A DNA stretch of 64,000 nt from Metallibacterium scheffleri (GTDB lineage Bacteria > Pseudomonadota > Gammaproteobacteria > Xanthomonadales > Rhodanobacteraceae), in NCBI RefSeq assembly GCF_002077135.1, contig NZ_LDOS01000002.1, forward strand, positions 496,001 through 560,000, written 5' to 3'. The notes under the pieces were generated by a model that searched no databases, was not told the origin of the DNA, and was given only the letters and a program-made list of their open reading frames with translations. Every line of letters begins with the position of its first letter. Positions within the stretch are counted from its first letter, which is position 1. The position numbers were made by a program, and so were the translations under genes. Positions 1-64,000 of the stretch are shown piece after piece.

Positions 1-749
1 TCGATTATCAGGCGGTACTGGACGAAGCCCTGCAGTTCGGCGACTACGTGCGTCCGCTGGTCGACGATGTAAGCACCGTGTTGCACGAATTGCGCCGCGC
101 CGGCAAGCGCGTGCTGTTCGAAGGTGCGCAGGGCTCGTTGCTGGACATCGACCACGGCACTTATCCCTATGTGACTTCCTCGAACACCACGATCGGCGGC
201 GCGCTGGCCGGCACCGGCGTGGGCGTGGGGGATATCGACTATGTGCTGGGCATCGCCAAGGCCTATGCCACGCGCGTCGGCGGCGGTCCGTTTCCCACCG
301 AATTGGGCGATGCCACCGGCGCGTTGTTGCGCCAGCGTGGCAATGAATTTGGCGCCACCACCGGACGCCCACGGCGCTGCGGCTGGATCGATCTGGTCGC
401 GCTCAAGCGTGCGGTACAGATCAGCGGCATCTCCGGCTTGGCCATCACCAAGCTCGATGTGCTCGATGGCATGCCCAGCATCAAGGTGTGCGTGGCCTAT
501 GAGTACCGCGGCAAGCGCCGCGAACTGGCGCCGCTGGATGCGGACGGCTGGGACGAGTGCAAGCCGGTGTATCTGGAGTTTCCCGGCTGGCAGGAATCGA
601 CCTCGGGCGTGCGCGAGTTCGGCAAGCTGCCGGCGGCAGCGCGTGCCTATTTGCGCGCGGTCGAGGAGTTGGCCGAATGCCCGCTGGCGCTGGTCGCTAC
701 CGGCGCTGATCGCGACGACACCATCGTACTGCGGGACCCCTTCGCCTGA
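1..749 (+). CDS. purA: Adenylosuccinate synthetase, C-terminal part
   Basis: Adenylosuccinate synthetase joins IMP and aspartate using GTP in the first committed step of AMP synthesis; it is cytosolic. The gene is cut by the window edge: the frame is open from base 3, and about 248 codons remain of a protein that is usually about 430 residues. Visible family signatures are GAQGSLLDIDHGTYPYVTSS and, further on, TTGRPRRCGWIDL and KLDVLDG, which line the IMP and GTP pockets. The internal valine codon at 48 is not a start. It ends 19 bases before the convergent diguanylate cyclase gene. Identity is secure; the N-terminus is outside the window. Confidence 0.97.
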   Translation, partial: DYQAVLDEALQFGDYVRPLVDDVSTVLHELRRAGKRVLFEGAQGSLLDIDHGTYPYVTSSNTTIGGALAGTGVGVGDIDYVLGIAKAYATRVGGGPFPTELGDATGALLRQRGNEFGATTGRPRRCGWIDLVALKRAVQISGISGLAITKLDVLDGMPSIKVCVAYEYRGKRRELAPLDADGWDECKPVYLEFPGWQESTSGVREFGKLPAAARAYLRAVEELAECPLALVATGADRDDTIVLRDPFA

Positions 750-768
750 GCTGACCGGAACGCGTGAT

Positions 769-2307
769 TCAAGTGGTCGCGCGCTTGGAGCTTTTGCGTG
801 TCGATGCGGCGTGGGTCGCGACTTCCGTCGACTCCGCCATCCCTGCCATGCAGGCGCGATTGCGGCCTGCGTGCTTGGCCCGGTACAGCGCCTGATCAGC
901 CAGCCTCACCAGCAGCCGCGCGTTGTGCTGTGGCATCGGTATCAGGCTGGTCGCGCCGACGCTGAGTGAAATCCGCCCCAGCGGGGTGGCGGTGTGCACG
1001 ATGCGCGCGGCGAACACGGTCTTGCGCACGCGCTCGGCCACGGCCAGTGCCATGGTGGCGTCGATCCCGGGCAGGACGATCGCGAATTCCTCGCCACCGT
1101 AGCGCGCGAACACGCTGTCCTCATCGCGCAGCGCGCGCCGGATCAACGCGCCCACGCGGCTCAGGCAGGCGTCGCCAGCGGGGTGGCCATAGTGATCGTT
1201 GTAGGCCTTGAAGTGGTCGATGTCGACGATCAGCATGCCCAGCGGCTGCTGCCGGGTTTTGGCCAGGTGCCAGGCGTCGCGCAGCGCCTGCTCGAAGCCG
1301 CGCCGGTTTTTGGCACCGGTCAATTCATCGGTGCGGCTGAGCTTGTCGAGGCTGCGGTTGCTCCGCTTGAGTCGCGTGTTGACGCGCGCCAGTTCGGCAG
1401 CCAGAGCGCTTGCCTTGCGGTTCATGGAGGTCAGCTGTGCCTGCAGCAGGCGCAAATGCAGCACGCCGCCGATCTGATCGGCCAACACATCCAGCACCTC
1501 GCGTATCTCGGCCGTGAAACTCTCGGCGCTGGGACTTTCCAGATTGAGCAAGCCGAGAATCACGCCGGCATGCTTGATCGGAATCAGCAGCTCCGCCTGG
1601 GTCAGGGTGCTGCCGACCACATAGTCGGCCTCAACGCGGACATCAGGGACATACAGCGTGTGCCCCAGACGCAGCGCCTTGCCGGTGAGACCACGTTGCG
1701 CCGACCACAAACTGCCCGGTGTCAGCGCGAACCGGGTCGAGTTGCCGGCAGCAGCGCGCAGACGCCAGCGTGTATCCGATTCGCGCAGGATCAACGTCGC
1801 CAGGCTCAGGCTGAAGCGCTCGCGCAGGTAGGCGATCACACCAGCGAGCAGTACGTCGAGGTCGTCCTCGAACAGCAGCACGTGCGAGAGGTCCAGCATC
1901 AGGTCGGCCAGGCTGGCGCGTGCGTGCAAGCGCTCCAGCGCCAGCCGACGCGCCAGTCCGGGCAGCATCGGGCGCAGCAGTGTCGCCAGCCGCTGCCGGG
2001 TCAGGGCCGAATCATGCTGGATGCGCAGCAGCGCCAGCAGTGTGCCGTCCTGGGCCAGCACGCGCAGGCTGCGCGCGTGGTTTGAGCGTGGTGCCGGCAG
2101 CTCGATATCGTGGCGCAGCAACTCGACGCGCGCTTCGGGGTGCTGCGCGTGCAGTGCGTGCCGCAACTGCATCATCCAATGCGCGGTATCAACGGTGTCG
2201 TGCAGCGCCAGACGCAGCGCACAGGTAACCTCCGCCGGACTGGATCGGCGCGCAGGCATGCTGATTGGACGTTGGCTCATGGTGTTTGCTGCAAAGCGTC
2301 TCGGCAT
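769..2307 (-). CDS. GAF-GGDEF diguanylate cyclase
   Basis: A probable cytoplasmic sensor that makes the second messenger cyclic di-GMP from two GTP. The 512-residue protein has an unassigned N-terminal region, a GAF-like domain at about 150-300, a short helical linker at about 300-335, and a GGDEF domain at about 335-490. The active-site loop reads RYGGEEF, with DIDHFKAYNDHYGH upstream as the metal/GTP site, so the cyclase should be active. The usual RxxD inhibitory site is not in its canonical spacing. No EAL domain and no membrane segment are seen. ATG codons at 2307, 2280 and 2259 are all possible starts, none with a clear ribosome site. The signal sensed by the GAF domain is unknown. Confidence 0.88.
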   Translation of the reverse strand: MPRRFAANTMSQRPISMPARRSSPAEVTCALRLALHDTVDTAHWMMQLRHALHAQHPEARVELLRHDIELPAPRSNHARSLRVLAQDGTLLALLRIQHDSALTRQRLATLLRPMLPGLARRLALERLHARASLADLMLDLSHVLLFEDDLDVLLAGVIAYLRERFSLSLATLILRESDTRWRLRAAAGNSTRFALTPGSLWSAQRGLTGKALRLGHTLYVPDVRVEADYVVGSTLTQAELLIPIKHAGVILGLLNLESPSAESFTAEIREVLDVLADQIGGVLHLRLLQAQLTSMNRKASALAAELARVNTRLKRSNRSLDKLSRTDELTGAKNRRGFEQALRDAWHLAKTRQQPLGMLIVDIDHFKAYNDHYGHPAGDACLSRVGALIRRALRDEDSVFARYGGEEFAIVLPGIDATMALAVAERVRKTVFAARIVHTATPLGRISLSVGATSLIPMPQHNARLLVRLADQALYRAKHAGRNRACMAGMAESTEVATHAASTRKSSKRATT

Positions 2308-2456
2308 GGATGCGCATTTTCGTTACGCACTACAACCATGCCGCGCCAAGCTGCCGCCGCGATGATACGCCGCGCCTGCAGCGCCGGGCAGGAAGTGCGG
2401 CGCTCCATGGGGAGTTTGCAGGGCTATGCGTTGCAAGTCGCACGCGCTGGACCCGC

Positions 2457-2491
2457 AAAACAAAAAGCCAAGCACCGCGGATGCCTGGCTT
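2457..2491 (-). terminator. Intrinsic terminator of tRNA-Leu
   Basis: On the minus strand a 10-bp stem (AAGCCAGGCA with TGCTTGGCTT, one G-T pair) closes a 7-base loop and is followed by TTTGTTTTG. It lies ten bases past the tRNA 3' end, as expected for a Rho-independent terminator of that transcript. Confidence 0.8.
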
Positions 2492-2500
2492 CGAGATCAG

Positions 2501-2585
<85 letters not shown>

Positions 2586-2690
2586 AGGTGTCACGCGGCG
2601 CGACCGCGCAGCCGCGTAATCTAGGTGGGCACAGGCGGTTTGTCAACGCGATGCTTGCAATTGCTCCGGGGCTGCGTGAGGCTCGCGGCC

Positions 2691-4940
2691 ATGATCAAAA
2701 AATTCTTCAGTAAGAAGCCTGCGGCTAGCACCGCGGCGAAGTCGCCCAAAGCCGGCAAGTCCAAGTCCCGGGCTGCCCTTCACGATCCTCAGGCGGCGCG
2801 CGAGGCCGCGCGCTATGAACATCCGATCCCCAGCCGCGAGGCGATTCTCGCGCTGCTGGAATCGCACGCCGCGCCCATGCTGCAGTCCGCGCTGGCCGAT
2901 GCGCTGGGTTTGCTCGAGGACAGCCAGCGCGAGGCGCTGGGCAAGCGCCTCGCGGCGATGCTGCGCGATGGCCAGTTGCTGCAGAACCGACGCAGCGGCT
3001 ACGCGCCCGCGCAAAAGCTCGATCTGATCGCCGGGCACGTCATTGCCAACGCCGAGGGCTTCGGCTTTTTGCGCGCCGATGCCGGTGGCGATGACCTGTA
3101 TCTGGCACCGGTGGAGATGCGCAAGGTGCTGCACGGCGATCGTGTGCTGGCCAGCGTGGTCGGTGTGGACAAGCGCGGACGCCGGCAAGGTGCCATCGTC
3201 GAGGTGCTGGAGCGGCGTAGTCCGCGTCTGGTCGGGCGCATCGCGCGCGCGCGTGGCATCGCCACGGTGGTGCCGGATGACAAGCGCCTGCACCAACCGG
3301 TGCTGATCGCCGCGGGGCAGGAGATGGGTGCGGGCGACGGCCAGATCGTGGTCGCCGAGATCACCGATCCGCCGGATGGAACGCACGGACCGATCGGGCG
3401 TGTGGTCGAGCTGCTCGGCGAGAAGCTCAATGCCTCGCTGATCGTGCGCATGGCCATCGCCGCGCACGATTTGCCGCAGCACTGGTCGGCGGAAGTCAGC
3501 GCCGCCGCAGCGGCAACCGAGTTGCAGGTCAATGTGGCGGAGCACGCCGGCCGCGCCGACCTGCGCGCGCTGCCCTTTGTCACCATTGATGGCGAAGACG
3601 CGCGCGATTTCGATGATGCCGTGCACGCCGTACCGCTGCGTGAAGGCGGTTTCCGGCTGTGGGTGGCGATCGCCGATGTCGCGCATTACGTGCCGATCGG
3701 CAGCGTGCTGGACCGCGAGGCCGAGGCGCGCGGCACCTCGGTGTATTTCCCCGGCTTCGTGGTGCCGATGCTGCCCGAGGTGCTGTCCAACGGCATCTGT
3801 TCGCTCAAGCCCGAGGTCGAGCGCCTGGCACTGGTGTGCGAGATGCGTGTCGATGCCGACGGTAGCGTAAGCCGTGCGCGATTCGAGCACGCCATCATTC
3901 GTTCACACGCCCGGCTGACCTACACGCAGGTGTGGCAGGCGCTGAGCGATGCCACCGGCGCACGTCAGGCATTGGGTGCGCTGTGGCCGGCCATTGCCGA
4001 TCTGCATGCGCTGTACCGCGTGCTGGCGCAGGCACGCAGCACGCGCGGAGCGATCGAGTTCGACAGTCCGGAAATGCAATTTCGCCTTGATGCCAAAGGC
4101 GAAGTGCAGGCCATGGGTGCCTACGAGCGCAACGATGCGCACCGTCTGATCGAGGAATGCATGATCGCCGCCAATGTGCAGGCGGCGCGCTTTCTGGAGC
4201 GGCAGCGCGTGCCGGCGCTGTACCGCGTGCACGACAAGCCGCCGGCGGAAAAATACGCCGACTTGCTTGAATTCCTGCGCGAGTTCAAGTTGCGCCTGCC
4301 GGCCTGGGATGCGGTTACGCCCAAGGATTTCGCGCACCTGCTGCTGCGTGTGCGTGAGCGGCCCGAGGCGCTGCTGCTGCAGTCGGTGCTGCTGCGCTCG
4401 CAAAGCCTCGCGGTGTACAAGGCCGCCAACGCCGGACATTTTGGCCTGGCGCTGGATGCCTATACGCATTTCACCTCGCCAATCCGGCGCTACCCCGATC
4501 TGCTCGTGCACCGCGCCATCGGCCACGCACTCAAGCAGGGTCAGCGTGGCGAATACGCCTACAACATCGAGGCCATGACCACGCTGGCGCAGCATTGTTC
4601 GCGACGCGAACGCGTCGCCGACGAGGCCGAACGCGAGGTCGACGAACGCTATCAGTGCGCGTTCATGGAGCGCCACGTCGGCGCGCGTTACGCCGGCGTG
4701 ATTACCGGTGTGACCTCGTTCGGCTTGTTCGTGGAGATGATCGAGACGCGCATCAGCGGCTTGGTGCACGTCACCCAGTTGCCGGCCGATTTCTATCACT
4801 TCGAGGCGCAGCGACGCCTGTTGCAGGGCGAGCGCAGCAAGCGCAGCTATCGCCTCGGCGATCGCGTGCAGGTGCAGGTGCTGCGCGCCAGTCTGGAGGA
4901 TCGCAAGATCGATCTGCGTCTGGTGGAAGGGCGCGATTGA
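2691..4940 (+). CDS. rnr: Ribonuclease R
   Basis: RNase R is a processive 3'-to-5' exoribonuclease that degrades structured RNA in mRNA and rRNA quality control. The 750-residue product has a basic lysine-rich N-terminus, a winged-helix region at about 45-115, cold-shock domains, and the RNB catalytic domain with the metal-binding aspartates in DGEDARDFDDAVHA near residue 300. A C-terminal S1 domain begins with RYAGVITGVTSFGLFVEM near 665. ATG at 2691 (MIKKFFSKK) was chosen because the in-frame ATG at 2625 lies only about 40 bases past the tRNA gene and adds residues unlike the family. Its stop overlaps the rlmB start (TGATG), the usual rnr-rlmB arrangement. Confidence 0.96.
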   Translation: MIKKFFSKKPAASTAAKSPKAGKSKSRAALHDPQAAREAARYEHPIPSREAILALLESHAAPMLQSALADALGLLEDSQREALGKRLAAMLRDGQLLQNRRSGYAPAQKLDLIAGHVIANAEGFGFLRADAGGDDLYLAPVEMRKVLHGDRVLASVVGVDKRGRRQGAIVEVLERRSPRLVGRIARARGIATVVPDDKRLHQPVLIAAGQEMGAGDGQIVVAEITDPPDGTHGPIGRVVELLGEKLNASLIVRMAIAAHDLPQHWSAEVSAAAAATELQVNVAEHAGRADLRALPFVTIDGEDARDFDDAVHAVPLREGGFRLWVAIADVAHYVPIGSVLDREAEARGTSVYFPGFVVPMLPEVLSNGICSLKPEVERLALVCEMRVDADGSVSRARFEHAIIRSHARLTYTQVWQALSDATGARQALGALWPAIADLHALYRVLAQARSTRGAIEFDSPEMQFRLDAKGEVQAMGAYERNDAHRLIEECMIAANVQAARFLERQRVPALYRVHDKPPAEKYADLLEFLREFKLRLPAWDAVTPKDFAHLLLRVRERPEALLLQSVLLRSQSLAVYKAANAGHFGLALDAYTHFTSPIRRYPDLLVHRAIGHALKQGQRGEYAYNIEAMTTLAQHCSRRERVADEAEREVDERYQCAFMERHVGARYAGVITGVTSFGLFVEMIETRISGLVHVTQLPADFYHFEAQRRLLQGERSKRSYRLGDRVQVQVLRASLEDRKIDLRLVEGRD

Positions 4941-5707
4941 TGCGATTGATGCAGGCAGAATGGATCGTCGGCATCAATCCGGTCGAGGCCGCGCTGGCTG
5001 AAGGCGCCGCGCGTGTGCGTGAGCTGTGGCTGGAGCACGATGCGCACAACCCGCGTCTGCTGGCGCTGGCGCAGCAGGCGCAGCAACTGGGCATCGCCGT
5101 GCAGACACGCCCGCGTGCGGCGCTGGAACGCATCGCCGCCGGCGCACGCCACCAGGGCATTGCTGCGCACTGCGTTGCTGCGCCGGTGCTGGATGAAACC
5201 GCGCTGCCCGAACTGATCGCGGCGGCCGGGCACAACACGCTGCTGCTGGTGCTGGATGGGGTGACCGATCCGCACAATCTCGGCGCGTGCCTGCGTTCGG
5301 CAGCGGCGGCTGGAGCGCAGGCGGTGATCGTGCCACGCGATCGCGCCGCCGCACTCAGCCCGGTGGTGCGCCGCGCCGCGGCCGGCGGCGCTGAGCACGT
5401 GCCGCTGCTGCAGGTGACCAACCTCGCGCGCAGCCTGCGTGGCATGAAGGAGGCCGGGGTGTGGCTGGTCGGTCTGGATGGCGCCGATGACGTCGTGCAA
5501 ACGCTGTACGCGTTGGACCTGCGTGGCCCGTTGGCACTGGTACTGGGCGCGGAAGGTGAGGGCATGCGCCGCCTGACCCGGGAAGCGTGCGATCATCTGG
5601 CGCGCATTCCCATGATCGGCGCCATGCAGAGCCTGAATGTCTCCGTGGCCACCGGTATTGCCTTGTTCGAGGCGCTGCGGCAACGCGGCGCGGGAGCCAA
5701 GTCATGA
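4940..5707 (+). CDS. rlmB: 23S rRNA 2'-O-methyltransferase RlmB
   Basis: A SpoU/TrmH-family enzyme that methylates the ribose of a conserved 23S rRNA guanosine (G2251 in E. coli) with S-adenosylmethionine. The 255-residue product matches the family size. An N-terminal substrate-binding domain (about 1-85) is followed by the knotted SPOUT fold with LDGVTDPHNLGACLRSAAA, LVLGAEGEGM and the C-terminal SLNVSVATGIALFE motif that forms the SAM knot. The start at 4940 overlaps the rnr stop by one base; ATG at 4949 is an alternative. The end overlaps the next gene by ATGA, so the three genes are probably co-transcribed. Confidence 0.95.
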   Translation: MRLMQAEWIVGINPVEAALAEGAARVRELWLEHDAHNPRLLALAQQAQQLGIAVQTRPRAALERIAAGARHQGIAAHCVAAPVLDETALPELIAAAGHNTLLLVLDGVTDPHNLGACLRSAAAAGAQAVIVPRDRAAALSPVVRRAAAGGAEHVPLLQVTNLARSLRGMKEAGVWLVGLDGADDVVQTLYALDLRGPLALVLGAEGEGMRRLTREACDHLARIPMIGAMQSLNVSVATGIALFEALRQRGAGAKS

Positions 5708-5973
5708 CACTGCAATGGTTCGACTGGGTGGGTTTCGCCGGCGTCGCGCTGATCGTGGTCGCGTATTTCCTGGTGCAAGCCGGGCGCCTGCGCGGCGACA
5801 GCATGTCCAATCAGGTGCTGAACGCACTGGGCGCGCTGGCGGTGATGGTGTCGCTGGTGTTCGGGACCTTCAATTTCCCCGCGTTCGTGCTCGAAGCGAT
5901 CTGGTTGGCGGTCAGCGTGTACGGCATGATCTGGGGTGCGCGCCGCCGGCGCCGTTCGCGCATGTTCCGCTGA
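5704..5973 (+). CDS. Small CBU_0592-like membrane protein
   Basis: An 89-residue inner-membrane protein of unknown function. It has three hydrophobic segments (about residues 6-24, 38-56 and 60-80) and a very basic tail of six consecutive arginines and one lysine-free RSRMFR end, likely cytoplasmic. The pattern of an aromatic-rich N-terminus, NQVLNALGAL and FNFPAFVLEAIW is what I associate with the CBU_0592 family of short membrane proteins. It starts inside the rlmB stop (ATGA) and ends the rnr operon, seven bases before the convergent end of cysK. Confidence 0.75.
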   Translation: MTLQWFDWVGFAGVALIVVAYFLVQAGRLRGDSMSNQVLNALGALAVMVSLVFGTFNFPAFVLEAIWLAVSVYGMIWGARRRRRSRMFR

Positions 5974-5980
5974 AGGCTGT

Positions 5981-6943
5981 TCAGTCGGCATCCAGTGCCT
6001 GCAGCCAGGCATCATCCGAGCCTTCGTTGACGCCCTCGAACAGCCACGTCGACAGGTAGCGCTCGCCGGTGTCCGGCAATACCGCCAGCACCACGCTGCC
6101 CGGCGCGGCGGACCGCGCCACCTGCAGCGCCGCGGCGAAAGTGCCGCCGCAGGACAAACCCACCAGGATGCCCTCCTGCTGCGCCAGCGCGCGCGCCTGA
6201 TCGCGCGCCTCGTCCTCGGTCACGGTGAGGATGCGCTGGGCGATGCTGCGATCGAGCACGGCAGGTACGAAATCGGGCGTCCAGCCCTGGATCTTGTGTG
6301 GATGCCATGGCTCACCCTTGAGCAGTGCCGCCGTCGTCGGTTCGACCGCCACGACCTCGACTTCGGGCCGCGCCAGCTTCAGCATCTGGCCCACGCCGGT
6401 GAGTGTGCCGCCGGTACCCCAGCCGGACACGAAGTGATCCAGACGCCGTCCAGCGAAATCGAGCAGGATCTCGGCTGCCGTGGTGTTGCGATGCCAGGCC
6501 GGATTGGCGGGATTCTCGAACTGGCGCGCGAGAAACGCGCCGTGCCGCGCGGCGAAGGCCTCGGCGCGACGCACCATGCCGGTGCCGCGCTCGGCGGCCG
6601 GGGTGAGGATCACCTTGGCGCCATAGGCGCGCATCAGCTTGCGGCGCTCGATCGAGAAGGTCTCGGTCATGAACGCCACGAACGGGTAACCGCGCGCCGC
6701 GCACACCATGGCCAGGGCGATGCCGGTGTTGCCCGATGTGGCCTCGACCACCATCTGCCCAGGCTTCAGTGCGCCGCTGCGCTCGGCATCGAGAATCACG
6801 GCGAGCGCCAGGCGATCCTTGACCGAGCCGCCGGGATTGAACGCTTCGACCTTGACGTAGATTTCCACGCTCGCGGGCGCGAGACGGTTGATGCGCACGA
6901 TCGGCGTGCGCCCTATGGCGTCGGTAATGCTGTGCAGAATCAT
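5981..6943 (-). CDS. cysK: Cysteine synthase (O-acetylserine sulfhydrylase)
   Basis: A PLP enzyme that makes L-cysteine from O-acetylserine and sulfide. The 320-residue protein is typical in length and carries the PLP-lysine motif PGGSVKDR near residue 40, the substrate loop EATSGNTGIALA, the phosphate-binding GWGTGGTLTG, and VLPDTGERYLST near the C-terminus. It lacks the regulatory CBS domains of cystathionine beta-synthases. CysM is hard to exclude from sequence alone, but the TSGNTGIALA loop and length favour CysK. It is transcribed alone, 244 bases downstream of phoU on the same strand. Confidence 0.9.
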   Translation of the reverse strand: MILHSITDAIGRTPIVRINRLAPASVEIYVKVEAFNPGGSVKDRLALAVILDAERSGALKPGQMVVEATSGNTGIALAMVCAARGYPFVAFMTETFSIERRKLMRAYGAKVILTPAAERGTGMVRRAEAFAARHGAFLARQFENPANPAWHRNTTAAEILLDFAGRRLDHFVSGWGTGGTLTGVGQMLKLARPEVEVVAVEPTTAALLKGEPWHPHKIQGWTPDFVPAVLDRSIAQRILTVTEDEARDQARALAQQEGILVGLSCGGTFAAALQVARSAAPGSVVLAVLPDTGERYLSTWLFEGVNEGSDDAWLQALDAD

Positions 6944-7187
6944 GGGGCCTCCGCAGTCATGTGGTGATGGCCAAAGCCTGGTGCGTGCTCAGCGCGCAAG
7001 CAGGCATACGCAACATCGCGGGGATGGCGGAGGCCGGACATGAAGCTCACTTGGCGCAGATTACGCGCCTTGTCGTGGTGTCGCAAGCAATGGACGTCTA
7101 GACGTCTGCGCCGATCCGTTGGCTCGGCGCATCGGAAAGCTGAATGCGGGGCGAGAGAGCAATGAAAAGTGCCCATGCGCGAGGCGT
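6944..7187. other. Intergenic region between phoU and cysK
   Basis: No protein or RNA gene was found in this 244-base gap. It holds a perfect 14-bp palindrome, GACGTCTAGACGTC, at 7093-7106, which is also a direct repeat of GACGTCT with an 8-base period. It sits about 150 bases upstream of cysK and could be an operator, but no regulator is indicated. Confidence 0.4.
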
Positions 7188-7919
7188 TCAATCCTTGCGC
7201 GGGCGCTCGGGGTCGACGGCGCCAGTGGCGGTCAGATCGCCTTTCTTGCGCGGCTCCTCCAGTGGCGTCCCGGTGACCAGGAACCAGACGTTCTCGGCGA
7301 TGTTGGTGGCGTGGTCGCCGATGCGCTCGATGTTCTTGGCCATGAACAGCACGTGCGTGGCCGGGGTGATGTTGCGCGAGTCCTCCATCATGTAGGTCAG
7401 CAGTTCGCGAAACAGGGAGGTGTACAGGGCATCCAGCTCGACATCGCGTTCCCATACCTGACGCGCCAGGTCCGCGTCGCTCTCGCGATAGGCGATCAGC
7501 ACATCGCGTACCAGCTCGATCGCAGTCTCGGCCAGGGTCGGCAGGTTTGCCGCCGGTGGAATCGGCGCACTGAGGTTGAGCGCGATGGTGCGCTTGGCGA
7601 CATTGGCAGCGTAATCGCCGATGCGCTCGATGTCCGCGGCGATGCGCAGCGCGGCCATGACCTCGCGCAGATCGCGTGCCATCGGCTGGCGCCGCGCCAG
7701 CAGCAGCAGCACGTCGTGACTGACCGAAGCTTCGAGCAGGTCGATGGCTTCGTCGTTGAGGATCACGCGCTCGGCGGCGCGGCTGTCGCGGCGCTCGAGC
7801 ACATCCATCGCGCCCTCGATCTGCGCGACCGCGATCTGGCCCATGCGCGCCAGTTCGCCCTTGAGGCGTGACAGTTCATCGTCATAGCTGCGCAGGATAT
7901 GTTCGTTGCTGGAGGGCAT
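7188..7919 (-). CDS. phoU: Phosphate-signalling protein PhoU
   Basis: PhoU links the Pst transporter to the PhoR/PhoB two-component system and damps Pho expression when phosphate is plentiful. The 243-residue product is all-helical with two PhoU repeats, each with a metal-binding acidic pattern (for example AADIERIGDYAANVAK and AKNIERIGDHATNIAE). ATG at 7919 was chosen because the protein then begins MPSSNEHILRSYDDEL like known PhoU proteins and AGAGGTAGAGG lies just upstream; an in-frame ATG at 7961 would add 14 untypical residues. It is the last gene of the pst cluster, 43 bases after pstB. Confidence 0.95.
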   Translation of the reverse strand: MPSSNEHILRSYDDELSRLKGELARMGQIAVAQIEGAMDVLERRDSRAAERVILNDEAIDLLEASVSHDVLLLLARRQPMARDLREVMAALRIAADIERIGDYAANVAKRTIALNLSAPIPPAANLPTLAETAIELVRDVLIAYRESDADLARQVWERDVELDALYTSLFRELLTYMMEDSRNITPATHVLFMAKNIERIGDHATNIAENVWFLVTGTPLEEPRKKGDLTATGAVDPERPRKD

Positions 7920-7962
7920 GGCCTCTACCTCTTGTTGGTGGCGTCGGGCGCCGATATGCAAA

Positions 7963-8766
7963 TCAGCCGAAGCGACCGGTGATGTAGTCCTCGGTCTGCT
8001 TCCTGTCCGGCTTGGTGAAGATTTTTTCGGTATCGCCGTACTCGATCAACTCGCCCATGTACATGAAAGCCGTCCTGTCGGATACGCGCGCGGCCTGCTG
8101 CATGTTGTGCGTGACGATGACTATCGTGAAGTCGTGCTTGAGCTCCTCCACCAGTTGCTCGATGCGACCGGTGGCGATCGGATCCAGCGCCGAGGTGGGT
8201 TCGTCCAACAGCAGCACGTCGGGCTTCAGCGCGATCGCGCGAGCGATGCACAGGCGCTGTTGCTGGCCGCCGGACAAGCTCAGCGCGCTTTGCTTGAGCT
8301 TGTCCTTGGCCTCGTCCCACAACGCCGCCTGGCGCAGCGCCAGCTCCACGCGCATGTCCATTTCGGATTTGGACAGGCGCTCGTGGTGGCGGATGCCGTA
8401 CGCGATGTTTTCGAAGATCGACATTGGAAATGGCACCGGCTTCTGGAACACCATGCCGACCTTGCTGCGCAGGCGATTGAGCGGGTAGCGCGCATCCAGG
8501 ATGTTTTCGCCATCAAGCAGCACTTCGCCGCGCGCTTCCAGTTTCGGATAGATCGCATAGATGCGGTTGAATACGCGCAGCAGGGTGGACTTGCCGCAGC
8601 CCGATGGGCCAATGATTGCGGTCACTTGGCGCTCGGGCACATCCATGCTCACGCTCTTCAGCGCCTGGCTGCCCTGATAATAGAAATCCAGTCCGCGCAC
8701 GACGATCTTGGACGCGGATGTCGTCGTTGGTGTGAGCGGTTGGGAAAGCATGGCGGCATCAGTCAT
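7963..8766 (-). CDS. pstB: Phosphate ABC transporter ATPase PstB
   Basis: The ATP-hydrolysing subunit of the high-affinity phosphate importer. In 267 residues it shows Walker [11 protein letters not shown]-loop, the ABC signature LSGGQQQR, Walker B with [12 protein letters not shown], and the switch histidine in [16 protein letters not shown]; family-specific [15 protein letters not shown] is present. Its start overlaps the end of pstA1 by eight bases. It is the only ATPase gene beside two permease sets, so it probably energises both, although a second pstB elsewhere cannot be excluded. Confidence 0.97.
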
Positions 8767-9622
8767 GGGTCACCTTGGTGCGGGCGAGTAGCAGCCGCGA
8801 GAGCAGGCTGAGGACGAGCACGAACGCGGTCACCACCAGCGCGCCCGCCCACGCCAGCGCATGCCAGCCATCATAGGGGCTCATCGCGAACTGGAAGATC
8901 ACCACCGGCACGGTGGCGATCGGCTTGAGCAGGTTGCTATTCCAGTACTGGTTGTTAAGCGCGGTGAACAGCAGCGGCGCGGTTTCACCGGTGATGCGCG
9001 CCAGAGCCAGCAGGATGCCGGTGACCACGCCGGCGCGCGCCGAGCGCAGCAGGATTTGCACGATCACCTTCCACTGCGGAACGCCTAGCGACAACGCGGC
9101 CTCGCGCATGGTTGATGGCACCAGGCGCAACATCTCGTCGGTGGTGCGCACCACCACCGGCAGCACAATCAGCGCCAGGGCTAGACCGCCGGCCAGTGCC
9201 GAGAAATGCCCCAGCGGCTTGACCACCAGCGAATAGACGAACAGGCCGAGCACGATTGATGGTGCCGACAGCAGAATGTCGTTGAGAAAACGGATCACCG
9301 CGCCCAGAACGCGGCGTTGCGCGTATTCGGCCAGCCACAGGCCGGCACCGATGCCGACCGGCGTGCCGATCAGCAGCGCGATCAGACTGACCATCGCGCT
9401 GCCGTAAAACGCATTGGCCAAGCCGCCACCATCGCCAGGCGGCGCGGGTGTCATCTGCGTGAACAGCGTTGGACTCAGCGCCCCCATGCCCTTGCTGACC
9501 GTCACCCACAGGATCCACACCAGCCAGAACAGGCCGAACAGCGTGGCCAGGCTGGCAAGGACCAGCGCCAGCGCATTGTTCACACGCCTGCGCCGGTACA
9601 GCCATGCATTGTCGCCGCTCAT
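8759..9622 (-). CDS. pstA: Phosphate ABC permease PstA (set 1)
   Basis: One of the two membrane subunits of the phosphate importer. The 287-residue protein has about six transmembrane segments and the cytoplasmic EAA-like loop around [20 protein letters not shown], which docks PstB. ATG at 9622 ([13 protein letters not shown]) gives the usual short basic cytoplasmic N-terminus; a longer upstream frame is the antisense-like part of pstC1. It overlaps pstC1 by four bases (ATGA) and pstB by eight, showing tight translational coupling. The loop between the first two helices, with a proline- and glycine-rich segment, faces the periplasm. Confidence 0.95.
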
Positions 9623-10656
9623 GCGTTGCCCTCCTTGCGCGCCAGCCGCAACAGCAGCAATTTGGCGATGGCCAGTACGACAAAGGTGACACAGAACAGC
9701 AGGAAGCCCAGCGCGATCAATGTCGAGCGATGCAGGTCGGACGAAGCTTCGGTGAATTCGTTGGCGATCACCGAGGCGATCGAACTGGAGGGCATCAGCA
9801 GCGATGCGGAAAGCTGGTGCGCGTTGCCGAGCACGAAGGTGACCGCCATGGTCTCGCCCAGCGCGCGCCCGAGGCCCAGAAAAATGCCACCGATTACCGC
9901 CGAGCGCGTGTAGGGCAGCACGATATTCCACACCACTTCCGAAGTGGTCGAACCCAGCGCATAGGCGGATTCCTTGAGGCGCGTGGGCACGGTATGGAAC
10001 ACCTCGCGCATCACCGAGGAAATGAAGGGGATCACCATGATCGCCAGCACCAACCCCGCGGTGAGCATGCCGATGCCCAGTGGCGGTCCCTGAAACAATC
10101 GGCCGACGATCGGTAAGGTGCCGAGCTTGTCATTGATCCACGGGTCGGCGTGATCGGCCAGGAACGGCGCCAGCACGAACAGGCCCCACATGCCGTAGAT
10201 GATCGAGGGAATGCCAGCTAGCAGTTCCACCGCCGCGGCGATCGGGGTGCGCAGCCACGGAGGCGCGACCTCGGTGAGGAACAGGGCGATGCCGAAGCTC
10301 ACCGGCACTGCCAGCAACATCGCCAGCAAGGAGGTCATCAGCGTGCCCCAGATCGGCACCAGCGCGCCAAATTGGCCATTGACCGCATCCCAGTGATCGG
10401 ACACCAGGAAACTCCAGCCGAAGGTTTGGAACGCCAGGCGCCCGCCCCACAACGTGGAGCCCGCGGTGCCCAGCAGTGCCGCCAGCACCAGCAATGCGCA
10501 AGCCAGCAACGCACCGCGAAACAAATGGTCGTTGTGCGCGTCGCGCGCGTGGCGGGTGGCCGCCCACATCGCCCCGGTTCGGGCGGACACGGGCATGTCG
10601 CCGGCATCGTGCGGCATGGCCTCGGACTTGGCGGTGTATGGTTTGGATTGACTCAT
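9619..10656 (-). CDS. pstC: Phosphate ABC permease PstC (set 1)
   Basis: Partner permease of PstA in the inner membrane. The 345-residue protein has an unusually long polar N-terminus of about 45 residues before the first of six transmembrane segments. The EAA-like loop KESAYALGSTTSEVVWNIV and GRALGETMAVTFVLGN are family hallmarks. It follows pstS1 by 98 bases; that gap contains an intrinsic terminator-like hairpin, which should lower pstC1 expression relative to pstS1. It overlaps pstA1 by four bases. Confidence 0.95.
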   Translation of the reverse strand: MSQSKPYTAKSEAMPHDAGDMPVSARTGAMWAATRHARDAHNDHLFRGALLACALLVLAALLGTAGSTLWGGRLAFQTFGWSFLVSDHWDAVNGQFGALVPIWGTLMTSLLAMLLAVPVSFGIALFLTEVAPPWLRTPIAAAVELLAGIPSIIYGMWGLFVLAPFLADHADPWINDKLGTLPIVGRLFQGPPLGIGMLTAGLVLAIMVIPFISSVMREVFHTVPTRLKESAYALGSTTSEVVWNIVLPYTRSAVIGGIFLGLGRALGETMAVTFVLGNAHQLSASLLMPSSSIASVIANEFTEASSDLHRSTLIALGFLLFCVTFVVLAIAKLLLLRLARKEGNA

Positions 10657-10665
10657 GGAGTGCTC

Positions 10666-10698
10666 AAAAAATCACGCGCGCCATACTGCGGCGCGCGT
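10666..10698 (-). terminator. Attenuator-type terminator between pstS1 and pstC1
   Basis: On the minus strand a perfect 9-bp GC stem (ACGCGCGCC with GGCGCGCGT, 7-base loop) is followed by GATTTTTTG. A second perfect 8-bp hairpin (GGCCGTCG with CGACGGCC, 10710-10737) lies just upstream. Together they separate the abundant binding protein from the permease genes and probably act as a partial terminator or 3'-end stabiliser. Confidence 0.75.
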
Positions 10699-10754
10699 CA
10701 CAGGATGCCGGCCGTCGGTTGCAAGCGCGCGACGGCCATTATGCGTGCTGTTGC

Positions 10755-11777
10755 TCAGCTCTTGAACTGGCTCTGCCAATACGCCTCGATCTGCTTGACC
10801 AGCGTGTCCGGCAGGGGCACGTAATCCAATGCCAGCGCTTCGGGCTGGCCGTGCTCGAAAGCCCATTTGAAGAACGCGAACGCCACCTTGGACTGCGCGG
10901 CATTCTTCGGGGTCTTGTACATGATCGCCCAGGTTGTCGCGGTGATCGGCCAGGCGCCCGTGCCCGGCGCATTGGTCATGATCAGGTTGAAATCCTTGGC
11001 TTGTGCCCAGTCCGCGGTGGCTGCAGCGGCGGCGAAAGCCGCATTGCTTGGCTCGAGAAACCTGCCGGCGGCGTTTTCCATCTGTGTGTAAGCCATCTTG
11101 TTCTGCAGCGCATAGGCGTACTCGACATAGCCGATCGAGTTCCTGATCTGCCTGACGTAGGCCGATACACCCTCGTTGCCCTTGCCACCGACGCCAACCG
11201 GCCACGGTACCGAGGTGCCGAAACCGATCGCTTTTTGCCAGGCCGGGCTGAGCTTGCTCAAATAATTGGTGAAGTTGTAGCTGGTGCCCGAGCCGTCCGA
11301 GCGGTGCACCACGAAAATGGCGCTAGCCGGCAGCTTGATACCCGGGTTGAGCCTGACCAGCGCCGGGTCGTTCCAGGTCTTGATCCTGCCCATGAAGATC
11401 TCGGCCAGGATGGGGCCGCTGAGGCGCAACTTGCCTGCCGCGATGCCCTCCAAATTAACCACCGGCACGATGCCACCGATCACGACGGGAAACTGGCCGA
11501 GGCCGAACTTGTTCAAATCCTCGGCCGACAGGGGTGCGTCCGAGGCGCCGAAGTCGACGGTTCCGGCCTTGATCTGCGCGATGCCGCCGCCGGAGCCGAT
11601 CGACTGGTAGTTGATCTGATGCCCGGTTTTCCGGTTGAACGCCACCGACCACTTCGACAGCACCGGATAGACGAAGCTGGATCCAGCGCCGGTGACTTCG
11701 GTGGCCTGCGCGGTGACTGTCAGCAGTGCGCCGAGCAGAAGCAGTGCGGCAAGGCGTGATTTGAGCGAAAGCAGCAT
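10755..11777 (-). CDS. pstS: Periplasmic phosphate-binding protein PstS (set 1)
   Basis: Captures phosphate in the periplasm and delivers it to PstCA. The 340-residue precursor has a signal peptide (hydrophobic LAALLLLGALLTVTA, cleavage after AQA). Phosphate-contact motifs are like the E. coli protein: TGAGSSFVYPVL near the mature N-terminus, VDFGASDAPL, and HRSDGSGTSYNFTNYL with the Arg, Ser, Gly and Thr ligands. A good Pho box lies 57 bases upstream of the start. It begins the second half of the locus, after pstA2, and is probably transcribed both from its own promoter and by read-through. Confidence 0.95.
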   Translation of the reverse strand: MLLSLKSRLAALLLLGALLTVTAQATEVTGAGSSFVYPVLSKWSVAFNRKTGHQINYQSIGSGGGIAQIKAGTVDFGASDAPLSAEDLNKFGLGQFPVVIGGIVPVVNLEGIAAGKLRLSGPILAEIFMGRIKTWNDPALVRLNPGIKLPASAIFVVHRSDGSGTSYNFTNYLSKLSPAWQKAIGFGTSVPWPVGVGGKGNEGVSAYVRQIRNSIGYVEYAYALQNKMAYTQMENAAGRFLEPSNAAFAAAAATADWAQAKDFNLIMTNAPGTGAWPITATTWAIMYKTPKNAAQSKVAFAFFKWAFEHGQPEALALDYVPLPDTLVKQIEAYWQSQFKS

Positions 11778-11833
11778 GGGAATTCCTTGTGGCGTGCGGG
11801 CGGCGCCCGTCTTACGAATTGTAAGAAGCCAGG

Positions 11834-11851
11834 TTGACGCATTTATGACAG
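11834..11851 (-). promoter_or_regulatory. Pho box upstream of pstS1
   Basis: Read on the minus strand this 18-base site is CTGTCAT-AAAT-GCGTCAA: two GTCA-type heptamers at an 11-base period with an A/T-rich spacer, very close to the E. coli PhoB consensus. It is 57 bases before pstS1, where PhoB would replace the -35 element. A CTTAC/GTAAG inverted repeat (11811-11825) lies between the box and the gene. Confidence 0.75.
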
Positions 11852-11870
11852 CAACATGCCACCGTGCAGC

Positions 11871-12770
11871 TCAACTCGTGCGGCGCACGCCCAGACGGCT
11901 GAGCGACAGTCGCGCCAGCAGGGTAATCGCCAGCACGAACAGCGTGATCAGCAGCGCGGCGGCATATGCCAATGCGTGTGCGCTGGCGAATGGTTCGTTG
12001 ATGAACGACCAGATCACGTAAGTCAGATACGCCACCGGCTCGTGCGTCAGATGCCCGCTCCAGTAGTAGTTCGACCAGTTGACCGTGTAGATCAACGGAG
12101 CGGTTTCGCCCATCGAGATCGCCATCGCCAGCAGGATGCCGGTGAGCACGCGCGGTGCGCATTCGCGCAAGAGCACGCGCGTCACCAGATTGGCCTGACT
12201 GGCGCCCAATGCGTAGCCGGCCTCGCGCAACTCGCCGGGTACGCCGCGCAGCGCCAACTCGGTGGTGCGCAGGATGTAGGGCGCGATCATCATCGCCAGC
12301 GTGATGCAGCCCGCGGCTAGGGAGAAGTGCCAGCCCAGCGCGGTGACCATGGTCAGGTAACCGAACAGGCCGAACACGATCGAGGGCACCCCGACCAGTA
12401 CATCGGCGATGAAGCGCACCGCGCGCGCGAAATACTCGCGGCTGAACTCGCTCACGTAGATGCCGCCGAACACGCCGACCGGCACCGCTAGCAGCAATGC
12501 GCCAGCAGTGATCAGCACGCTACCCTCGATGGCATTCAGCAAGCCACCGGCGATGCCACTGGTCGGTGTCAGGAATAACTGCAGGTTCAGTGCCGCGAAG
12601 CCGCGCACAAACACCAGTCGCAAAATGTCCAGCAGCGCGAAGGCCAGCAACAGGAAGGCCAGACCGCTGAGCAACCAACCCGCCAGGCTGGCCAGTGCGC
12701 GCCGCTGCTGACGGCCACGGCCGCGGGCGTGTGGGTTGAGCGCACGTGCCGGATCGGTCACTGTACTCAT
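11871..12770 (-). CDS. pstA: Phosphate ABC permease PstA (set 2)
   Basis: A second PstA-type permease, 299 residues, with about six transmembrane segments and a basic N-terminus rich in Arg and Gln. The EAA-like loop REAGYALGASQANLVTRVLL and SMGETAPLIYTVNWSNYYW mark it as PstA. It differs clearly from the PstA 860 bases downstream of pstS1, so this is not a recent tandem copy. Its start overlaps pstC2 by four bases (ATGA). It ends about 93 bases before pstS1, and the Pho box of pstS1 falls in that gap. Confidence 0.93.
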   Translation of the reverse strand: MSTVTDPARALNPHARGRGRQQRRALASLAGWLLSGLAFLLLAFALLDILRLVFVRGFAALNLQLFLTPTSGIAGGLLNAIEGSVLITAGALLLAVPVGVFGGIYVSEFSREYFARAVRFIADVLVGVPSIVFGLFGYLTMVTALGWHFSLAAGCITLAMMIAPYILRTTELALRGVPGELREAGYALGASQANLVTRVLLRECAPRVLTGILLAMAISMGETAPLIYTVNWSNYYWSGHLTHEPVAYLTYVIWSFINEPFASAHALAYAAALLITLFVLAITLLARLSLSRLGVRRTS

Positions 12771-13729
12771 GTGCTCAGGCTCCGAGGCACCAGCAGGCGC
12801 GCCAGAGCGTTGACCAGCAGCGACAGCAACAGCAGCGCAAGACCAATCTCGGCGATGCCGTAAATGGCCATGTTGGTCGGATCCTGCAGTGCGCTGTCGA
12901 GTTGCGAGACCATGAACGAGGCCATGGTCGAGATCGGGCTGTAGATGTTTTCGGGCAGGATGTTGAGTGCATTGCCACTGATCATCAGGACCGCCATGGT
13001 TTCACCCAATGCCCGCCCGAGCGCCAGGGTGCTGACGCCGATCAGCGGCAGACGTAGACGCGGCAAGATGATTTTTCGCACTACCTCGAAGCGCGTCGCG
13101 CCTACCGCCAGGCCGGCCTCGCGCAGCGCTTGCGGAGTGCTTTCGATCGCTTCGCGCAGATTGGCGGCAATCAGCGGCACGCACATCAAAGACAGCACGA
13201 TGCCGGCGGTCAGCAGGCCATAGCCACTTCCCGAAGGTGGGCCGAAAAATGGCACATCGCGCAGCCAGTGGGCCATGTGCGGATAGACGTGTCGTGACAG
13301 AAACGGAATCAGCACGATGTAACCCCACAGGCCGAACACCACGCTGGGCACCGAGGCGAGCAATTCGACCAGCAGGGATGCGTAGGTGCGGATGCGCGGC
13401 GGCACTGCCTCGGCCAGAAACACCGCAGCACCCACGCCCAGCGGTACCGCAAGCAGCAACGCGATCAGCGAGCTGGCCAAGGTACCGACGATCAGAAACA
13501 GGATGGCGAAAGAGGCCCCCGGCATCACCTGTTCGCCGCGCACGGTGACGGGATTGCCGTACTGGTTGCCCAGATTCCAGGAACTATGCGTGAAAAAATC
13601 GAAGCCGTTGAAGCGCAACGCCGGCCACGAGTCATGCAGAAGGAATGCGAAGAGGGCCAGCAAGACGAGCGGGATCATTGCCGCGAAAGCGGTCACGGTC
13701 ACGCGAAAGAGGGCGTCGCTGGGGCGCAT
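12767..13729 (-). CDS. pstC: Phosphate ABC permease PstC (set 2)
   Basis: A second PstC-type permease of 320 residues with about six transmembrane segments. The loop REAGLAVGATRFEVVRKIIL and GRALGETMAVLMISGNALN are PstC hallmarks. ATG at 13729 was chosen; an in-frame TTG at 13738 would add three residues, and neither has a recognisable ribosome site because a 34-base hairpin (13739-13772) occupies that position. Expression may therefore depend on translation of pstS2 or on opening the hairpin. It is coupled to pstA2 by an ATGA overlap. Confidence 0.93.
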   Translation of the reverse strand: MRPSDALFRVTVTAFAAMIPLVLLALFAFLLHDSWPALRFNGFDFFTHSSWNLGNQYGNPVTVRGEQVMPGASFAILFLIVGTLASSLIALLLAVPLGVGAAVFLAEAVPPRIRTYASLLVELLASVPSVVFGLWGYIVLIPFLSRHVYPHMAHWLRDVPFFGPPSGSGYGLLTAGIVLSLMCVPLIAANLREAIESTPQALREAGLAVGATRFEVVRKIILPRLRLPLIGVSTLALGRALGETMAVLMISGNALNILPENIYSPISTMASFMVSQLDSALQDPTNMAIYGIAEIGLALLLLSLLVNALARLLVPRSLST

Positions 13730-13738
13730 CGGTCGCAA

Positions 13739-13772
13739 TTCGGGGCCACTGTCGGATTACAGTGACCCCGAA
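13739..13772 (-). other. Hairpin between pstS2 and pstC2
   Basis: Two 14-base arms (TTCGGGGCCACTGT and ACAGTGACCCCGAA) pair with one G-T position around a 6-base loop. There is no T-run after it on the minus strand, so it is less a terminator than an mRNA-stabilising or translation-blocking stem. It ends ten bases before the pstC2 ATG and covers where a ribosome site would lie. Confidence 0.7.
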
Positions 13773-13792
13773 CCAGCCTCAAAGTTTCAGAC

Positions 13793-14869
13793 TCAATGGA
13801 TCTGGTTGATCTGCTGCAACGTCAGCGCACGCGCGGATGCTGGCAGCGGCAGGAAATTGACCTGTTTCAGGAACACCAGCGAGTTGCCGCCCTCGGTGCT
13901 CACCGCCCAGCTCAGGAACTTCCTGATCTGGGCCGCCGTTGCGGCATTCGGCTGGGTCGCCTTCACCATGACGTACTCGTAGTTGATGATCGGGTAGGAC
14001 TCGGCACCCGGCGCATAAATCATGCTGATGCGTTCGTCCTTCGGCGTCTTCGGCACCATGGCTGCAGCTGCGGCCGGCACGGTCTTCTTGTTGATCATCA
14101 CGAAGTTGCCGGCGCGGTTCTGCAGCATGGCCTCGCCCAGGCCGTCCTTCTGCGTCTGGTTCTGGAAGCTGACGCCGATATAGGCCACCGAATATGGTGT
14201 GCTGCGCACCGCGCTCACCATGCCCGGGTTGCCGTTGGCGCCGATCGCGCCCTGCACGGCCGGCCAGTTGACCGAAGTGCCGTAGCCGACCTTCTGTTCC
14301 CAGGTCTTGTCGGTGAAGCTCAGGAACTGGCTGAACATGAAGGTATCGCCACTGCCATCGGTGCGGTGCACGGTGACGATGAGATGGTGCGGCAGAGCCA
14401 CGCCGGGGTTGAGCTGCTTCAGCGCCGGGGCATCCCAGTAGCGCACGCGACCGTCGTACATTCCGGCCAGCACCGCGCCGCTGAGCTTCAGGTGCACGTT
14501 GTTCAGGCCTGGCACGTTGTAGTTGACCATCTGCGAAGAAATCGCCACCGGGATGTTGAGCATCTCGGGGTTCTTCTTCATCTGCGCATCGCTGAGGTAC
14601 GCGTCGGAAGCGCCAAACTGCACCAGGCCCTCGATGCTCTGCGCAATGCCGGTGCCGCTGCCGGTCGAAGCGGTGTTGATCTGTACCTCCGGGTTGGCCT
14701 TGGTGTACGCGGGCACCCACAGGTTGAACAGTGGGTACAGCAGGCTGGAGCCGGTTTCGTTGAGCGTGAGGGTGGCGGCGGTGGCGCTGCCGACAGCCAG
14801 CAGGCCGGCGGCGGCCAACAGCGCGAGGCGGGGCGCGCGGTGGCGCGCGTGCAGCGAACGTTGCGTCAT
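13793..14869 (-). CDS. pstS: Periplasmic phosphate-binding protein PstS-like (set 2)
   Basis: A second phosphate-type binding protein, 358 residues, starting at ATG 14869 with a basic signal peptide ending near GSATA; an upstream in-frame extension has no signal sequence logic. Ligand motifs are of a different subtype from PstS1: LNETGSSLLYPLF, FGASDAYL, and HRTDGSGDTFMFSQFL, where the residue corresponding to the phosphate-contacting threonine is aspartate. I recall GSGDT from actinobacterial-type PstS proteins, so phosphate remains the likely ligand. It leads the eight-gene cluster and has a degenerate Pho-box-like region upstream. Confidence 0.9.
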   Translation of the reverse strand: MTQRSLHARHRAPRLALLAAAGLLAVGSATAATLTLNETGSSLLYPLFNLWVPAYTKANPEVQINTASTGSGTGIAQSIEGLVQFGASDAYLSDAQMKKNPEMLNIPVAISSQMVNYNVPGLNNVHLKLSGAVLAGMYDGRVRYWDAPALKQLNPGVALPHHLIVTVHRTDGSGDTFMFSQFLSFTDKTWEQKVGYGTSVNWPAVQGAIGANGNPGMVSAVRSTPYSVAYIGVSFQNQTQKDGLGEAMLQNRAGNFVMINKKTVPAAAAAMVPKTPKDERISMIYAPGAESYPIINYEYVMVKATQPNAATAAQIRKFLSWAVSTEGGNSLVFLKQVNFLPLPASARALTLQQINQIH

Positions 14870-14907
14870 GGCGAAATCCAGTAGGGGAGGGTGAGGCCGC
14901 AAGGCCA

Positions 14908-14935
14908 ATGACACTTTCGCGTGTCTATATGACAG
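14908..14935 (-). promoter_or_regulatory. Degenerate Pho-box-like region upstream of pstS2
   Basis: On the minus strand CTGTCAT and GTGTCAT occur 21 bases apart, about 40-65 bases before the pstS2 start. This looks like two outer PhoB half-sites with a poor middle repeat and one base missing from the 11-base period. Support is weaker than for the other Pho boxes here. Confidence 0.4.
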
Positions 14936-15014
14936 CGCGGTTGCAGGCTCGCAATTGTATGAAAACCGTATTTCCGGCGTGATCTGCAAGTCGGGCCCTC
15001 GGTTGCAGGCCGGC

Positions 15015-15644
15015 TCATGGCGTGGCCGCAGCGGCCGCACTCAGGCTCTGCCAGCGGTTGACGATGGTGCAGAACAGCTCGGCGGTGCGTTCGGCGTCGT
15101 ACACCGCCGAATGCGCCTGGGCCGCGTCCCACTCGATCCCGGCGGCCTGCAGCGCGCGCGCCAGCACGGTCTGGCCATAGGCGAGACCGGCCAGGCTGAC
15201 GGTATCGAAGCAACTGAAGGGATGGAACGGACTGCGCTTGCAGGCGCAGCGTGCGATGGCGGCGTTGAGAAAACCCAGGTCGAATCCAGCGTTGTGTCCG
15301 ACCAGGATCGCACGCTGACAGCTCTGTTCGCGCACCGCTTTGCGGATCGGCGCAAAGACGTATTCCAGCGCATCCGCCTCGAGCCGCGCCGCGCGCAAGG
15401 GATGATCCGGCTTGATGCCGTTGACTTCCATCGATTTCGGATCGAGCAGTGCGCCGGGAAAGGCCTCGACATGGGTGCTGACGGTATGCACCGGCTGCAG
15501 ACGCCCATCGGCATCCATCTCCAGCAGCACGGCGGCAACTTCAAGCAGGGCGTGACGGCGCGCTTCGAAACCGCCGGTCTCGACATCGACGACGACGGGC
15601 AGGAATCCGCGGAAGCGTCGCGCGATCGGTGTGGTCTCAGGCAT
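15015..15644 (-). CDS. rnt: Ribonuclease T
   Basis: RNase T trims 3' ends of tRNA and other stable RNAs and turns over tRNA CCA ends. The 209-residue product is a DEDDh exonuclease: [10 protein letters not shown] carries the first two acidic residues, [12 protein letters not shown] the third, and [14 protein letters not shown] the catalytic histidine and last aspartate. The family-specific phrase [20 protein letters not shown]-like region ([15 protein letters not shown]) separates it from the DNA polymerase III epsilon subunit. It stands alone between the pst cluster and the porin gene, on the minus strand. Confidence 0.94.
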
Positions 15645-15698
15645 CCGCGCAGCTTATCAGGCGCGCGCGGTGCGGCCGGACCGGGGCGGCGTCGATCG

Positions 15699-15716
15699 TT
15701 GTCATGCCCGCGTCAT
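15699..15716 (+). promoter_or_regulatory. Pho box upstream of the porin gene
   Basis: TTGTCAT-GCCC-GCGTCAT gives two GTCAT cores exactly 11 bases apart, the PhoB half-site period, although the spacer is GC-rich. A possible -10, CAACAT, begins ten bases after the site (15727-15732), the usual Pho promoter geometry. The start codon is 112 bases further. The same stretch also forms a 7-bp GC hairpin (15706-15727). Confidence 0.55.
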
Positions 15717-15828
15717 GAAACGCGGGCAACATCGCGGCCGATTAACGGAAGGTTTACTTGTTCGCAAAGTTAGCTCAAGCTAATGCGACCCGATTCACAT
15801 CAATTTTTCCACACGGAGACTTTACTTC

Positions 15829-17142
15829 ATGCGTAAACATCTGCTCGCCGTGGCCGTGGCGGCCACGCTCGCCGGCACCAGCTTCGGTGCCCGCGCCGAT
15901 GCGCTCAGCGATCTCTTCACCCAGGGCCATGTCGACGGCCAGCTGCGCGCCTATTATTTCACGCGTTCCTACGATACCTCCGCGGTGCCGGATGCCAGCG
16001 CGTTCTCCGGCGCGGCGCTGATCAACATGACCAGCGGCAGCCTCAACGGCTTCAGCCTGGGCGCTTCATTCGTGACCGCCAACTCGTTTGGCACGCAAAA
16101 CGACAACCCGGCCAAGATCGACAGTACCCTGATGGGCATCAACGACTCGGTCAGCGCGCTGGGCCAAGCCTACGTGCAGTACAAGAACGAGTGGATGATG
16201 CTGCGCGGCGGCTACCAGTACCTCAACACGCCGTGGATGGGACAGAGCGATTCGCGCGTGATCCCGGCCTCGTACAACGCCGTGTCGGCGGTGTTCAAGC
16301 CGGCCAAGGGCTGGGATGTTTATGCCTTGCGCAGCTTCGACTGGAAGAGCCGCACCTCGGGCGGCTACTACGCCGACAACCTGTATTACCCGGCCACGTT
16401 CAACGGCGATGCGATGTACGGCGGCTTGGGCGGCCTGCCGGCCACGGCGCATCAGTCCAACGGCGCCTGGGCGCTGGGCAGCAGTTATGGCGTGGACGGC
16501 TTCAAGGGTCAAGCCTGGTACTACAACTTCCTGGATTTCGCGCGCATGGGCTATCTGGAAGGCAGCTATACCTTCAAGACCGGCACCGGCTTCGACCCCT
16601 TCGTCGGCGCTCAGTACGTGGATGAGTCCGGCAGCGGCAACAACTTCCTCGTGACCAATCACACCGCGCTGTTCGGCGTGGCCGGCAGCCGCGTCAAGAG
16701 CAGCGTATGGGGTGTCACCGGTGGCGTCATCATCCCCAACGGGCGCATCGACCTCGGTTACAACAAGGTGGGCAGCGAGTCCGGCGCGGTCGGTGGTGGT
16801 GCGATCATCTCGCCCTACACCGCGGCCTATGCCACCGACCCGCTGTATACCACCTCGATGATCCGTGGTCTGGTGGAGATGGGCCCGGGCCACGCCTGGA
16901 AAGCCAAGGTCACCTACAACGTGCTCAAGAATTTCCAGGTGATCGCGGCCTACGCCAAGTACACCACGCAGTACCGCGGCAACAGCCACGACGTGTATCT
17001 GGACCTGATCTACAACCTGGACGGTTACCTCAAGGGCTTGACCTTGCGCAACCGCTGGGAGCGCTCGTCCGGCGGCTGGAACCTCAACCCGGGCAACAAG
17101 CCGTTCACCTACAACCGCGTGATGATCAGCTACGCGTTCTGA
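15829..17142 (+). CDS. OprD-like outer-membrane porin
   Basis: A 437-residue outer-membrane beta-barrel. The signal peptide (MRKHLLAVAVAATLAG, cleavage after ARA) is followed by alternating amphipathic strands rich in Tyr, Trp and Gly, and the chain ends in a terminal phenylalanine (MISYAF), the barrel-assembly signal. The order GHVDGQLRAYYFTR at the start and TLRNRWE near the end fit the OprD family of substrate-specific porins. The site GGAG before the ATG is a fair ribosome site. With a Pho box upstream and the pst genes next door, it may admit phosphate or organophosphates, but the barrel family does not show the substrate. A terminator follows directly. Confidence 0.82.
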   Translation: MRKHLLAVAVAATLAGTSFGARADALSDLFTQGHVDGQLRAYYFTRSYDTSAVPDASAFSGAALINMTSGSLNGFSLGASFVTANSFGTQNDNPAKIDSTLMGINDSVSALGQAYVQYKNEWMMLRGGYQYLNTPWMGQSDSRVIPASYNAVSAVFKPAKGWDVYALRSFDWKSRTSGGYYADNLYYPATFNGDAMYGGLGGLPATAHQSNGAWALGSSYGVDGFKGQAWYYNFLDFARMGYLEGSYTFKTGTGFDPFVGAQYVDESGSGNNFLVTNHTALFGVAGSRVKSSVWGVTGGVIIPNGRIDLGYNKVGSESGAVGGGAIISPYTAAYATDPLYTTSMIRGLVEMGPGHAWKAKVTYNVLKNFQVIAAYAKYTTQYRGNSHDVYLDLIYNLDGYLKGLTLRNRWERSSGGWNLNPGNKPFTYNRVMISYAF

Positions 17143-17167
17143 TCGCGCCCTTGTACCGTGCAACACG

Positions 17168-17194
17168 ACGGCGGGCTTCGGTCCGCCGTTTTTT
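17168..17194 (+). terminator. Intrinsic terminator of the porin gene
   Basis: A perfect 7-bp stem (ACGGCGG with CCGCCGT) closes an 8-base loop and runs into TTTTTT. It sits 26 bases past the porin stop and abuts the end of the convergent nth gene. Confidence 0.9.
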
Positions 17195-17937
17195 CATGGG
17201 TTTTCGCCGGGGGATTTGTCGGGCCACAGGCACAGATCGCGCAGCACGCAGTGCGCGCAGTCGGGCTTGCGCGCCTTGCACACATAACGGCCGTGCAGGA
17301 TCAGCCAGTGGTGCGCGTGCTGGCGATACGCGGCAGGCACACGCGCCAGCAATCCGGCCTCGACCACCTTGACGTCCTTGCCCGGCGCCAGCCCGGTGCG
17401 ATTGGCGACACGGAAGATATGCGTATCCACGGCGATGGTGGGGGCACCGAACGCGACATTGAGCACCACGTTGGCGGTCTTGCGGCCGACGCCGGGCAGC
17501 GCCTCGAGCGCCGCACGCGTGTTCGGCACCGCGCCGTCGTGACGCTCCAGCAGCAGTCGGCACAGGGCAATCACATTGCGCGCCTTGGTGCGGAACAGGC
17601 CCAGGCTGCCGATGATCCGCGCCAGCTCGGATTCACCCAATGCCAGCACCGCCGCTGGCGTCGGCGCCCGCGCGAACAGCACGCGTGTCACCTTGTTGAC
17701 GCCGACATCGGTGGCCTGCGCAGACAGCACGACCGCCACCAGCAACTGGAAATCGCTGGCATGTATCAGCTCGGTGCGTGGTTCCGGATCGAGCGCAGCG
17801 AGACGCCCGAACAGCGTTTCGATGGCGGCGCGGGTCAGCAGGCGATGGCGCGCGCGCTGGCCGGATGCGGATTTGCGCGCCGTGTGCCTACTGGCGGAAG
17901 CTGCGCGCTTGGCGCGTGGTGGACTGGCGGACGGCAT
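17194..17937 (-). CDS. nth: Endonuclease III
   Basis: A DNA glycosylase/AP lyase that removes oxidised pyrimidines in base-excision repair. The helix-hairpin-helix LPGVGRKTANVVLN contains the catalytic lysine and VDTHIFRVANR the catalytic aspartate. Four cysteines near the C-terminus (C-x6-C-x2-C-x5-C in CKARKPDCAHCVLRDLC) bind the 4Fe-4S cluster. The 247 residues exceed the usual 210 because of a 30-residue basic, Ala/Arg/Ser-rich N-terminus, as in some Nth proteins; a shorter start is possible but no better ATG is seen. It is monocistronic and convergent with the porin gene. Confidence 0.95.
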   Translation of the reverse strand: MPSASPPRAKRAASASRHTARKSASGQRARHRLLTRAAIETLFGRLAALDPEPRTELIHASDFQLLVAVVLSAQATDVGVNKVTRVLFARAPTPAAVLALGESELARIIGSLGLFRTKARNVIALCRLLLERHDGAVPNTRAALEALPGVGRKTANVVLNVAFGAPTIAVDTHIFRVANRTGLAPGKDVKVVEAGLLARVPAAYRQHAHHWLILHGRYVCKARKPDCAHCVLRDLCLWPDKSPGENP

Positions 17938-17981
17938 CGCGCAAGATTATCAGGCGCAACCGGCGTGGCGCGGAGCGACGA

Positions 17982-18536
17982 TCAGAGCCCCAGTCCCAGC
18001 ATGCTGCCCAATGCCAGCGCGCCGCCGCCCAGCAGCAAACCAATGCCGCTGGCCGCCAGCACATCGCTGGGATAGTGCAACCCGAGCACGATGCGCGAGG
18101 CCGCCACCAGCAGGGTGAAGACCAGCAGCAGCGGAATCAGCATCGGGAACCAGGCGCTTGCGATCAGGCTGAAGCTGACCGCCTGCAGCGTATGCCCCGA
18201 GGGAAAGCTGAATTCGTCCAGCGGTGGCACATGCGCGACGATGCCGTCGACGCTGCGGAATGGTCGTGGCCGCTGCGTCCAGCGCTTGAGCAGGTAGTAC
18301 AGCGCCAGCGCCAGCAGGCCGGTGGCAGCCATCTCGACGGTGGCGCGCAGCCCGCGCTCACCGCCGAAGATGCTCAACGCAGCCATCAGCGCGTACCAGA
18401 ACACACCGTCGCCGAGACGGCTGACGAAGCGGAAAAAGCTGCCCACCACACGCTGCGCGCCCCAGCGATTGGCGCGCAGGCACAGACGCAATCCCAGTGG
18501 CTGGTGAGGTGGATCAAGCGGCCGCGGGTTGGCCAT
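17982..18536 (-). CDS. PAP2-family membrane phosphatase
   Basis: A 184-residue integral membrane phosphatase with about five hydrophobic segments. The three PAP2 signatures are present: KRWTQRPRP (K-x6-RP), the PSGH motif in FSFPSGHTLQAVS, and SRIVLGLHYPSD with the second catalytic histidine. Such enzymes dephosphorylate phosphatidate, undecaprenyl pyrophosphate or similar lipids at the membrane surface. ATG at 18536 is preferred over 18575 because GAGGTC lies at ribosome-site distance. It overlaps the end of the glycosyltransferase gene by 23 bases, so the two are coupled. Joint action on a lipid is likely; the substrate is not shown. Confidence 0.88.
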   Translation of the reverse strand: MANPRPLDPPHQPLGLRLCLRANRWGAQRVVGSFFRFVSRLGDGVFWYALMAALSIFGGERGLRATVEMAATGLLALALYYLLKRWTQRPRPFRSVDGIVAHVPPLDEFSFPSGHTLQAVSFSLIASAWFPMLIPLLLVFTLLVAASRIVLGLHYPSDVLAASGIGLLLGGGALALGSMLGLGL

Positions 18537-19665
18537 TGCGGACCTCGTGCGCGAGCGTGGCGAGTAGGCTTTCAAAGTCGATCATGATCGCTTCCGGGCT
18601 CAGGGTTTCCATGCTGCTGCGCGCGGCAGCGCCCAGGCGCACACGCAAGTTCTCATCCTGGCCGAGCCGGAATGCGGCATCGATGAAAGCATCCTGCGCG
18701 CCCGCCGCGACGCACAGGCCGTTCACGTCAGTGCGCACGTGCTCGTGCGCTGCGGCATGGTCATAGGCCAGCACGGCCAGACCGCTGGCCATGGCCTCCA
18801 GCACGACATTGCCAAACGTTTCGCTGAGACTGGGAAACAAAAACGCGTCGGCGCTGGCGTAATGCCGTGCCAGCGCCTCGCCACGCTGCACGCCGGCAAA
18901 GATGTATTCGGGATGCGCGGCCGCCAGCGCGGCGCGTTGCGGGCCTTCGCCCACCCACACATAGCGCGCCCCGGGATTGCGCGCCGCGAACGCCTGGAAT
19001 GCTCGCACTGCGAGCGCGAGATTTTTTTCCGGCGCCAGGCGCCCCACGTAAATCGCCACCGGCGTGTCCGCGGCGACGCCCCATTGCGCGCGCAGCGCGG
19101 CATCGCGGCGCGTGGGGTTGAACAGGCGCGTATCCACCGTGCGCCGCAGCAGTTGCGTGTTGCCCAGACCCAGCGCCAGCAACTCTTGCTGCAAGGCCAG
19201 GGTCGGCACCAGCACCGCTTGCGCGCGGCGATGGAAATGCCGCAGCCAGGTGCGTGCCAGCGGCTCCAGCGCGGCCGACACGTAATGCGCCATGTAATGA
19301 TCAAAGCGCGTGTGGAAACCCGTGGCCACGGCAATGCCGAGACTGCGCGCGGCGCGCACCGCGGAATCGCCCAGCGGCCCTTCGGTGGCCACGTACACCG
19401 CGTCGGGGCGCGTCTGGCGCCAGCGCGCGCGCAGCTTGCCGGCGACGGGCAGGCCCAGGCGCAAACCGGGATAGCGCGGCAGCGCGATGCCCGGCAGCAA
19501 CACCGAGGCGGCGCGTGCCGGCGCGGGGATTTCGTTGGCCTGGCGCGGGCGCAGAACTTCGACGTCGTGGTCACGTGTTGCGAGGCCTTCGGCCAGGGTC
19601 TGCACGGTCAGCGCGACGCCATTGATTTCCGGCGGATAGGTCTCGGTGACGATGGCGATGCGCAT
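18514..19665 (-). CDS. GT4-family glycosyltransferase
   Basis: A 383-residue GT-B glycosyltransferase of family GT4. The N-terminal MRIAIVTETYPPEINGVA is characteristic of GDP-mannose-dependent mannosyltransferases and of glycolipid synthases of the MgtA/Agt/PimB type. The C-terminal nucleotide-sugar domain has VGRLAPEKNL, WVGEGP and the E-x7-E element in SETFGNVVLEAMASG. No signal peptide; it should act at the cytoplasmic face of the membrane. It is followed by an overlapping PAP2 phosphatase gene and preceded by a Pho-box-like site, which suggests making a glycolipid from diacylglycerol during phosphate starvation. Donor and acceptor are inferred only. Confidence 0.85.
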   Translation of the reverse strand: MRIAIVTETYPPEINGVALTVQTLAEGLATRDHDVEVLRPRQANEIPAPARAASVLLPGIALPRYPGLRLGLPVAGKLRARWRQTRPDAVYVATEGPLGDSAVRAARSLGIAVATGFHTRFDHYMAHYVSAALEPLARTWLRHFHRRAQAVLVPTLALQQELLALGLGNTQLLRRTVDTRLFNPTRRDAALRAQWGVAADTPVAIYVGRLAPEKNLALAVRAFQAFAARNPGARYVWVGEGPQRAALAAAHPEYIFAGVQRGEALARHYASADAFLFPSLSETFGNVVLEAMASGLAVLAYDHAAAHEHVRTDVNGLCVAAGAQDAFIDAAFRLGQDENLRVRLGAAARSSMETLSPEAIMIDFESLLATLAHEVRNGQPAAA

Positions 19666-19728
19666 GGCCTAACCCTCGCTGATTGGGTGCAGCTTCCACC
19701 ACACACGTGGCGGCTGTTTGAACGCCGT

Positions 19729-19746
19729 ATGACTGAATGATGACGA
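19729..19746 (-). promoter_or_regulatory. Pho-box-like site upstream of the glycosyltransferase gene
   Basis: Minus-strand sequence TCGTCAT-CATT-CAGTCAT has two GTCAT cores exactly 11 bases apart and lies 63 bases before the glycosyltransferase start. It directly abuts a perfect 16-bp palindrome (19746-19761, ATCAACTGCAGTTGAT), which may be an operator of another regulator. Confidence 0.55.
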
Positions 19747-19844
19747 TCAACTGCAGTTGATGTGCGCGTGAGAACAACGCGATTTTCAGCGCTGTAGCGG
19801 GTGCGCAATGTCAGCGCGCACCATCGTGACGGTGGCCGATCGAC

Positions 19845-19875
19845 TTGACTATGGACCTGTCTCGAGACTCAGAAT
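19845..19875 (+). promoter_or_regulatory. MerR-type promoter with 19-bp spacer
   Basis: TTGACT (19845-19850) and CAGAAT (19870-19875) are separated by 19 bases, the over-long spacing that MerR-family activators correct by DNA distortion. The spacer holds the perfect palindrome GTCTCGAGAC (19859-19868). It drives the merR-like gene, implying autoregulation, and probably the oxidoreductase gene after it. Confidence 0.7.
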
Positions 19876-19881
19876 ACAACG

Positions 19882-20352
19882 ATGAATCCACGTATTCCGC
19901 CGCGCACCCGGATCACGCCAGAATCCGCGCGCGTGGCGACGTTGAGCATCGGCAAGGTCGCGCGCGGCAGCGGCGTAGCCATCGACACGATCCGTTTCTA
20001 CGAGCGCGAGGGCCTGCTGCCCGAGCCGATGCGTCGCGCCTCCGGCTATCGCACCTATGACAGCAGCGCAGTGCAGCGCCTGCGCTTCATCCGTCGCGCC
20101 AAGAATCTGGGTTTCTCACTGGATGAAATCCGCGAACTGCTGGCGCTGTCGCAGGACCGCGAGCACGGTGTCGAGGCGGTGAAGCAGCGCGCCACGGCGC
20201 GGCTGGCCGATCTGGATCGGCGCGTGCGCGAGCTCAACCGCATCCGCCGTGGCCTGCGCGAGCTGGTTGATGCCTGCCCCGGCCACGGCGCGCCCGAGCA
20301 GTGCCCGATCCTGCGCGCGCTGGGGGATATTCGCGACATCGATGAGAGCTGA
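19882..20352 (+). CDS. MerR-family (heavy-metal type) regulator
   Basis: A dimeric transcription activator. In 156 residues it has the N-terminal winged helix with LSIGKVARGSGVAIDTIRFYE, a long dimerisation helix at about 95-130, and a metal loop with cysteines in DACPGHGAPEQCPIL near the C-terminus. Spacing of the cysteines (eight residues between) is close to CueR/ZntR-type sensors, so Cu, Zn or a similar metal is plausible. ATG at 19882 falls at the expected transcription start of its own promoter, so translation is either leaderless or begins at GTG 19933 (MATLSIGKV), which would look more like family members. The quinone oxidoreductase gene follows after 39 bases. Confidence 0.85.
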   Translation: MNPRIPPRTRITPESARVATLSIGKVARGSGVAIDTIRFYEREGLLPEPMRRASGYRTYDSSAVQRLRFIRRAKNLGFSLDEIRELLALSQDREHGVEAVKQRATARLADLDRRVRELNRIRRGLRELVDACPGHGAPEQCPILRALGDIRDIDES

Positions 20353-20391
20353 GCGCAGTGCGCACCGGCATCACCGCCTACGGAGACATGC

Positions 20392-21369
20392 ATGAATCAT
20401 CGCATCGAGTTTGCCCAAACCGGTGGTCCGGAAGTTCTGCGCTGGATCGAGTGTCCGCTGCCAAGGCCAGGTCCGGATGAACTGCTGATCCGCCATCACG
20501 CGATCGGCCTCAATTTCGTCGATACCTACGTGCGCAGCGGGCTGTACCCGGTTGCCGCGCTGCCTGCATGTCCGGGCAGCGAAGCGGCCGGAGTGGTCGC
20601 GGCGGTTGGTGCGGACGTGCGGGGATTCGCCGAGGGCGATCGCGTGGCCTATGCCGATGGTCCGCCGGGCGCTTACGCCGAGTGGCGCACGCTGCCCGCG
20701 CGGCATGCGCTGAAGCTGCCGGATGCGGTGGACTTCGCCACCGCGGCCGCGGCGCTGCTGAAAGGCCTCACCGTGCAATTCCTGCTGCAGCAGACTTATC
20801 GGCCTCGGCGCGATGAGATCATCCTCTGGTACGCGGCGGCCGGCGGCGTGGGTCTGCTCGCCTGCCAGTGGGCCAAAACGCTGGGCGTGCGTCTGCTTGG
20901 CGTGGTGAGCAGCGATGCCAAGGCCGCGCAGGCGCTGGCCGCCGGCGCATGGAATACCGTGGTGTGGCCACGCGAGAATCTTGCGGCGCGCGTACGCGAG
21001 CTCACCGGCGGCGCCATGGTCAAGGTGGTTTACGACTCGGTTGGGCGCGACAGCTTCGCGGCCTCGCTGGATTGCCTGGCGCCGTTCGGCCTGCTGGTGA
21101 GTTTCGGCAATGCCTCGGGGCCGGTCACCGGTGTGGATCTCGGCATCCTCGCGCGCAAGGGTTCGCTGTATGTCACGCGGCCCACGCTGCATACGCACGT
21201 GGCCACGCGCGCCGGGCTGGAGCAGGGCGCTGCCGCATTGTTCGCGCAACTTGCCGACGGCGCGCTGCGCGTGCATATCGGGCAACGCTGGCCGCTGGCC
21301 GAAGCCGCCGCGGCGCATCGCGCGCTGCAATCGCGTCAGACCACCGGCGCCTCGCTGTTGTTGCCCTGA
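20392..21369 (+). CDS. qor: NADPH:quinone oxidoreductase
   Basis: A zinc-free medium-chain dehydrogenase that reduces quinones with NADPH. The 325-residue protein has the GroES-like N-terminal fold with GLNFVDTYVRSGLYP and PGSEAAGVVAAVG, then a Rossmann domain with the nucleotide loop YAAAGGVGLLACQWAK. YDSVGRDSFAASLDCLAPFG and FGNASGPV are typical of E. coli-like Qor. The structural-zinc cysteine cluster of alcohol dehydrogenases is absent. It lies 39 bases after the MerR-like gene and may be in its regulon, consistent with redox or metal stress. Its last 34 bases overlap the end of convergent queG. Confidence 0.92.
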   Translation: MNHRIEFAQTGGPEVLRWIECPLPRPGPDELLIRHHAIGLNFVDTYVRSGLYPVAALPACPGSEAAGVVAAVGADVRGFAEGDRVAYADGPPGAYAEWRTLPARHALKLPDAVDFATAAAALLKGLTVQFLLQQTYRPRRDEIILWYAAAGGVGLLACQWAKTLGVRLLGVVSSDAKAAQALAAGAWNTVVWPRENLAARVRELTGGAMVKVVYDSVGRDSFAASLDCLAPFGLLVSFGNASGPVTGVDLGILARKGSLYVTRPTLHTHVATRAGLEQGAAALFAQLADGALRVHIGQRWPLAEAAAAHRALQSRQTTGASLLLP

Positions 21370-22469
21370 TCGACGCCGCGCGCGGCTTTTTGCTGCTGCG
21401 CGGCCAGCGCCCAGGCCACGTGTTCGCGCACCAGCGCGCTGGCGTGCTGCGCGCGCGCGGCCAGCGCCTGCATCACCCGTGCACTGTGCGGAGCGTTGCC
21501 CAGCGCCACGGCGAGATTGCGCAGCCAGCCGGCATAGCCGGCGCGGCGCAGCGCCATGCCCTCAGTGCGCGCATTCCAGGTGGCCTCGTCCCAGGCGATG
21601 AGCTCGCACAGCAGCGCGGCATCGAGGCCGTGGCGTGGCGCGAAATCGGGCAGCATGCTGGCACGCGCGTAGCGGTTCCACGGGCACACCAGCTGGCAGT
21701 CGTCGCAACCGAACACGCGGTTGCCCAGCATGGGCCGCAGCTCCTCGGGGATCGCGCCCTTGTGCTCGATGGTGAGGTAGGCGATGCAGCGGCGCGCGTC
21801 CAGCCGGCGTGGTGCGACGATGGCCTGTGTCGGGCAGATGTCGATGCAGCGCGAGCAACTGCCGCAGTGCGCGCCGGGCTCGGCATCGATCGGCAGCGGC
21901 AGGTCGGTGAACAGTTCGCCGAGAAAAAAATACGAGCCGGCCTCGCGCGACAGTAGCAGCGTGTGCTTGCCGATCCAGCCAAGGCCAGCGTTGCGCGCCA
22001 ATGCCTTTTCCAGTACCGGTGCGGAATCCACGAATGCGCGATAGCCGAACGCGCCGATGCGCGCGGCGATGCGATCGGCCAGTGCCTGCAGGCGTTTGCG
22101 CATCAGGCCGTGATAATCGCGGCCCAGCGCATAACGCGCGATGTAGGCGCGCGTGCCATCGCCCAGTACTTGCCATGCGTCATGGGCGGATTCGGGCCAG
22201 TAATCCATGCGCACCGAGATCACCCGCAACGTGCCCGGATGCAGTGCAGCCGGATCGCTGCGCAGCGCGGCGTGGCGCGACATGTATTCCATGCCGCCGT
22301 GCTGGCCCTGCGCCAGCCAGTCGGCCAAGTGCGCGGCGTCCTCGGGCAGTTCGATGCCGGATACGCCGAGCGCGGTGAAGCCGAGTTCGAGCGCCCAGCC
22401 GGCGATTTCGGCGCGCAATGCGGGGTAGTCCGGGAGTATGGCTTGGGGCACAGCCGGTGCGGGGCTCAT
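21336..22469 (-). CDS. queG: Epoxyqueuosine reductase
   Basis: Performs the last step of queuosine synthesis, reducing epoxyqueuosine in tRNA with a cobalamin and two 4Fe-4S clusters. The 377-residue product has the N-terminal B12-binding region (ALGRDYHGLMRKRLQ, GWIGKHTLLLS) and two ferredoxin-type motifs, CGSCSRCIDICPTQAI and CDDCQLVCPWN, followed by C-terminal HEAT-like helices. ATG at 22469 (MSPAPAVPQ) was chosen; the longer upstream frame runs into the divergent nnr gene. Only nine bases separate the two divergent start codons. This queG/nnr-tsaE arrangement is also found in E. coli. Confidence 0.95.
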   Translation of the reverse strand: MSPAPAVPQAILPDYPALRAEIAGWALELGFTALGVSGIELPEDAAHLADWLAQGQHGGMEYMSRHAALRSDPAALHPGTLRVISVRMDYWPESAHDAWQVLGDGTRAYIARYALGRDYHGLMRKRLQALADRIAARIGAFGYRAFVDSAPVLEKALARNAGLGWIGKHTLLLSREAGSYFFLGELFTDLPLPIDAEPGAHCGSCSRCIDICPTQAIVAPRRLDARRCIAYLTIEHKGAIPEELRPMLGNRVFGCDDCQLVCPWNRYARASMLPDFAPRHGLDAALLCELIAWDEATWNARTEGMALRRAGYAGWLRNLAVALGNAPHSARVMQALAARAQHASALVREHVAWALAAQQQKAARGVDQGNNSEAPVV

Positions 22470-22478
22470 AATCAAGCG

Positions 22479-23942
22479 ATGCAACAGGACGAATACGAGC
22501 ACGCACTGTACCGCGCCGGGCAGGTACGCGAGATCGAGCGCGCGGCCATCGCCGCCGGCACCGGCGAAGCGCAACTGATGCAGCGCGCCGGCGCAGCGGC
22601 GTGGACCCTGCTGCAGCGGCGCTGGCCCGAAGCACGGCGCGTGTGCGTGCTGGCCGGGCAGGGCAACAATGGCGGCGATGGTCTGTGGCTGGCGGCGCTA
22701 GCGCAGCAGGCGGGACACACACTGAGCGTGTGCGAACTGCCGGCGCGGCGCGGCGCGGCGGCCACGCAGGCGCGGCAGCTGGCGCTGGATGCGGGCGTGC
22801 CGCTGCACGCTGCGCCACGCGCGTTGCCGGCGGCGGATCTCTATGTCGACGCGCTGTTCGGCATCGGTTTGAACCGTGCGCCGGAGGGTCTGGCCGCGCA
22901 GTGGATCGAAGCCTTGAACGCGCAGCCCGCCCCGGTGCTGGCGCTGGACCTGCCATCGGGTCTGCTGGCCGACACCGGCGCCGCGCCCGGCGTGGTCGTG
23001 CGCGCCAGCGTCACGCTCAGTTTCGTGGCGTGGAAGCGCGGCCTGTTCACCGGCCGCGCGCGCGCACTGTGCGGCGAATGGTTGTTGGATACCCTCGGCA
23101 TCGACGCCGCCATGGCACCCGCGCCGGATGCTTGGCGATTGCGACCCGCGCCCATGCCGCCGCGCGCGCGCGATGCGCACAAGGGCCGCTATGGGCACGT
23201 GCTGGTGGTCGGCGGCGACACGGGTTTCGCGGGCGCCGCGCGTCTGGCTGGCGAGGCCGCATTGCGCAGCGGCGCCGGGTTGGTGAGCGTGGCCACGCGC
23301 GCCGCGCACGCGGCATCGATCGCCGCGCAGCGCCCCGAGCTGATGGCCCATGGCGTCGAATCCGCCGGTGAGTTTGCTGCGCTGGTCGCGCGCGCCAGCG
23401 TGCTGGCCATCGGCCCCGGTCTGGGCCAGGACGCGTGGGCGCAGATGCTGCTGGCGCACGCGTTGCAAGCGGGCAAGCCCATGTTGCTGGATGCCGATGC
23501 CCTGAACCTGCTGTCGGCGCAGCCACGCGCGCTGCCGGATGGCGTGGTGCTCACGCCGCATCCGGGCGAAGCCGCGCGCTTGCTGGCTTGCGACGTGGCC
23601 GTGATCGAGCGTGATCGTTTCGCGGCCGCGCGCGCACTGGCCGCACGCTATGCCGCGGTGACGGTGCTGAAAGGTGCCGGCACGCTGGTCGCCGCGCCGG
23701 ATGCGCGCGTGGAGGTTTGCACCGAGGGCAATCCCGGCATGGCCAGCGGCGGCATGGGCGATGTACTCAGCGGTGTCATCGCGGCGTTGCTGGCACAGGG
23801 CCTGTCGGCATGGGATGCGGCACGACTGGGCGTGGCGCTGCATGCGCGCGCCGGCGACATCGCCGCGCGTGCGGGTGAGCGCGGGCTGCTGGCCAGCGAT
23901 TTGTTCACGCCGTTGCGCACGCTGAGCAATGGCGGCGCCTGA
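22479..23942 (+). CDS. nnr: Bifunctional NAD(P)H-hydrate epimerase/dehydratase
   Basis: Repairs hydrated NADH and NADPH. The 487-residue protein joins an N-terminal epimerase (about 1-215, with VLAGQGNNGGDGL and YVDALFGIGLNR) to a C-terminal ADP-dependent dehydratase (about 225-487, with GRYGHVLVVGGDTGFAGA, LTPHPGEAARLL and the nucleotide loop GNPGMASGGMGDVLSG). ATG at 22479 was chosen from homology of MQQDEYEHALYRAGQVREIE; the open frame extends far upstream only because the queG strand is GC-rich. It is co-transcribed with tsaE, which starts at its stop codon. Confidence 0.95.
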   Translation: MQQDEYEHALYRAGQVREIERAAIAAGTGEAQLMQRAGAAAWTLLQRRWPEARRVCVLAGQGNNGGDGLWLAALAQQAGHTLSVCELPARRGAAATQARQLALDAGVPLHAAPRALPAADLYVDALFGIGLNRAPEGLAAQWIEALNAQPAPVLALDLPSGLLADTGAAPGVVVRASVTLSFVAWKRGLFTGRARALCGEWLLDTLGIDAAMAPAPDAWRLRPAPMPPRARDAHKGRYGHVLVVGGDTGFAGAARLAGEAALRSGAGLVSVATRAAHAASIAAQRPELMAHGVESAGEFAALVARASVLAIGPGLGQDAWAQMLLAHALQAGKPMLLDADALNLLSAQPRALPDGVVLTPHPGEAARLLACDVAVIERDRFAAARALAARYAAVTVLKGAGTLVAAPDARVEVCTEGNPGMASGGMGDVLSGVIAALLAQGLSAWDAARLGVALHARAGDIAARAGERGLLASDLFTPLRTLSNGGA

Positions 23943-23943
23943 G

Positions 23944-24426
23944 ATGGAATCCCTGTCGATCCTGCTGCCCGCGGCCGCGGCCACGCAGGCGCTGGCGCAG
24001 CGCATGGCGCCACTGCTGGCCGCTGGCGGCGTGGTGTGGCTGCAGGGCGAACTGGGCACCGGCAAAACCACCTTCGCACGAGCGCTGCTGCAGGCCCTGG
24101 GCGTGGACGAGCGCGTCAAAAGCCCCACCTACAGCCTGGTCGAGAACTATCCACTGCGCGCCGGCAACAGCGCCTGGCATCTGGACCTGTACCGCATCGT
24201 CGCGACGGGCGAGCTGGATTATCTCGGCCTGGATGCGTTGCACGAGCACGATGCGCTGGTGCTGGTGGAATGGCCCGAACGTGGCGCGTCCGCGCTGCCG
24301 CGCGCGGATCTGCTGCTGTGCCTGAGCCACGCGGACGCGGCGCGCACGGCGCGGCTGGTGGCGCACAGCGCACGCGCGCAAGCCTGGCTGCAGGCGCTGG
24401 CGCGCATCACAGAAAGTGAAAGATGA
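23944..24426 (+). CDS. tsaE: tRNA threonylcarbamoyladenosine ATPase TsaE
   Basis: The ATPase that drives the TsaBDE complex installing N6-threonylcarbamoyladenosine at position 37 of ANN-decoding tRNAs. In about 160 residues it has Walker A LQGELGTGKTTFARALL, the switch region KSPTYSLVENY, and the DLYRI and LVEWPERG motifs. ATG 23944 is favoured over 23929, which would overlap nnr by 14 bases and add MAAPE. It overlaps the end of the frameshifted convergent gene by 20 bases. In E. coli this gene also sits between nnr and an amidase-mutL pair; here an MFS gene interrupts that order. Confidence 0.94.
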   Translation: MESLSILLPAAAATQALAQRMAPLLAAGGVVWLQGELGTGKTTFARALLQALGVDERVKSPTYSLVENYPLRAGNSAWHLDLYRIVATGELDYLGLDALHEHDALVLVEWPERGASALPRADLLLCLSHADAARTARLVAHSARAQAWLQALARITESER

Positions 24427-24741
24427 GCAGTGCCCGGATGATGCGCGAGACCACCACCATCAGCACGATGTCCGCATCCATCGATGCTTCGGTGAAATGA
24501 CGCAGCAGCCAGAACAGCGCCGCGATCGACAAAACTGCCAGCCCGAGAAACCCGGCAGCAGTCCCGCCAGTGCCGCGCCGAGCATGGCCATGCCGATCTG
24601 GAAAAGCGTCGCGTGCAGCGCGGTCAGCCAGGCCGCCAGCCACATCGCCACGGTGCTGGTCGCCACGTTGAGGACATACAGCTGCAGCACCGAGTCGATC
24701 GCGATGGTCGGTGTTGGCATTCCCTGCTTTCCCAGCGCCAT
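24407..24741 (-). pseudogene. Frameshifted small membrane-protein gene
   Basis: Two minus-strand frames together make one sensible protein of about 100 residues. The first (from ATG 24741, or more likely 24720, MPTPTIAIDSVLQLYVLN) carries two hydrophobic segments and loses sense after GLLPGF near 24550. The second frame continues with LGLAVLSIAALFWLLRHF and ends RALLIFHFL at the TGA at 24407. Adding one base in the TTTCTCGGG stretch would restore one frame. It is either a decayed gene or a sequencing error. No family was recognised. It follows the MFS transporter gene by 30 bases on the same strand. Confidence 0.55.
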
Positions 24742-24771
24742 TCCGCGACATCGAGCGTGGCCGCGACCTGC

Positions 24772-26079
24772 TCACGGCATCGCGCCGCGACTCATGGCAG
24801 CGCGCGGCGTGGCGGTGCTGGACAGCGGCGCGATGCGATACAGATGCAGCGCCACGATCAGGCCCAGCAGCACCAGCGCGCCGGCGAACGCGGCGACGCC
24901 ATTCCAGCCCCAGTCGGCGTAAAACAGGCCGCCGCTGGCGCCGGCCACGCTGGAGCCAAGGTAATAGGCGAACAGATACAGCGCCGCGGCTTGCGCCTTG
25001 GCCGCGCCGGCACGCCGCCCCACCCAGCTGCTGACGATCGAGTGGCCGCCGAAAAAGCCGAAGGTGAGCAGCGCCACCCCCAGCCCGATCAGCCACAGCG
25101 AGCCGGGCAGGGTCAGCGCCACGCCCACCAGCATCAGCACGAACGCCGTCCACAGCACGCGCCGGCGCCCGACGCGGCCGGCCAGTTGCCCCATCCATGC
25201 AGAACTGAAGGTGCCGACCAGATACAGGGTGAAGATCAGCCCGACGTCGGCCTGGCTCAGGTGATAGGGCGCGGCCATCAGTCGATAGCCGAGGTAGTTG
25301 TATACGGTGACAAACGCGCCCAGCAGCAGGAAACCCTGCGCGAACAGCCACGGCAGCGCGGCGTCGCGGAACAACCCGGTGCAGCGCGCGGCGAGCGCGC
25401 GCAGATCCAGCGCCCGCGCCTGGAAGTGGCGCGAAGGCGGCAGTGTGCGCGCGAACACCAGCGCGGCCAGCAGTCCGCTCGTGCCCACCGCCGCGATGCC
25501 GATGCGCCAGCCCCAGAAATCGGCCGCCACGCCCGCCAGCAGACGTCCGCCCATGCCGCCGATGGCGCTGCCGCCGATATACAGGCCCATGCCCAGGCCG
25601 ATCGAGTCGGCGTGCATTTCCTCGCTGAGGTAGGTCATCGCCACCGCCGGCAGTCCGCTGAGGGTGAGCCCGAGCAGCGCGCGGCACAGCAGCAGCGCAT
25701 GCCAGCCCGGCGCCGCGGCGCTGAGCAGTACCAGCACGGCTGAACTCAGTAGCGCGAAATTCATCACGCGCGCGCGGCCGAGGCGATCCGACACCGCGCC
25801 GGCGAACAGCATGGCGATGGCGAGGATGCCCGTGGTCAGCGACAGCGACAGCGCGCTGACGGCCGCGCTGACGGCGTAGTGCGCGCTGAACGCCGGCATC
25901 AGCGGCTGCACGCAGTACAACAATCCGAAGGTCGACAGCCCCGCTGCGAACATGGCCGCGTTGACGCGCCGGAATGCCGCCGTGCCGTGGCGGATGCATT
26001 TGGCCTGCTGGGTTTGCGCGCAGTCCGCAGCGGGCAAACCAGCCGCGTCGCGCGTCGCGAGCTGTGCATCGGGAGCCAT
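24772..26079 (-). CDS. YnfM-like MFS transporter
   Basis: A 12-helix major facilitator superfamily exporter of about 435 residues. It follows E. coli YnfM closely over its length: FGLLYCVQPLMPAFSAHY in helix 1, the MFS motif GAVSDRLGRARVM between helices 2 and 3, MTYLSEEMHADSIGLGMGLY, and LYLFAYYLGSSVAGA. Substrate is unknown; relatives are annotated as drug or sugar efflux pumps. The start is uncertain: ATG 26079 gives a 45-residue leader before helix 1, while tandem ATGs at 26184/26181 would add 35 residues; none has a clear ribosome site. It is divergent from amiC. Confidence 0.85.
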   Translation of the reverse strand: MAPDAQLATRDAAGLPAADCAQTQQAKCIRHGTAAFRRVNAAMFAAGLSTFGLLYCVQPLMPAFSAHYAVSAAVSALSLSLTTGILAIAMLFAGAVSDRLGRARVMNFALLSSAVLVLLSAAAPGWHALLLCRALLGLTLSGLPAVAMTYLSEEMHADSIGLGMGLYIGGSAIGGMGGRLLAGVAADFWGWRIGIAAVGTSGLLAALVFARTLPPSRHFQARALDLRALAARCTGLFRDAALPWLFAQGFLLLGAFVTVYNYLGYRLMAAPYHLSQADVGLIFTLYLVGTFSSAWMGQLAGRVGRRRVLWTAFVLMLVGVALTLPGSLWLIGLGVALLTFGFFGGHSIVSSWVGRRAGAAKAQAAALYLFAYYLGSSVAGASGGLFYADWGWNGVAAFAGALVLLGLIVALHLYRIAPLSSTATPRAAMSRGAMP

Positions 26080-26276
26080 GTGCCGAGTATAGGCGTCGGG
26101 TCTTGCCGCCCGGCTGGCTTGCGTGGCCGCGGCATGCGTTTCCGGTCGGGTTTGCGCGGTACGCCAATGCGCCGGCTGCATCATTTCATGCGAATTCTGA
26201 CGAATTTCATACAGGTATCGGATTAAAAAGGGAAAAATGCTTGCAAAGCCCTGCGGCTTGCAGTTGAATCCAGCGC

Positions 26277-27560
26277 ATGTCGGGCAAATGCATACTGAGC
26301 GCGGGAATCCTGCTGGCGGCACTGTTCGCGCTGCCAGGGCATGCCGCGCCCGCGTCGGCGCTGGCCGAGATCAGCGCCTTGCAGCTGTCCACGCCTGCCG
26401 GACGCACGCGCGCGGTGTTTCTGCTCGATCGCAGCGCCGACTACAAGTTGTTCCAGCTCAGCCATCCCGACCGCGTGGTGCTGGATGTGCACGACAGCCG
26501 CCTCGCCGGCAATTTCCGTGCGCCCGCGGGCGCGGGATTGGTCAAGGACGTGCGCACCGGCGCGCGTCCTGATGATGGCGTGCGCGTGGTGTTCGACATG
26601 GACACTGGCGTGCGTCCGAAAAGTTTCCTGTTGCCGCCGACGCCCGATTCGCCCGGCTACCGGCTGGTGCTGGAAATGACCCCCGACAGTGCCGTGCATG
26701 CCGTGCAGGCGCCGGAGCTCGCGCAACTCCCCGATGGCGGGCGCAAGGTCGTGGTGGTGATCGATCCCGGCCACGGCGGCAGGGATACCGGCGCCATCGG
26801 CTACGACGGCATCGAGGAAAAAAACATCACCCTCGCGGTGGGCAAGGATCTGGCCCGGCTGATCGACGCGCAGCGCGGCATGAAGGCCGTGCTCACGCGC
26901 ACCGGCGATTACTACGTCACCCTCGACCAGCGCCGCGAGATCGCGCGCAACGCCAAGGCCGACATGTTCATCTCGATTCATGCCAATGCCTGTCCGGACG
27001 ATTGCGATACGCGCGGCGGCTCGGTGTGGATTCTCTCCACCAAGGGCGCCAGCAGCACCGCGGCCAAATTGCTGGCGCAGAGCGAGAACGACTCGTTCAA
27101 GCTGGTCGGCGGGGTGAATTTGCACGACCAGCAATCCTCGCTGGCCTCGGTGCTGCTCAGCCTGTCGCAAGGTGTCACCATGGATGCCAGCCGCCGCGCC
27201 GCCAGCGATGTGCTGCAATCGATCGGGCGCATCGAGCCGCTGTACAAGAGCCACGTCGAGCACGCCAACTTCGTCGTGCTGCGCGCGCCGGATGTGCCAT
27301 CGATGCTGATCGAGACCGCCTTCGTCACCGACAAGCAGGATGCGCTGCGCCTGATCAATCCGGTGTTCCAGGAAAAGCTGGCGCACTCGATTCTCGGCGG
27401 TGTCAAGAGCTATTTCCTCAACACGCCGCCGCCCGGCACTTGGTTCGCCTACCAGGCTGCCAAGCGCATGCGTACCGCCGACACCGCGCGGCAGCAGGCG
27501 CCCTGGCATGGCCCCGGCGCGCGCGCGCTGGACATCCTCGACGGCAGCGCGAAGAACTGA
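26277..27560 (+). CDS. amiC: N-acetylmuramoyl-L-alanine amidase (AmiB/AmiC type)
   Basis: A periplasmic zinc amidase that cuts the peptide stem from peptidoglycan to separate daughter cells. The 427-residue precursor has a signal peptide ([15 protein letters not shown]), an AMIN septal-targeting domain at about 30-140, and an Amidase_3 domain with zinc ligands in [26 protein letters not shown] and the catalytic glutamate in LIETAF. The autoinhibitory helix region found in EnvC/NlpD-activated amidases is present between the strands. There is no C-terminal LysM repeat. mutL follows 43 bases downstream, the conserved amidase-mutL pairing. Confidence 0.92.
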
Positions 27561-27603
27561 GCGGCGCAGCCGCTATGCTTGGCGCTCGCCGCGCGAGCCC
27601 AGC

Positions 27604-29445
27604 ATGCCGATTCGTCAACTCTCCAGCAGCCTGATCAACCAGATCGCCGCCGGCGAGGTGATCGAGCGCCCGGCCTCGGTGGTCAAGGAACTGGTCGAGA
27701 ACAGCCTGGACGCCGGTGCGCGGCGCATCGAGATCGAGCTGGAAGCCGGCGGCACGCGATTGATCCGCGTGCGCGACGATGGCACCGGCATCGCCGCCGC
27801 CGAATTGCCGCTGGCCGTGGCCGCGCATGCCACCAGCAAGATCGCCAGTTTCGACGATTTGGTGCACGTGGCCACGCTGGGTTTTCGCGGCGAGGCACTG
27901 GCCTCGATCGCCTCGGTGTCGCGTTTCGCCCTCACCTCGCGCCCGCGTGGCAGTGCGCATGCGCTGTGCATCGAGGTCGCCGATGGCCGCAGCACCGAAC
28001 CGCACCCGGCGCAGCATCCCGAAGGCAGCAGCGTCGAGGTGCGCGAGTTGTTCCACAACGTGCCGGCGCGGCGCAAGTTCCTGCGCGCCGAGCGCACCGA
28101 ATTCCTGCACATCGACGAGCTGGTCAAGGCGCTGGCGCTGGCGCACCCGGACGTCGCGTTCACGCTGACGCACGATGCGCGCAGCCAGCGCGTGCTGCGC
28201 GTGGCCAGCGATGAAGCCGCACGCTTGGCGCGCGTGGCGGCGCTGCTGGGTGACGAATTCGCCGCGCAGTGCCTGGCCGTGCAGCACACCGCTGCGGGTT
28301 TGAGCCTGCACGGCTGGGTGGGACTGCCGGCCGCCGCACGCGCGCAGGCCGATCGCCAGTATTTCTACGTCAACGGGCGCTTGGTGCGCGATCGCGTGGT
28401 CAGCCACGCACTGCGCCAGGCGTATAGCGATGTGCTGTTTCATGGCCGCCACCCGGCCTACGTGCTGTTTCTGCAACTCGATCCCGCCAGCGTCGATGTC
28501 AACGTGCATCCGGCCAAGAGCGAAGTGCGTTTTCGCGAGCAGCGTCTGGTGCACGACTTCCTGTTCCGCGCGCTGCACGAGGCGCTGGCCGACACGCGCG
28601 CCGGGCAGGGCGCCGGCCACGCGCGCGTCGACGCACAGCCGTTGCGCGCCGATTTGCCGGCGCTGGATGCATCCCCCGCGTGGCTCGGCGTCGCGGCATC
28701 CGGCACGACGCGCCCGGTACCACCTGCCTATCAGGCCGCGCTGGGCCTGCGCCACGGCGTGCGGGATGCCGCGCGCGCCGGCGCCGGCGCCGATTCCTAC
28801 GTGCAATTGCTGGCCGGCGCACTGCCCGCGCCGCTGCCCGCGGCATCCGCCGCTGCCGCCATCCCGCCGCTGGGCCACGCGCTGGCGCAGCTCAAGGGCG
28901 TGTACGTGCTGGCCGAAAACGCGCACGGCCTGGTGCTGGTGGACATGCACGCCGCGCACGAGCGCATCACCTACGAACACCTCAAGGCCGGGCGCGCCGC
29001 CAGCAGCCTGCGCGCGCAGCGCCTGCTGGTGCCGCTGACGCTGCCGGTGAGCGCGCGCGAAGCCGCCGCCGCCGAGGAACACGGCGCCGCGCTGGCCGGC
29101 TTCGGTCTGGAGCTGCTGCGCGCCGGTCCCGACAGCGTGCGCCTGACCAGCGTGCCCGCGCTGCTGGCCGACGCCGACGCCGCGCAACTGGCGCGCGACG
29201 TGCTCGCCGAGCTGGCCGAACACGGCAGCTCGCGCCGCCTCGAGGAAATCGAGAACGAGTTGCTCTCCACCCTGGCCTGCCACGGCTCGGTGCGTGCCGG
29301 CCGCCGCCTCAACCTGGCCGAAATGGACGCCCTGCTGCGCGAGATGGAAGCCACCGAGCGCAGCGGCCAGTGCAACCACGGCCGCCCCACCTGGGTGCAG
29401 GTGTCGCTGGCCGAACTGGACCGCTTGTTCCTGCGCGGGCGCTGA
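27604..29445 (+). CDS. mutL: DNA mismatch repair protein MutL
   Basis: Links mismatch recognition by MutS to strand removal. The 613-residue protein has an N-terminal GHKL ATPase ([36 protein letters not shown]) to about residue 330, a variable Ala/Pro-rich linker, and a C-terminal dimerisation domain. The latter carries [12 protein letters not shown], which fits the endonuclease motif DQHA-x2-E-x4-E with Q replaced by M, together with ACHGSVRAG and CNHGRPTW. Thus it probably nicks DNA itself, as in bacteria without MutH. ATG 27604 was chosen ([13 protein letters not shown]). Confidence 0.96.
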
Positions 29446-29479
29446 GCCGATGCCGCGTCAGCCGCTGATGGTGAACCCC

Positions 29480-29782
29480 ATGCGCCGCATTCCATATCCC
29501 GCTCCCGGCGAAATCCTGCTGCAGGAATTCCTCAAGCCCATGAACTTCACCCAGTACCGGCTGGCCAAGGAAATCGGTGTGCCGCAGCGCCGCGTCGGCG
29601 AAATCGTCGCCGGCAAGCGCGGCATCACCGCCGACACCGGCCTGCGCCTGACGCAGTTCTTCGGCACATCGGAAGGCTTCTGGACCGGTTTGCAGGATGA
29701 CCACGACCGCGCCATGACCAAGGATGCGATCGCCGAAACGCTGCGCCGGATCACGCCATGGAACGCGCGGCGCGCGGCATAA
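29480..29782 (+). CDS. HigA-like antitoxin / HTH regulator (orphan)
   Basis: A 100-residue XRE-type helix-turn-helix protein of the HigA family: PGEILLQEFLKPMNFTQYRL, then the recognition helix region VPQRRVGEIVAGKRGI and the HigA hallmark RLTQFFGTSEGFW. In complete systems a HigB RNase gene lies immediately upstream; here mutL does, so no partner toxin is visible on either side. It could be a decayed module or a solitary repressor. ATG 29480 is chosen from homology; ATGs at 29450 and 29468 are in frame. Confidence 0.8.
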   Translation: MRRIPYPAPGEILLQEFLKPMNFTQYRLAKEIGVPQRRVGEIVAGKRGITADTGLRLTQFFGTSEGFWTGLQDDHDRAMTKDAIAETLRRITPWNARRAA

Positions 29783-30119
29783 CCAGGGCGAGCCGGTCCC
29801 TTGCGCGCATCACTTCGCGGGCGCAGGATGGCCGCGGTTTCGCGTCAGGTTGGGAAAGGCTGCGGGATTAGGCGGCGGGTTCAGGCGGCATGCCAGTCGG
29901 AGGTCATTGATTGGCATGGATGGTTCCGGCAGCAGACATCGCTGGCGTGAGATTAGGGGCGGAGTTAGGCTTCATTTCATAATCGAATAGTAGTTGGGCA
30001 GTGAAAGCGCCGAGCCGTCGCAGTAGCAAAACCTGACACCAGGAAGCGGAGTACCCTGATTGACTGAGTCGAGCCAGCACCGATACTCAACGAAGCGCTC
30101 TGGCGTCCGGATAACCAAG
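29783..30119. other. Non-coding or decayed region left of the IS element
   Basis: No gene was recognised. The base composition becomes less GC-rich towards the IS. On the minus strand a frame of about 49 codons (30119 to a TGA at 29972) reads with a protein-like mix of Tyr, Trp, Cys and Phe, for example RTPERFVEYRCWLDSVNQ, and may be the 3' remnant of a gene interrupted or degraded before the IS arrived. Rejoined across the element it meets a stop within five codons. Confidence 0.35.
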
Positions 30120-30145
30120 GGCGGCCTCAAACTCCAGGTGCAACA
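30120..30145 (+). repeat. Left inverted repeat of the IS30-family element
   Basis: Starts GGCGGCCTCAA and ends GGTGCAACA; 21 of 26 positions match the right repeat read inwards. The outer edge is set by the adjacent AAG duplication. Confidence 0.85.
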
Positions 30146-30174
30146 CCCAAGCGGGAGTAGCTTAGGCTGTTGCG

Positions 30175-31185
30175 ATGCGAACCTACAACGAACTGAGTTT
30201 GGATGAGCGCGTGGAGATGCAGCGACGTCTGGAAGCCGGTGACAGTCTGCGTGCGATTGCCCGCTCGCTGGGCCGTGCCGCGAGCACGATCAGCCGCGAG
30301 CGCCGGCGTGCGCCGAGTGGGGTGACCTATCTCGCGCAGGCGGCGCAAGGGCGAGCGGGCCTCTGCCGACGCAAACCGCGGGTGCCGCGCAAGCTCGACG
30401 ATCCAGCGCTGCGAGAAGTGGTCCATGAGCTTCTGTTTGCGCGCTGGTCGCCGCAGCAGATCGCCGGGATACTGGCGCGGGCCTTCCCCGATCGGGCGGA
30501 CTACCGGGTGTCGCACGAGACCATCTATGGCGCGATCTACGTGACCCCGCGGGGCGACTTGCGCAAGCAGCTGATTGCCTGCCTGCGGCAGGGCCGCAGC
30601 ACCCGCAAGCCGCGCAGCCGCGGTCAGGATCGACGTGGCCAGATCCCGAACATGCAGAGCATCCATGTGCGCCCGCCCGAGGTCGAAGACCGGTTGGTCC
30701 CGGGCCACTGGGAGGGTGATCTGATCAAGGGCACCGGCAATCGCTCTTCGGTCGGCACGCTGGTCGAGCGCAGCAGTGGCTTCGTGGTCCTGGCCAAGAT
30801 GAGCAGCGCCACCGCCGCAGACGCGCTGGTGAGCTTCAGCCAAGCCCTGCAGCGCATCCCGGCCGCCCTGCGCAAGACGCTGACCTACGATCAGGGCAAG
30901 GAGATGAGCTATCACGATGCGTTGACCTTGCGAACCGGTGTGGCGGTCTACTTCGCCGACCCGCACAGCCCCTGGCAGCGCGGCAGCAACGAAAACACCA
31001 ACGGCCTGTTGCGTCAGTACCTGCCCAAGGGCACGGACCTGTCGGTGTACAGCCAAGACGAGCTCAACCAGATCGCGTTGAGCCTCAACACCCGACCTCG
31101 GCAACGGCATGGATTCCACACGCCGCTGCAGGTCTACAACGAACATCTACGACTCGCCGAGGCCACGCTCGGCACCATGCACTGA
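30175..31185 (+). CDS. IS30-family transposase
   Basis: A 336-residue DDE transposase that cuts and joins the element ends through a circular intermediate in this family. An N-terminal helix-turn-helix reads LSLDERVEMQRRLEAG with SLRAIARSLGRAASTISRE, followed by the RNase-H-like core with the catalytic residues in GHWEGDLIKG (Asp), LTYDQGKEM (Asp) and SPWQRGSNENTNGLLRQYLP (Glu). The frame is complete and uninterrupted, and the gene fills the element between the terminal repeats. The name within IS30 cannot be given without a database comparison. Confidence 0.95.
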   Translation: MRTYNELSLDERVEMQRRLEAGDSLRAIARSLGRAASTISRERRRAPSGVTYLAQAAQGRAGLCRRKPRVPRKLDDPALREVVHELLFARWSPQQIAGILARAFPDRADYRVSHETIYGAIYVTPRGDLRKQLIACLRQGRSTRKPRSRGQDRRGQIPNMQSIHVRPPEVEDRLVPGHWEGDLIKGTGNRSSVGTLVERSSGFVVLAKMSSATAADALVSFSQALQRIPAALRKTLTYDQGKEMSYHDALTLRTGVAVYFADPHSPWQRGSNENTNGLLRQYLPKGTDLSVYSQDELNQIALSLNTRPRQRHGFHTPLQVYNEHLRLAEATLGTMH

Positions 31186-31188
31186 TTC

Positions 31189-31214
31189 TGTTGCACCGGG
31201 ACCTTGAAACCGCC
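31189..31214 (-). repeat. Right inverted repeat of the IS30-family element
   Basis: Read inwards on the minus strand it starts GGCGGTTTCAA and ends GGTGCAACA, matching the left repeat at 21 of 26 positions. The AAG duplication follows at 31215-31217. Confidence 0.85.
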
Positions 31215-31518
31215 AAGACAAAAGGGCGCGGTTACACCATATCAGAGGGTGACGGTTTAGCGTACTCATAATCCGTGTTCAACAACTACAGTCAGATCCG
31301 TGCGGAGTGCAAAAGTGTTCATCTTCTCAACACTATGAATGCCGGCGTAAATCCATATCGAACGGCTTCACATGTAGCTCTCCTTGGCATAAAAAAGTAA
31401 CGTGCCCAACCAAAACTGAGGTTGCACTTTTTCTGAAACTCCACTCTGCCCCTGATTCCGGTTTCGGGCGCGACCACGCGCACGCAACGCGATGCGCTTA
31501 CGGGTCGGCCTAGTCTCC
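31215..31518. other. Less GC-rich region right of the IS element
   Basis: About 300 bases with no recognisable gene, richer in A and T than the surroundings. No terminator with a clean stem was found. It and 29783-30119 probably formed one non-coding or decayed stretch before the insertion. Confidence 0.4.
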
Positions 31519-31716
31519 TCACGCATGCACCCCCGAAGTAAACGCCCACAGCACGATGATGCACATGATCACCACGTAGATGCGCAGTGCCCAGAACACG
31601 CCCTGTTGCCAGGGCTTGAGCTGCTGCCGCTGCACCGGCGCCAGCGGCGTGTCCCAGCCCTCGTCGGCGAGCAGGGCCTTGAGTTCGTCGGGGCTGTATT
31701 GATCGAGATCTTTCAT
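31519..31716 (-). CDS. 65-residue single-helix membrane protein
   Basis: A short protein beginning MKDLDQYSPDELKALLADEG and ending in one transmembrane helix (VFWALRIYVVIMCIIVLWAF). The N-terminal part is acidic and helical, then PVQRQQLKPWQQG precedes the membrane. It starts three bases after the stop of the Nramp-like transporter and is surely in the same transcript, so it may be a small accessory subunit or regulator of that transporter. I do not recognise a family. Confidence 0.7.
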   Translation of the reverse strand: MKDLDQYSPDELKALLADEGWDTPLAPVQRQQLKPWQQGVFWALRIYVVIMCIIVLWAFTSGVHA

Positions 31717-31719
31717 GGC

Positions 31720-33102
31720 TCAGGCTCCAAACAGGGTGGGGAATACGGTGACCAGGCCATACAGGACATTGCACAGGATCAGCGCCAGCATGATCGCGAT
31801 GGACACGCCGTTGCGCAGCGGACCGTTGGCGTAATCGCCCATCAGTTCCTTGTCGTTGAGCAGCATCAGCAGGAACAGCATCGCCGCGGGCATGAACACG
31901 GTGGCGATCACTTGCACGCTGAGGTTGAGAAAGCCCAGCGGCAGGTTGGGAAACAGCACCACGCCGGCGGCCAGCACCGTGCCCATCACCGCGGGCGCGT
32001 AGAAACGCCAGGCCTGCGCCGGTTTGGCATTGAGCGAGCGCGGCAGGTCGAGTGCTTCGCCGATGGCCCACGCGGTGCTGGCGGTGATCACCACGGCGGC
32101 GATCAACCCGGCCTCGATCAGTCCCAACGCGAACAGCTTCATGGCGGTATCGCCCAGGTGCAGGCGCAACGCGTGCAGCACCGCGCCGGCGGTCATGTCG
32201 CGGGCATCGGGCAGGCCGGACAGCACCACCGCGCCGATGATGATGACCGCCATTGCCACCACCACCATGCCGGTGACGCCAAGCATCAAATCGCGCCGGC
32301 TGGCGGGGATGTCCTTGGGCAGCAGGCCCTTGTCCACCACGCAGGACTGCTGAAAGAACAACTGCCACGGCGCGATACTGGTGCCGATGTTGGCCGAGAG
32401 CAGGATCAGGAACGTCGCCGACAGCAGACCGCCCGGCAGCATCCAGCCGCCGCCGGCAAAGGCCTGCGCCACCGCGCCCCAGTCGGGCTTGGCCATCCAC
32501 ACCAGCGGCACGAACACCAGATTGAACGCGGCGATGACCAGCGCCACGCGCTCCCATGCCCAGTAGCGCAGAAACACCAGCGTGCCGACGACGAAGGCCA
32601 GGGTCAGGGGTACCGTGATCGCGTAAGGGATGCCGAATGCCAGTCCACCGATGCGGATGCCGATGAACTCGGTCACCAGCGTCAGGATGTTGGCCAGCAC
32701 CAGATCGACCAGCGAGAACAGGCCCCAGAATGGCCCGTAGCGCTTCCAGATCAGTTCGGCGTGGCCACGCCGCGTCACCGCGCCCAGACGGATGGTCATC
32801 TCCTGCACGATGTAGGCGATGAAACCCAGCACGAGAATCATCGGCAGGAAGATGCCGAGGCCGTAGGCCGCGCCGGTCTGTGCGTAGGTGAGCACGCCGC
32901 CGGCATCGTTGTCGCCCAGCATCACCAGCAGGCCGGGGCCGACCAGCGCCAGCACCAGCAGCAGGCGATTGGGCAAGGTGCGCGGGCGCGCGCGCAGATC
33001 GGCGATGTACAGGCGATCACGCAAGCGCTGGTCGAAGCCGGCGCGCGCGCCCTGGTTGAGATTCGGGTCGTGCACTGCATGCGGAATGATGCTCATGGTC
33101 AT
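31720..33102 (-). CDS. Nramp-related divalent-metal transporter (non-canonical site)
   Basis: A 460-residue inner-membrane protein with about 11 transmembrane helices and the overall Nramp/SLC11 pattern. The motifs that hold Mn or Fe in MntH are altered: helix 1 has LGDNDAGG instead of DPGN, and helix 6 has SANIGTSIAPWQLFF where MntH has an MPH motif. That places it with divergent Nramp relatives, some of which move magnesium (NRMT group) or other ions; the actual ion cannot be read from sequence. ATG 33102 (MTMSIIPH) or 33096 are possible starts. Upstream on the same strand is a frameshifted unknown gene and a long structured leader; a 65-residue membrane protein follows. Confidence 0.8.
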   Translation of the reverse strand: MTMSIIPHAVHDPNLNQGARAGFDQRLRDRLYIADLRARPRTLPNRLLLVLALVGPGLLVMLGDNDAGGVLTYAQTGAAYGLGIFLPMILVLGFIAYIVQEMTIRLGAVTRRGHAELIWKRYGPFWGLFSLVDLVLANILTLVTEFIGIRIGGLAFGIPYAITVPLTLAFVVGTLVFLRYWAWERVALVIAAFNLVFVPLVWMAKPDWGAVAQAFAGGGWMLPGGLLSATFLILLSANIGTSIAPWQLFFQQSCVVDKGLLPKDIPASRRDLMLGVTGMVVVAMAVIIIGAVVLSGLPDARDMTAGAVLHALRLHLGDTAMKLFALGLIEAGLIAAVVITASTAWAIGEALDLPRSLNAKPAQAWRFYAPAVMGTVLAAGVVLFPNLPLGFLNLSVQVIATVFMPAAMLFLLMLLNDKELMGDYANGPLRNGVSIAIMLALILCNVLYGLVTVFPTLFGA

Positions 33103-33160
33103 GGCTCGTGGCGGGTTTGCGAGTGGAGGCGGAACGGCGTGGCTTGGGGTGAATGGCGCA

Positions 33161-33618
33161 TCAGATCGCGACGTGCACGCGCACGCCGGGCACGCGCGCC
33201 GGGCCGCGCGCGTGGTTATAGCCGGGATTGGAGATCCACTGCAGGTCGGGACTCACTTGCAGGTAACGTCCCATCAGTGCCGCATCGCCTTGTGCGGGCA
33301 AGCCCAGCGCGGCGAGCGCAAGCCGGACCAGTGCGTACAGCGTGCGCGTGTCGCAACGCATGCGATCGAACCGTGGCGGCGGCAGCGCCAGAGCGATCCG
33401 GTGCTGCGCAAGATAGGGCAAGGAATGGAGGCAATTCGCGCGTACCAGTGCGCCTGCGGGCGCGCCGTGCTCGGCATATGCCGCCAGCGCATTTCGATAT
33501 GCGCGTGCCTGTGCGCCGGGGTTGCCTTGGGCAGGGCCGGATGCGGCGAATGCACGCAAGAGCGCAGCGGCGCGTGCCTGGCACCGCCAGTCAACGCGGA
33601 AAGATCGAACAGCAGCAT
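33161..33618 (-). pseudogene. Unknown gene, apparently frameshifted
   Basis: ATG 33618 has a strong ribosome site (GGAGGTGA, six bases away) and starts MLLFDLSALTGGAR, but that frame soon becomes arginine/histidine-rich noise. A different frame from about 33577 gives a coherent protein to the TGA at 33161 (for example ALAAYAEHGAPAGALV and GRYLQVSPDLQWISNPGYN). One extra G near 33577 would join the two into about 150 residues. Alternatively translation of the second frame starts at GTG 33625, which lacks a ribosome site. No family was recognised. It lies 58 bases before the Nramp-like gene, behind the same promoter and leader. Confidence 0.45.
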
Positions 33619-33803
33619 GGCTCACCTCCAGTCCACGGACCGGAGGCGAGCGGGACGTTACGAGTGCCCGCCCGCGCCCACGGCGCGGTCTGTCGTCAGG
33701 GCAGCGAGACACGCGTGGAGCACGCTCGCTGCGGGGATACTCGGATAACTGTCCATGGGACTCGGTATCAGCCTGGAAAGCGCCACGGGGCGACCCGCGC
33801 GGC
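33619..33803 (-). ncRNA. Structured 5' leader of the Nramp-like operon (candidate cis-regulatory RNA)
   Basis: From the predicted transcription start near 33803 to the ATG at 33618 there are about 185 untranslated bases with several good hairpins. One has GATAC/GTATC arms enclosing a GTCC/GGAC stem (33736-33769); another has the perfect 8-bp arms GCAGCGAG/CTCGCTGC enclosing CGTG/CACG (33701-33732); a third (about 33628-33643) sits directly against the ribosome site. The cores of the M-box and yybP-ykoY motifs were not found. A riboswitch for a metal ion is a reasonable guess from context only. Confidence 0.45.
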
Positions 33804-33809
33804 GCGCGC

Positions 33810-33838
33810 ACTGTAGGTGTGACGCCGCGATGCGTCAA
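33810..33838 (-). promoter_or_regulatory. Sigma-70 promoter of the Nramp-like operon
   Basis: On the minus strand TTGACG (33838-33833) and TACAGT (33815-33810) are separated by 17 bases, near-ideal for the housekeeping sigma factor. The start would be near 33803. Confidence 0.65.
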
Positions 33839-33867
33839 CAGAAATTTTCGCGGCGCGTGGCGTGTGT

Positions 33868-34650
33868 TCAGTGCCCGTCGAACAGCGGCTTGCGCCGCTC
33901 GATGAAGGCGCGCGTGCCCTCGCGCATGTCGCTGCCGGCGAAGCACAGCGCGAAGGCCTGCGTCTCGAACGCCAGCGCCTGGTCCAGCGCGCACTCGCTG
34001 CCCTCGATCACGCAGGCGAGGATGTGGCGCATGGCTTGCGGCGCGGCGCTGGCGAGTTGCGTGGCGATGGCATCGACCTCGGCATCCAGTGCCTCCGGTG
34101 CGACCACGCGCGTGAGCAGTCCCAGTTGCTGCGCGCGCTGCGCGTCGATGGGCGCGCCGAGCAGGCACAGCTCCAGCGCGGCAGCGCGTCCGCATAGGCG
34201 CACCAGCCGCTGCGTGCCGCCGAAACCGGGAATCAGCCCCAGGCCGACTTCGGGCTGGCCCAGCCTGGCGCGCGTGCTGGCGATGCGCAGGTGGCAGGCC
34301 ATGGCCAGTTCCAGTCCGCCACCCAGCGCGTAGCCATGGATACGTGCCAGTACCGGTTTGCCGAGGGTCTCGATGCTGCGCATCAGGCTTTGCCCCTGTT
34401 GCGAAAACGCCTGCGCCTGCGCCGCTGTGAGATCGGCCATCTCGGTGATGTCGGCGCCGGCAACGAACGCCTTCTCGCCCGCGCCGGCGAGCACGACCAC
34501 GCGCACGGCGTCGTCGTGGCGCGCCTGCTGCATCGCGCTACCCAGCTCACCGAGCAGCGCGCGGTTGAGCGCGTTGAGTTTGTCGGCGCGATTCAGGGTG
34601 ATGCGGCGCACGGCGCCGGTGTCTTCGATCAACAGGTGGGTGCAGTCCAT
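33868..34650 (-). CDS. Enoyl-CoA hydratase/isomerase family protein
   Basis: A 260-residue crotonase. It shows the CoA/oxyanion-hole segments AFVAGADITEMADL and HGYALGGGLELAMACHLRIAS, and GQPEVGLGLIPGFGGTQRL; both catalytic glutamates of true hydratases are present (GGGLE and GQPE). It probably hydrates trans-2-enoyl-CoA in fatty acid or amino acid breakdown; the precise substrate is not evident. ATG 34650 (MDCTHLLIED) was chosen, since the longer frame to 34782 overlaps the divergent fkpA promoter. It stands alone. Confidence 0.92.
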   Translation of the reverse strand: MDCTHLLIEDTGAVRRITLNRADKLNALNRALLGELGSAMQQARHDDAVRVVVLAGAGEKAFVAGADITEMADLTAAQAQAFSQQGQSLMRSIETLGKPVLARIHGYALGGGLELAMACHLRIASTRARLGQPEVGLGLIPGFGGTQRLVRLCGRAAALELCLLGAPIDAQRAQQLGLLTRVVAPEALDAEVDAIATQLASAAPQAMRHILACVIEGSECALDQALAFETQAFALCFAGSDMREGTRAFIERRKPLFDGH

Positions 34651-34723
34651 GACGGTGCCTGATTGAGGTAGGGTGAGAATGCCGCGCCGGCTGTACGCTG
34701 GCGGCACGAATGTTAAACAGCTG

Positions 34724-34751
34724 GGAACCTTTGTGCCGTGCGTGACTCTAC
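34724..34751 (+). promoter_or_regulatory. Sigma-E-like promoter upstream of fkpA
   Basis: GGAACCT (34724-34730) and TCTAC (34747-34751) are 16 bases apart, close to the extracytoplasmic-stress consensus GGAACTT-N16-TCTGA. Periplasmic FKBP isomerases are sigma-E targets in E. coli, which supports the call. The start codon is 52 bases further. Confidence 0.5.
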
Positions 34752-34803
34752 GCTCGGACCGGTATGCCGGCCCCGTGTTCACCTATCGCCGAGAGAGATC
34801 CGC

Positions 34804-35550
34804 ATGCGCAAGCTTGCCCCGATGGCCCTGCTGGCCCTGATTCCCCTTCTGCCGCTGGTTGCGCTGGCGCAGCAAGCGCAAGCCCCGGCCCATGCCGCAT
34901 CCGTGCCCGCGACGGCGCCGGTCCCGATCAATCGCGATCAACTGTCGTACGCGGTCGGCTTTGAAGTCGGCAGCAATCTTGCCGGCAACAAGGTTGATGT
35001 CGACATCAAGCGCGTGATGCAGGGCCTGCAGGACGCCTACGCCAAGGAAACCCCGGCCGTGCCGGTGGCCGACATGCGCGCGCAACTGGCCGGCCTGCAG
35101 CAGCGTCTGCGTGCGCAAGCGCTGGCGAATTACAAGAAGGTGGCCGCGAACAATCTGCAGCAGAGTGAGGCCTTCATGGCCACCAACAAGGCCAAGCCGG
35201 GTGTGATCACGCTGCCGGACGGCATCGAATACCGCGTGCTGGAATCGGGCAAGGGTACGCAACATCCGGTCGGCACGTCCAAGGTCACCCTGCATTTCCG
35301 CGCCTCGCTGCCCAACGGCAGCGAATTCGCCAGCTCGTATGCCGATGGCAAGCCGATCACTTTCCAGGTGGACAAGATGATCCGCGGCTGGCAGGCGATC
35401 CTGCCAAGGATGGTGGTGGGTGACCGCTGGCAGGTGTTCGTGCCGCCGCAGCTTGCCTTCGGCCCGGTCGGTCAGCCGCCGCGCGTCGGGCCCAACATGG
35501 CCGTGGTGTTCGAGTTGAAGCTGCTGAAGATCGACAACAGCGGCAAGTGA
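34804..35550 (+). CDS. fkpA: FKBP-type periplasmic peptidyl-prolyl isomerase
   Basis: A periplasmic folding helper that isomerises proline bonds and acts as a chaperone. The 248-residue precursor has a signal peptide (MRKLAPMALLALIPLL, cleavage after ALA), an N-terminal helical dimerisation domain at about 40-140 (LSYAVGFEVGSNLAGN), and a C-terminal FKBP domain (GIEYRVLESGKGT, VTLHFRASLPNGSEFASSY, MIRGWQAILPRMVVGDRW, and VPPQLAFG). Organisation matches FkpA/Mip. ATG 34804 follows GAGAGAG; upstream ATG/GTG codons precede the predicted transcription start. A GC hairpin follows the stop. Confidence 0.93.
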   Translation: MRKLAPMALLALIPLLPLVALAQQAQAPAHAASVPATAPVPINRDQLSYAVGFEVGSNLAGNKVDVDIKRVMQGLQDAYAKETPAVPVADMRAQLAGLQQRLRAQALANYKKVAANNLQQSEAFMATNKAKPGVITLPDGIEYRVLESGKGTQHPVGTSKVTLHFRASLPNGSEFASSYADGKPITFQVDKMIRGWQAILPRMVVGDRWQVFVPPQLAFGPVGQPPRVGPNMAVVFELKLLKIDNSGK

Positions 35551-35567
35551 GCCTTGCGGTAGAGGCC

Positions 35568-35589
35568 ACGGCGCGGACATCCGCGCCGT
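35568..35589 (+). other. GC hairpin after fkpA
   Basis: Nine-bp perfect stem ACGGCGCGG/CCGCGCCGT with loop ACAT, 17 bases after the fkpA stop. It lacks a T-run, so it is a weak terminator or a 3'-end protecting stem. Confidence 0.55.
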
Positions 35590-35710
35590 TGCTGCGTCGC
35601 CGCGCAACGCCCATGTGCATGATCGCGATGCATCGCGCGAACGCAGTGCCTGCCTGGCGCCCCTGCTTTGGCCGTGCAGACGGCCATGTTGTTGCCCTGC
35701 AAAAAAAGTG

Positions 35711-35740
35711 TTGACAAGCGCGCATCCAGCGCTTTACTTT
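35711..35740 (+). promoter_or_regulatory. Promoter of the leu-ilv operon
   Basis: A perfect -35 TTGACA (35711-35716) is followed after 18 bases by TACTTT (35735-35740). The predicted start, about 35747, coincides with the ATG of the leader peptide, so that peptide may be translated from a leaderless end. Confidence 0.7.
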
Positions 35741-35746
35741 CGAATC

Positions 35747-35920
35747 ATGTTCACGCGCACCGCCCCCGCCGCCCACGTCCGCAGCGCTCCAGTCGCTGCC
35801 GCGCGCGTGCTGGCCGTGCCGCGCATCACTCCCGCTGATTTTGCCTGCATCGCGAGCCTGCTCGCGGCGGCGCTTTACCTTCTCGCGATTCTCCTCATTA
35901 GCCACGGAGCAGCGGGATAG
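35747..35920 (+). CDS. Leader peptide of the branched-chain amino acid operon
   Basis: A 57-codon frame between the promoter and an intrinsic terminator. Its C-terminal part, SLLAAALYLLAILLISHG, has seven leucines and two isoleucines within 15 residues, next to the stop, the hallmark of transcription attenuation by Leu/Ile starvation. Ribosome stalling there would change pairing of the following RNA and prevent the terminator at 35957-35989. No ribosome site precedes the ATG, which lies at the predicted transcription start. The peptide itself is not expected to have a function. Confidence 0.75.
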   Translation: MFTRTAPAAHVRSAPVAAARVLAVPRITPADFACIASLLAAALYLLAILLISHGAAG

Positions 35921-35956
35921 GTCGCGCGTCGCAATCAACAGCAGACGAACCACCAG

Positions 35957-35989
35957 AACCCCGCTCCTGATCCGAGCGGGGTTTTTTTT
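35957..35989 (+). terminator. Attenuator terminator of the leu-ilv operon
   Basis: A 10-base arm AACCCCGCTC pairs perfectly with GAGCGGGGTT around a 7-base loop, and the stem runs into eight T residues. It ends 80 bases before leuA and 36 bases after the leader-peptide stop, so it must be read through for operon expression. Confidence 0.92.
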
Positions 35990-36068
35990 CGCCCCCGGTT
36001 TCATTGGTCACCTTACCCGTCACCCCACCCGTCGCCGCCGCACCCGCCACGCAACCCGCGGAGTCAAC

Positions 36069-37718
36069 ATGAGCAATCCGACCCATCCCGTCGCAGAGCA
36101 CGACCCCACCGTCGCCGTGCCAGCGGCGCGTGCGCGCCTGCTGATCTTCGACACCACCCTGCGCGACGGCGAGCAGGCGCCCGGCTGCAGCATGAACCGC
36201 GCGCAGAAGTTGCGCATGGCGCACGTGCTCGAGGAACTCGGCGTGGACATCATCGAGGCGGGATTTCCCGCCGCGTCCGACGCCGACGCCGCGGCGGTCG
36301 CCGCGGTCGCCGCGGCAGCGCGACAGGCGCGCATCGCCGCGCTGGCGCGCTGCCAGGAAAGCGACATCGTCAGCGCCGCGCGCGCGCTGCAAGCGGCGCG
36401 CGCGGCGCGCATCCACCTGTTTCTGGCGACCAGTCCGATCCATCGCGAGCACAAGTTGCGCATGGGCAAGGCGCAGGTGCTGGCTGTCGCCGTCGCCGGC
36501 GTGCGCCGCGCACGCGAGCTGTGCGACGACGTCGAGTTCTCCGCCGAGGACGCGCTGCGCACCGAGCCGGAGTTCCTGATCGAGGTGTTCAACGCGGTCA
36601 TTGCCGCCGGCGCGCGCACCATCAACGTGCCCGACACCGTCGGTTACACCACGCCGGTCGAAATCGCCGCGCTGTTCGCGCGCCTGCGCCGCGAGGTGGC
36701 CGGCATCGACGACGCGGTGCTGAGCACGCATTGCCACGACGATCTGGGGCTCGGCGTGGCCAACAGCCTGGCCGCGATCGAAGCCGGCGCGCGCCAGGTC
36801 GAGTGCACGCTCAACGGCATCGGCGAACGCGCCGGCAACGCCGCGCTCGAGGAAGTGGTGATGGCGCTGCGCACGCGCAGCGACCGCTACGCGCTGGCGA
36901 CCGGCATCGACAGCACGCGCCTGTATGCCGCCTCGCGCGCGCTCAGCGGCATGATCGGCCTGGAGGTCGCGCGCAACAAGGCCATCGTCGGCGACAACGC
37001 CTTCGCGCACGAGGCCGGCATCCACCAGCACGGCATGCTGGCCAATCGCGCCACCTACGAAATCATGCGTCCCGAGGATGTCGGCTTTCCGCATACGCGT
37101 CTGGTGCTGGGCCGGCACAGCGGCCGCCACGCGCTGCGCGAGCGCATCCGCGAGCTGCTGCTGAACATCGATGACGCGCGTTTCGAGTCCGTGTTCAGCG
37201 CGTTCAAGGCGCTGGCCGAGAACAAGCGCGAGGTGCTCGATGCCGACGTCGAAGCGCTGGTGCTGGGCGCCAGCGTGCAGGCACGCGGGCCATGGATGCT
37301 GGCCGCGATGCACGTCGGCACCTACGTCGGCGGTGCCTCGATCGCGTCATTGCACCTGCGCCATGTCGATGGCCGCGAGGTACGCGAAACCGCCACCGGC
37401 AGCGGCCCGGTGCATGCCGTCACCGCCGCGCTGGTGCGCGCCTCCGGGCTGGCGCTGGAAATCCTCGAACTGCGCGTGCGCAGCATCGGTCTGGGCGCTG
37501 GCGCGCAGGGCGAGGCGGTGTTGCGCGTGCAGCACGACGCGCAGGAATCGCGTGGCCGTGGCACCAGCACCGACATCGTCGAGGCCGCCGCACTGGCCAT
37601 GCTCGAAGTCGTCAACCGCATCGAACGCACGCAGCCGCGCGCGCCCGCCAATCTCACCCATCCCCACGACGGAAATTCACACCATGACGATGAAACCCGC
37701 CACGTATCTGTGGCATGA
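36069..37718 (+). CDS. leuA: 2-isopropylmalate synthase
   Basis: Condenses acetyl-CoA with 2-ketoisovalerate, the committed step to leucine. The 549-residue protein has the TIM-barrel with [16 protein letters not shown], metal-binding [15 protein letters not shown] and [14 protein letters not shown], then a C-terminal LeuA regulatory domain (about 400-530) for leucine feedback ([37 protein letters not shown]). ATG 36069 follows the attenuator. Its last 35 bases overlap ilvE in another frame and encode a His/Asp-rich tail (HHDDETRH), an uncommon ending. Confidence 0.96.
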
Positions 37719-38649
37719 CGGCCGCATCAAACCCTGGCACGAGGCCACCGTGCATGTCGGCGCACACGTGCTGCATTACGGCTCCTCGGTGTTCGAGGGC
37801 GAGCGCGTCTACGCCACCCCGGACGGCCCGCGTTATTTCCGCTTGCGCGAGCACACCGAGCGCCTGTTCCGCTCGGCGCGCATCCATGATCTGAACATTC
37901 GCCACAGCGCGGATGAAATCGACCAGGCCTGTGCCGACGTGGTGCTGGCCAATGGTCTCGACAGTGCTTACGTGCGCCCGCTGGTGTACCGCGCCGGCTT
38001 CACCTTCAGCCTCGCGCCCGATCCCGAGGTGCCGGTGGAAGTGGCGATCATCGCGCTGCCCTGGGGCAATCTGCACGGCGATGGCGTGCACGCGGGCATC
38101 GACGTGTGCGTGTCGTCCTGGCACCGGCCTGCGCCCAACACCCTGCCCAGCGGGGCCAAGGCCGGCGGCAATTACCTGTCCAGCCAGCTGATCGCGCAGG
38201 AGGCCAAGCGCGGCGGTTACGCCGAGGGCATCGCGCTGGCACCCAACGGCCTGCTCAGCGAAGGCGCCGGAGAAAACCTGTTCCTGGTGCAGCGCGGGCG
38301 GTTGTACACGCCGCCGGTCGCCGCCGGCATCCTTGCCGGCATCACCCGCGACAGCGTGCTGGTGCTGGCCGCCGAGCTCGGCATCGACGTGGTCGAAGGC
38401 GATCTGCCGCGCGAGCTGCTGTACACGGCCGAGGAGGTGTTTCTCACCGGCACCGCGGCAGAAATCACGCCGGTACGCTCGGTCGACCGCAAACCGGTCG
38501 GCAAGGCCACCCCGGGCCCGGTCACGCGCGCGCTGCAGGATGCGTTCTTCGGCCTGTTCGATGGCCGTCACGCCGACCGTCATGGCTGGCTGACGCCGTT
38601 GCACGCCAGTGCGGCGCTGCGGACAGAACTGCAGCGCGAGGTGGCGTGA
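37684..38649 (+). CDS. ilvE: Branched-chain amino acid aminotransferase
   Basis: A PLP class IV aminotransferase for the last step of Val, Ile and Leu synthesis. In 321 residues: [33 protein letters not shown], the PLP lysine in [14 protein letters not shown], and [15 protein letters not shown] 37684 ([10 protein letters not shown]) or 37690; both lie within the end of leuA, so translation is coupled. Its stop shares a base with the leuC start. Confidence 0.95.
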
Positions 38650-40064
38650 TGGCCGCGCGCACGCTGCTGGACAAACTCTGGGATGCGCATCAGGTGATCG
38701 CCGAAACGCCTGACACACCGGGCGTGATGTACGTCGATCTGCATTTGCTGCACGAAGTCACCTCGCCGCAGGCCTTCACCGAACTGCGCGCCCGCGGCCT
38801 GCGCGTGCGTCGCCCCGCGCGCACGCTGGCGACGATGGACCACTCGACGCCGACGCTGGCGGCCGACGCCTCCGGCACGTTGCCCTACGTCACGCCCGCC
38901 GCCGCGGCTCAGGTGCAGCAACTGCGCGCCAATTGCGCCGAGTTCGGCATCGAGCTGCTGGACCTGGCCAGCGCGCAGCGCGGCATCGTCCACGTGATCG
39001 GCCCGGAACTCGGCGCCACGCAGCCGGGCATGACCATCGTCTGCGGCGACAGCCACACCAGCACGCATGGCGCGTTCGGCGCGCTGGCCTTCGGCATCGG
39101 CACCAGCGAGGTCGGCCATGTGCTGGCCACGCAATGCCTGCTGCAGCGCAAGCCCAGGGCCATGGCCGTCGAGGTGCGCGGGCGCCTGCAGCCGGGCGTC
39201 AGCGCCAAGGATCTGGTGCTGCACATCATCGGTCACATCGGCGTCGACGGCGGCACCGGATGCGTCATCGAATACCGCGGCGAGGCGATCCGCACGCTGT
39301 CGATGGAAGAACGCATGACGGTGTGCAACATGTCCATCGAGGCCGGCGCGCGTGCCGGCATGATCGCGCCGGATGCGACCACCTTCACCTGGCTGAAGGG
39401 TCGTCCACGCGCACCGCAAGGCGCGGCCTGGGAACAGGCGGTCGCGTATTGGCAGACATTGCACAGCGATGCCGAGGCGCGCTTCGAGCGCAGCGTCAGT
39501 ATCGACGCCAGCGCGGTGCGTCCGACACTGAGTTACGGCACGCATCCGGGCATGGTGCTGGACATCGACGCCGTGGTGCCGACAGCAACCGATGCGCAAA
39601 CGCAGCGTGCGCTGGACTACATGGGCTTGCGCGCCGGCAGCCATCTCGCCGGTACGCCGGTGGACGTGGTGTTCGTCGGCAGTTGCACCAACGGGCGTCT
39701 GTCCGATTTGCGCGCCGCCGCCGCGGTGCTGCGCGGGCGCCGCGTCGCCGGCAGCGTGCGCATGCTGGTGGTGCCGGGTTCGGCGGCGGTCAAGCGCGCC
39801 GCCGAGCAGGAAGGCCTGGATGCGGTGTTCCGCGCCGCCGGCGCGGAGTGGCGCGAACCGGGATGCTCGATGTGCATCGCCATGAACGGCGATCTGGTGG
39901 CGCCTGGCCAACTCGCGGTCAGCACCAGCAATCGCAATTTCGAGGGCCGCCAGGGACCGGGCGCGCGCACCGTGCTGGCCAGCCCGGCCAGCGCCGCCGC
40001 CGCCGCGGTGGCCGGATGCATCGCCGATCCGCGCGCGTATCTGCTCGAGGAGGCCGTGGCATGA
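38649..40064 (+). CDS. leuC: 3-isopropylmalate dehydratase large subunit
   Basis: With LeuD isomerises 2- to 3-isopropylmalate using a 4Fe-4S cluster. The 471-residue protein, near the family length, has [20 protein letters not shown], cluster cysteines in [13 protein letters not shown] and GCSMCIAMN, and [15 protein letters not shown]. The start codon overlaps the ilvE stop by one base and the stop overlaps leuD (ATGA). Confidence 0.97.
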
Positions 40065-40639
40065 AACCGATCCGTCATCTGCATGCACGCACGGTCGTGC
40101 TGGCGCACGAGAACATCGACACCGACCGCATCATCCCCGCGCGCTTCCTCACCACCACCAGCCGCGCGGGACTTGGCCAGCACGCGTTCCAAGACTGGCG
40201 CTACCGCGGCGACGGCACGCCCGATCCGGAGTTCGTGCTCAACCGCCCCGAAGCCAGCGGCGCCAGCATCCTGGTGGCGGGGCGCAACTTCGGCTGCGGC
40301 TCCTCGCGCGAGCATGCACCGTGGGCCTTGCTCGATGCCGGCCTGCGCGCGGTGATCAGCAGCGAGATCGCCGACATCTTCCGCAGCAACGCGCTGAAGA
40401 ACGGCCTGTTGGCGATCACCGTGGATGCCGCCGAACACCGTTACCTGCTGCGCCATCCAGGCCTCGAGTTGGGCATCGACGTGGTCACCGGACACATCAC
40501 CCTGCCCGACGGCGGGCGCTTCGCTTTCACGCTGGACGCGTTCGCTCGCCATTGCCTGATCGAGGGCATCGACCAACTGGGCTTCCTGCTGCGCGCGGAC
40601 GCCGCCATACGTCACTACGAGGAGCAGCACGCCGCATGA
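40061..40639 (+). CDS. leuD: 3-isopropylmalate dehydratase small subunit
   Basis: The swivel-domain partner of LeuC, 192 residues. It shows [13 protein letters not shown], the substrate loop [17 protein letters not shown], and [17 protein letters not shown]. Overlaps leuC and leuB by four bases each, giving equimolar coupled translation expected for a two-subunit enzyme. Confidence 0.96.
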
Positions 40640-41736
40640 ACACCCCACACGCATCCGCCCACATCGCGCTGCTGCCCGGCGACGGCATCGGCCCCGAAGT
40701 CACCGCCGCGGCGGTGGCCTGTCTCGAAGCCGTGGCCGAAATCCACGGCTTCCAGCTGCGCTTCAGCGAGCATGCCATCGGCGGTGTCGCCATCGATGCC
40801 TGCGGCACGGCGCTGCCGGAGACCACGCGTGCCGCCTGCATCGCCAGTGACGCGGTGCTGCTGGGCGCGGTGGGCGGACCGAAGTGGTCCGACCCGCGCG
40901 CGCCGGTGCGCCCCGAGCAGGGTCTGCTGGCGCTGCGCGCGGCCATGGGGGTGTACGCCAACCTGCGCCCGGTGCAGGTGCATCCGCGCGCCGCGCAGTT
41001 CTCGCCGCTGCGGCTGGAAAAACTGCGCAATGTCGATCTGCTGTTCGTGCGCGAGCTGACTGGCGGCATCTACTTCGGCGCCAAGACCCGCGATGCCGCC
41101 GGCGCATCGGATCTGTGCAGTTACAGCGTGGCCGAGATCGAGCGCGTCTTGCGCCGCGGCTTCGCGCTGGCCAGGCAGCGCCGGCGCAAGCTGACCTCGG
41201 TGGACAAGGCCAACGTGATGGAGACCTCGCGCTTGTGGCGCGAGACCGCGCAGCGCCTCGCCGCAGAGTATCCCGACGTGCAGGTCGAGCACCAACTGGT
41301 CGATTCCATGGCCATGCTGTTGCTGACGCGCCCGGCCGATTTCGACGTGATCGTCAGCGAGAACCTGTTCGGCGACATCCTCACCGACGAGGCTGCCGCC
41401 ATCGCCGGCTCGCTGGGTCTGCTGCCGTCGGCCTCGCTGGGTGACGGCCCGCGCGGCCTGTACGAACCCATCCACGGTTCGGCGCCGGACATCGCCGGGC
41501 GCGGCATCGCCAATCCGGCCGGCGCCATTGCCAGCGCCGCGCTGCTGCTGCGGCATTCGCTGGGCATGCAGGTCGCCGCCGGCGCGCTGGAAAGCGCGTT
41601 GTGGCTGGCGCTGGACGAAGGCGTGCTGACCCCCGACCTGGGCGGCCATCACGGCACCGCCGCGCTCACCGATGCGGTGATCGGGCATCTGTGGTCGCAA
41701 TCGGCGGTGGACACGGCCGTGGTGGCGCGCGCATGA
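40636..41736 (+). CDS. leuB: 3-isopropylmalate dehydrogenase
   Basis: Oxidatively decarboxylates 3-isopropylmalate with NAD. The 366-residue protein shows [24 protein letters not shown], the substrate arginines in [10 protein letters not shown] and [26 protein letters not shown], and the metal aspartates and NAD loop in [20 protein letters not shown] and [17 protein letters not shown] overlaps at both ends tie it to leuD and ilvD. Confidence 0.97.
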
Positions 41737-43406
41737 GCGAGACATCCAGACCCCTGCGCAGCGACGCCATCAAGACCGGTCCTGACCGCGCGCCGGCGCG
41801 CGCCATGCTGCGCGCCACCGGCCTCGGCGACGCCGACCTGGCCAAGCCGCTGGTGGCGATCGTGCACACCTGGTCGAACGTGTCGCCGTGCAACCTCAAC
41901 CTGCGTGATCTGGCGCAGGCCGCCGCTGAAGGCGTGCGCGCGGCGGGCGGCACGCCGGTGGAGTTCAACACCATCGCGGTGACCGACGGCATCGCCATGG
42001 GCAGCAGCGGCATGCGCGCCTCGCTGGTGTCGCGCGAGGTGATCACCGATTCCATCGAGCTGGTGGTCGAGGGCCATTGCCTGGACGCCGCGCTGATCCT
42101 GTGCGGCTGCGACAAAACCATCCCCGCCGCGGCGATGGCGCTGGCGCGCATGAACCTGCCCGGGCTGGTGCTGTACGGCGGCAGCATCGCGCATGGCGTG
42201 CTCGGCGCGCGCCATCTCACCGTGCAGGACGTGTTCGAGGCGGTGGGCGCGCACGGTGCCGGCACGCTCGACGACGCCGGCCTGCGCGCGGTGGAAACCC
42301 ATGCCTGTCCAGGTGCCGGCGCCTGCGGCGGCCAGTTCACCGCCAACACCATGGCCATGGTGCTGACCGCGCTGGGCCTGTCGCTGCCGGGGACGAATGA
42401 TGTGCCGGCGACCGATCCGGCCAAACTCGATGCCGCGCGCCGCTGTGGCGCGCAGTTGATGCAGCTGCTGGCGCACGGCCCGTTGCCGCGCGAGGTGCTC
42501 ACGCCGGCCGCGTTGCGCAACGCTGCGCGCATGGTCGCGGCCACGGCGGGATCGACCAACGCCGTGCTGCACATGCTGGCGATCGCGCACGAGGCCGAGG
42601 TGCCGTTCACCCTGGAGGATTTCGAGACCGCCGCGCGCAGCACGCCGGTGATCGCCGACCTCAAGCCCGCCGGCCGCTACACCGCGGTCGAGCTGAGCGC
42701 CGCGGGCGGCACGCTCTGTGTCGCGCAGATGCTGCATGCGGCCGGCATGCTCGAGGATTCTCCCACGGTCAGCGGGCGCGGCCTGTTCGCGGAACTCGCT
42801 GCCGCGCCGCCGCCGCCGGCCGGGCAGGACGTGGTGCATCCGGTGTCGGCGCCATTGAAGCCGCGCGGCGGCTTCACCATCCTCTACGGCACGCTCGCGC
42901 CCGAGGGCTGCATCCTCAAGCTGGCCGGGGCGGGGCGCACGCATTTCACCGGCCCGGCGCGCGTGTTCGAGAACGAGATCGAAGCCTTCGCCGCGGTGCA
43001 GGCCGGCGTCATCCAGGCGGGCGATGTGGTGGTGATCCGCAACGAAGGCCCGGCCGGCGGTCCCGGCATGCGCGAGATGCTGGCGGTGACCGCGGCACTG
43101 GTCGGGCGCGGCCTGGGCGGCAGCGTGGCGCTGATCACCGATGGCCGCTTCAGTGGCGCCACGCACGGCGTGATGGTTGGCCACATCGCCCCGGAAGCCG
43201 CGCGTGGCGGGCCCATCGCCCTGCTGCGCGACGGCGACGTGGTGCTGATCGACGGTGATGCGCGGCGCATCGATGGCCCCGAGGATCTCGAATCACGCCG
43301 CGCAACCTGGGTGCCGCGCGAACCACCGGTGAAGCGCGGCGCGCTGGCCAAGTACGCGCACATGGTCGGCTCGGCCGCGCGCGGCGCCATCACCGAATCA
43401 TTTTGA
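41733..43406 (+). CDS. ilvD: Dihydroxy-acid dehydratase
   Basis: Makes 2-keto acids from dihydroxy acids in Val/Ile synthesis, using an iron-sulfur cluster. The 557-residue protein is the shorter IlvD form (E. coli has 616). Likely cluster cysteines are in SPCNLN (near 53), [10 protein letters not shown] (124-126) and [20 protein letters not shown] (near 192-198). [18 protein letters not shown] near the C-terminus is diagnostic for the IlvD/Edd family. Context in the leu-ilv operon excludes sugar-acid dehydratase roles as the main function. Confidence 0.96.
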
Positions 43407-43448
43407 GCCCATCCTTTCCCGCCCCACTTTCCAACGGAGACTCGCACC

Positions 43449-44492
43449 ATGAATCCCACACAGGAAGCCAGCATCGACGCCCTCAAGGGCCAGCGCATCG
43501 GCGTACTCGGTTACGGCAGCCAGGGCCGCGCGCACGCGCTGAACCTGCGCGATTCAGGCCTCGACGTGCGCGTCGGCCTGCGTCCCGGCGGCGCCACTGC
43601 GACGCAGGCCCGCGCCGATGGTTTCGCGGTCGCCGCGCCGGCGGAAGTGGTCGGCGGCAGTGATCTGGTGGCCGTGCTCACCCCGGACATGGTGCAGCCG
43701 CAGTTGTATCGCGAGGCCATCGCGCCGCATCTGCGCAAGGGTGGCGCGCTGCTGTTCGCGCACGGGCTCAACGTGCACTACGGCATGATCGATCCACGCG
43801 CCGACATCGACGTGATCCTGGTCGCGCCCAAGGGGCCGGGCGCGCTGGTGCGCCGCGAATACGAACGCGGCGCTGGCGTGCCATGCCTGTTCGCGGTGCA
43901 GCAGGACGCCAGCGGCCACGCGCGCGCGCGCGTGCTGGCCTACGCCGCCGGCATCGGCGGCGCGCGCACGCAACTGATAGAAACCAGCTTCCGCGAGGAA
44001 ACCGAAACCGATCTGTTCGGTGAGCAGGCGGTGCTGTGTGGCGGCGCCACCGAGTTGGTGGTGCAGGGCTTCGAGACCCTGGTCGAGGCCGGCTACCAGC
44101 CCGAGGTGGCGTATTACGAGTGCATGCACGAGCTCAAGCTCATCGTCGATCTGCTGTACGAGGGCGGTCTCGCGCAGATGCACAAGTACGTCTCCGAAAC
44201 CGCGCAATACGGTGATCTGACCCGCGGCCCGCGCGTGATCAACGCGGAGACGCGGCAGCGCATGCGCGAGGTGCTGACCGAGATCCAGGATGGCCGCTTC
44301 GCGCGCGAGTGGGTGGCCGAATACGCCGCCGGCAATCCGCATTACAAGGCACTCAAGCAGCGCGATCTCGAGCACCCCATCGAAAAAGTCGGCGCCGCGC
44401 TGCGTGCGCAGATGGGTTGGTTGCAGGCGCCCAAGGCCACGGTCAAGGGCGCGGCCGTCACGCCGATCAAAAACACCGGCACCGGTGGCTGA
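43449..44492 (+). CDS. ilvC: Ketol-acid reductoisomerase (class I)
   Basis: NADPH-dependent isomerisation and reduction of acetohydroxy acids. The 347-residue, class I length protein has the Rossmann loop [20 protein letters not shown] and then a single C-terminal knotted domain with metal ligands in [16 protein letters not shown] and [20 protein letters not shown]. In the Rossmann loop region VRVGLRPGG supplies the arginine for the NADPH phosphate. It is 42 bases after ilvD with its own GGAG ribosome site, the largest gap inside the operon. Confidence 0.97.
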
Positions 44493-44493
44493 G

Positions 44494-46176
44494 ATGGCCG
44501 ATACCGGAGCCATCCACAGCAGCGTGCGCACTGGCGCGCAGTGGCTGGTGGCGGCGCTGGAAGCCGAGGGCATCGACACGATCTTCGGTTATCCAGGTGG
44601 CGCCATCATGCCGGTGTACGACGCGCTGGTGGACAGCAAGTTGCGCCACATCCTGGTGCGCCACGAGCAGGGCGCGGCGCTGGCCGCCGATGGCTACGCG
44701 CGCGCCAGCGGACGCATCGGCGTGTGCCTGGCCACCTCGGGGCCGGGCGCGACCAACCTGCTCACCGGCATCGCCAACGCGTATCTCGATTCGGTGCCGA
44801 TGCTGGCCATCACCGGGCAGGTGGCCAGCGGGTTGATGGGTACCGACGCGTTCCAGGAGGTCGATATCTTCGGCATGAGTCTGCCGGTGGTGAAGCACAG
44901 TTTCATCGTGCGTCGCGCCGAGGACGTGGCCGCTACCGTGCACCAGGCCTGCGCCATCGCGCGCAGCGGGCGCCCGGGGCCGGTGCTGATCGACCTGCCC
45001 AAGGACATCGCGTTGACGCGCGCCACAGCGGGCGTCACGCAGCCGCAACCCGTCGCCGCGGCGCCGGCACCGGACGCCACCGCGCTGGCCGCGGCGCGCG
45101 CGTTACTGGCGCGCAGCGAACGTCCGCTGCTGTATGTGGGCGGCGGCGTCGGCATGGCGCGTGCCGAGGCCGCGTTGCGCGATTTCGTCGCCGTCACCGG
45201 CATGCCCTCGGTGTGCACGCTCAAGGGCCTCGGTGCGATCGACCCCGACGCACCCGGACACCTCGGCATGCTCGGCATGCACGGCAGTCCGGCGGCCAAT
45301 CACGCGGTGCAATCCTGCGACCTGCTGCTGGTGGTCGGGGCGCGCTTCGACGATCGCGCCACCGGCAAGCTGGATACCTTCGCGCCCGGCGCACGCGTGG
45401 TGCACATCGATGCCGATGCCGCCGAGATCGGCAAGCTGCGCAGCGCGCAGATCGCGCTGGCCGGCTGCATGCCGCAGGCGCTGGCGGCGCTGGCGCAAGC
45501 GCTGCCGATCGCGCCGTGGCGCGAGCACTGCGCGGCGCTGCGCGCGTTGTACGCCAACCGCTACGACGCGCCGGGCAGCGACATCTACGCGCCCGCGCTG
45601 CTGCGCGAGCTGTCGCTGGCCGCGGGTAATCAGGCCATCGTCAGTTGCGATGTCGGCCAGCACCAGATGTGGGTGGCACAGCACTGGCACATCCATTCAC
45701 CGCACGCGCACCTGACCAGCGGCGGCCTCGGCGCCATGGGCTACGGCCTGCCCGCGGCGCTGGGCGCGCAACTGGCGCGGCCCGATGCGTGCGTGATCTG
45801 CGTGACCGGCGACGGTTCGATCATGATGAACATCCAGGAGCTGGCCACCCTGCGTCGCTACGCCATCCCGGTGAAGATCGTGCTGCTCGACAATGCCTGC
45901 CTGGGCATGGTGCGGCAGTGGCAGGAGCTGTTTTTCGAGCAGCGCTACAGCGAAGTCGATCTGTCCGACAACCCCGACTTCGTCGCCCTGGCGCAGGCTT
46001 TCGGCATCGAGGCCTTCGGCATCGACGCGCGCGCGCAGGTGCCCGGCGCGATCCGGCGCCTGCTCGATGCGCGCGGCCCAATCCTGTGCCACGTGCGCAT
46101 CGATCCGCGCGCCAACGTCTGGCCGCTGGTGCCGCCGGGCAAGTCCAACGGCGAGATGATGGACTCCGCCGCATGA
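44494..46176 (+). CDS. ilvG: Acetolactate synthase large subunit (AHAS II type)
   Basis: Thiamine-diphosphate enzyme starting Val, Leu and Ile synthesis. The 560-residue protein has the catalytic glutamate in [18 protein letters not shown], the FAD-binding middle domain ([17 protein letters not shown]), and the ThDP motif [18 protein letters not shown]. Length and pairing with a short IlvM-like subunit fit isozyme II. It starts one base past the ilvC stop region and overlaps ilvM by ATGA. Confidence 0.95.
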
Positions 46177-46403
46177 TCCAGCGCCTGCACGTCACCCTGC
46201 TGGATGTCGAGGGCGCGTTGCAGCGCCTGCTGGGCACCGCCGAACGCCGCGGTTTCCACGTGCTGCAATTGCACGCCGAGGTCGGCGCCGGCGCCGTGTG
46301 CACGGTGGCGCTGACGCTCGAAGGCGCGCGCGATGCCGAGCTGCTGCGGCGCCAGCTCGAGCGCCTGCACGAGGTGCGCGAGGTGAGCCTTGCGCCGGAA
46401 TGA
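46173..46403 (+). CDS. ilvM: Acetolactate synthase small subunit (IlvM-like)
   Basis: A 76-residue single ACT-domain protein, starting [20 protein letters not shown], that should bind and activate the IlvG large subunit. It is much shorter than IlvH/IlvN (about 160 residues), lacking their C-terminal domain, so feedback by valine may be weak as for AHAS II. It is the last gene of the operon; a long hairpin follows after about 100 bases. Threonine deaminase (ilvA), which often follows, is absent here. Confidence 0.9.
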
Positions 46404-46761
46404 GCGGGGCATCCCTGCACGCTTGCGCGGTGTGCGCGTGAACGCTTGATTGTTTCCGTTCGCCCGCGAGAGAGGTGGAGGGTTCGCGTTTGCACGGTTG
46501 CACGCCGTGCATCAACGATGGTTCTTGCGAGACCACGCAAGAACCATCGGTTCATGCACGACACGCGACGATGCAAGAGCGCCTCTGCATGCGGTGCTGC
46601 GAGTCATCCTTGCGGAGTGAGTGGGGGAAAGCGCGCGCCGTGCAAACGCGCCGGCATCAAAGCCAAGTCACGCCGAGCCAGAACCCAGCACGGAGTCTGG
46701 CGCGATCATGCGTCGACCCTGCGCAAGGCGCGCGCCGCGCGCCGGGACTAAACTGCGCGGC
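46404..46761. other. Intergenic region after the leu-ilv operon
   Basis: About 360 bases without a recognisable gene. Its main feature is a long hairpin at 46506-46560; the rest shows nothing clear. A promoter for the DUF1289 gene should lie in its right part but none is obvious. Confidence 0.5.
46506..46560. repeat. Long two-part hairpin after ilvM
   Basis: A perfect 14-bp inverted repeat (CGATGGTTCTTGCG and CGCAAGAACCATCG, loop AGACCA, 46516-46549) is extended by a further perfect 7-bp outer pair (CGTGCAT at 46506-46512, ATGCACG at 46554-46560) across a small internal loop. It lies about 100 bases past the operon end and has no T-run on either side. It could be a 3'-end stabiliser, a Rho-dependent boundary, or a dispersed palindromic repeat. 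Confidence 0.8.
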
Positions 46762-46956
46762 ATGTCCGTGGACACGCTGCCCGTTACCTCGACGCCCTGC
46801 ATCGGCGTGTGTCGCCTCGATCGCGACAAGCTGTGCATGGGTTGCCGGCGCACGCTGGGCGAGATCGCGGCGTGGTCGCGTCTCGATGAAACCGAGCGCC
46901 TGCGCCTGATGCGCGAGGTGTTGCCGCGGCGCCGGATCGGCCATGTCCGCGCCTGA
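46762..46956 (+). CDS. DUF1289 cysteine-rich small protein
   Basis: A 64-residue protein with four cysteines in the pattern PCIGVCRLDRDKLCMGCRRT, followed by a TLGEIAAWSRLDETERLRL helix. This is the DUF1289 family, whose cysteines may bind a metal; function unknown. It overlaps the Nudix gene by 14 bases, and the Nudix gene overlaps the sulfurtransferase gene, so the three form one operon. Confidence 0.9.
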   Translation: MSVDTLPVTSTPCIGVCRLDRDKLCMGCRRTLGEIAAWSRLDETERLRLMREVLPRRRIGHVRA

Positions 46957-47608
46957 CGACGCTGCGCCGCGCGGTGCCGAGCCTGCCTGCACGCTGGACG
47001 CCGAATTGTGCGCGCCACGCTCGTCGTTGCGCGCGGCGCTGCATCCGCTGGATACGCCACCGCAACCGCCGGGCTGGAACCACGCCGATCTCGTTGACGT
47101 GCTGGGCGATGTCGCGTTGACGCCGGCCGCCGTGCTGGTGCCGCTGTGCGCGCGCGCCAGTGGCCTCAATGTGCTGTTCACGCGCCGCGTCAGTGGCCTG
47201 CGCCAGCACGCCGGGCAGGTGAGCTTTCCCGGCGGGCGCAGCGATGCCGGCGACCGCGATGCGCTGGCCACCGCGCTGCGCGAGAGCGCCGAGGAAATCG
47301 GCCTGCACGCCGCCAGCGCGGAGCCGCTGGGTTATCTGGATTGTTTCGACACCATCAGCGGCTACCGCGTGACGCCGGTGGTGGCGCGCATCGCCGCCGA
47401 TTTCGTGGCGCGGCCCAATGCCGACGAGGTGGCCGAGGTGTTCGAGGTTCCGCTGGCCTGGCTCGGCGATCCGCAAAATCTGCACGCGCGCCGGGTCGAT
47501 TATCGTGGCCGCGTGCGTACCATCTACGAGTTCAAACCCGGTGGTCATCTGATCTGGGGCGCCACCGCCGGTATTCTGGTCAACCTGCTGGCACGCATGA
47601 GGTCATGA
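46943..47608 (+). CDS. nudL: CoA-type Nudix hydrolase
   Basis: A 221-residue Nudix protein of the CoA-diphosphatase type, which cuts CoA or its derivatives to phosphopantetheine and 3',5'-ADP. Between an N-terminal extension and the C-terminal domain it shows QVSFPGGRSDAGDRDAL and the catalytic helix ATALRESAEEIGL; the combination with upstream LFTRRVSGLRQHAGQ is typical of NudL/PCD1. The gene lies between DUF1289 and sseA with overlaps on both sides. Confidence 0.88.
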   Translation: MSAPDDAAPRGAEPACTLDAELCAPRSSLRAALHPLDTPPQPPGWNHADLVDVLGDVALTPAAVLVPLCARASGLNVLFTRRVSGLRQHAGQVSFPGGRSDAGDRDALATALRESAEEIGLHAASAEPLGYLDCFDTISGYRVTPVVARIAADFVARPNADEVAEVFEVPLAWLGDPQNLHARRVDYRGRVRTIYEFKPGGHLIWGATAGILVNLLARMRS

Positions 47609-48498
47609 TGACGATTCCCGAGACTTTGATCGATGCCGCCGCACTGGCGGCCCTGCCTGCGAGCGCGGTGCGGGTGGTCGATTGCCGCTTTGATCTGGCC
47701 GACAGCGAGGCCGGGGCGCGCGCGTATCGCGCCGGACACATCCCCGGCGCGGTCTATGCGAATCTCGATCGCGACCTGTCCGATTTGTCGCGCACAGCGC
47801 AGGGCCTGGGCCGGCATCCGCTGCCGTCCGCCGCTGCGTTTCGCGCCACGCTGCAACGCTGGGACTGGCGCCCGGGCCTGCCGGTGGTGGCCTATGACGG
47901 CCACGCCGGCGCGATCGGTGCCGCGCGTCTGTGGTGGATGCTGCGCAGCCTCGGCCAACCCGCGGCGGTGCTCGACGGCGGCTGGCAGGCGTGGCTCGCC
48001 GCGGGTCTGCCGCAAGCAACCGGCGCTGCGCCTGGCGCGGCATTCTCGGATGCCGCCGCGTCGGACCAGGATGCCGGGGCCGCCATGCCCGCGCGCGAGT
48101 TCGACGCTGCCGCGCTCGTCGACACCGATGCGCTGCGTCGGCATCTGGCCGCGGGCAGCGTGGCACTGATCGATGCGCGCGCGCCCGAGCGCTACCGCGG
48201 CGAGGTCGAGCCCATCGATCGCGTCGGCGGCCACATCCCCGGCGCCGGCAATCGTCCCTACGTGCAGAACCTGCAGGCCGACGGCCGTTTCAAGCCCGCC
48301 GCGCAATTGCGCGCCGAATGGCTGGCCGTGCTCGGCGCTGCCACACCCGCCAGCGTGGTGCATTCCTGTGGCTCCGGCGTATCCGCCTGCCACAACCTGC
48401 TGGCCATGGAGCACGCCGGCCTGCGCGGCTCGCGCCTGTACGCGCCCTCGTGGAGCGGCTGGGTCAGTGATCCACAGCGGCCGGTGGCGAAGGGGTGA
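47605..48498 (+). CDS. sseA: Thiosulfate/3-mercaptopyruvate sulfurtransferase
   Basis: Transfers sulfane sulfur from mercaptopyruvate or thiosulfate to an acceptor. The 297-residue protein has two rhodanese domains; the first (about 1-150) is inactive (YDGHAGAIGAARLW), the second holds the catalytic cysteine in HSCGSGVSACHNLLAM. The CGSGVSA loop resembles the mercaptopyruvate type (CGSGVTA) more than rhodanese. It also shows RAPERYRGEVEPIDRVGGHI typical of the family. Two adjacent ATGs (47605, 47608) overlap the nudL stop. Confidence 0.9.
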   Translation: MMTIPETLIDAAALAALPASAVRVVDCRFDLADSEAGARAYRAGHIPGAVYANLDRDLSDLSRTAQGLGRHPLPSAAAFRATLQRWDWRPGLPVVAYDGHAGAIGAARLWWMLRSLGQPAAVLDGGWQAWLAAGLPQATGAAPGAAFSDAAASDQDAGAAMPAREFDAAALVDTDALRRHLAAGSVALIDARAPERYRGEVEPIDRVGGHIPGAGNRPYVQNLQADGRFKPAAQLRAEWLAVLGAATPASVVHSCGSGVSACHNLLAMEHAGLRGSRLYAPSWSGWVSDPQRPVAKG

Positions 48499-48532
48499 AG
48501 CGCGATCACACGCAATTTATCAGGGGGGAGCT

Positions 48533-49474
48533 ATGAAATTCTGGGTTGGCGTAACTGATAACGATTGGTTCAAGTTTCTTGCTGCTCGCAAGCTTGATGA
48601 GGTGAACTTTTGGCAGCCCAGTTCCCGACCACTATTCTCAGATGCGCCAACGGGGTTGCCATTCTTGTTCAAATTGAAGCGTCCGCATAACCACATCGCT
48701 GGTGGTGGTTTTTATGTCGCTCATACCACGTTACCTGTGACCTTGGCTTGGGAAATCTTCGGCGAAAAAAATGGTGCTGCGTCGTTCGACCAATTGCAGT
48801 CCTTGCTCGGCCCACTGCGGCAGCACCAAGCAGCGACGAACGAGATCGGCTGCACAGTACTTTCCAGTCCATTCTTCTTCCCGCAATCTGAGTGGATTAA
48901 AGATCCAGCGGGTTGGGCTCAGAACATTGTGCGCGGCAAGATGTATGACGACAGTACGACAGATGCGCGAGCCATCTGGAATGACCTCCAGCCACGTTTG
49001 GCTGCAGCGCTGAACAACGCGCCCGCTGGCGGACCACTCGATGGCCTCCGCGTCGAAGAGCCTGTGCAAAAGTTTGGTACACCATTACTGTTCAAGCCAC
49101 GCTTGGGCCAAGCGTCTTTCCGGGTATTAGTTACCGATGCTTACAAGCGTCGTTGCGCCATTACTGGCGAGAACACTTTGGTTGCGCTTGAGGCTGCCCA
49201 CATTGTGCCTTACGCGAGCGATGGTAGTTCGCACGACATCAGAAATGGCCTGCTGTTGCGGGCCGACTTCCACCGGCTCTTCGATGCAGGACTTGTCAGC
49301 ATCACTCCTGAGATGAAGATCAAGGTTAGCCGCAGAATTCGCGAGACTTGGTTTAACGGCAAGGTCTACTACCGATTAAACGATCAGCCGCTTTCAGCGG
49401 TGCCTGACAGCATCGCGCAGCGCCCAGACCCGGATCGTTTGAACTGGCACTACAACAACGTTTTCCAAGCTTAG
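48533..49474 (+). CDS. HNH endonuclease with PUA/EVE-like N-terminus
   Basis: A 313-residue nuclease, probably a modification-dependent restriction enzyme. Residues 1-105 (FWVGVTDNDWFKFLAARK, NFWQPSSRPLF, LPFLFKLKRPHN, GGGFYVAHTTLP) look like a PUA/EVE-type fold, a known reader of modified bases. Residues about 200-255 form an HNH domain: CAITGENTLVALEAAHIVPY, then HDIRNGLLL and DFHRLFD supply the metal histidines and asparagine. The gene is plainly less GC-rich than its neighbours, with a strong GGGGGAG ribosome site, suggesting recent transfer. No methylase gene is nearby. A dCTPase-like gene begins ten bases after its stop. Function is inferred from domain types. Confidence 0.8.
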   Translation: MKFWVGVTDNDWFKFLAARKLDEVNFWQPSSRPLFSDAPTGLPFLFKLKRPHNHIAGGGFYVAHTTLPVTLAWEIFGEKNGAASFDQLQSLLGPLRQHQAATNEIGCTVLSSPFFFPQSEWIKDPAGWAQNIVRGKMYDDSTTDARAIWNDLQPRLAAALNNAPAGGPLDGLRVEEPVQKFGTPLLFKPRLGQASFRVLVTDAYKRRCAITGENTLVALEAAHIVPYASDGSSHDIRNGLLLRADFHRLFDAGLVSITPEMKIKVSRRIRETWFNGKVYYRLNDQPLSAVPDSIAQRPDPDRLNWHYNNVFQA

Positions 49475-49483
49475 GAGCGCACT

Positions 49484-49834
49484 GTGGCCGTGATCGCCGA
49501 TGGTTTGCTCAAGGAGCTCCTCGACTTTCGCGAGGAACGCGACTGGCGTCAGTTCCACACGCCCAGGAATCTTTCCACGACGTTATGCATCGAAGCCGCT
49601 GAGTTGCTCGAGTGCTTCCAGTGGGCTGCTGACTCTGAGCTATCCGAGGTTGTAAGACGAGAGCGTGTCGCGATCGAAGATGAGATCGCTGATGTCGCGA
49701 TCGTGCTGTCCTACCTTTGCCACGATTTGGGACTGTCACTAGACGACGCGGTGCGCTGCAAGTTGGACAAAAATCGCGCCAAGTATCCAGTGGATAAAGC
49801 TCGAGGAAACGCCACAAAATATGATCGCCTTTGA
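49484..49834 (+). CDS. MazG-like dNTP pyrophosphatase (DCTPP1/RS21-C6 type)
   Basis: A 116-residue all-alpha NTP pyrophosphohydrolase. It aligns well by eye with human dCTP pyrophosphatase 1: LLDFREERDWRQFHTPRNLS, CIEAAELLECFQW with the ExxE metal site (37-40), EDEIADVAIVLSYL with ExxD (67-70), then KNRAKYPVDKARGNATKY. DCTPP1 removes dCTP and prefers 5-modified dCTPs. GTG 49484 follows AGGAG six bases away; the AGGAG overlaps the stop of the HNH gene, so the two are translationally linked. Same low-GC patch as the nuclease. The link to modified cytosine is an inference. Confidence 0.85.
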   Translation: MAVIADGLLKELLDFREERDWRQFHTPRNLSTTLCIEAAELLECFQWAADSELSEVVRRERVAIEDEIADVAIVLSYLCHDLGLSLDDAVRCKLDKNRAKYPVDKARGNATKYDRL

Positions 49835-49944
49835 GGCCATACGTCTCACCGCTTCCGATCTCTATCGATAGTGTTCGCTTCGTAATTTCTGGCGGCTAAG
49901 TGTCGTACATCACATCGGCGATGGCGGCGCTGCGCGCGACCGAA

Positions 49945-50229
49945 CTACAAGGTCGCATCCCGAAAGGCTTTCAGGACAGCGTTTATGCGGGTTTGCCAGC
50001 CGCTGCCCTGCGCGCGATACCAGGCCAGTACTTCCTTGTCCACGCGCAGCGCAATCTGCTCTTTGCGTTCTTCGGCTGTCTTGGCGGGTCGTCCGCGCTT
50101 GGCACGCAACTCGGTCAGACCCTTGTGGGCGGTGGCGTCAGCCCAATAGGCCAAGGTTGCTGCCTTGCTGGCGCGGTCGTAGGGCACGTCAGGCTTGCGG
50201 GTACGCGTGGAAGTACGCTTCTCGTTCAT
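49945..50229 (-). CDS. brnA: BrnA-family antitoxin
   Basis: A 94-residue DNA-binding antitoxin. A lysine/arginine-rich N-terminus is followed by the ribbon-helix-helix part, RPAKTAEERKEQIALRVDKE and VLAWYRAQGSGWQTRINAVL, the BrnA signature. It neutralises BrnT and, with it, represses the operon. It overlaps the 3' end of brnT by 41 bases, so the toxin gene comes first as usual for this family. Confidence 0.9.
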   Translation of the reverse strand: MNEKRTSTRTRKPDVPYDRASKAATLAYWADATAHKGLTELRAKRGRPAKTAEERKEQIALRVDKEVLAWYRAQGSGWQTRINAVLKAFRDATL

Positions 50230-50461
50230 GGGCTGTGGCTACTCGGCAGGAAATCAATCGCGGACCATCCTCGCGGTCGGTCCACACCACGACAACGACA
50301 CGCCCGTGGGTCCATCCCAGACTCACCAGTCGTTGCTCTGCGTAGGCTCCGCGGTCGTCTTCGCGGGTGAGCATGGGGCCGTCAAAAGCCGCCATGCAGT
50401 CGGGCAGGTCGATCTTGTGCTTGCGCAGATTCTTTTGACGCTTGGCCGAGTCGTGGCTCAT
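50189..50461 (-). CDS. brnT: BrnT-family ribonuclease toxin
   Basis: A 90-residue RelE-like toxin of the BrnT family: KRQKNLRKHKIDLPDCMAAF, LTREDDRGAYAEQRLVSLGW, VVVVVWTDREDGPRLISCRV and TAHEREAYFHA. BrnT cleaves RNA and stops growth when BrnA is lost. ATG 50461 is used; an in-frame TTG at 50467 is possible. A palindromic operator lies immediately upstream. The frame is intact, with the conserved His, Arg and Glu residues of the fold present. Confidence 0.9.
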   Translation of the reverse strand: MSHDSAKRQKNLRKHKIDLPDCMAAFDGPMLTREDDRGAYAEQRLVSLGWTHGRVVVVVWTDREDGPRLISCRVATAHEREAYFHAYPQA

Positions 50462-50468
50462 TCGCAAT

Positions 50469-50486
50469 TTAATGTATATGCATTAA
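50469..50486 (-). promoter_or_regulatory. Operator/promoter of brnTA
   Basis: TTAATG and CATTAA arms flank six A/T-rich bases, making an 18-base palindrome eight bases before the brnT ATG. It overlaps a possible -10 (TATACA). Its position fits autorepression by the BrnT-BrnA complex. A separate interrupted hairpin (two 7-bp perfect segments) lies at 50492-50529. Confidence 0.6.
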
Positions 50487-50730
50487 GTGCGCTGCGCAAG
50501 TCCAGTCAACCTGGACTCTTGCTGCGCAGATTTCCCGACTCGCGGCGCACCGGCGCATTTACGATTTCGCCAAGCGCGTCATGTAACGCGCTGTAACGCG
50601 AACCGCAACGTTCCGATCTTCGCCAAGCCAGGGATGGCCGCACAACAAGTCCCATTGCTTATTGCAGGTTTCCCAGTGGCACACTGCGCGCGCCGCACGT
50701 CGCGGCTGCGGTCGAGCCAGGGGGCTGCCC

Positions 50731-51270
50731 ATGTACGTACTCATGCTTCCCGGTCTGTGGAATTCCGGTCCGCAGCACTGGCAAACGCTGTGGCAAGCCG
50801 GGCACGCGGACTGGAAGCGGGTGCTGCAGCGCGACTGGCAAACCCCGGACCGCGCCGAGTGGGTGGAAACGCTGCGCCTGAACGTCGCCGCGTGCCGACG
50901 CCCGCCGGTGCTGGTCGCGCACAGCCTGGGCTGCGCGCTGGTTGCGCACTGGGCGCAGGCGGCCAACCGCGGCGCGATCGCGGGCGCCTTCCTGGTCGCG
51001 CCGAGCGATGTCGATGCGCCCGGTTATCCGCCGGGCACGACGGGGTTCGTGCCCATGCCGATGCACCGGCTGCACTTTCCATCGCTGCTGGTGGCCAGCC
51101 GCAACGATGCGTACTGCTCCGTGGCGCGGGCCAAGGCGTTCGCCTCCGCCTGGGGCAGCGAGCTCGCCTGGGTGGGCGAAGCCGGACACATCAACGCCGA
51201 TGCCGGTTTCGGCGCGTGGCCCGCGGGCGAGCGCCTGCTGCTGGATTTCTGCGCGCGCGTGCAGGGCTGA
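50731..51270 (+). CDS. RBBP9/YdeN-type serine hydrolase
   Basis: A small alpha/beta hydrolase of 179 residues. The nucleophile serine is in LVAHSLGCALVAHW, with the aspartate in SRNDAYCSVARA and the histidine in GEAGHINADAGFG; the start MYVLMLPGLWNSGPQHWQ is typical of the RBBP9/YdeN family. Substrate unknown. ATG 50731 follows AGGGGG; the upstream frame to 50662 is not needed. It stands alone, to the right of the accessory patch. Confidence 0.88.
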   Translation: MYVLMLPGLWNSGPQHWQTLWQAGHADWKRVLQRDWQTPDRAEWVETLRLNVAACRRPPVLVAHSLGCALVAHWAQAANRGAIAGAFLVAPSDVDAPGYPPGTTGFVPMPMHRLHFPSLLVASRNDAYCSVARAKAFASAWGSELAWVGEAGHINADAGFGAWPAGERLLLDFCARVQG

Positions 51271-51312
51271 GAGGCCGATCGCAGCAGCGCCGGCTTTGGC
51301 GCGGTGCGCGAT

Positions 51313-52797
51313 TCAATATCCGTGCCGGCGCGGCCACCAGCGCGCACTGCGCTGCCGCTGCCGCAGCGCGGCGCGCAGTTCGGCATCGGGATGCCGCGCC
51401 AGTTGCGCGCGCTGCTGCGGCGTGAGGGTGATGTCGGTGCCAAGGCCGGCGCGCAGCAGCATCACGTCCATGCGCAGCAAACGCGACGGCCGTGCCTGCG
51501 CGGCGTGCGTGATCAGCGCCGCGCCCAGCCACGCCAGCGTGCCGCGCGACAGTGCCTGGCGGTCGCCGTAAATGTCGGGCACGCCGCGCGCCAGCGCATT
51601 GCCGACGCGCAACGTGCGCAGCGGCCACGCGGTGTGCACGGTGAGCGCGTCGCGACAGGCCTGCGCGAGATCGGCCTCGGGCAGCACCGCGCCGTGCAGC
51701 AGCGCGGGGATCAGCGCGCTGCGCGGTCGTTGCGCCCACGCCACGCAGGCAGCGGCGGCACGCAGCGCGGGATGCGCAGCACGCCAGGCTTGTTGCCACG
51801 CCGCGGGCTGCGGGCATTGCCGCGCCTGCGCCAGGCACAGCAGCGCGCGCACCGCGCCCAACCGCGCGCGTGCGGTGTCGCGCTGCAGCCAGCCGGCCAG
51901 CGGCGTGCGCAATGCATCCTCGAGCGCGTCGGGCATGGCCAGCAGTGCCGTGGCAGCCGGTGCACCCAGCACGTCGTCGTCGAGTGCGCGCGCCAGCGCC
52001 GGTGCCAGCGTTTGCATGCGCTGCACCCCGGCGCAGCGCGCGGCTGCGGGCAGACGCGCGACGTTGAACGCCCAGGCGATGTCGTCGGCGCGCTCGGCAT
52101 ACGCGTGCGTCGCCAATGCCGTCAGCGCCGCGGATTTGACCGCGCGCTCGGCTTCGGTCACCACCGGCAGCAGTCGATCCAGTGGCGGCTGGTACAGGGT
52201 TTCGCGCAGCGCCGAATGCGCGGCGGGCGCGTCGATGCGCGCCAGCATCTGCACGGCAAACAGGCGCGCGGCGTTGACCACTTCGGGCGGCTCGGCCAGC
52301 AGCGCGCGCAGGCCGGGGATGGCGGCGCTGCCGAGTGCGGCGATGCGCGGTTCAACCTCGGCGTGCTCGGCCAGGTCGTGGCACCAGCGCGCGATCTGCG
52401 CGGCGTCGGTGTGCGTGCCGGGTAATGCCTGCGCCGCGCTGCGTACGGCGTGCGCCGGATGCGCCAGCAGCGCGCTGCGCGCCGCCTCGCGTGGCGCATC
52501 GGCCGGCATGCGTGCCAGCGCGCGCACGATCTCCAGTCCCTGCACCACATCGCCGGGATGCGCCAGCGCGCACGCCGCCAGCGCCGCCGCGGCGGCGGAA
52601 TCGCCACGCTTGCCCAGCGCGATGATCGCGCTCATGCGCGCCGCGGACAGCGGATGCTGCAAGGCCAGGATCAGGCGCTCGCCGTAAGGCCGCGCGGCCC
52701 AGGCGGCGAAATCGGCGCCGCAATGCGGACAGCGCGTGTCCTGCGCGCCGACCTCGGCGTGGCATTCGGGGCAGAACCAGGTGGACTGCTCGCTCAT
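51313..52797 (-). CDS. Zinc-ribbon and HEAT-like repeat protein
   Basis: A 494-residue protein of unknown function. The N-terminus has a rubredoxin-like zinc ribbon, FCPECHAEVGAQDTRCPHCG, followed by many alanine/arginine-rich helical pairs resembling HEAT repeats to the C-terminus. No signal peptide or membrane segment is visible, so it is probably a cytosolic scaffold. ATG 52797 overlaps the stop of the dynamin-like gene (ATGA), so the two proteins are likely made together and may interact. The alanine-rich composition makes homology by eye uncertain. Confidence 0.75.
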   Translation of the reverse strand: MSEQSTWFCPECHAEVGAQDTRCPHCGADFAAWAARPYGERLILALQHPLSAARMSAIIALGKRGDSAAAAALAACALAHPGDVVQGLEIVRALARMPADAPREAARSALLAHPAHAVRSAAQALPGTHTDAAQIARWCHDLAEHAEVEPRIAALGSAAIPGLRALLAEPPEVVNAARLFAVQMLARIDAPAAHSALRETLYQPPLDRLLPVVTEAERAVKSAALTALATHAYAERADDIAWAFNVARLPAAARCAGVQRMQTLAPALARALDDDVLGAPAATALLAMPDALEDALRTPLAGWLQRDTARARLGAVRALLCLAQARQCPQPAAWQQAWRAAHPALRAAAACVAWAQRPRSALIPALLHGAVLPEADLAQACRDALTVHTAWPLRTLRVGNALARGVPDIYGDRQALSRGTLAWLGAALITHAAQARPSRLLRMDVMLLRAGLGTDITLTPQQRAQLARHPDAELRAALRQRQRSARWWPRRHGY

Positions 52798-54620
52798 GAC
52801 AGCGAGGACGGACTGTTGCCCAGCGCGGTGGCGAGGCGCGTGATGTCCTGCGCCAGTTGCACGGGATCGGCCGCGCCGGCGCTTTGCCCGGCGCGCAACT
52901 GGCGCTGGCGCGCGGTGACGTGGGCATCCAGCCAGGCGTGCAGCGCCGCGGCGTAAGCACGGCAGGCTTGCTGCAGCGCCGGGCCGCATGAGCGCTGCAG
53001 GCGCTGGCGTTGCCACGCGCGGCCCAGCGTACCCAGCGTGCGCGGCGGTGGTGCAGGCCACGGCGTGGGCTGCCAGTCGAACGTGGGCAGCGCGGCGTGG
53101 TCGTCGCCGGCCTCGGCTGTCAGCGTGGCGTGCGTTTGCCGTGCGAGCTGGTGCGCGATATCCGCGGCCAGCGTGCCCAGCGCGGCGGCGCCCATGCGCG
53201 CCAGCGCGGCGCGGCGCAGCAACGCGGCGGGTGCGCGTTCGGAGAATTCGGCAATGGCGTGATGCTGCGCGCGCGTGGCGGTCTCCAGCGCCAGCAGCGG
53301 CGTGCTATCCAGCGTCGCGGTGTTGCCGGCGTCCTGTTCGCGTGCGGCCAGGCGCAGGCTGGCCAGGATCTGCCGGCCCAGCACTAGCGCACGCGTGCCG
53401 CTGCGTGCGGCGGCATCCACATGCAGACTGGCCAGCAGCGGCTGCAGCTCGCGCTCGCGCCAAGCGCGCAGTTCATCGCGCCGCGCCGGCACGCTGCTCA
53501 GCGCATCGATTTGCACCGTGGTGTTCAGCGCGGCGCCCAGCTGGCTGGCGAGGTAGGTGCTTTGTTCGCGCACGGCGTCGCTGTCGACCAGATCTGATTT
53601 GGTCAGCAGCACGCGCAGCGTCGCGCCGCTGTCGAGCACGGCTTGCGCCAGATCGCGCTCCAGCTCGGTCAGCGTGGCGCTGGCGTCGATCAGCAGCAGG
53701 CCCAGATCGCTGCGCGGCAGATAATCGAGCGCGGCGGCACGTGCGTGGCCTTGGAGCGCGCCGAGGCCGGGCGTGTCGGTGAACACCGCCTGCGCCGCCC
53801 ACGGCAGCGCGCCGAGGCCGACACGCACCTCGGCCAGACGCTCGCGGTTGCCGGGATTGCCCTGCTCGCTGATGTGCTGCGCGAGTTCGTCCAGGGGGCG
53901 CTGCTCGCGGCGGCCATCGAGATAATCCAGCTCCAGCGCCGGCTCGGCATCGGCCAGCAGACGCGTGGTGACGGCGGTGACCGGCACCACGCCCACCGGC
54001 AGCAGCGCGCGTTCGATCAGCGCATTGAGCAGCGAGGACTTGCCGCTGCTGACGCGACCGACCACGGCCACCTCGACGCGCCCGCTGCGCGCGGCCAGCG
54101 CGGCGACGCGCGCGCGGTACTCGCCGAGGCGATAGCGCTGCACCAGCTCCAGCAGAAGCGCGCCGAGCGTGTCGTCGGGTGCCGGCTGCGCCAGTGTTTC
54201 CTGGATGCGCAGCCCGTCCTGCATGCCTTCGAGCAGGGCGCTGATTTCCGCGGCCAGTGCGCGGCAGGCGGCGGCGCCGTCCTCGTCCAGCGCGCCGAAT
54301 CCGGCCAGATGCGCGGGGCGCAGTTCCAGCGCGACGTTGCGCAGCAGGGTGATCTGCGTGTCCAGCGCCCAGCGCGGATCCAGCTCGCCGTGGCGTGGCG
54401 TGGCGATGCCCTGCGCGCGCAGGAAGCGGCGCAGGCTGCCGCGCAGACGCTGCAGGGCGGCTTGCAGCGCGGCAGCATCGGCCGCGGACAGTGCCGTGCG
54501 GTAGCGCGGAAACACCTCGTCGCCGCGCGCCTGCGCGCCCAGCAGCAGCGCGTCGGTCAGCGTCTGCTCGATATGCGCCAGGCTTTGCACGAGATGACGG
54601 CGTTGGTTGTCGCTGAGCAC
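52794..54620 (-). CDS. Dynamin-like GTPase
   Basis: A 608-residue large GTPase. After about 180 helical residues the G domain shows G1 GRVSSGKSSLLNAL, the switch threonine in VTAVTTRLL, G3 TDTPGLGAL and G4 TKSDLVD. The remainder is alpha-helical, as in dynamin-type stalks, without a predicted transmembrane segment. Bacterial dynamins remodel or protect membranes, or follow DNA replication; which applies here is unknown. The GTG start has a perfect AGGAGG ribosome site five bases away. It is divergent from recC with a 151-base gap and overlaps the zinc-ribbon gene by four bases. Confidence 0.82.
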   Translation of the reverse strand: MLSDNQRRHLVQSLAHIEQTLTDALLLGAQARGDEVFPRYRTALSAADAAALQAALQRLRGSLRRFLRAQGIATPRHGELDPRWALDTQITLLRNVALELRPAHLAGFGALDEDGAAACRALAAEISALLEGMQDGLRIQETLAQPAPDDTLGALLLELVQRYRLGEYRARVAALAARSGRVEVAVVGRVSSGKSSLLNALIERALLPVGVVPVTAVTTRLLADAEPALELDYLDGRREQRPLDELAQHISEQGNPGNRERLAEVRVGLGALPWAAQAVFTDTPGLGALQGHARAAALDYLPRSDLGLLLIDASATLTELERDLAQAVLDSGATLRVLLTKSDLVDSDAVREQSTYLASQLGAALNTTVQIDALSSVPARRDELRAWRERELQPLLASLHVDAAARSGTRALVLGRQILASLRLAAREQDAGNTATLDSTPLLALETATRAQHHAIAEFSERAPAALLRRAALARMGAAALGTLAADIAHQLARQTHATLTAEAGDDHAALPTFDWQPTPWPAPPPRTLGTLGRAWQRQRLQRSCGPALQQACRAYAAALHAWLDAHVTARQRQLRAGQSAGAADPVQLAQDITRLATALGNSPSSLS

Positions 54621-54771
54621 GAAAGCCTCCTGCGGCGCGCATCATCGCAGTCTTTGCGACGGCCGCGACGTAAACTTTCCCTGCTTGGAGTCGCGATCAG
54701 GATGCGGGTTCCGCGCAGGGGTGCGCATGGCCCCGCGCGTGACCGCCCAGGCATCATCCCCAGGAACCCAC

Positions 54772-57700
54772 ATGCCCGGTATGTACGTTTATCGCGCCAG
54801 CCGCATCGAAGCACTGGCCGAACAACTCGCACAGCAGCTCGCCGCGCAGCCGCCGGCCGCGGTGCTGGCGCCGCGCACCGTGGTGGTGGCGCACCTCGGC
54901 ATGAAGCGCTGGTTGCTGGGCGCGCTGGCGCGGCGCCGCGGCAGCGACGGCAGCCCCGGCATCGCCGCCAATCTGCACCTGCTGTTGCCCGGCGAATGGT
55001 GGCTGCGTCTGGGCGATGCGCTGCTGGGCAGCGATGCCGATCCGGCATGGCAGCGCGAAGTGCTGCGCTGGCGCATTCTCGATCGGCTCGATGCGCGTGA
55101 CGTTGCCGGCGCACTGCGGCGTTTTCTCGACGCCGCGCCGCCGCGTCGCCGCTGGCAACTGGCCGAACATCTGGCGCGGCTGTACGGCGAATATCAGATG
55201 TATCGCCCCGACTGGCTGCTGGCCTGGGCCGCGGGTGACGACACGCCGCGCGATGCCGACTGGCAGGCCGCGCTGTGGCGGCGCCTGCTGGCCGGCAGCG
55301 CCGCGCAACCGCGCGTGCAGCGCAGCCAACGCGTGCTCGAAATGTTGGCGGCGGCGCGCGCTGGGCACGCCGAGCCGGTGCATGTGTTCGGCGTCAGCCA
55401 TTTGCCGCCGGTGCTGCTGCAGGCACTGCAACTGGCAGCGCGCACGCGCGCGGTGCATGTGTATTTCCCCGATCCCTGCCGCGAGCTGTGGGACGACCTG
55501 CGCAGCCAGCGCGCGCTGCTGCGCGCCGGCGATAAGGCCGCGGCGCAGCACTATGAAACCGGCCATCCACTACTGGCCAGCCTCGGCCGCATCGGCCAGG
55601 ATTTCGCCCTCGCGCTGAATGCCGACGTCAGCGCGCAGGATTGGCGTGACCCGCTGGACGAGAGCGACGCGCACACCGCCGCCGCGCCGCTGCTGCAGCG
55701 CGTGCAGGACAGCCTGCGCCGGCTCGCGCCGCAGCTGGCCGGCGCGCCGCTGGATGCGCAATCGTGCGCCGATTCCAGCCTGCGCGTGCACGCCTGTCAT
55801 GGCCGCCTGCGCGAGCTGGAAGTGCTGCGCGACGCGCTGCTGGCGTTGCGCGTGCAGCACGACGATCTGGAGCCGCGCCAGATCGTGGTCATGGCGCCTG
55901 ACATCCAGGCCTACGCGCCGCTGTTGCCGGCGGTGTTCGGCACGCCCGGGCAGTGGCACGACGCGGCGTTGCCGTATCACATCGCCGACGTGCCGCTGGC
56001 CGCCACGCACACGCTGTATGCGGCATGGCGGCAACTGCTGCACCTGGCGCAGGCACGCTGCACGCTGGCCGAAGTGCTGGACTTGCTCGACGTGCCCGCA
56101 TTGGCGCGTCGCTTCGGGCTGGATGGCGCCGCGCGCACGCGCATGGCGCACTGGTTGCATGAGGCGCACGTGGCCTGGGCGTTGGACGCGGCGATGAAAC
56201 CCGCGTTCGGCGCGCCGGCGGAGGACCTGCATACCTTCGCCTTCGGTCTGGATCGGCTCATCGCCGGCTGGCTGCTGGGCGACGACGCACCGGGACGCAT
56301 GCTGCGCGCCGCACATGCGCGCGGGCAGGCGATCGTGCCGCTGCTTGCCGCCGCTGGCAGCGAACTGCCGTTGCTGGCCGGACTGGCGCGGCTGCTCGAT
56401 GAGCTGGCGCGCTGGCACGCCGCGGCGTCCATGCAGCACGACGGTGCCGGCTGGAGCGCGTGGCTGGCGCAGCGCATCGATGCGTGCTTCGACGCCGACG
56501 ACGAGGATGCGGACGCGCAGGCCGCGCTCGGGCAATTGCGCCGGCTGGCCGCGCAGCCCGGCGCCGAGCTAGCCGCGGCAGGTGTGGAGCGGGCGTTCGC
56601 GTGGGAGGTGATCAGCGCGCAGCAGTGCGCGGCGCTGGATGAGATTCCCGCGCGCCAGCCCTTCGTCGCCAATGGCATCGCGTTTTGCGGCATGGTGCCG
56701 CAGCGCACGATTCCCTATCGCGTGGTCGCGTTGCTGGGCTTGAACGAGGGTGCGTATCCGCGCAACAGCCCGCGCTCGTCGCTGGACCTGATCCTGCGCC
56801 ATCCGCGCGCGGGTGATCGCAGCGCGCTGCAGGAAGACCGCTATCTGTTTCTGGAGGCATTGATGGCAGCGCGCACGGCCTTGCACCTGAGCTACGTCGC
56901 CGAAGACCCCGCGCAAGGCAGCCTGCGCAATCCCGCCGCGCCGCTGGCCGAGTTGCTGGCGTTCCTGGATGACGCACATGGCCTGGCGGGCGGCGACGCG
57001 GCACGGGCGTGGTGCGTGCGGCACGCGTTGCAGCCCTTCGCCGCGGTGTATTTCGAGCAGGCCGACGCCGCCTGGCGGCCCCATCCGGCGCTGCGTTCGT
57101 TCGCCGTGGCGTATGCCGGGGTCGACGGCGCCGGCCACGCGCCGCCCGGCGCGGCGCCGCTGCTGCCGCACGCGGGCTTGTCCGCGCCGGCACTGGATGC
57201 CGATGCCGCAAGCCTTGCGCAACTGCGCGCGTTTCTGCGCAAGCCGGCGCAGGCCACGGCGCGGCAGATGCTGGGCATCGTGCTGCCCGACGGCGACGGC
57301 GACGCCGATGCCGGCGCCGACGAGCCGCTGACGCCGCGCACCGAACCGCGCCAGCGTGTGCCGGCGCGGTTGCTGGAGCACGCACTGGCGCAGGGGCAGG
57401 CCACGCTGCCCGCGCACGCGCCAGACTGGCTGGCGCGCAGCGGCCTGCTGCCCGCGGGCGCGATCGGCGCGCTGGCCTGGCGCGATCTGCGCGCGCCGGT
57501 CACTGCCGCACTGGCCCTGCTGCACGGGCATCCCTGCGCGCAGGCGCCACTTGTGGAAGTCGACTGCAGGGTGCGCCTGGATGACGGCAACGTGCTTGGC
57601 GGCAGCGTGGCGGCACGGCGCGACGCCGCGGGCCGGTACTGGCTGCTGCGTGTGGAAACGCGCAAGACGCTGGACTTCAGCGTGCGCCTGCCGCTGTGGC

Positions 57701-58140
57701 TGGACTGGGCCGCGCTGGCGCTGAGCGTGCCGGCGGCGCAACTCGGCGGCTGCGTGTTGCTGCAGGTACATGGCGCCAGCGCGGAGATCGACGCGCTGGC
57801 GGCCAACGCCAGCAGCGATGCGACGCTGCTGCGTGCCGGCATCGCGCGACTGTGCGCGCTGCGTGATGACGTGCTGCACGCGCGGCGCTGGTACTTTCCG
57901 GCGACCGCCTGGGCCGTGGCCGAGTCCGCGCCCGAGTCGCGCAGCGCGCGCGCGCGCAGTGCCTGGGAAGGCAATCAGCAGAGCACCGGCGAACGCGACT
58001 ACGCGCCGGCCTACGCCGCCTTGCTGGCGCGCGGCCGCGACTGGATCGCCGAGCCGCAGACGTGGCGGGACTTCGTCGCGCAGGCCGGCGCGCTGGCCGC
58101 GCTGGTGGGTCTGCAGGCGCAGGAGCCGGCCGATGCGTGA
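54772..58140 (+). CDS. recC: Exodeoxyribonuclease V subunit RecC
   Basis: RecC splits the strands and recognises Chi in the RecBCD complex for double-strand break repair and degradation of foreign DNA. The 1,122 residues equal the E. coli length. The N-terminal helicase-like domain starts YVYRASRIEALAEQLAQQL; conserved phrases include LPGEWWLRLGDALLG, VHVFGVSHLPPVLLQAL and FCGMVPQRTIPYRVVALLGL with NEGAYPRNSPRSSLDLI. Helicase ATP motifs are degenerate, as expected. ATG 54772 follows AGGA; ATG 54781 is an alternative. It overlaps recB by eight bases. Confidence 0.95.
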   Translation: MPGMYVYRASRIEALAEQLAQQLAAQPPAAVLAPRTVVVAHLGMKRWLLGALARRRGSDGSPGIAANLHLLLPGEWWLRLGDALLGSDADPAWQREVLRWRILDRLDARDVAGALRRFLDAAPPRRRWQLAEHLARLYGEYQMYRPDWLLAWAAGDDTPRDADWQAALWRRLLAGSAAQPRVQRSQRVLEMLAAARAGHAEPVHVFGVSHLPPVLLQALQLAARTRAVHVYFPDPCRELWDDLRSQRALLRAGDKAAAQHYETGHPLLASLGRIGQDFALALNADVSAQDWRDPLDESDAHTAAAPLLQRVQDSLRRLAPQLAGAPLDAQSCADSSLRVHACHGRLRELEVLRDALLALRVQHDDLEPRQIVVMAPDIQAYAPLLPAVFGTPGQWHDAALPYHIADVPLAATHTLYAAWRQLLHLAQARCTLAEVLDLLDVPALARRFGLDGAARTRMAHWLHEAHVAWALDAAMKPAFGAPAEDLHTFAFGLDRLIAGWLLGDDAPGRMLRAAHARGQAIVPLLAAAGSELPLLAGLARLLDELARWHAAASMQHDGAGWSAWLAQRIDACFDADDEDADAQAALGQLRRLAAQPGAELAAAGVERAFAWEVISAQQCAALDEIPARQPFVANGIAFCGMVPQRTIPYRVVALLGLNEGAYPRNSPRSSLDLILRHPRAGDRSALQEDRYLFLEALMAARTALHLSYVAEDPAQGSLRNPAAPLAELLAFLDDAHGLAGGDAARAWCVRHALQPFAAVYFEQADAAWRPHPALRSFAVAYAGVDGAGHAPPGAAPLLPHAGLSAPALDADAASLAQLRAFLRKPAQATARQMLGIVLPDGDGDADAGADEPLTPRTEPRQRVPARLLEHALAQGQATLPAHAPDWLARSGLLPAGAIGALAWRDLRAPVTAALALLHGHPCAQAPLVEVDCRVRLDDGNVLGGSVAARRDAAGRYWLLRVETRKTLDFSVRLPLWLDWAALALSVPAAQLGGCVLLQVHGASAEIDALAANASSDATLLRAGIARLCALRDDVLHARRWYFPATAWAVAESAPESRSARARSAWEGNQQSTGERDYAPAYAALLARGRDWIAEPQTWRDFVAQAGALAALVGLQAQEPADA

Positions 58141-61100
58141 GCACGACGACATGCGGATCGCGCCGCCGCAGGCGCTGGACTGGATGCGCCTGCCGCTGGC
58201 CGCGCCGCGCCGCGTGCTGATCGAGGCCAGCGCTGGCACCGGCAAGACGCATACGCTCACCCTGCTGTATCTGCGTTTGCTGCTGGAAGCACCGGATGAC
58301 GCCGCGGCGGACGTGCGCGGCATCCTGCTCAGCACCTTCACCGAGGCCGCCGTCGCCGAGTTGCGCCAGCGCCTGCGCGCACGCCTCGACGAAGCCGAAC
58401 GCCTGCTCGCGGCGCGCAGCGGCGGCGCGGCGCTGGCCGTTGGCGAAGCCGCCGACAGTCTTGCGCGTTACCTGCACACGCATCTGCCGCTGCCACCCGC
58501 GGCGGCGCTGCTGCGCGTGCGGCGCGCGCGCCAGGATCTGGACCTGGCCCCGATCCTCACCCTGCACGGCTTCTGCGCGCGCGTGCTGGCCGAGCTGGCC
58601 TTCGACGGTCAGGGCGACCTGAGTCCGGGCGAGCACGTCGACGAGCACGACCTGCTGGATGAATGCCTGCGCGATTTCTGGCGCCAGCGCTACCAGCGCA
58701 GTGCTGTGGACGCCGGCGAGCTGGCGCTGATCGTGCCGGGCGGCCCGGACGCATTGCGTGGCGAGCTGCGCGAGTATTTCGCCCTGTCCGCGCCGCGCAT
58801 CCACGGCGGCGGCCGCGCCGCGCTGGACGCACTGCTGCCCGCGCTGCTGACGCCGCGCCGCGTCGCCGCGCTGGGCGCGCTGGCGCAGGATGCGACGCGC
58901 TACAAGCGCAAGGCCAGCAAGCTCGGCAACCGGCTGGCCGCGCTGCATGCCTGCGCGCAGAACCCGGGTGTTGGACCGGCCGATTTGCAGCCGCTGGTCA
59001 AGGAGTTCGATGACGCACTGGTCGCGGACGGGCAAAACCCGCAAGCCGCGCTGCTGAGCGATGAGCCGTTGATCAAGGATTGGCTGCGTGCCGCCGAATT
59101 GCTGCGCGAGTGGCCAGCCATCGTGCGCGGCGAAGTACTGGCGGCGGCCATCGACTTCTGCCGTACGGCCATGGCGCAACGGCTGCAGCAGCGCGGCGGG
59201 TTCACCTTCAGCGCGCTGATCGAGCGCGTGCGCGAACGCGTGGTGGATGACGCGCACTTCGCGCAGCGCCTGTTCGAGCGCTATCCCATCGCGCTGATCG
59301 ACGAGTTCCAGGACACCGACCAGCGCCAGTACGCGATCTTCGATGCGCTGTACCGAGCGCGCGGCACGCTGCTGCTGGTCGGCGATCCCAAGCAGGCGAT
59401 CTATGCGTTCCGCGGCGGTGACATCGCCACCTATCGGCGCGCCGAACGCAGCGTCGATGCGCGCGTATCGCTGGCGGTGAACTGGCGCTCGACGCGCGCG
59501 TACCTCGACGCGCTCAACGGCCTGTACGCGCACGACGCGGACGACGCCATGGGCGCCGGCATCGCCTACCGCGCCGTGCACGCCGGCGGCAGGGCCGATG
59601 CCGAGGCCTTGATGCGCGCCGGCGCGTGCGTGCACGCGCCGCTGATCCTGCGCCTGCCGCGCACTGAGCAGGAGCCGCCGCGCACGCTGACCGAGGCCGA
59701 GGATTTTGCGCTGCGCGCTTGCGCCGCCGACATCGCGCGCCTGCTGGTGTCGGGCGAGTACGCGCTGGGTACGCGCGGCGTGGATCCTGGCGATATCGCC
59801 GTGCTGCTGCCGACGCACCGGCAGATCGCCGCGTTGCGCCAGCATCTGGCCATGCGCGGCGTGCCGGCCGCGGGCGCGGGCAAGGCCTCGGTGTTTGCCA
59901 CGGCGCAGGCGGATGATCTGGCGCTGATCCTGCACGGCTTGCTCGAGAACGGCGCCGCCGCGCTGCGCGCCGCGTGGCTCACCGACCTGTGGGGCCTGGA
60001 TGCGCTGGCGCTGCGCGCGCTGGATACCGACGCGGCCGCGCTGCAGGTGCAGCTCGCGCGCAGCGCCGAATACACGGCGCGGTGGATGCGCCAGGGGCCG
60101 CTGGCGCTGGTCATGGCGTTGATCGAGCGCGCCGCGTCGCGTTTGTTGGCGCGTCAGGACGGCGAGCGCGCGTTGACCGATCTGCGCCATCTCGGCGAGT
60201 TGCTGCAGGCGCAGGCCGCGGCGGGATTTCCGGCGCACGCGCAGCTGGCCTGGCTGCACCGCCAGCAGGCCGATCCCGACGGCGATGCCGATGAGCACCA
60301 GCAACGCATCGACAGCGACCGCGCGCGCGTGCAGTTGCGCACCCTGGCCAGTGCCAAGGGCCTGCAGTGGCCACTGGTGTTCCTGCCGCTGGCATGGCGC
60401 CCGGAGGCCGCCAGCCGCCGGCCGCATCTGCTGCGCTTCCACGATGCCGATGATCGCCTCGGCGTGGACATGGGTGCGGCTGCACGCCCGGCACACCGGC
60501 AAATTGCCGCGCGCGAAGCGCAGGAGGAACGTGCGCGCCTGCTCTACGTGGCACTGACGCGCGCGCAGCAGGCGTGCTGGGTGTACTGGATCGCGGTACC
60601 CGGCACGCACGCGCAGTCGCCGCTGGCCGCGCTGCTCGCGCGCGCAGTCGCCGCTGCGCCCGGCGCGGCGCTGGACGAGCGCCTGACCGTGTTGCCGCGT
60701 CGCGTGCCGCAGATCGCCATCGATGCCAGCGCGGTTGAGTACGCGGCGAGCTATCGACCCGCGGTCGCGGTCGCGCGCGAGCGCACGGCGCAAACGCCGC
60801 CGCCGCCCGCGCCACCATGGCAGCAGTGGAGCTTCACCGCGCTGACGCGCCACGCCACCAGCGAACCGCGCGCCGCCGCCGATGAAGGCGATGACGTCGC
60901 TGCGGATGCCGGCGCCGAGGCCTGGCATGAATCCGCTGCGCATGCCGAGCTCGAAGCCCTGCAAGCGCTGCGCGGGCCAGCCTTTGGCGATGCCGTGCAC
61001 GCCCTGTTCGAGCACGCCGCGCCGGGCGTTCCGATGGCGCGGCAACCGATGCTGATCACGCGCGCGCTGGCCGACAGCGGCGTGCAACTGCCGGCATCCG

Positions 61101-61681
61101 AGGCCGCGCCGCTGCGCGCGCGCCTGGCCGCGCGCATCGACGCCTGCCTGCATGCCGATCTCGGCGACGGCCTGCGCCTGCAGGCGCTGGCGGCCGACGC
61201 GCACGTCGCCGAAATGGAGTTTCTGCTGCCGCTGGATAGCGTGCCGCTGCCAGCGTTGCGCGCGCTGTTGCAGCGGCACGGCGCCGCTGCGCTGCTGCCC
61301 GAGGCGCTGGGTCACGGCACGCTGCGCGGCATGCTCGGTGGTTTCATCGACAAGATCGTCTGCTGGCAAGGCCGCTACCACGTGATCGACTACAAGACCA
61401 ACTGGCTGGGCGCGCGCGTGGACGCTTACCAGGGCAGCGCGCTCGCGGCCGCGATGCACGAACACCACTATCCGCTGCAGGCGCTGTTGTACACGCTGGC
61501 GCTGCATCGCCTGTTGCGCCAGCGCCTGCCCGGCTACGACTACGCGCGGCACATGGGCGCTGCCTTGTACCTGTTCGTGCGCGCGCTGGACCTGGCGCCG
61601 CAGGCGGGTGTGTGGCGGCAGCGCTTCGATGCGGCGCTGGTGCAGGCGCTGGACGAACTCTGCGATGGGGCACACGCATGA
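58133..61681 (+). CDS. recB: Exodeoxyribonuclease V subunit RecB
   Basis: The 3'-to-5' helicase and only nuclease of RecBCD. The 1,182-residue protein shows Walker A EASAGTGKTHTLTLLYLR near residue 31, LTLHGFCARVL, motif II ALIDEFQDTDQRQYAIFDAL near 385, GDPKQAIYAFRGGDI, and LASAKGLQWPLVFLPL. The C-terminal nuclease domain has GGFIDKIVCW and HVIDYKTNWLG, containing the catalytic Asp-x-Lys near 1086-1088. The start overlaps recC by eight bases and the stop overlaps recD (ATGA). ATG 58151 is an alternative. Confidence 0.96.
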   Translation: MREHDDMRIAPPQALDWMRLPLAAPRRVLIEASAGTGKTHTLTLLYLRLLLEAPDDAAADVRGILLSTFTEAAVAELRQRLRARLDEAERLLAARSGGAALAVGEAADSLARYLHTHLPLPPAAALLRVRRARQDLDLAPILTLHGFCARVLAELAFDGQGDLSPGEHVDEHDLLDECLRDFWRQRYQRSAVDAGELALIVPGGPDALRGELREYFALSAPRIHGGGRAALDALLPALLTPRRVAALGALAQDATRYKRKASKLGNRLAALHACAQNPGVGPADLQPLVKEFDDALVADGQNPQAALLSDEPLIKDWLRAAELLREWPAIVRGEVLAAAIDFCRTAMAQRLQQRGGFTFSALIERVRERVVDDAHFAQRLFERYPIALIDEFQDTDQRQYAIFDALYRARGTLLLVGDPKQAIYAFRGGDIATYRRAERSVDARVSLAVNWRSTRAYLDALNGLYAHDADDAMGAGIAYRAVHAGGRADAEALMRAGACVHAPLILRLPRTEQEPPRTLTEAEDFALRACAADIARLLVSGEYALGTRGVDPGDIAVLLPTHRQIAALRQHLAMRGVPAAGAGKASVFATAQADDLALILHGLLENGAAALRAAWLTDLWGLDALALRALDTDAAALQVQLARSAEYTARWMRQGPLALVMALIERAASRLLARQDGERALTDLRHLGELLQAQAAAGFPAHAQLAWLHRQQADPDGDADEHQQRIDSDRARVQLRTLASAKGLQWPLVFLPLAWRPEAASRRPHLLRFHDADDRLGVDMGAAARPAHRQIAAREAQEERARLLYVALTRAQQACWVYWIAVPGTHAQSPLAALLARAVAAAPGAALDERLTVLPRRVPQIAIDASAVEYAASYRPAVAVARERTAQTPPPPAPPWQQWSFTALTRHATSEPRAAADEGDDVAADAGAEAWHESAAHAELEALQALRGPAFGDAVHALFEHAAPGVPMARQPMLITRALADSGVQLPASEAAPLRARLAARIDACLHADLGDGLRLQALAADAHVAEMEFLLPLDSVPLPALRALLQRHGAAALLPEALGHGTLRGMLGGFIDKIVCWQGRYHVIDYKTNWLGARVDAYQGSALAAAMHEHHYPLQALLYTLALHRLLRQRLPGYDYARHMGAALYLFVRALDLAPQAGVWRQRFDAALVQALDELCDGAHA

Positions 61682-63399
61682 ATCCCGCCGCCGACGCGCT
61701 GGCACCGGAACTAGCGCTGCACGCCTGGGTGTTGCGGCATACCGGTGATGCACTGCTGGCGCGCGCCGCCGCCAGCGCCGCGCGCGCCGAGCGCGCCGGA
61801 CATGCCTGCGCGTGGCTGGGCGAGGAGGGCTTCGACGCCGCGCAACTCGTGGCCTTGTGCGCGGCGCCGTGGGTCAGCGCCGGGGTCGCCGACGCGCCGT
61901 TCGTGCTGGATGCCGCCGGACGCTTTTATCTGCGCCGCAATGCCGCCGCCGAACTGGCCGTGGCCGCGGCACTGCAGGCGCGCGCGACGACACCTTTGCG
62001 CGCCGTGCAGGGGCAGGACGCGCTGCTGCAGGCGCTGCTTCCCGGTGCCGCCTCGGCCGAGCAGCGCAGCGCACTGGCCGCCGCGTTCGGGCGCAGGCTG
62101 TTCGTGCTCAGCGGCGCGCCGGGCACCGGCAAGACCACGTCCTTGCTGGCGCTGCTGCTGGGCCTGCTGCGCCTGCACCGCGACTGCGGCTGGCCCGAGG
62201 TGCCGCGCATCGCGCTGGCCGCGCCCACCGGCAAAGCCGCGGCGCGACTGCAGCAGGCGCTGCGCGGCGGCATGCAAAACCTGCGCGCGCGATTGCACGG
62301 TGATGCCGAATGGCAGGCGTTGCTGCCGCACCTGCCGGCACTGCAGGCGGGCACGCTGCAGCGCCTGCTGGGCGCGCGCCTGCAGCGGCGCGGCGCGGCG
62401 CTGGCCGCCGACATCGTCGCCGTGGACGAGGCCTCGATGGTCGACCTGGGCCTGATGCACGCACTGCTGCAGGCGCTGCGCCCGGACAGTCTGCTGATCC
62501 TGCTGGGCGACCCCGATCAACTCGCTTCGGTGGAAGCCGGCAGCGTGCTCGCCGACATCATCGCCGCAGCCACGCCGGACAGCGCGCTGGCGGGCTGCAT
62601 CGGGCGCCTGACGCGCTCGCATCGCGCGCAGGCCGGGCTGCTGCCGCTGCTGGCGGCGACACGCGCGGGTGATGCGCAAACGCTGCTCGATGCGGCGGCC
62701 ACGGTTTCCGCCACGGCATCTGCGCCCGTCGCCACGGCGCTGTTCCTGCGTCGCGCACCACGCGATGCCAGCGACCTGCGCGCCGCGCTGCACGCCTGGC
62801 TGCGGCGCCATGCCGATGTGTACCTGCGCCTGCTGCAGCCGGACATCACGCCCGCCGCGGCATTGCAATTGCTGGCGCGGGTGCAACTGCTGTGCGCGCT
62901 GCGCAGCGGACCGTTCGGGCAGATCGCCGTCAATCGCGCGGTGGAAGCCTGGCAGCGCCAGCAGCAAGCGCTGGCGGCCGGCTTCTGGTATCCCGGGCGC
63001 GTGGTGATGATCACGCGCAACGATGCCGACACGGGCCTTGCCAATGGCGACGTGGGCGTGGCCTTGCGCGGCCGCGATGGTCTCGAAGTGTGGTTCGATG
63101 CCCAGGATGCCGATGGCCTGCCGGCGCCGCGTGCGCTGCCGCCGCACTACCTGCCCGAGCACGAGCCGGCCAGCGCCATCACCATCCACAAGAGTCAGGG
63201 CTCCGAGTACGACCACGTCGCGGTGCTGCTGCCGCCGGATGCCGACAGTCCCATCCTCAGCCGCGAGCTGGTGTATACCGCGCTGTCGCGCGCGCGTCAT
63301 GGCGTCGAATTGTGGTCCGGCGAAGAGGCATTGCGCGCCGCGCTGGCGCGCCCGGTGCGTCGCGCCGGCGGCTTGCGCGAGCGCCTGCAGGGTTGCTAG
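61678..63399 (+). CDS. recD: Exodeoxyribonuclease V subunit RecD
   Basis: The fast 5'-to-3' helicase of RecBCD. The 573-residue protein has an N-terminal RecB-contact domain, Walker A LSGAPGTGKTTSLLALLLG near residue 147, IALAAPTGKAAARLQQAL, motif II VAVDEASMVDLGLMHAL, GDPDQLASVEAGSVLADI, and the C-terminal motifs AITIHKSQGSEYDHVAVLL and LVYTALSRAR. It is a little shorter than the E. coli protein (608). ATG 61678 overlaps the recB stop by four bases; no gene follows on this strand in the window. Confidence 0.95.
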   Translation: MNPAADALAPELALHAWVLRHTGDALLARAAASAARAERAGHACAWLGEEGFDAAQLVALCAAPWVSAGVADAPFVLDAAGRFYLRRNAAAELAVAAALQARATTPLRAVQGQDALLQALLPGAASAEQRSALAAAFGRRLFVLSGAPGTGKTTSLLALLLGLLRLHRDCGWPEVPRIALAAPTGKAAARLQQALRGGMQNLRARLHGDAEWQALLPHLPALQAGTLQRLLGARLQRRGAALAADIVAVDEASMVDLGLMHALLQALRPDSLLILLGDPDQLASVEAGSVLADIIAAATPDSALAGCIGRLTRSHRAQAGLLPLLAATRAGDAQTLLDAAATVSATASAPVATALFLRRAPRDASDLRAALHAWLRRHADVYLRLLQPDITPAAALQLLARVQLLCALRSGPFGQIAVNRAVEAWQRQQQALAAGFWYPGRVVMITRNDADTGLANGDVGVALRGRDGLEVWFDAQDADGLPAPRALPPHYLPEHEPASAITIHKSQGSEYDHVAVLLPPDADSPILSRELVYTALSRARHGVELWSGEEALRAALARPVRRAGGLRERLQGC

Positions 63400-63507
63400 T
63401 CGCGCGCATCGCGGATTCGGCACCTGTGCGGCGATGTATCCGCGCGTCCGCTCCGCACCCTTGCGGCGCAGGTTACGCGCGGGCGTGACGCGCGCTCCTG
63501 GTTCGCC

Positions 63508-64000
63508 TCATCGACCCTTGAGGATGTGCCACCCCGGCAGCGTGCAATGGCTGCTGCGCTGCGCGCGCGGCGGCGTGCCGCCGCGTGGCGCGGGCTGTGG
63601 CCTGACCTCGATCCGCGCTTGCCCCAGCAATCGATCGCTGCGGTCGCGCGCGCTCAGACGGTAGCGCCCTGGGCGCAGCCAGAGCTGGCGGATTTCCTCC
63701 GCGCAGCGCAGCACCAGGCGATCGGACGGGATCGCGTCGTGGCCCTCGCCGACCGGACGCGCCTCGATCAGGCACGGAAAGCGCTGCATGCACAGGCTGT
63801 CCTCGACCTGATAGGGATCGCGCAGGCCCCACAGGCCCAGCCAGGTCGGGCGCCCGCGCTGCAGCAACTGCGGCGGAAAGAACACGCTGACGTCATAAGC
63901 ACCCGGGCGCAGCGACCATGGCTTGCCGTGGCGCGTCTCGAACACGATCGGCTGGGTCGGGTGCAGCGCGCGCATCACCGCGCTCCAGATCGGCTGGTTG
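63508..64000 (-). CDS. Unrecognised protein, C-terminal part (runs off the window)
   Basis: A minus-strand frame open from the window edge to the TGA at 63508, at least 164 codons. Upstream of the GTG/ATG at 63978/63975 the frame reads NQPIWSAVMRALHPTQP, which looks coding, so the true start is probably outside. It has a mixed beta-rich composition (PWSLRPGAYDVSVFFPPQLL, RLVLRCAEEIRQLWLRPGRY), no membrane segment and a basic proline-rich C-terminus. I do not recognise a family. It is convergent with recD, 108 bases away. Confidence 0.55.
   Translation of the reverse strand, partial: NQPIWSAVMRALHPTQPIVFETRHGKPWSLRPGAYDVSVFFPPQLLQRGRPTWLGLWGLRDPYQVEDSLCMQRFPCLIEARPVGEGHDAIPSDRLVLRCAEEIRQLWLRPGRYRLSARDRSDRLLGQARIEVRPQPAPRGGTPPRAQRSSHCTLPGWHILKGR

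Follow-up and report, generated by a model that had tools for sequence, protein, structure and literature searches.

Why should a nuclease that may read modified bases in DNA have, as its immediate neighbour, an enzyme resembling a dCTP pyrophosphatase? This arrangement occurs in a 64,000-nucleotide stretch of the Metallibacterium scheffleri genome (hereafter the window; the host genome, G000, is 3.76 Mb). An HNH nuclease gene (48533..49474, + strand) encodes 313 amino acids with an ASCH/PUA-like domain and an HNH domain, and is followed by a gene with a GTG start (49484..49834, + strand) for a 116-residue DCTPP1-like NTP pyrophosphatase (MazG-like, PF12643; here called MazG). That these two genes stand side by side, as the first-pass annotation had claimed, is borne out by the gene calls and domain matches. 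The same annotation described overlapping translation signals, which is correct for the signals in that AGGAG, a Shine-Dalgarno-like motif read from the sequence as the predicted site of the MazG gene (49473..49477, + strand), spans the nuclease stop codon; the genes themselves lie on the same strand 9 nt apart. Both are confirmed to fall within a less GC-rich patch, bounded by a rhodanese-like gene on the left (47605..48498, + strand; Rhodanese match) and a serine hydrolase gene on the right (50662..51270, + strand; Ser_hydrolase, E 4.6e-59), with a GC content of about 52-61% against 65-78% in the other parts of the profiled region (40000-58000). The patch also holds genes for the antitoxin BrnA (49945..50229, - strand; PF14384, E 8.5e-19) and the toxin BrnT (50189..50467, - strand; PF04365, E 5.8e-21), which we regard as context outside the module. 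Comparison of six proteins of the locus with Pfam gave no methyltransferase match, and scans for promoters and terminators gave no excess over shuffles.

What kind of nuclease is this? The N-terminal domain (48533..49027, + strand; about residues 1-165), a putative modified-base reader, is predicted to have a PUA-superfamily fold. The earlier description of this part as PUA/EVE-like therefore stands at the level of the superfamily, and the EVE-HNH enzyme VcaM4I (PDB 6yex) is the top match for the whole predicted chain, but the closest subclass appears to be ASCH rather than EVE. The C-terminal part (49100..49474, + strand; about residues 190-313) is assigned as HNH by an HNH_2 match above the cut-off (E 9.1e-14), by conservation and by similarity to the HNH region of VcaM4I, the only region in which the two proteins are alike in sequence (E 3.2e-12). 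Across 52 rows, H223 and N238 of the HNH domain and E23, N25, F26, W27 and K47 of the N-terminal domain are invariant, and H247 is nearly so. VcaM4I is described as a 5mC/5hmC-dependent enzyme that binds both bases and restricts T4gt (PMC7897488). The window nuclease differs from it and from other EVE-HNH enzymes in an N-terminus that appears nearer to ASCH and in the adjoining pyrophosphatase gene, and from the SRA-HNH enzyme TagI (PDB 6ghs) in its reader, which in TagI is an SRA domain. Taken together, these comparisons of sequence and predicted structure suggest that the protein is most likely a type IV-like, modification-dependent nuclease. Assignment as a phosphorothioate-dependent restriction endonuclease (NCBIfam NF045808) was considered and rejected, the match reaching 65.8 bits against a curated cut-off of 180 bits and extending over residues 191-312 only. 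Among phage records there was no relative covering 80% of the nuclease, and 11 records matched the HNH part only.

The second protein matches RS21-C6/DCTPP1 (E 1.8e-21) and 4qgp (E 2.8e-23) over nearly its whole length. When mapped by alignment to human DCTPP1 and to the residues named in PMC4491611, the metal ligands ExxE...ExxD (Glu63, Glu66, Glu95 and Asp98) are kept as E37, E40, E67 and D70, and Trp47 and Trp73 are kept as W21 and W47, whereas His38 and Tyr102 are replaced by L12 and V74. According to that source, human DCTPP1 can hydrolyse 5-methyl-dCTP and reduces the amount of it in cells, and docking places the Trp pair against 5-methylcytosine and puts His38 and Tyr102 in the substrate pocket as well (PMC4491611). 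The likeness to DCTPP1 noted in the first-pass annotation is thus real, with the four metal ligands and both tryptophans in common and two pocket residues different; because of these two replacements we call the protein DCTPP1-like and not DCTPP1. It is further distinguished from DCTPP1 and 4qgp by the nuclease gene that its own gene adjoins. There is no second match to this MazG in its own genome at E 1e-5, and no PADLOC model matched it or the MazGs of two loci discussed below (L190 and L210).

Is the pairing peculiar to this locus? Relatives of the nuclease from genomes, plasmids and viral contigs gave 95 loci (0.71 Mb), a sample that leans towards close relatives because its contig set is the best 80 of 423. 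A MazG gene on the same strand adjoins the nuclease gene in 28 of the 95 (25 downstream, 3 upstream); L099, with the order MazG, helicase, nuclease, is counted in the 29 loci that have a MazG and not in the 28. By source, MazG is absent from all 6 whole-genome loci and all 4 plasmid loci and present at 28 of the best 80 contigs and 1 of 5 viral loci; in all, 66 of the 95 have none within the DNA stretch examined. Pairing falls with identity to the window nuclease, from 13 of 15 loci at 55% or more, through 7 of 20 at 50-55%, to 8 of 59 below 50% (bins that total 94, L031 having no identity value and L099 not being counted as paired). In 22 of the 25 downstream pairs the MazG start, as assigned by a simple gene caller, falls between -31 and +28 nt from the nuclease end; at L046 and L052 it lies some 120-200 nt past the nuclease, and for L052 and L061 the caller chose another frame. 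The same gene was reached twice in L022/L085 and in L023/L109. Titles of paired records name Deltaproteobacteria, Beta- and Gammaproteobacteria and their kin, Flavobacteriales, Nitrospira, Nitrospinales, Bryobacterales, Rubrobacteraceae and Krumholzibacteriota.

Viewed from the other side, DCTPP1-like MazGs are few per genome: 9 matches were found in 8 of 12 nuclease-bearing genomes, and in 5 genomes one of these matches is, by its coordinates, the neighbour of the nuclease. None of 39 MazG loci taken from whole genomes has this nuclease type within the locus (mostly 3.3 kb, some less). Since these background loci are short, the group 'not beside this nuclease' includes L120, which is the MazG of a helicase and VcaM4I-like row in G003, and L162, whose upstream side is a contig end. 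The 95-locus survey led us to set aside the idea of chance neighbours. Confinement to the genus of the window was likewise discarded, with pairs present in other phyla and no full-length relative of the nuclease in 12 other genomes of the genus. The neighbourhood survey proposed in the first-pass annotation has accordingly found recurrent pairing, in several phyla, in both gene orders and with separate MazG lineages, and the assignment of the two genes as a recurrent module is well supported.

How often did the partnership arise? In the nuclease tree, from which L031 (broken) and L116 (below the cut-off) are excluded, the no-MazG label requires 16 changes (10 forced by starred branches) and downstream pairing requires 13 (8 forced), counts that do not tell gain from loss; the label is clustered, with none of 500 shuffles as low. 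The MazG tree is built on 113 columns, with weak deep branches and unsure fine branching. There, 21 of the 24 rows in the clade of the window MazG are paired (support 90/85, not starred), and of the three others two are beside household genes (L163 and L164) and one is the MazG at a contig end (L162). Elsewhere in this tree are a second paired group (L069, L079, L086 and L096) and single pairs (L046, L064, L072 and L084), and the labels require 5 changes for downstream pairs (3 forced) and 4 for upstream ones (2 forced). Given that paired MazGs are scattered over the tree, the two genes seem to have been brought together on more than one occasion, with one version of the pair inherited as a unit. 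The MazGs of this dedicated clade also share features of their own. All 21 keep the metal ligands and both tryptophans, and all 21 have Leu or Val at the Tyr102 position, which is Tyr in 37 of the 39 MazGs not beside this nuclease (L099 being in no group of this count); R16, R28, A48, Y77 and H80 are further marks of the clade, and the His38 equivalent is kept in none of the MazG groups compared. These residues suggest a specialised pocket.

The genomic setting of the pair is variable. Of 13 genomes of the genus, 10 contain DNA that matches the rhodanese gene, its own genome among them; the serine hydrolase gene has full-length or nearly full-length matches in G009 and G012 and short ones only elsewhere. 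In G009 (L154) the borders are the same and BrnT and BrnA, 96% and 94% identical, are at the same site, and in place of the pair there are a frame with a sub-threshold ParE-like match, an NYN gene, an isochorismatase gene and a TfoX_N gene. The site in G012 (L155) has a pectate-lyase-like gene and lacks BrnT and BrnA. Three genomes of the genus therefore have three different contents at the site that in the window spans 48499-50661, with BrnT and BrnA common to two of them. Because the contents differ in G009 and G012, the pair looks, from these two comparisons, like one exchangeable unit. Defence genes are found near its relatives: among the matches listed (25 of 257 families), neighbours of MazG-bearing loci match PADLOC models at E <=1e-10 for type I methyltransferases, a type III restriction enzyme, AriA, HEC-01A, SoFic and AbiLi. 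Household genes are also among these neighbours, the scan having covered 73 of 101 frames that were chosen by hand, mostly by dropping short ones, under a simple longest-frame rule by which some may not be genes. The matches agree with the defence context that had been suggested for the pair.

DCTPP1-like MazGs also keep company with other HNH nucleases that carry putative readers. In a family with a reader fold closest to the YTH domain, such a MazG is directly upstream of the nuclease in 10 of 12 viral loci (L194-L197 and L216-L221), and that YTH domain is described as a 6mA sensor (PMC7897488). No nuclease of this YTH-like-HNH family turned up at E 1e-40 in 291 genomes from the class to which G432 belongs, a negative that is uninformative in a search run without a positive genome as control. 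On a Priestia aryabhattai plasmid (L210:840-4746) a row consists of mutT, an MrcB_N protein with a weak HNH match, MazG and a Schlafen-type helicase. The HNH match is below the Pfam cut-off in the YTH-like family (L190 and L191) and in the MrcB_N protein, and above it in a Nocardiopsis relative. Within the genus of the window, G003 has a row (L224:1625-4915) of MazG, a Schlafen group 3 (DUF2075) helicase and a VcaM4I homologue. This row and the window pair have in common a DCTPP1-like MazG and a reader-HNH nuclease, but the row has a third gene and another reader subclass, and its MazG (L120) is outside the clade of the window MazG. None of four further VcaM4I-type loci has a MazG.

What, then, might the two proteins do together? 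Our preferred reading, to which we give a probability of about 0.42, is that they form a compact anti-phage module in which the pyrophosphatase guards the host; from the sequences and structural models we infer the modification dependence, the substrate and the protective role. The ASCH-like PUA-superfamily domain would flip out a modified base for inspection, and cutting of the DNA that bears it would fall to the HNH domain. MazG would split modified dNTPs of the free pool by hydrolysis into the monophosphate and pyrophosphate, with 5-modified dCTP as the likeliest substrate, whether these nucleotides came from salvage of cut phage DNA, from phage synthesis or from damage. It would in this way keep modified nucleotides out of host DNA, so that the host would not become a target of its own nuclease, and would take the place of the protective methyltransferase of ordinary restriction. 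In favour we count the domains and folds, the recurrent pairing (the 28 loci and L099), its multiple origins, the near-exclusive clade with its signature residues and its conserved metal ligands and tryptophans, the variable site, the other reader-HNH partners (YTH-like, MrcB_N and the VcaM4I homologue) and the published biochemistry of DCTPP1 and VcaM4I. Against host protection, or against a story of cytosine only, we count the 66 loci without MazG, the further VcaM4I-type loci without it, the YTH-like partners, which would imply 6mA in that branch, the loss of His38 and Tyr102, and the many DCTPP1-like MazGs that occur without such a nuclease. The 66 loci mean that strict host protection is not needed everywhere. 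A last point against is that 6 of the 13 nuclease-bearing genomes searched have a C5-methyltransferase (PF00145), the pair being present in two of these six (G426 and G436); PF00145 was not found in G000. This speaks against generic 5mC as the mark in such genomes. Were both genes active in them, the mark could not be 5mC in all contexts, and 5hmC or a narrow sequence context would be likelier.

The closest rival is that MazG starves the phage. Here the enzyme would destroy the modified dCTP pool of the phage, so that a phage that modifies its DNA would be cut by the nuclease and one that does not would lie open to ordinary restriction. The same gene data speak for it, and sequence cannot separate it from protection of the host. 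One pair (L021) is on a contig of a viral collection, as are the YTH-like analogues, which fits a role in excluding other phages. DCTPP1-like MazGs are also common without a nuclease and may therefore act by themselves. An enzyme that works alone, however, has no need of close coupling to a nuclease, and we consider this explanation rather unlikely.

Another possibility is that MazG is a general housecleaning or dNTP-depleting part of defence, which would remove oxidised or canonical dNTPs, would be interchangeable among nucleases and Schlafen-type helicases, and would have a substrate unrelated to the base recognised by the nuclease. Removal of 5-OH-dCTP has been ascribed to a bacterial MazG (PMC3855555), the readers of the partner nucleases differ in kind, and Schlafen group 3 helicase sequence adjoins 7 of the 39 genome MazG loci not beside this nuclease. 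The window MazG, by contrast, belongs to a near-exclusively paired clade with signature residues of its own, and the Pfam scan found no helicase among its neighbours; we judge this second alternative unlikely. Mere clustering of two defence or housekeeping genes that do not cooperate is very improbable, for although pairs have defence-model matches among their neighbours and both genes also occur apart, MazG is on the nuclease strand in 29 of 29 loci, the two genes are mostly immediate neighbours across short gaps, and several MazG lineages and both orders are involved.

Returning to the guarding of the host, a bolder form of it would have a modular and widespread class of operons for defence, each combining an HNH nuclease that reads modifications with a dNTP pyrophosphatase that protects the nucleotide pool and stands in for a methyltransferase. 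In the window the partner enzyme would then foretell the target, the ASCH-like reader recognising 5-modified cytosine and the dedicated clade of MazGs being adapted to the corresponding dCTP. This generalisation is tentative, with the odds against it. If true, type IV restriction would gain a second, nucleotide-level layer, in which marked DNA is cut and marked building blocks are excluded; a set of MazG-like genes so far without assignment would acquire a function, and bacterial immunity would be tied to the family of DCTPP1; and what ASCH-HNH nucleases recognise in DNA could be tested directly by way of the partner enzyme's substrate. Both kinds of protein are known, and what seems new is the coupling of a type IV-like nuclease to a partner that would act on the nucleotide pool. 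Among the listed titles and abstract beginnings of open-licence papers, we found no account of a DCTPP1-like MazG paired with a nuclease. Lutz et al. reportedly used an architecture-guided screen in 2019. MutT proteins have the Nudix fold. The term 'MazG' is absent from the main text of a survey of EVE proteins (PMC7641849), in which SauUSI homologues are drawn with adjacent MutT homologues. That arrangement likewise sets a nucleotide pyrophosphohydrolase beside a restriction enzyme, with a different nuclease and a pyrophosphohydrolase of another fold.

Several other arrangements were seen. A DCTPP1-like MazG adjoins or lies close to a Schlafen group 3 helicase, in some cases together with an HNH nuclease, at L064, L069, L084, L096, L099, L120, L122, L123, L166, L204, L212, L213 and L214, and the two may constitute a defence system of their own. 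At L035:4914-6908 the gene that comes after a relative of the window nuclease (60% identity) is not MazG but a helicase matching the PADLOC candidate PDC-S41 (E 1.6e-284). Window-type and VcaM4I-like nucleases are next to or near each other at L073, L079, L086 and L109, giving two reader subclasses per locus. Finally, among the MazG records inspected by region (5 of 20 from plasmids and 2 of 15 from phages), Vibrio phage 10N.286.55.A5_PE003 (L215:1687-2830) has a gene for a 274-residue HNH protein that overlaps a MazG-like gene, beside genes noted as HEPN and restriction enzyme.
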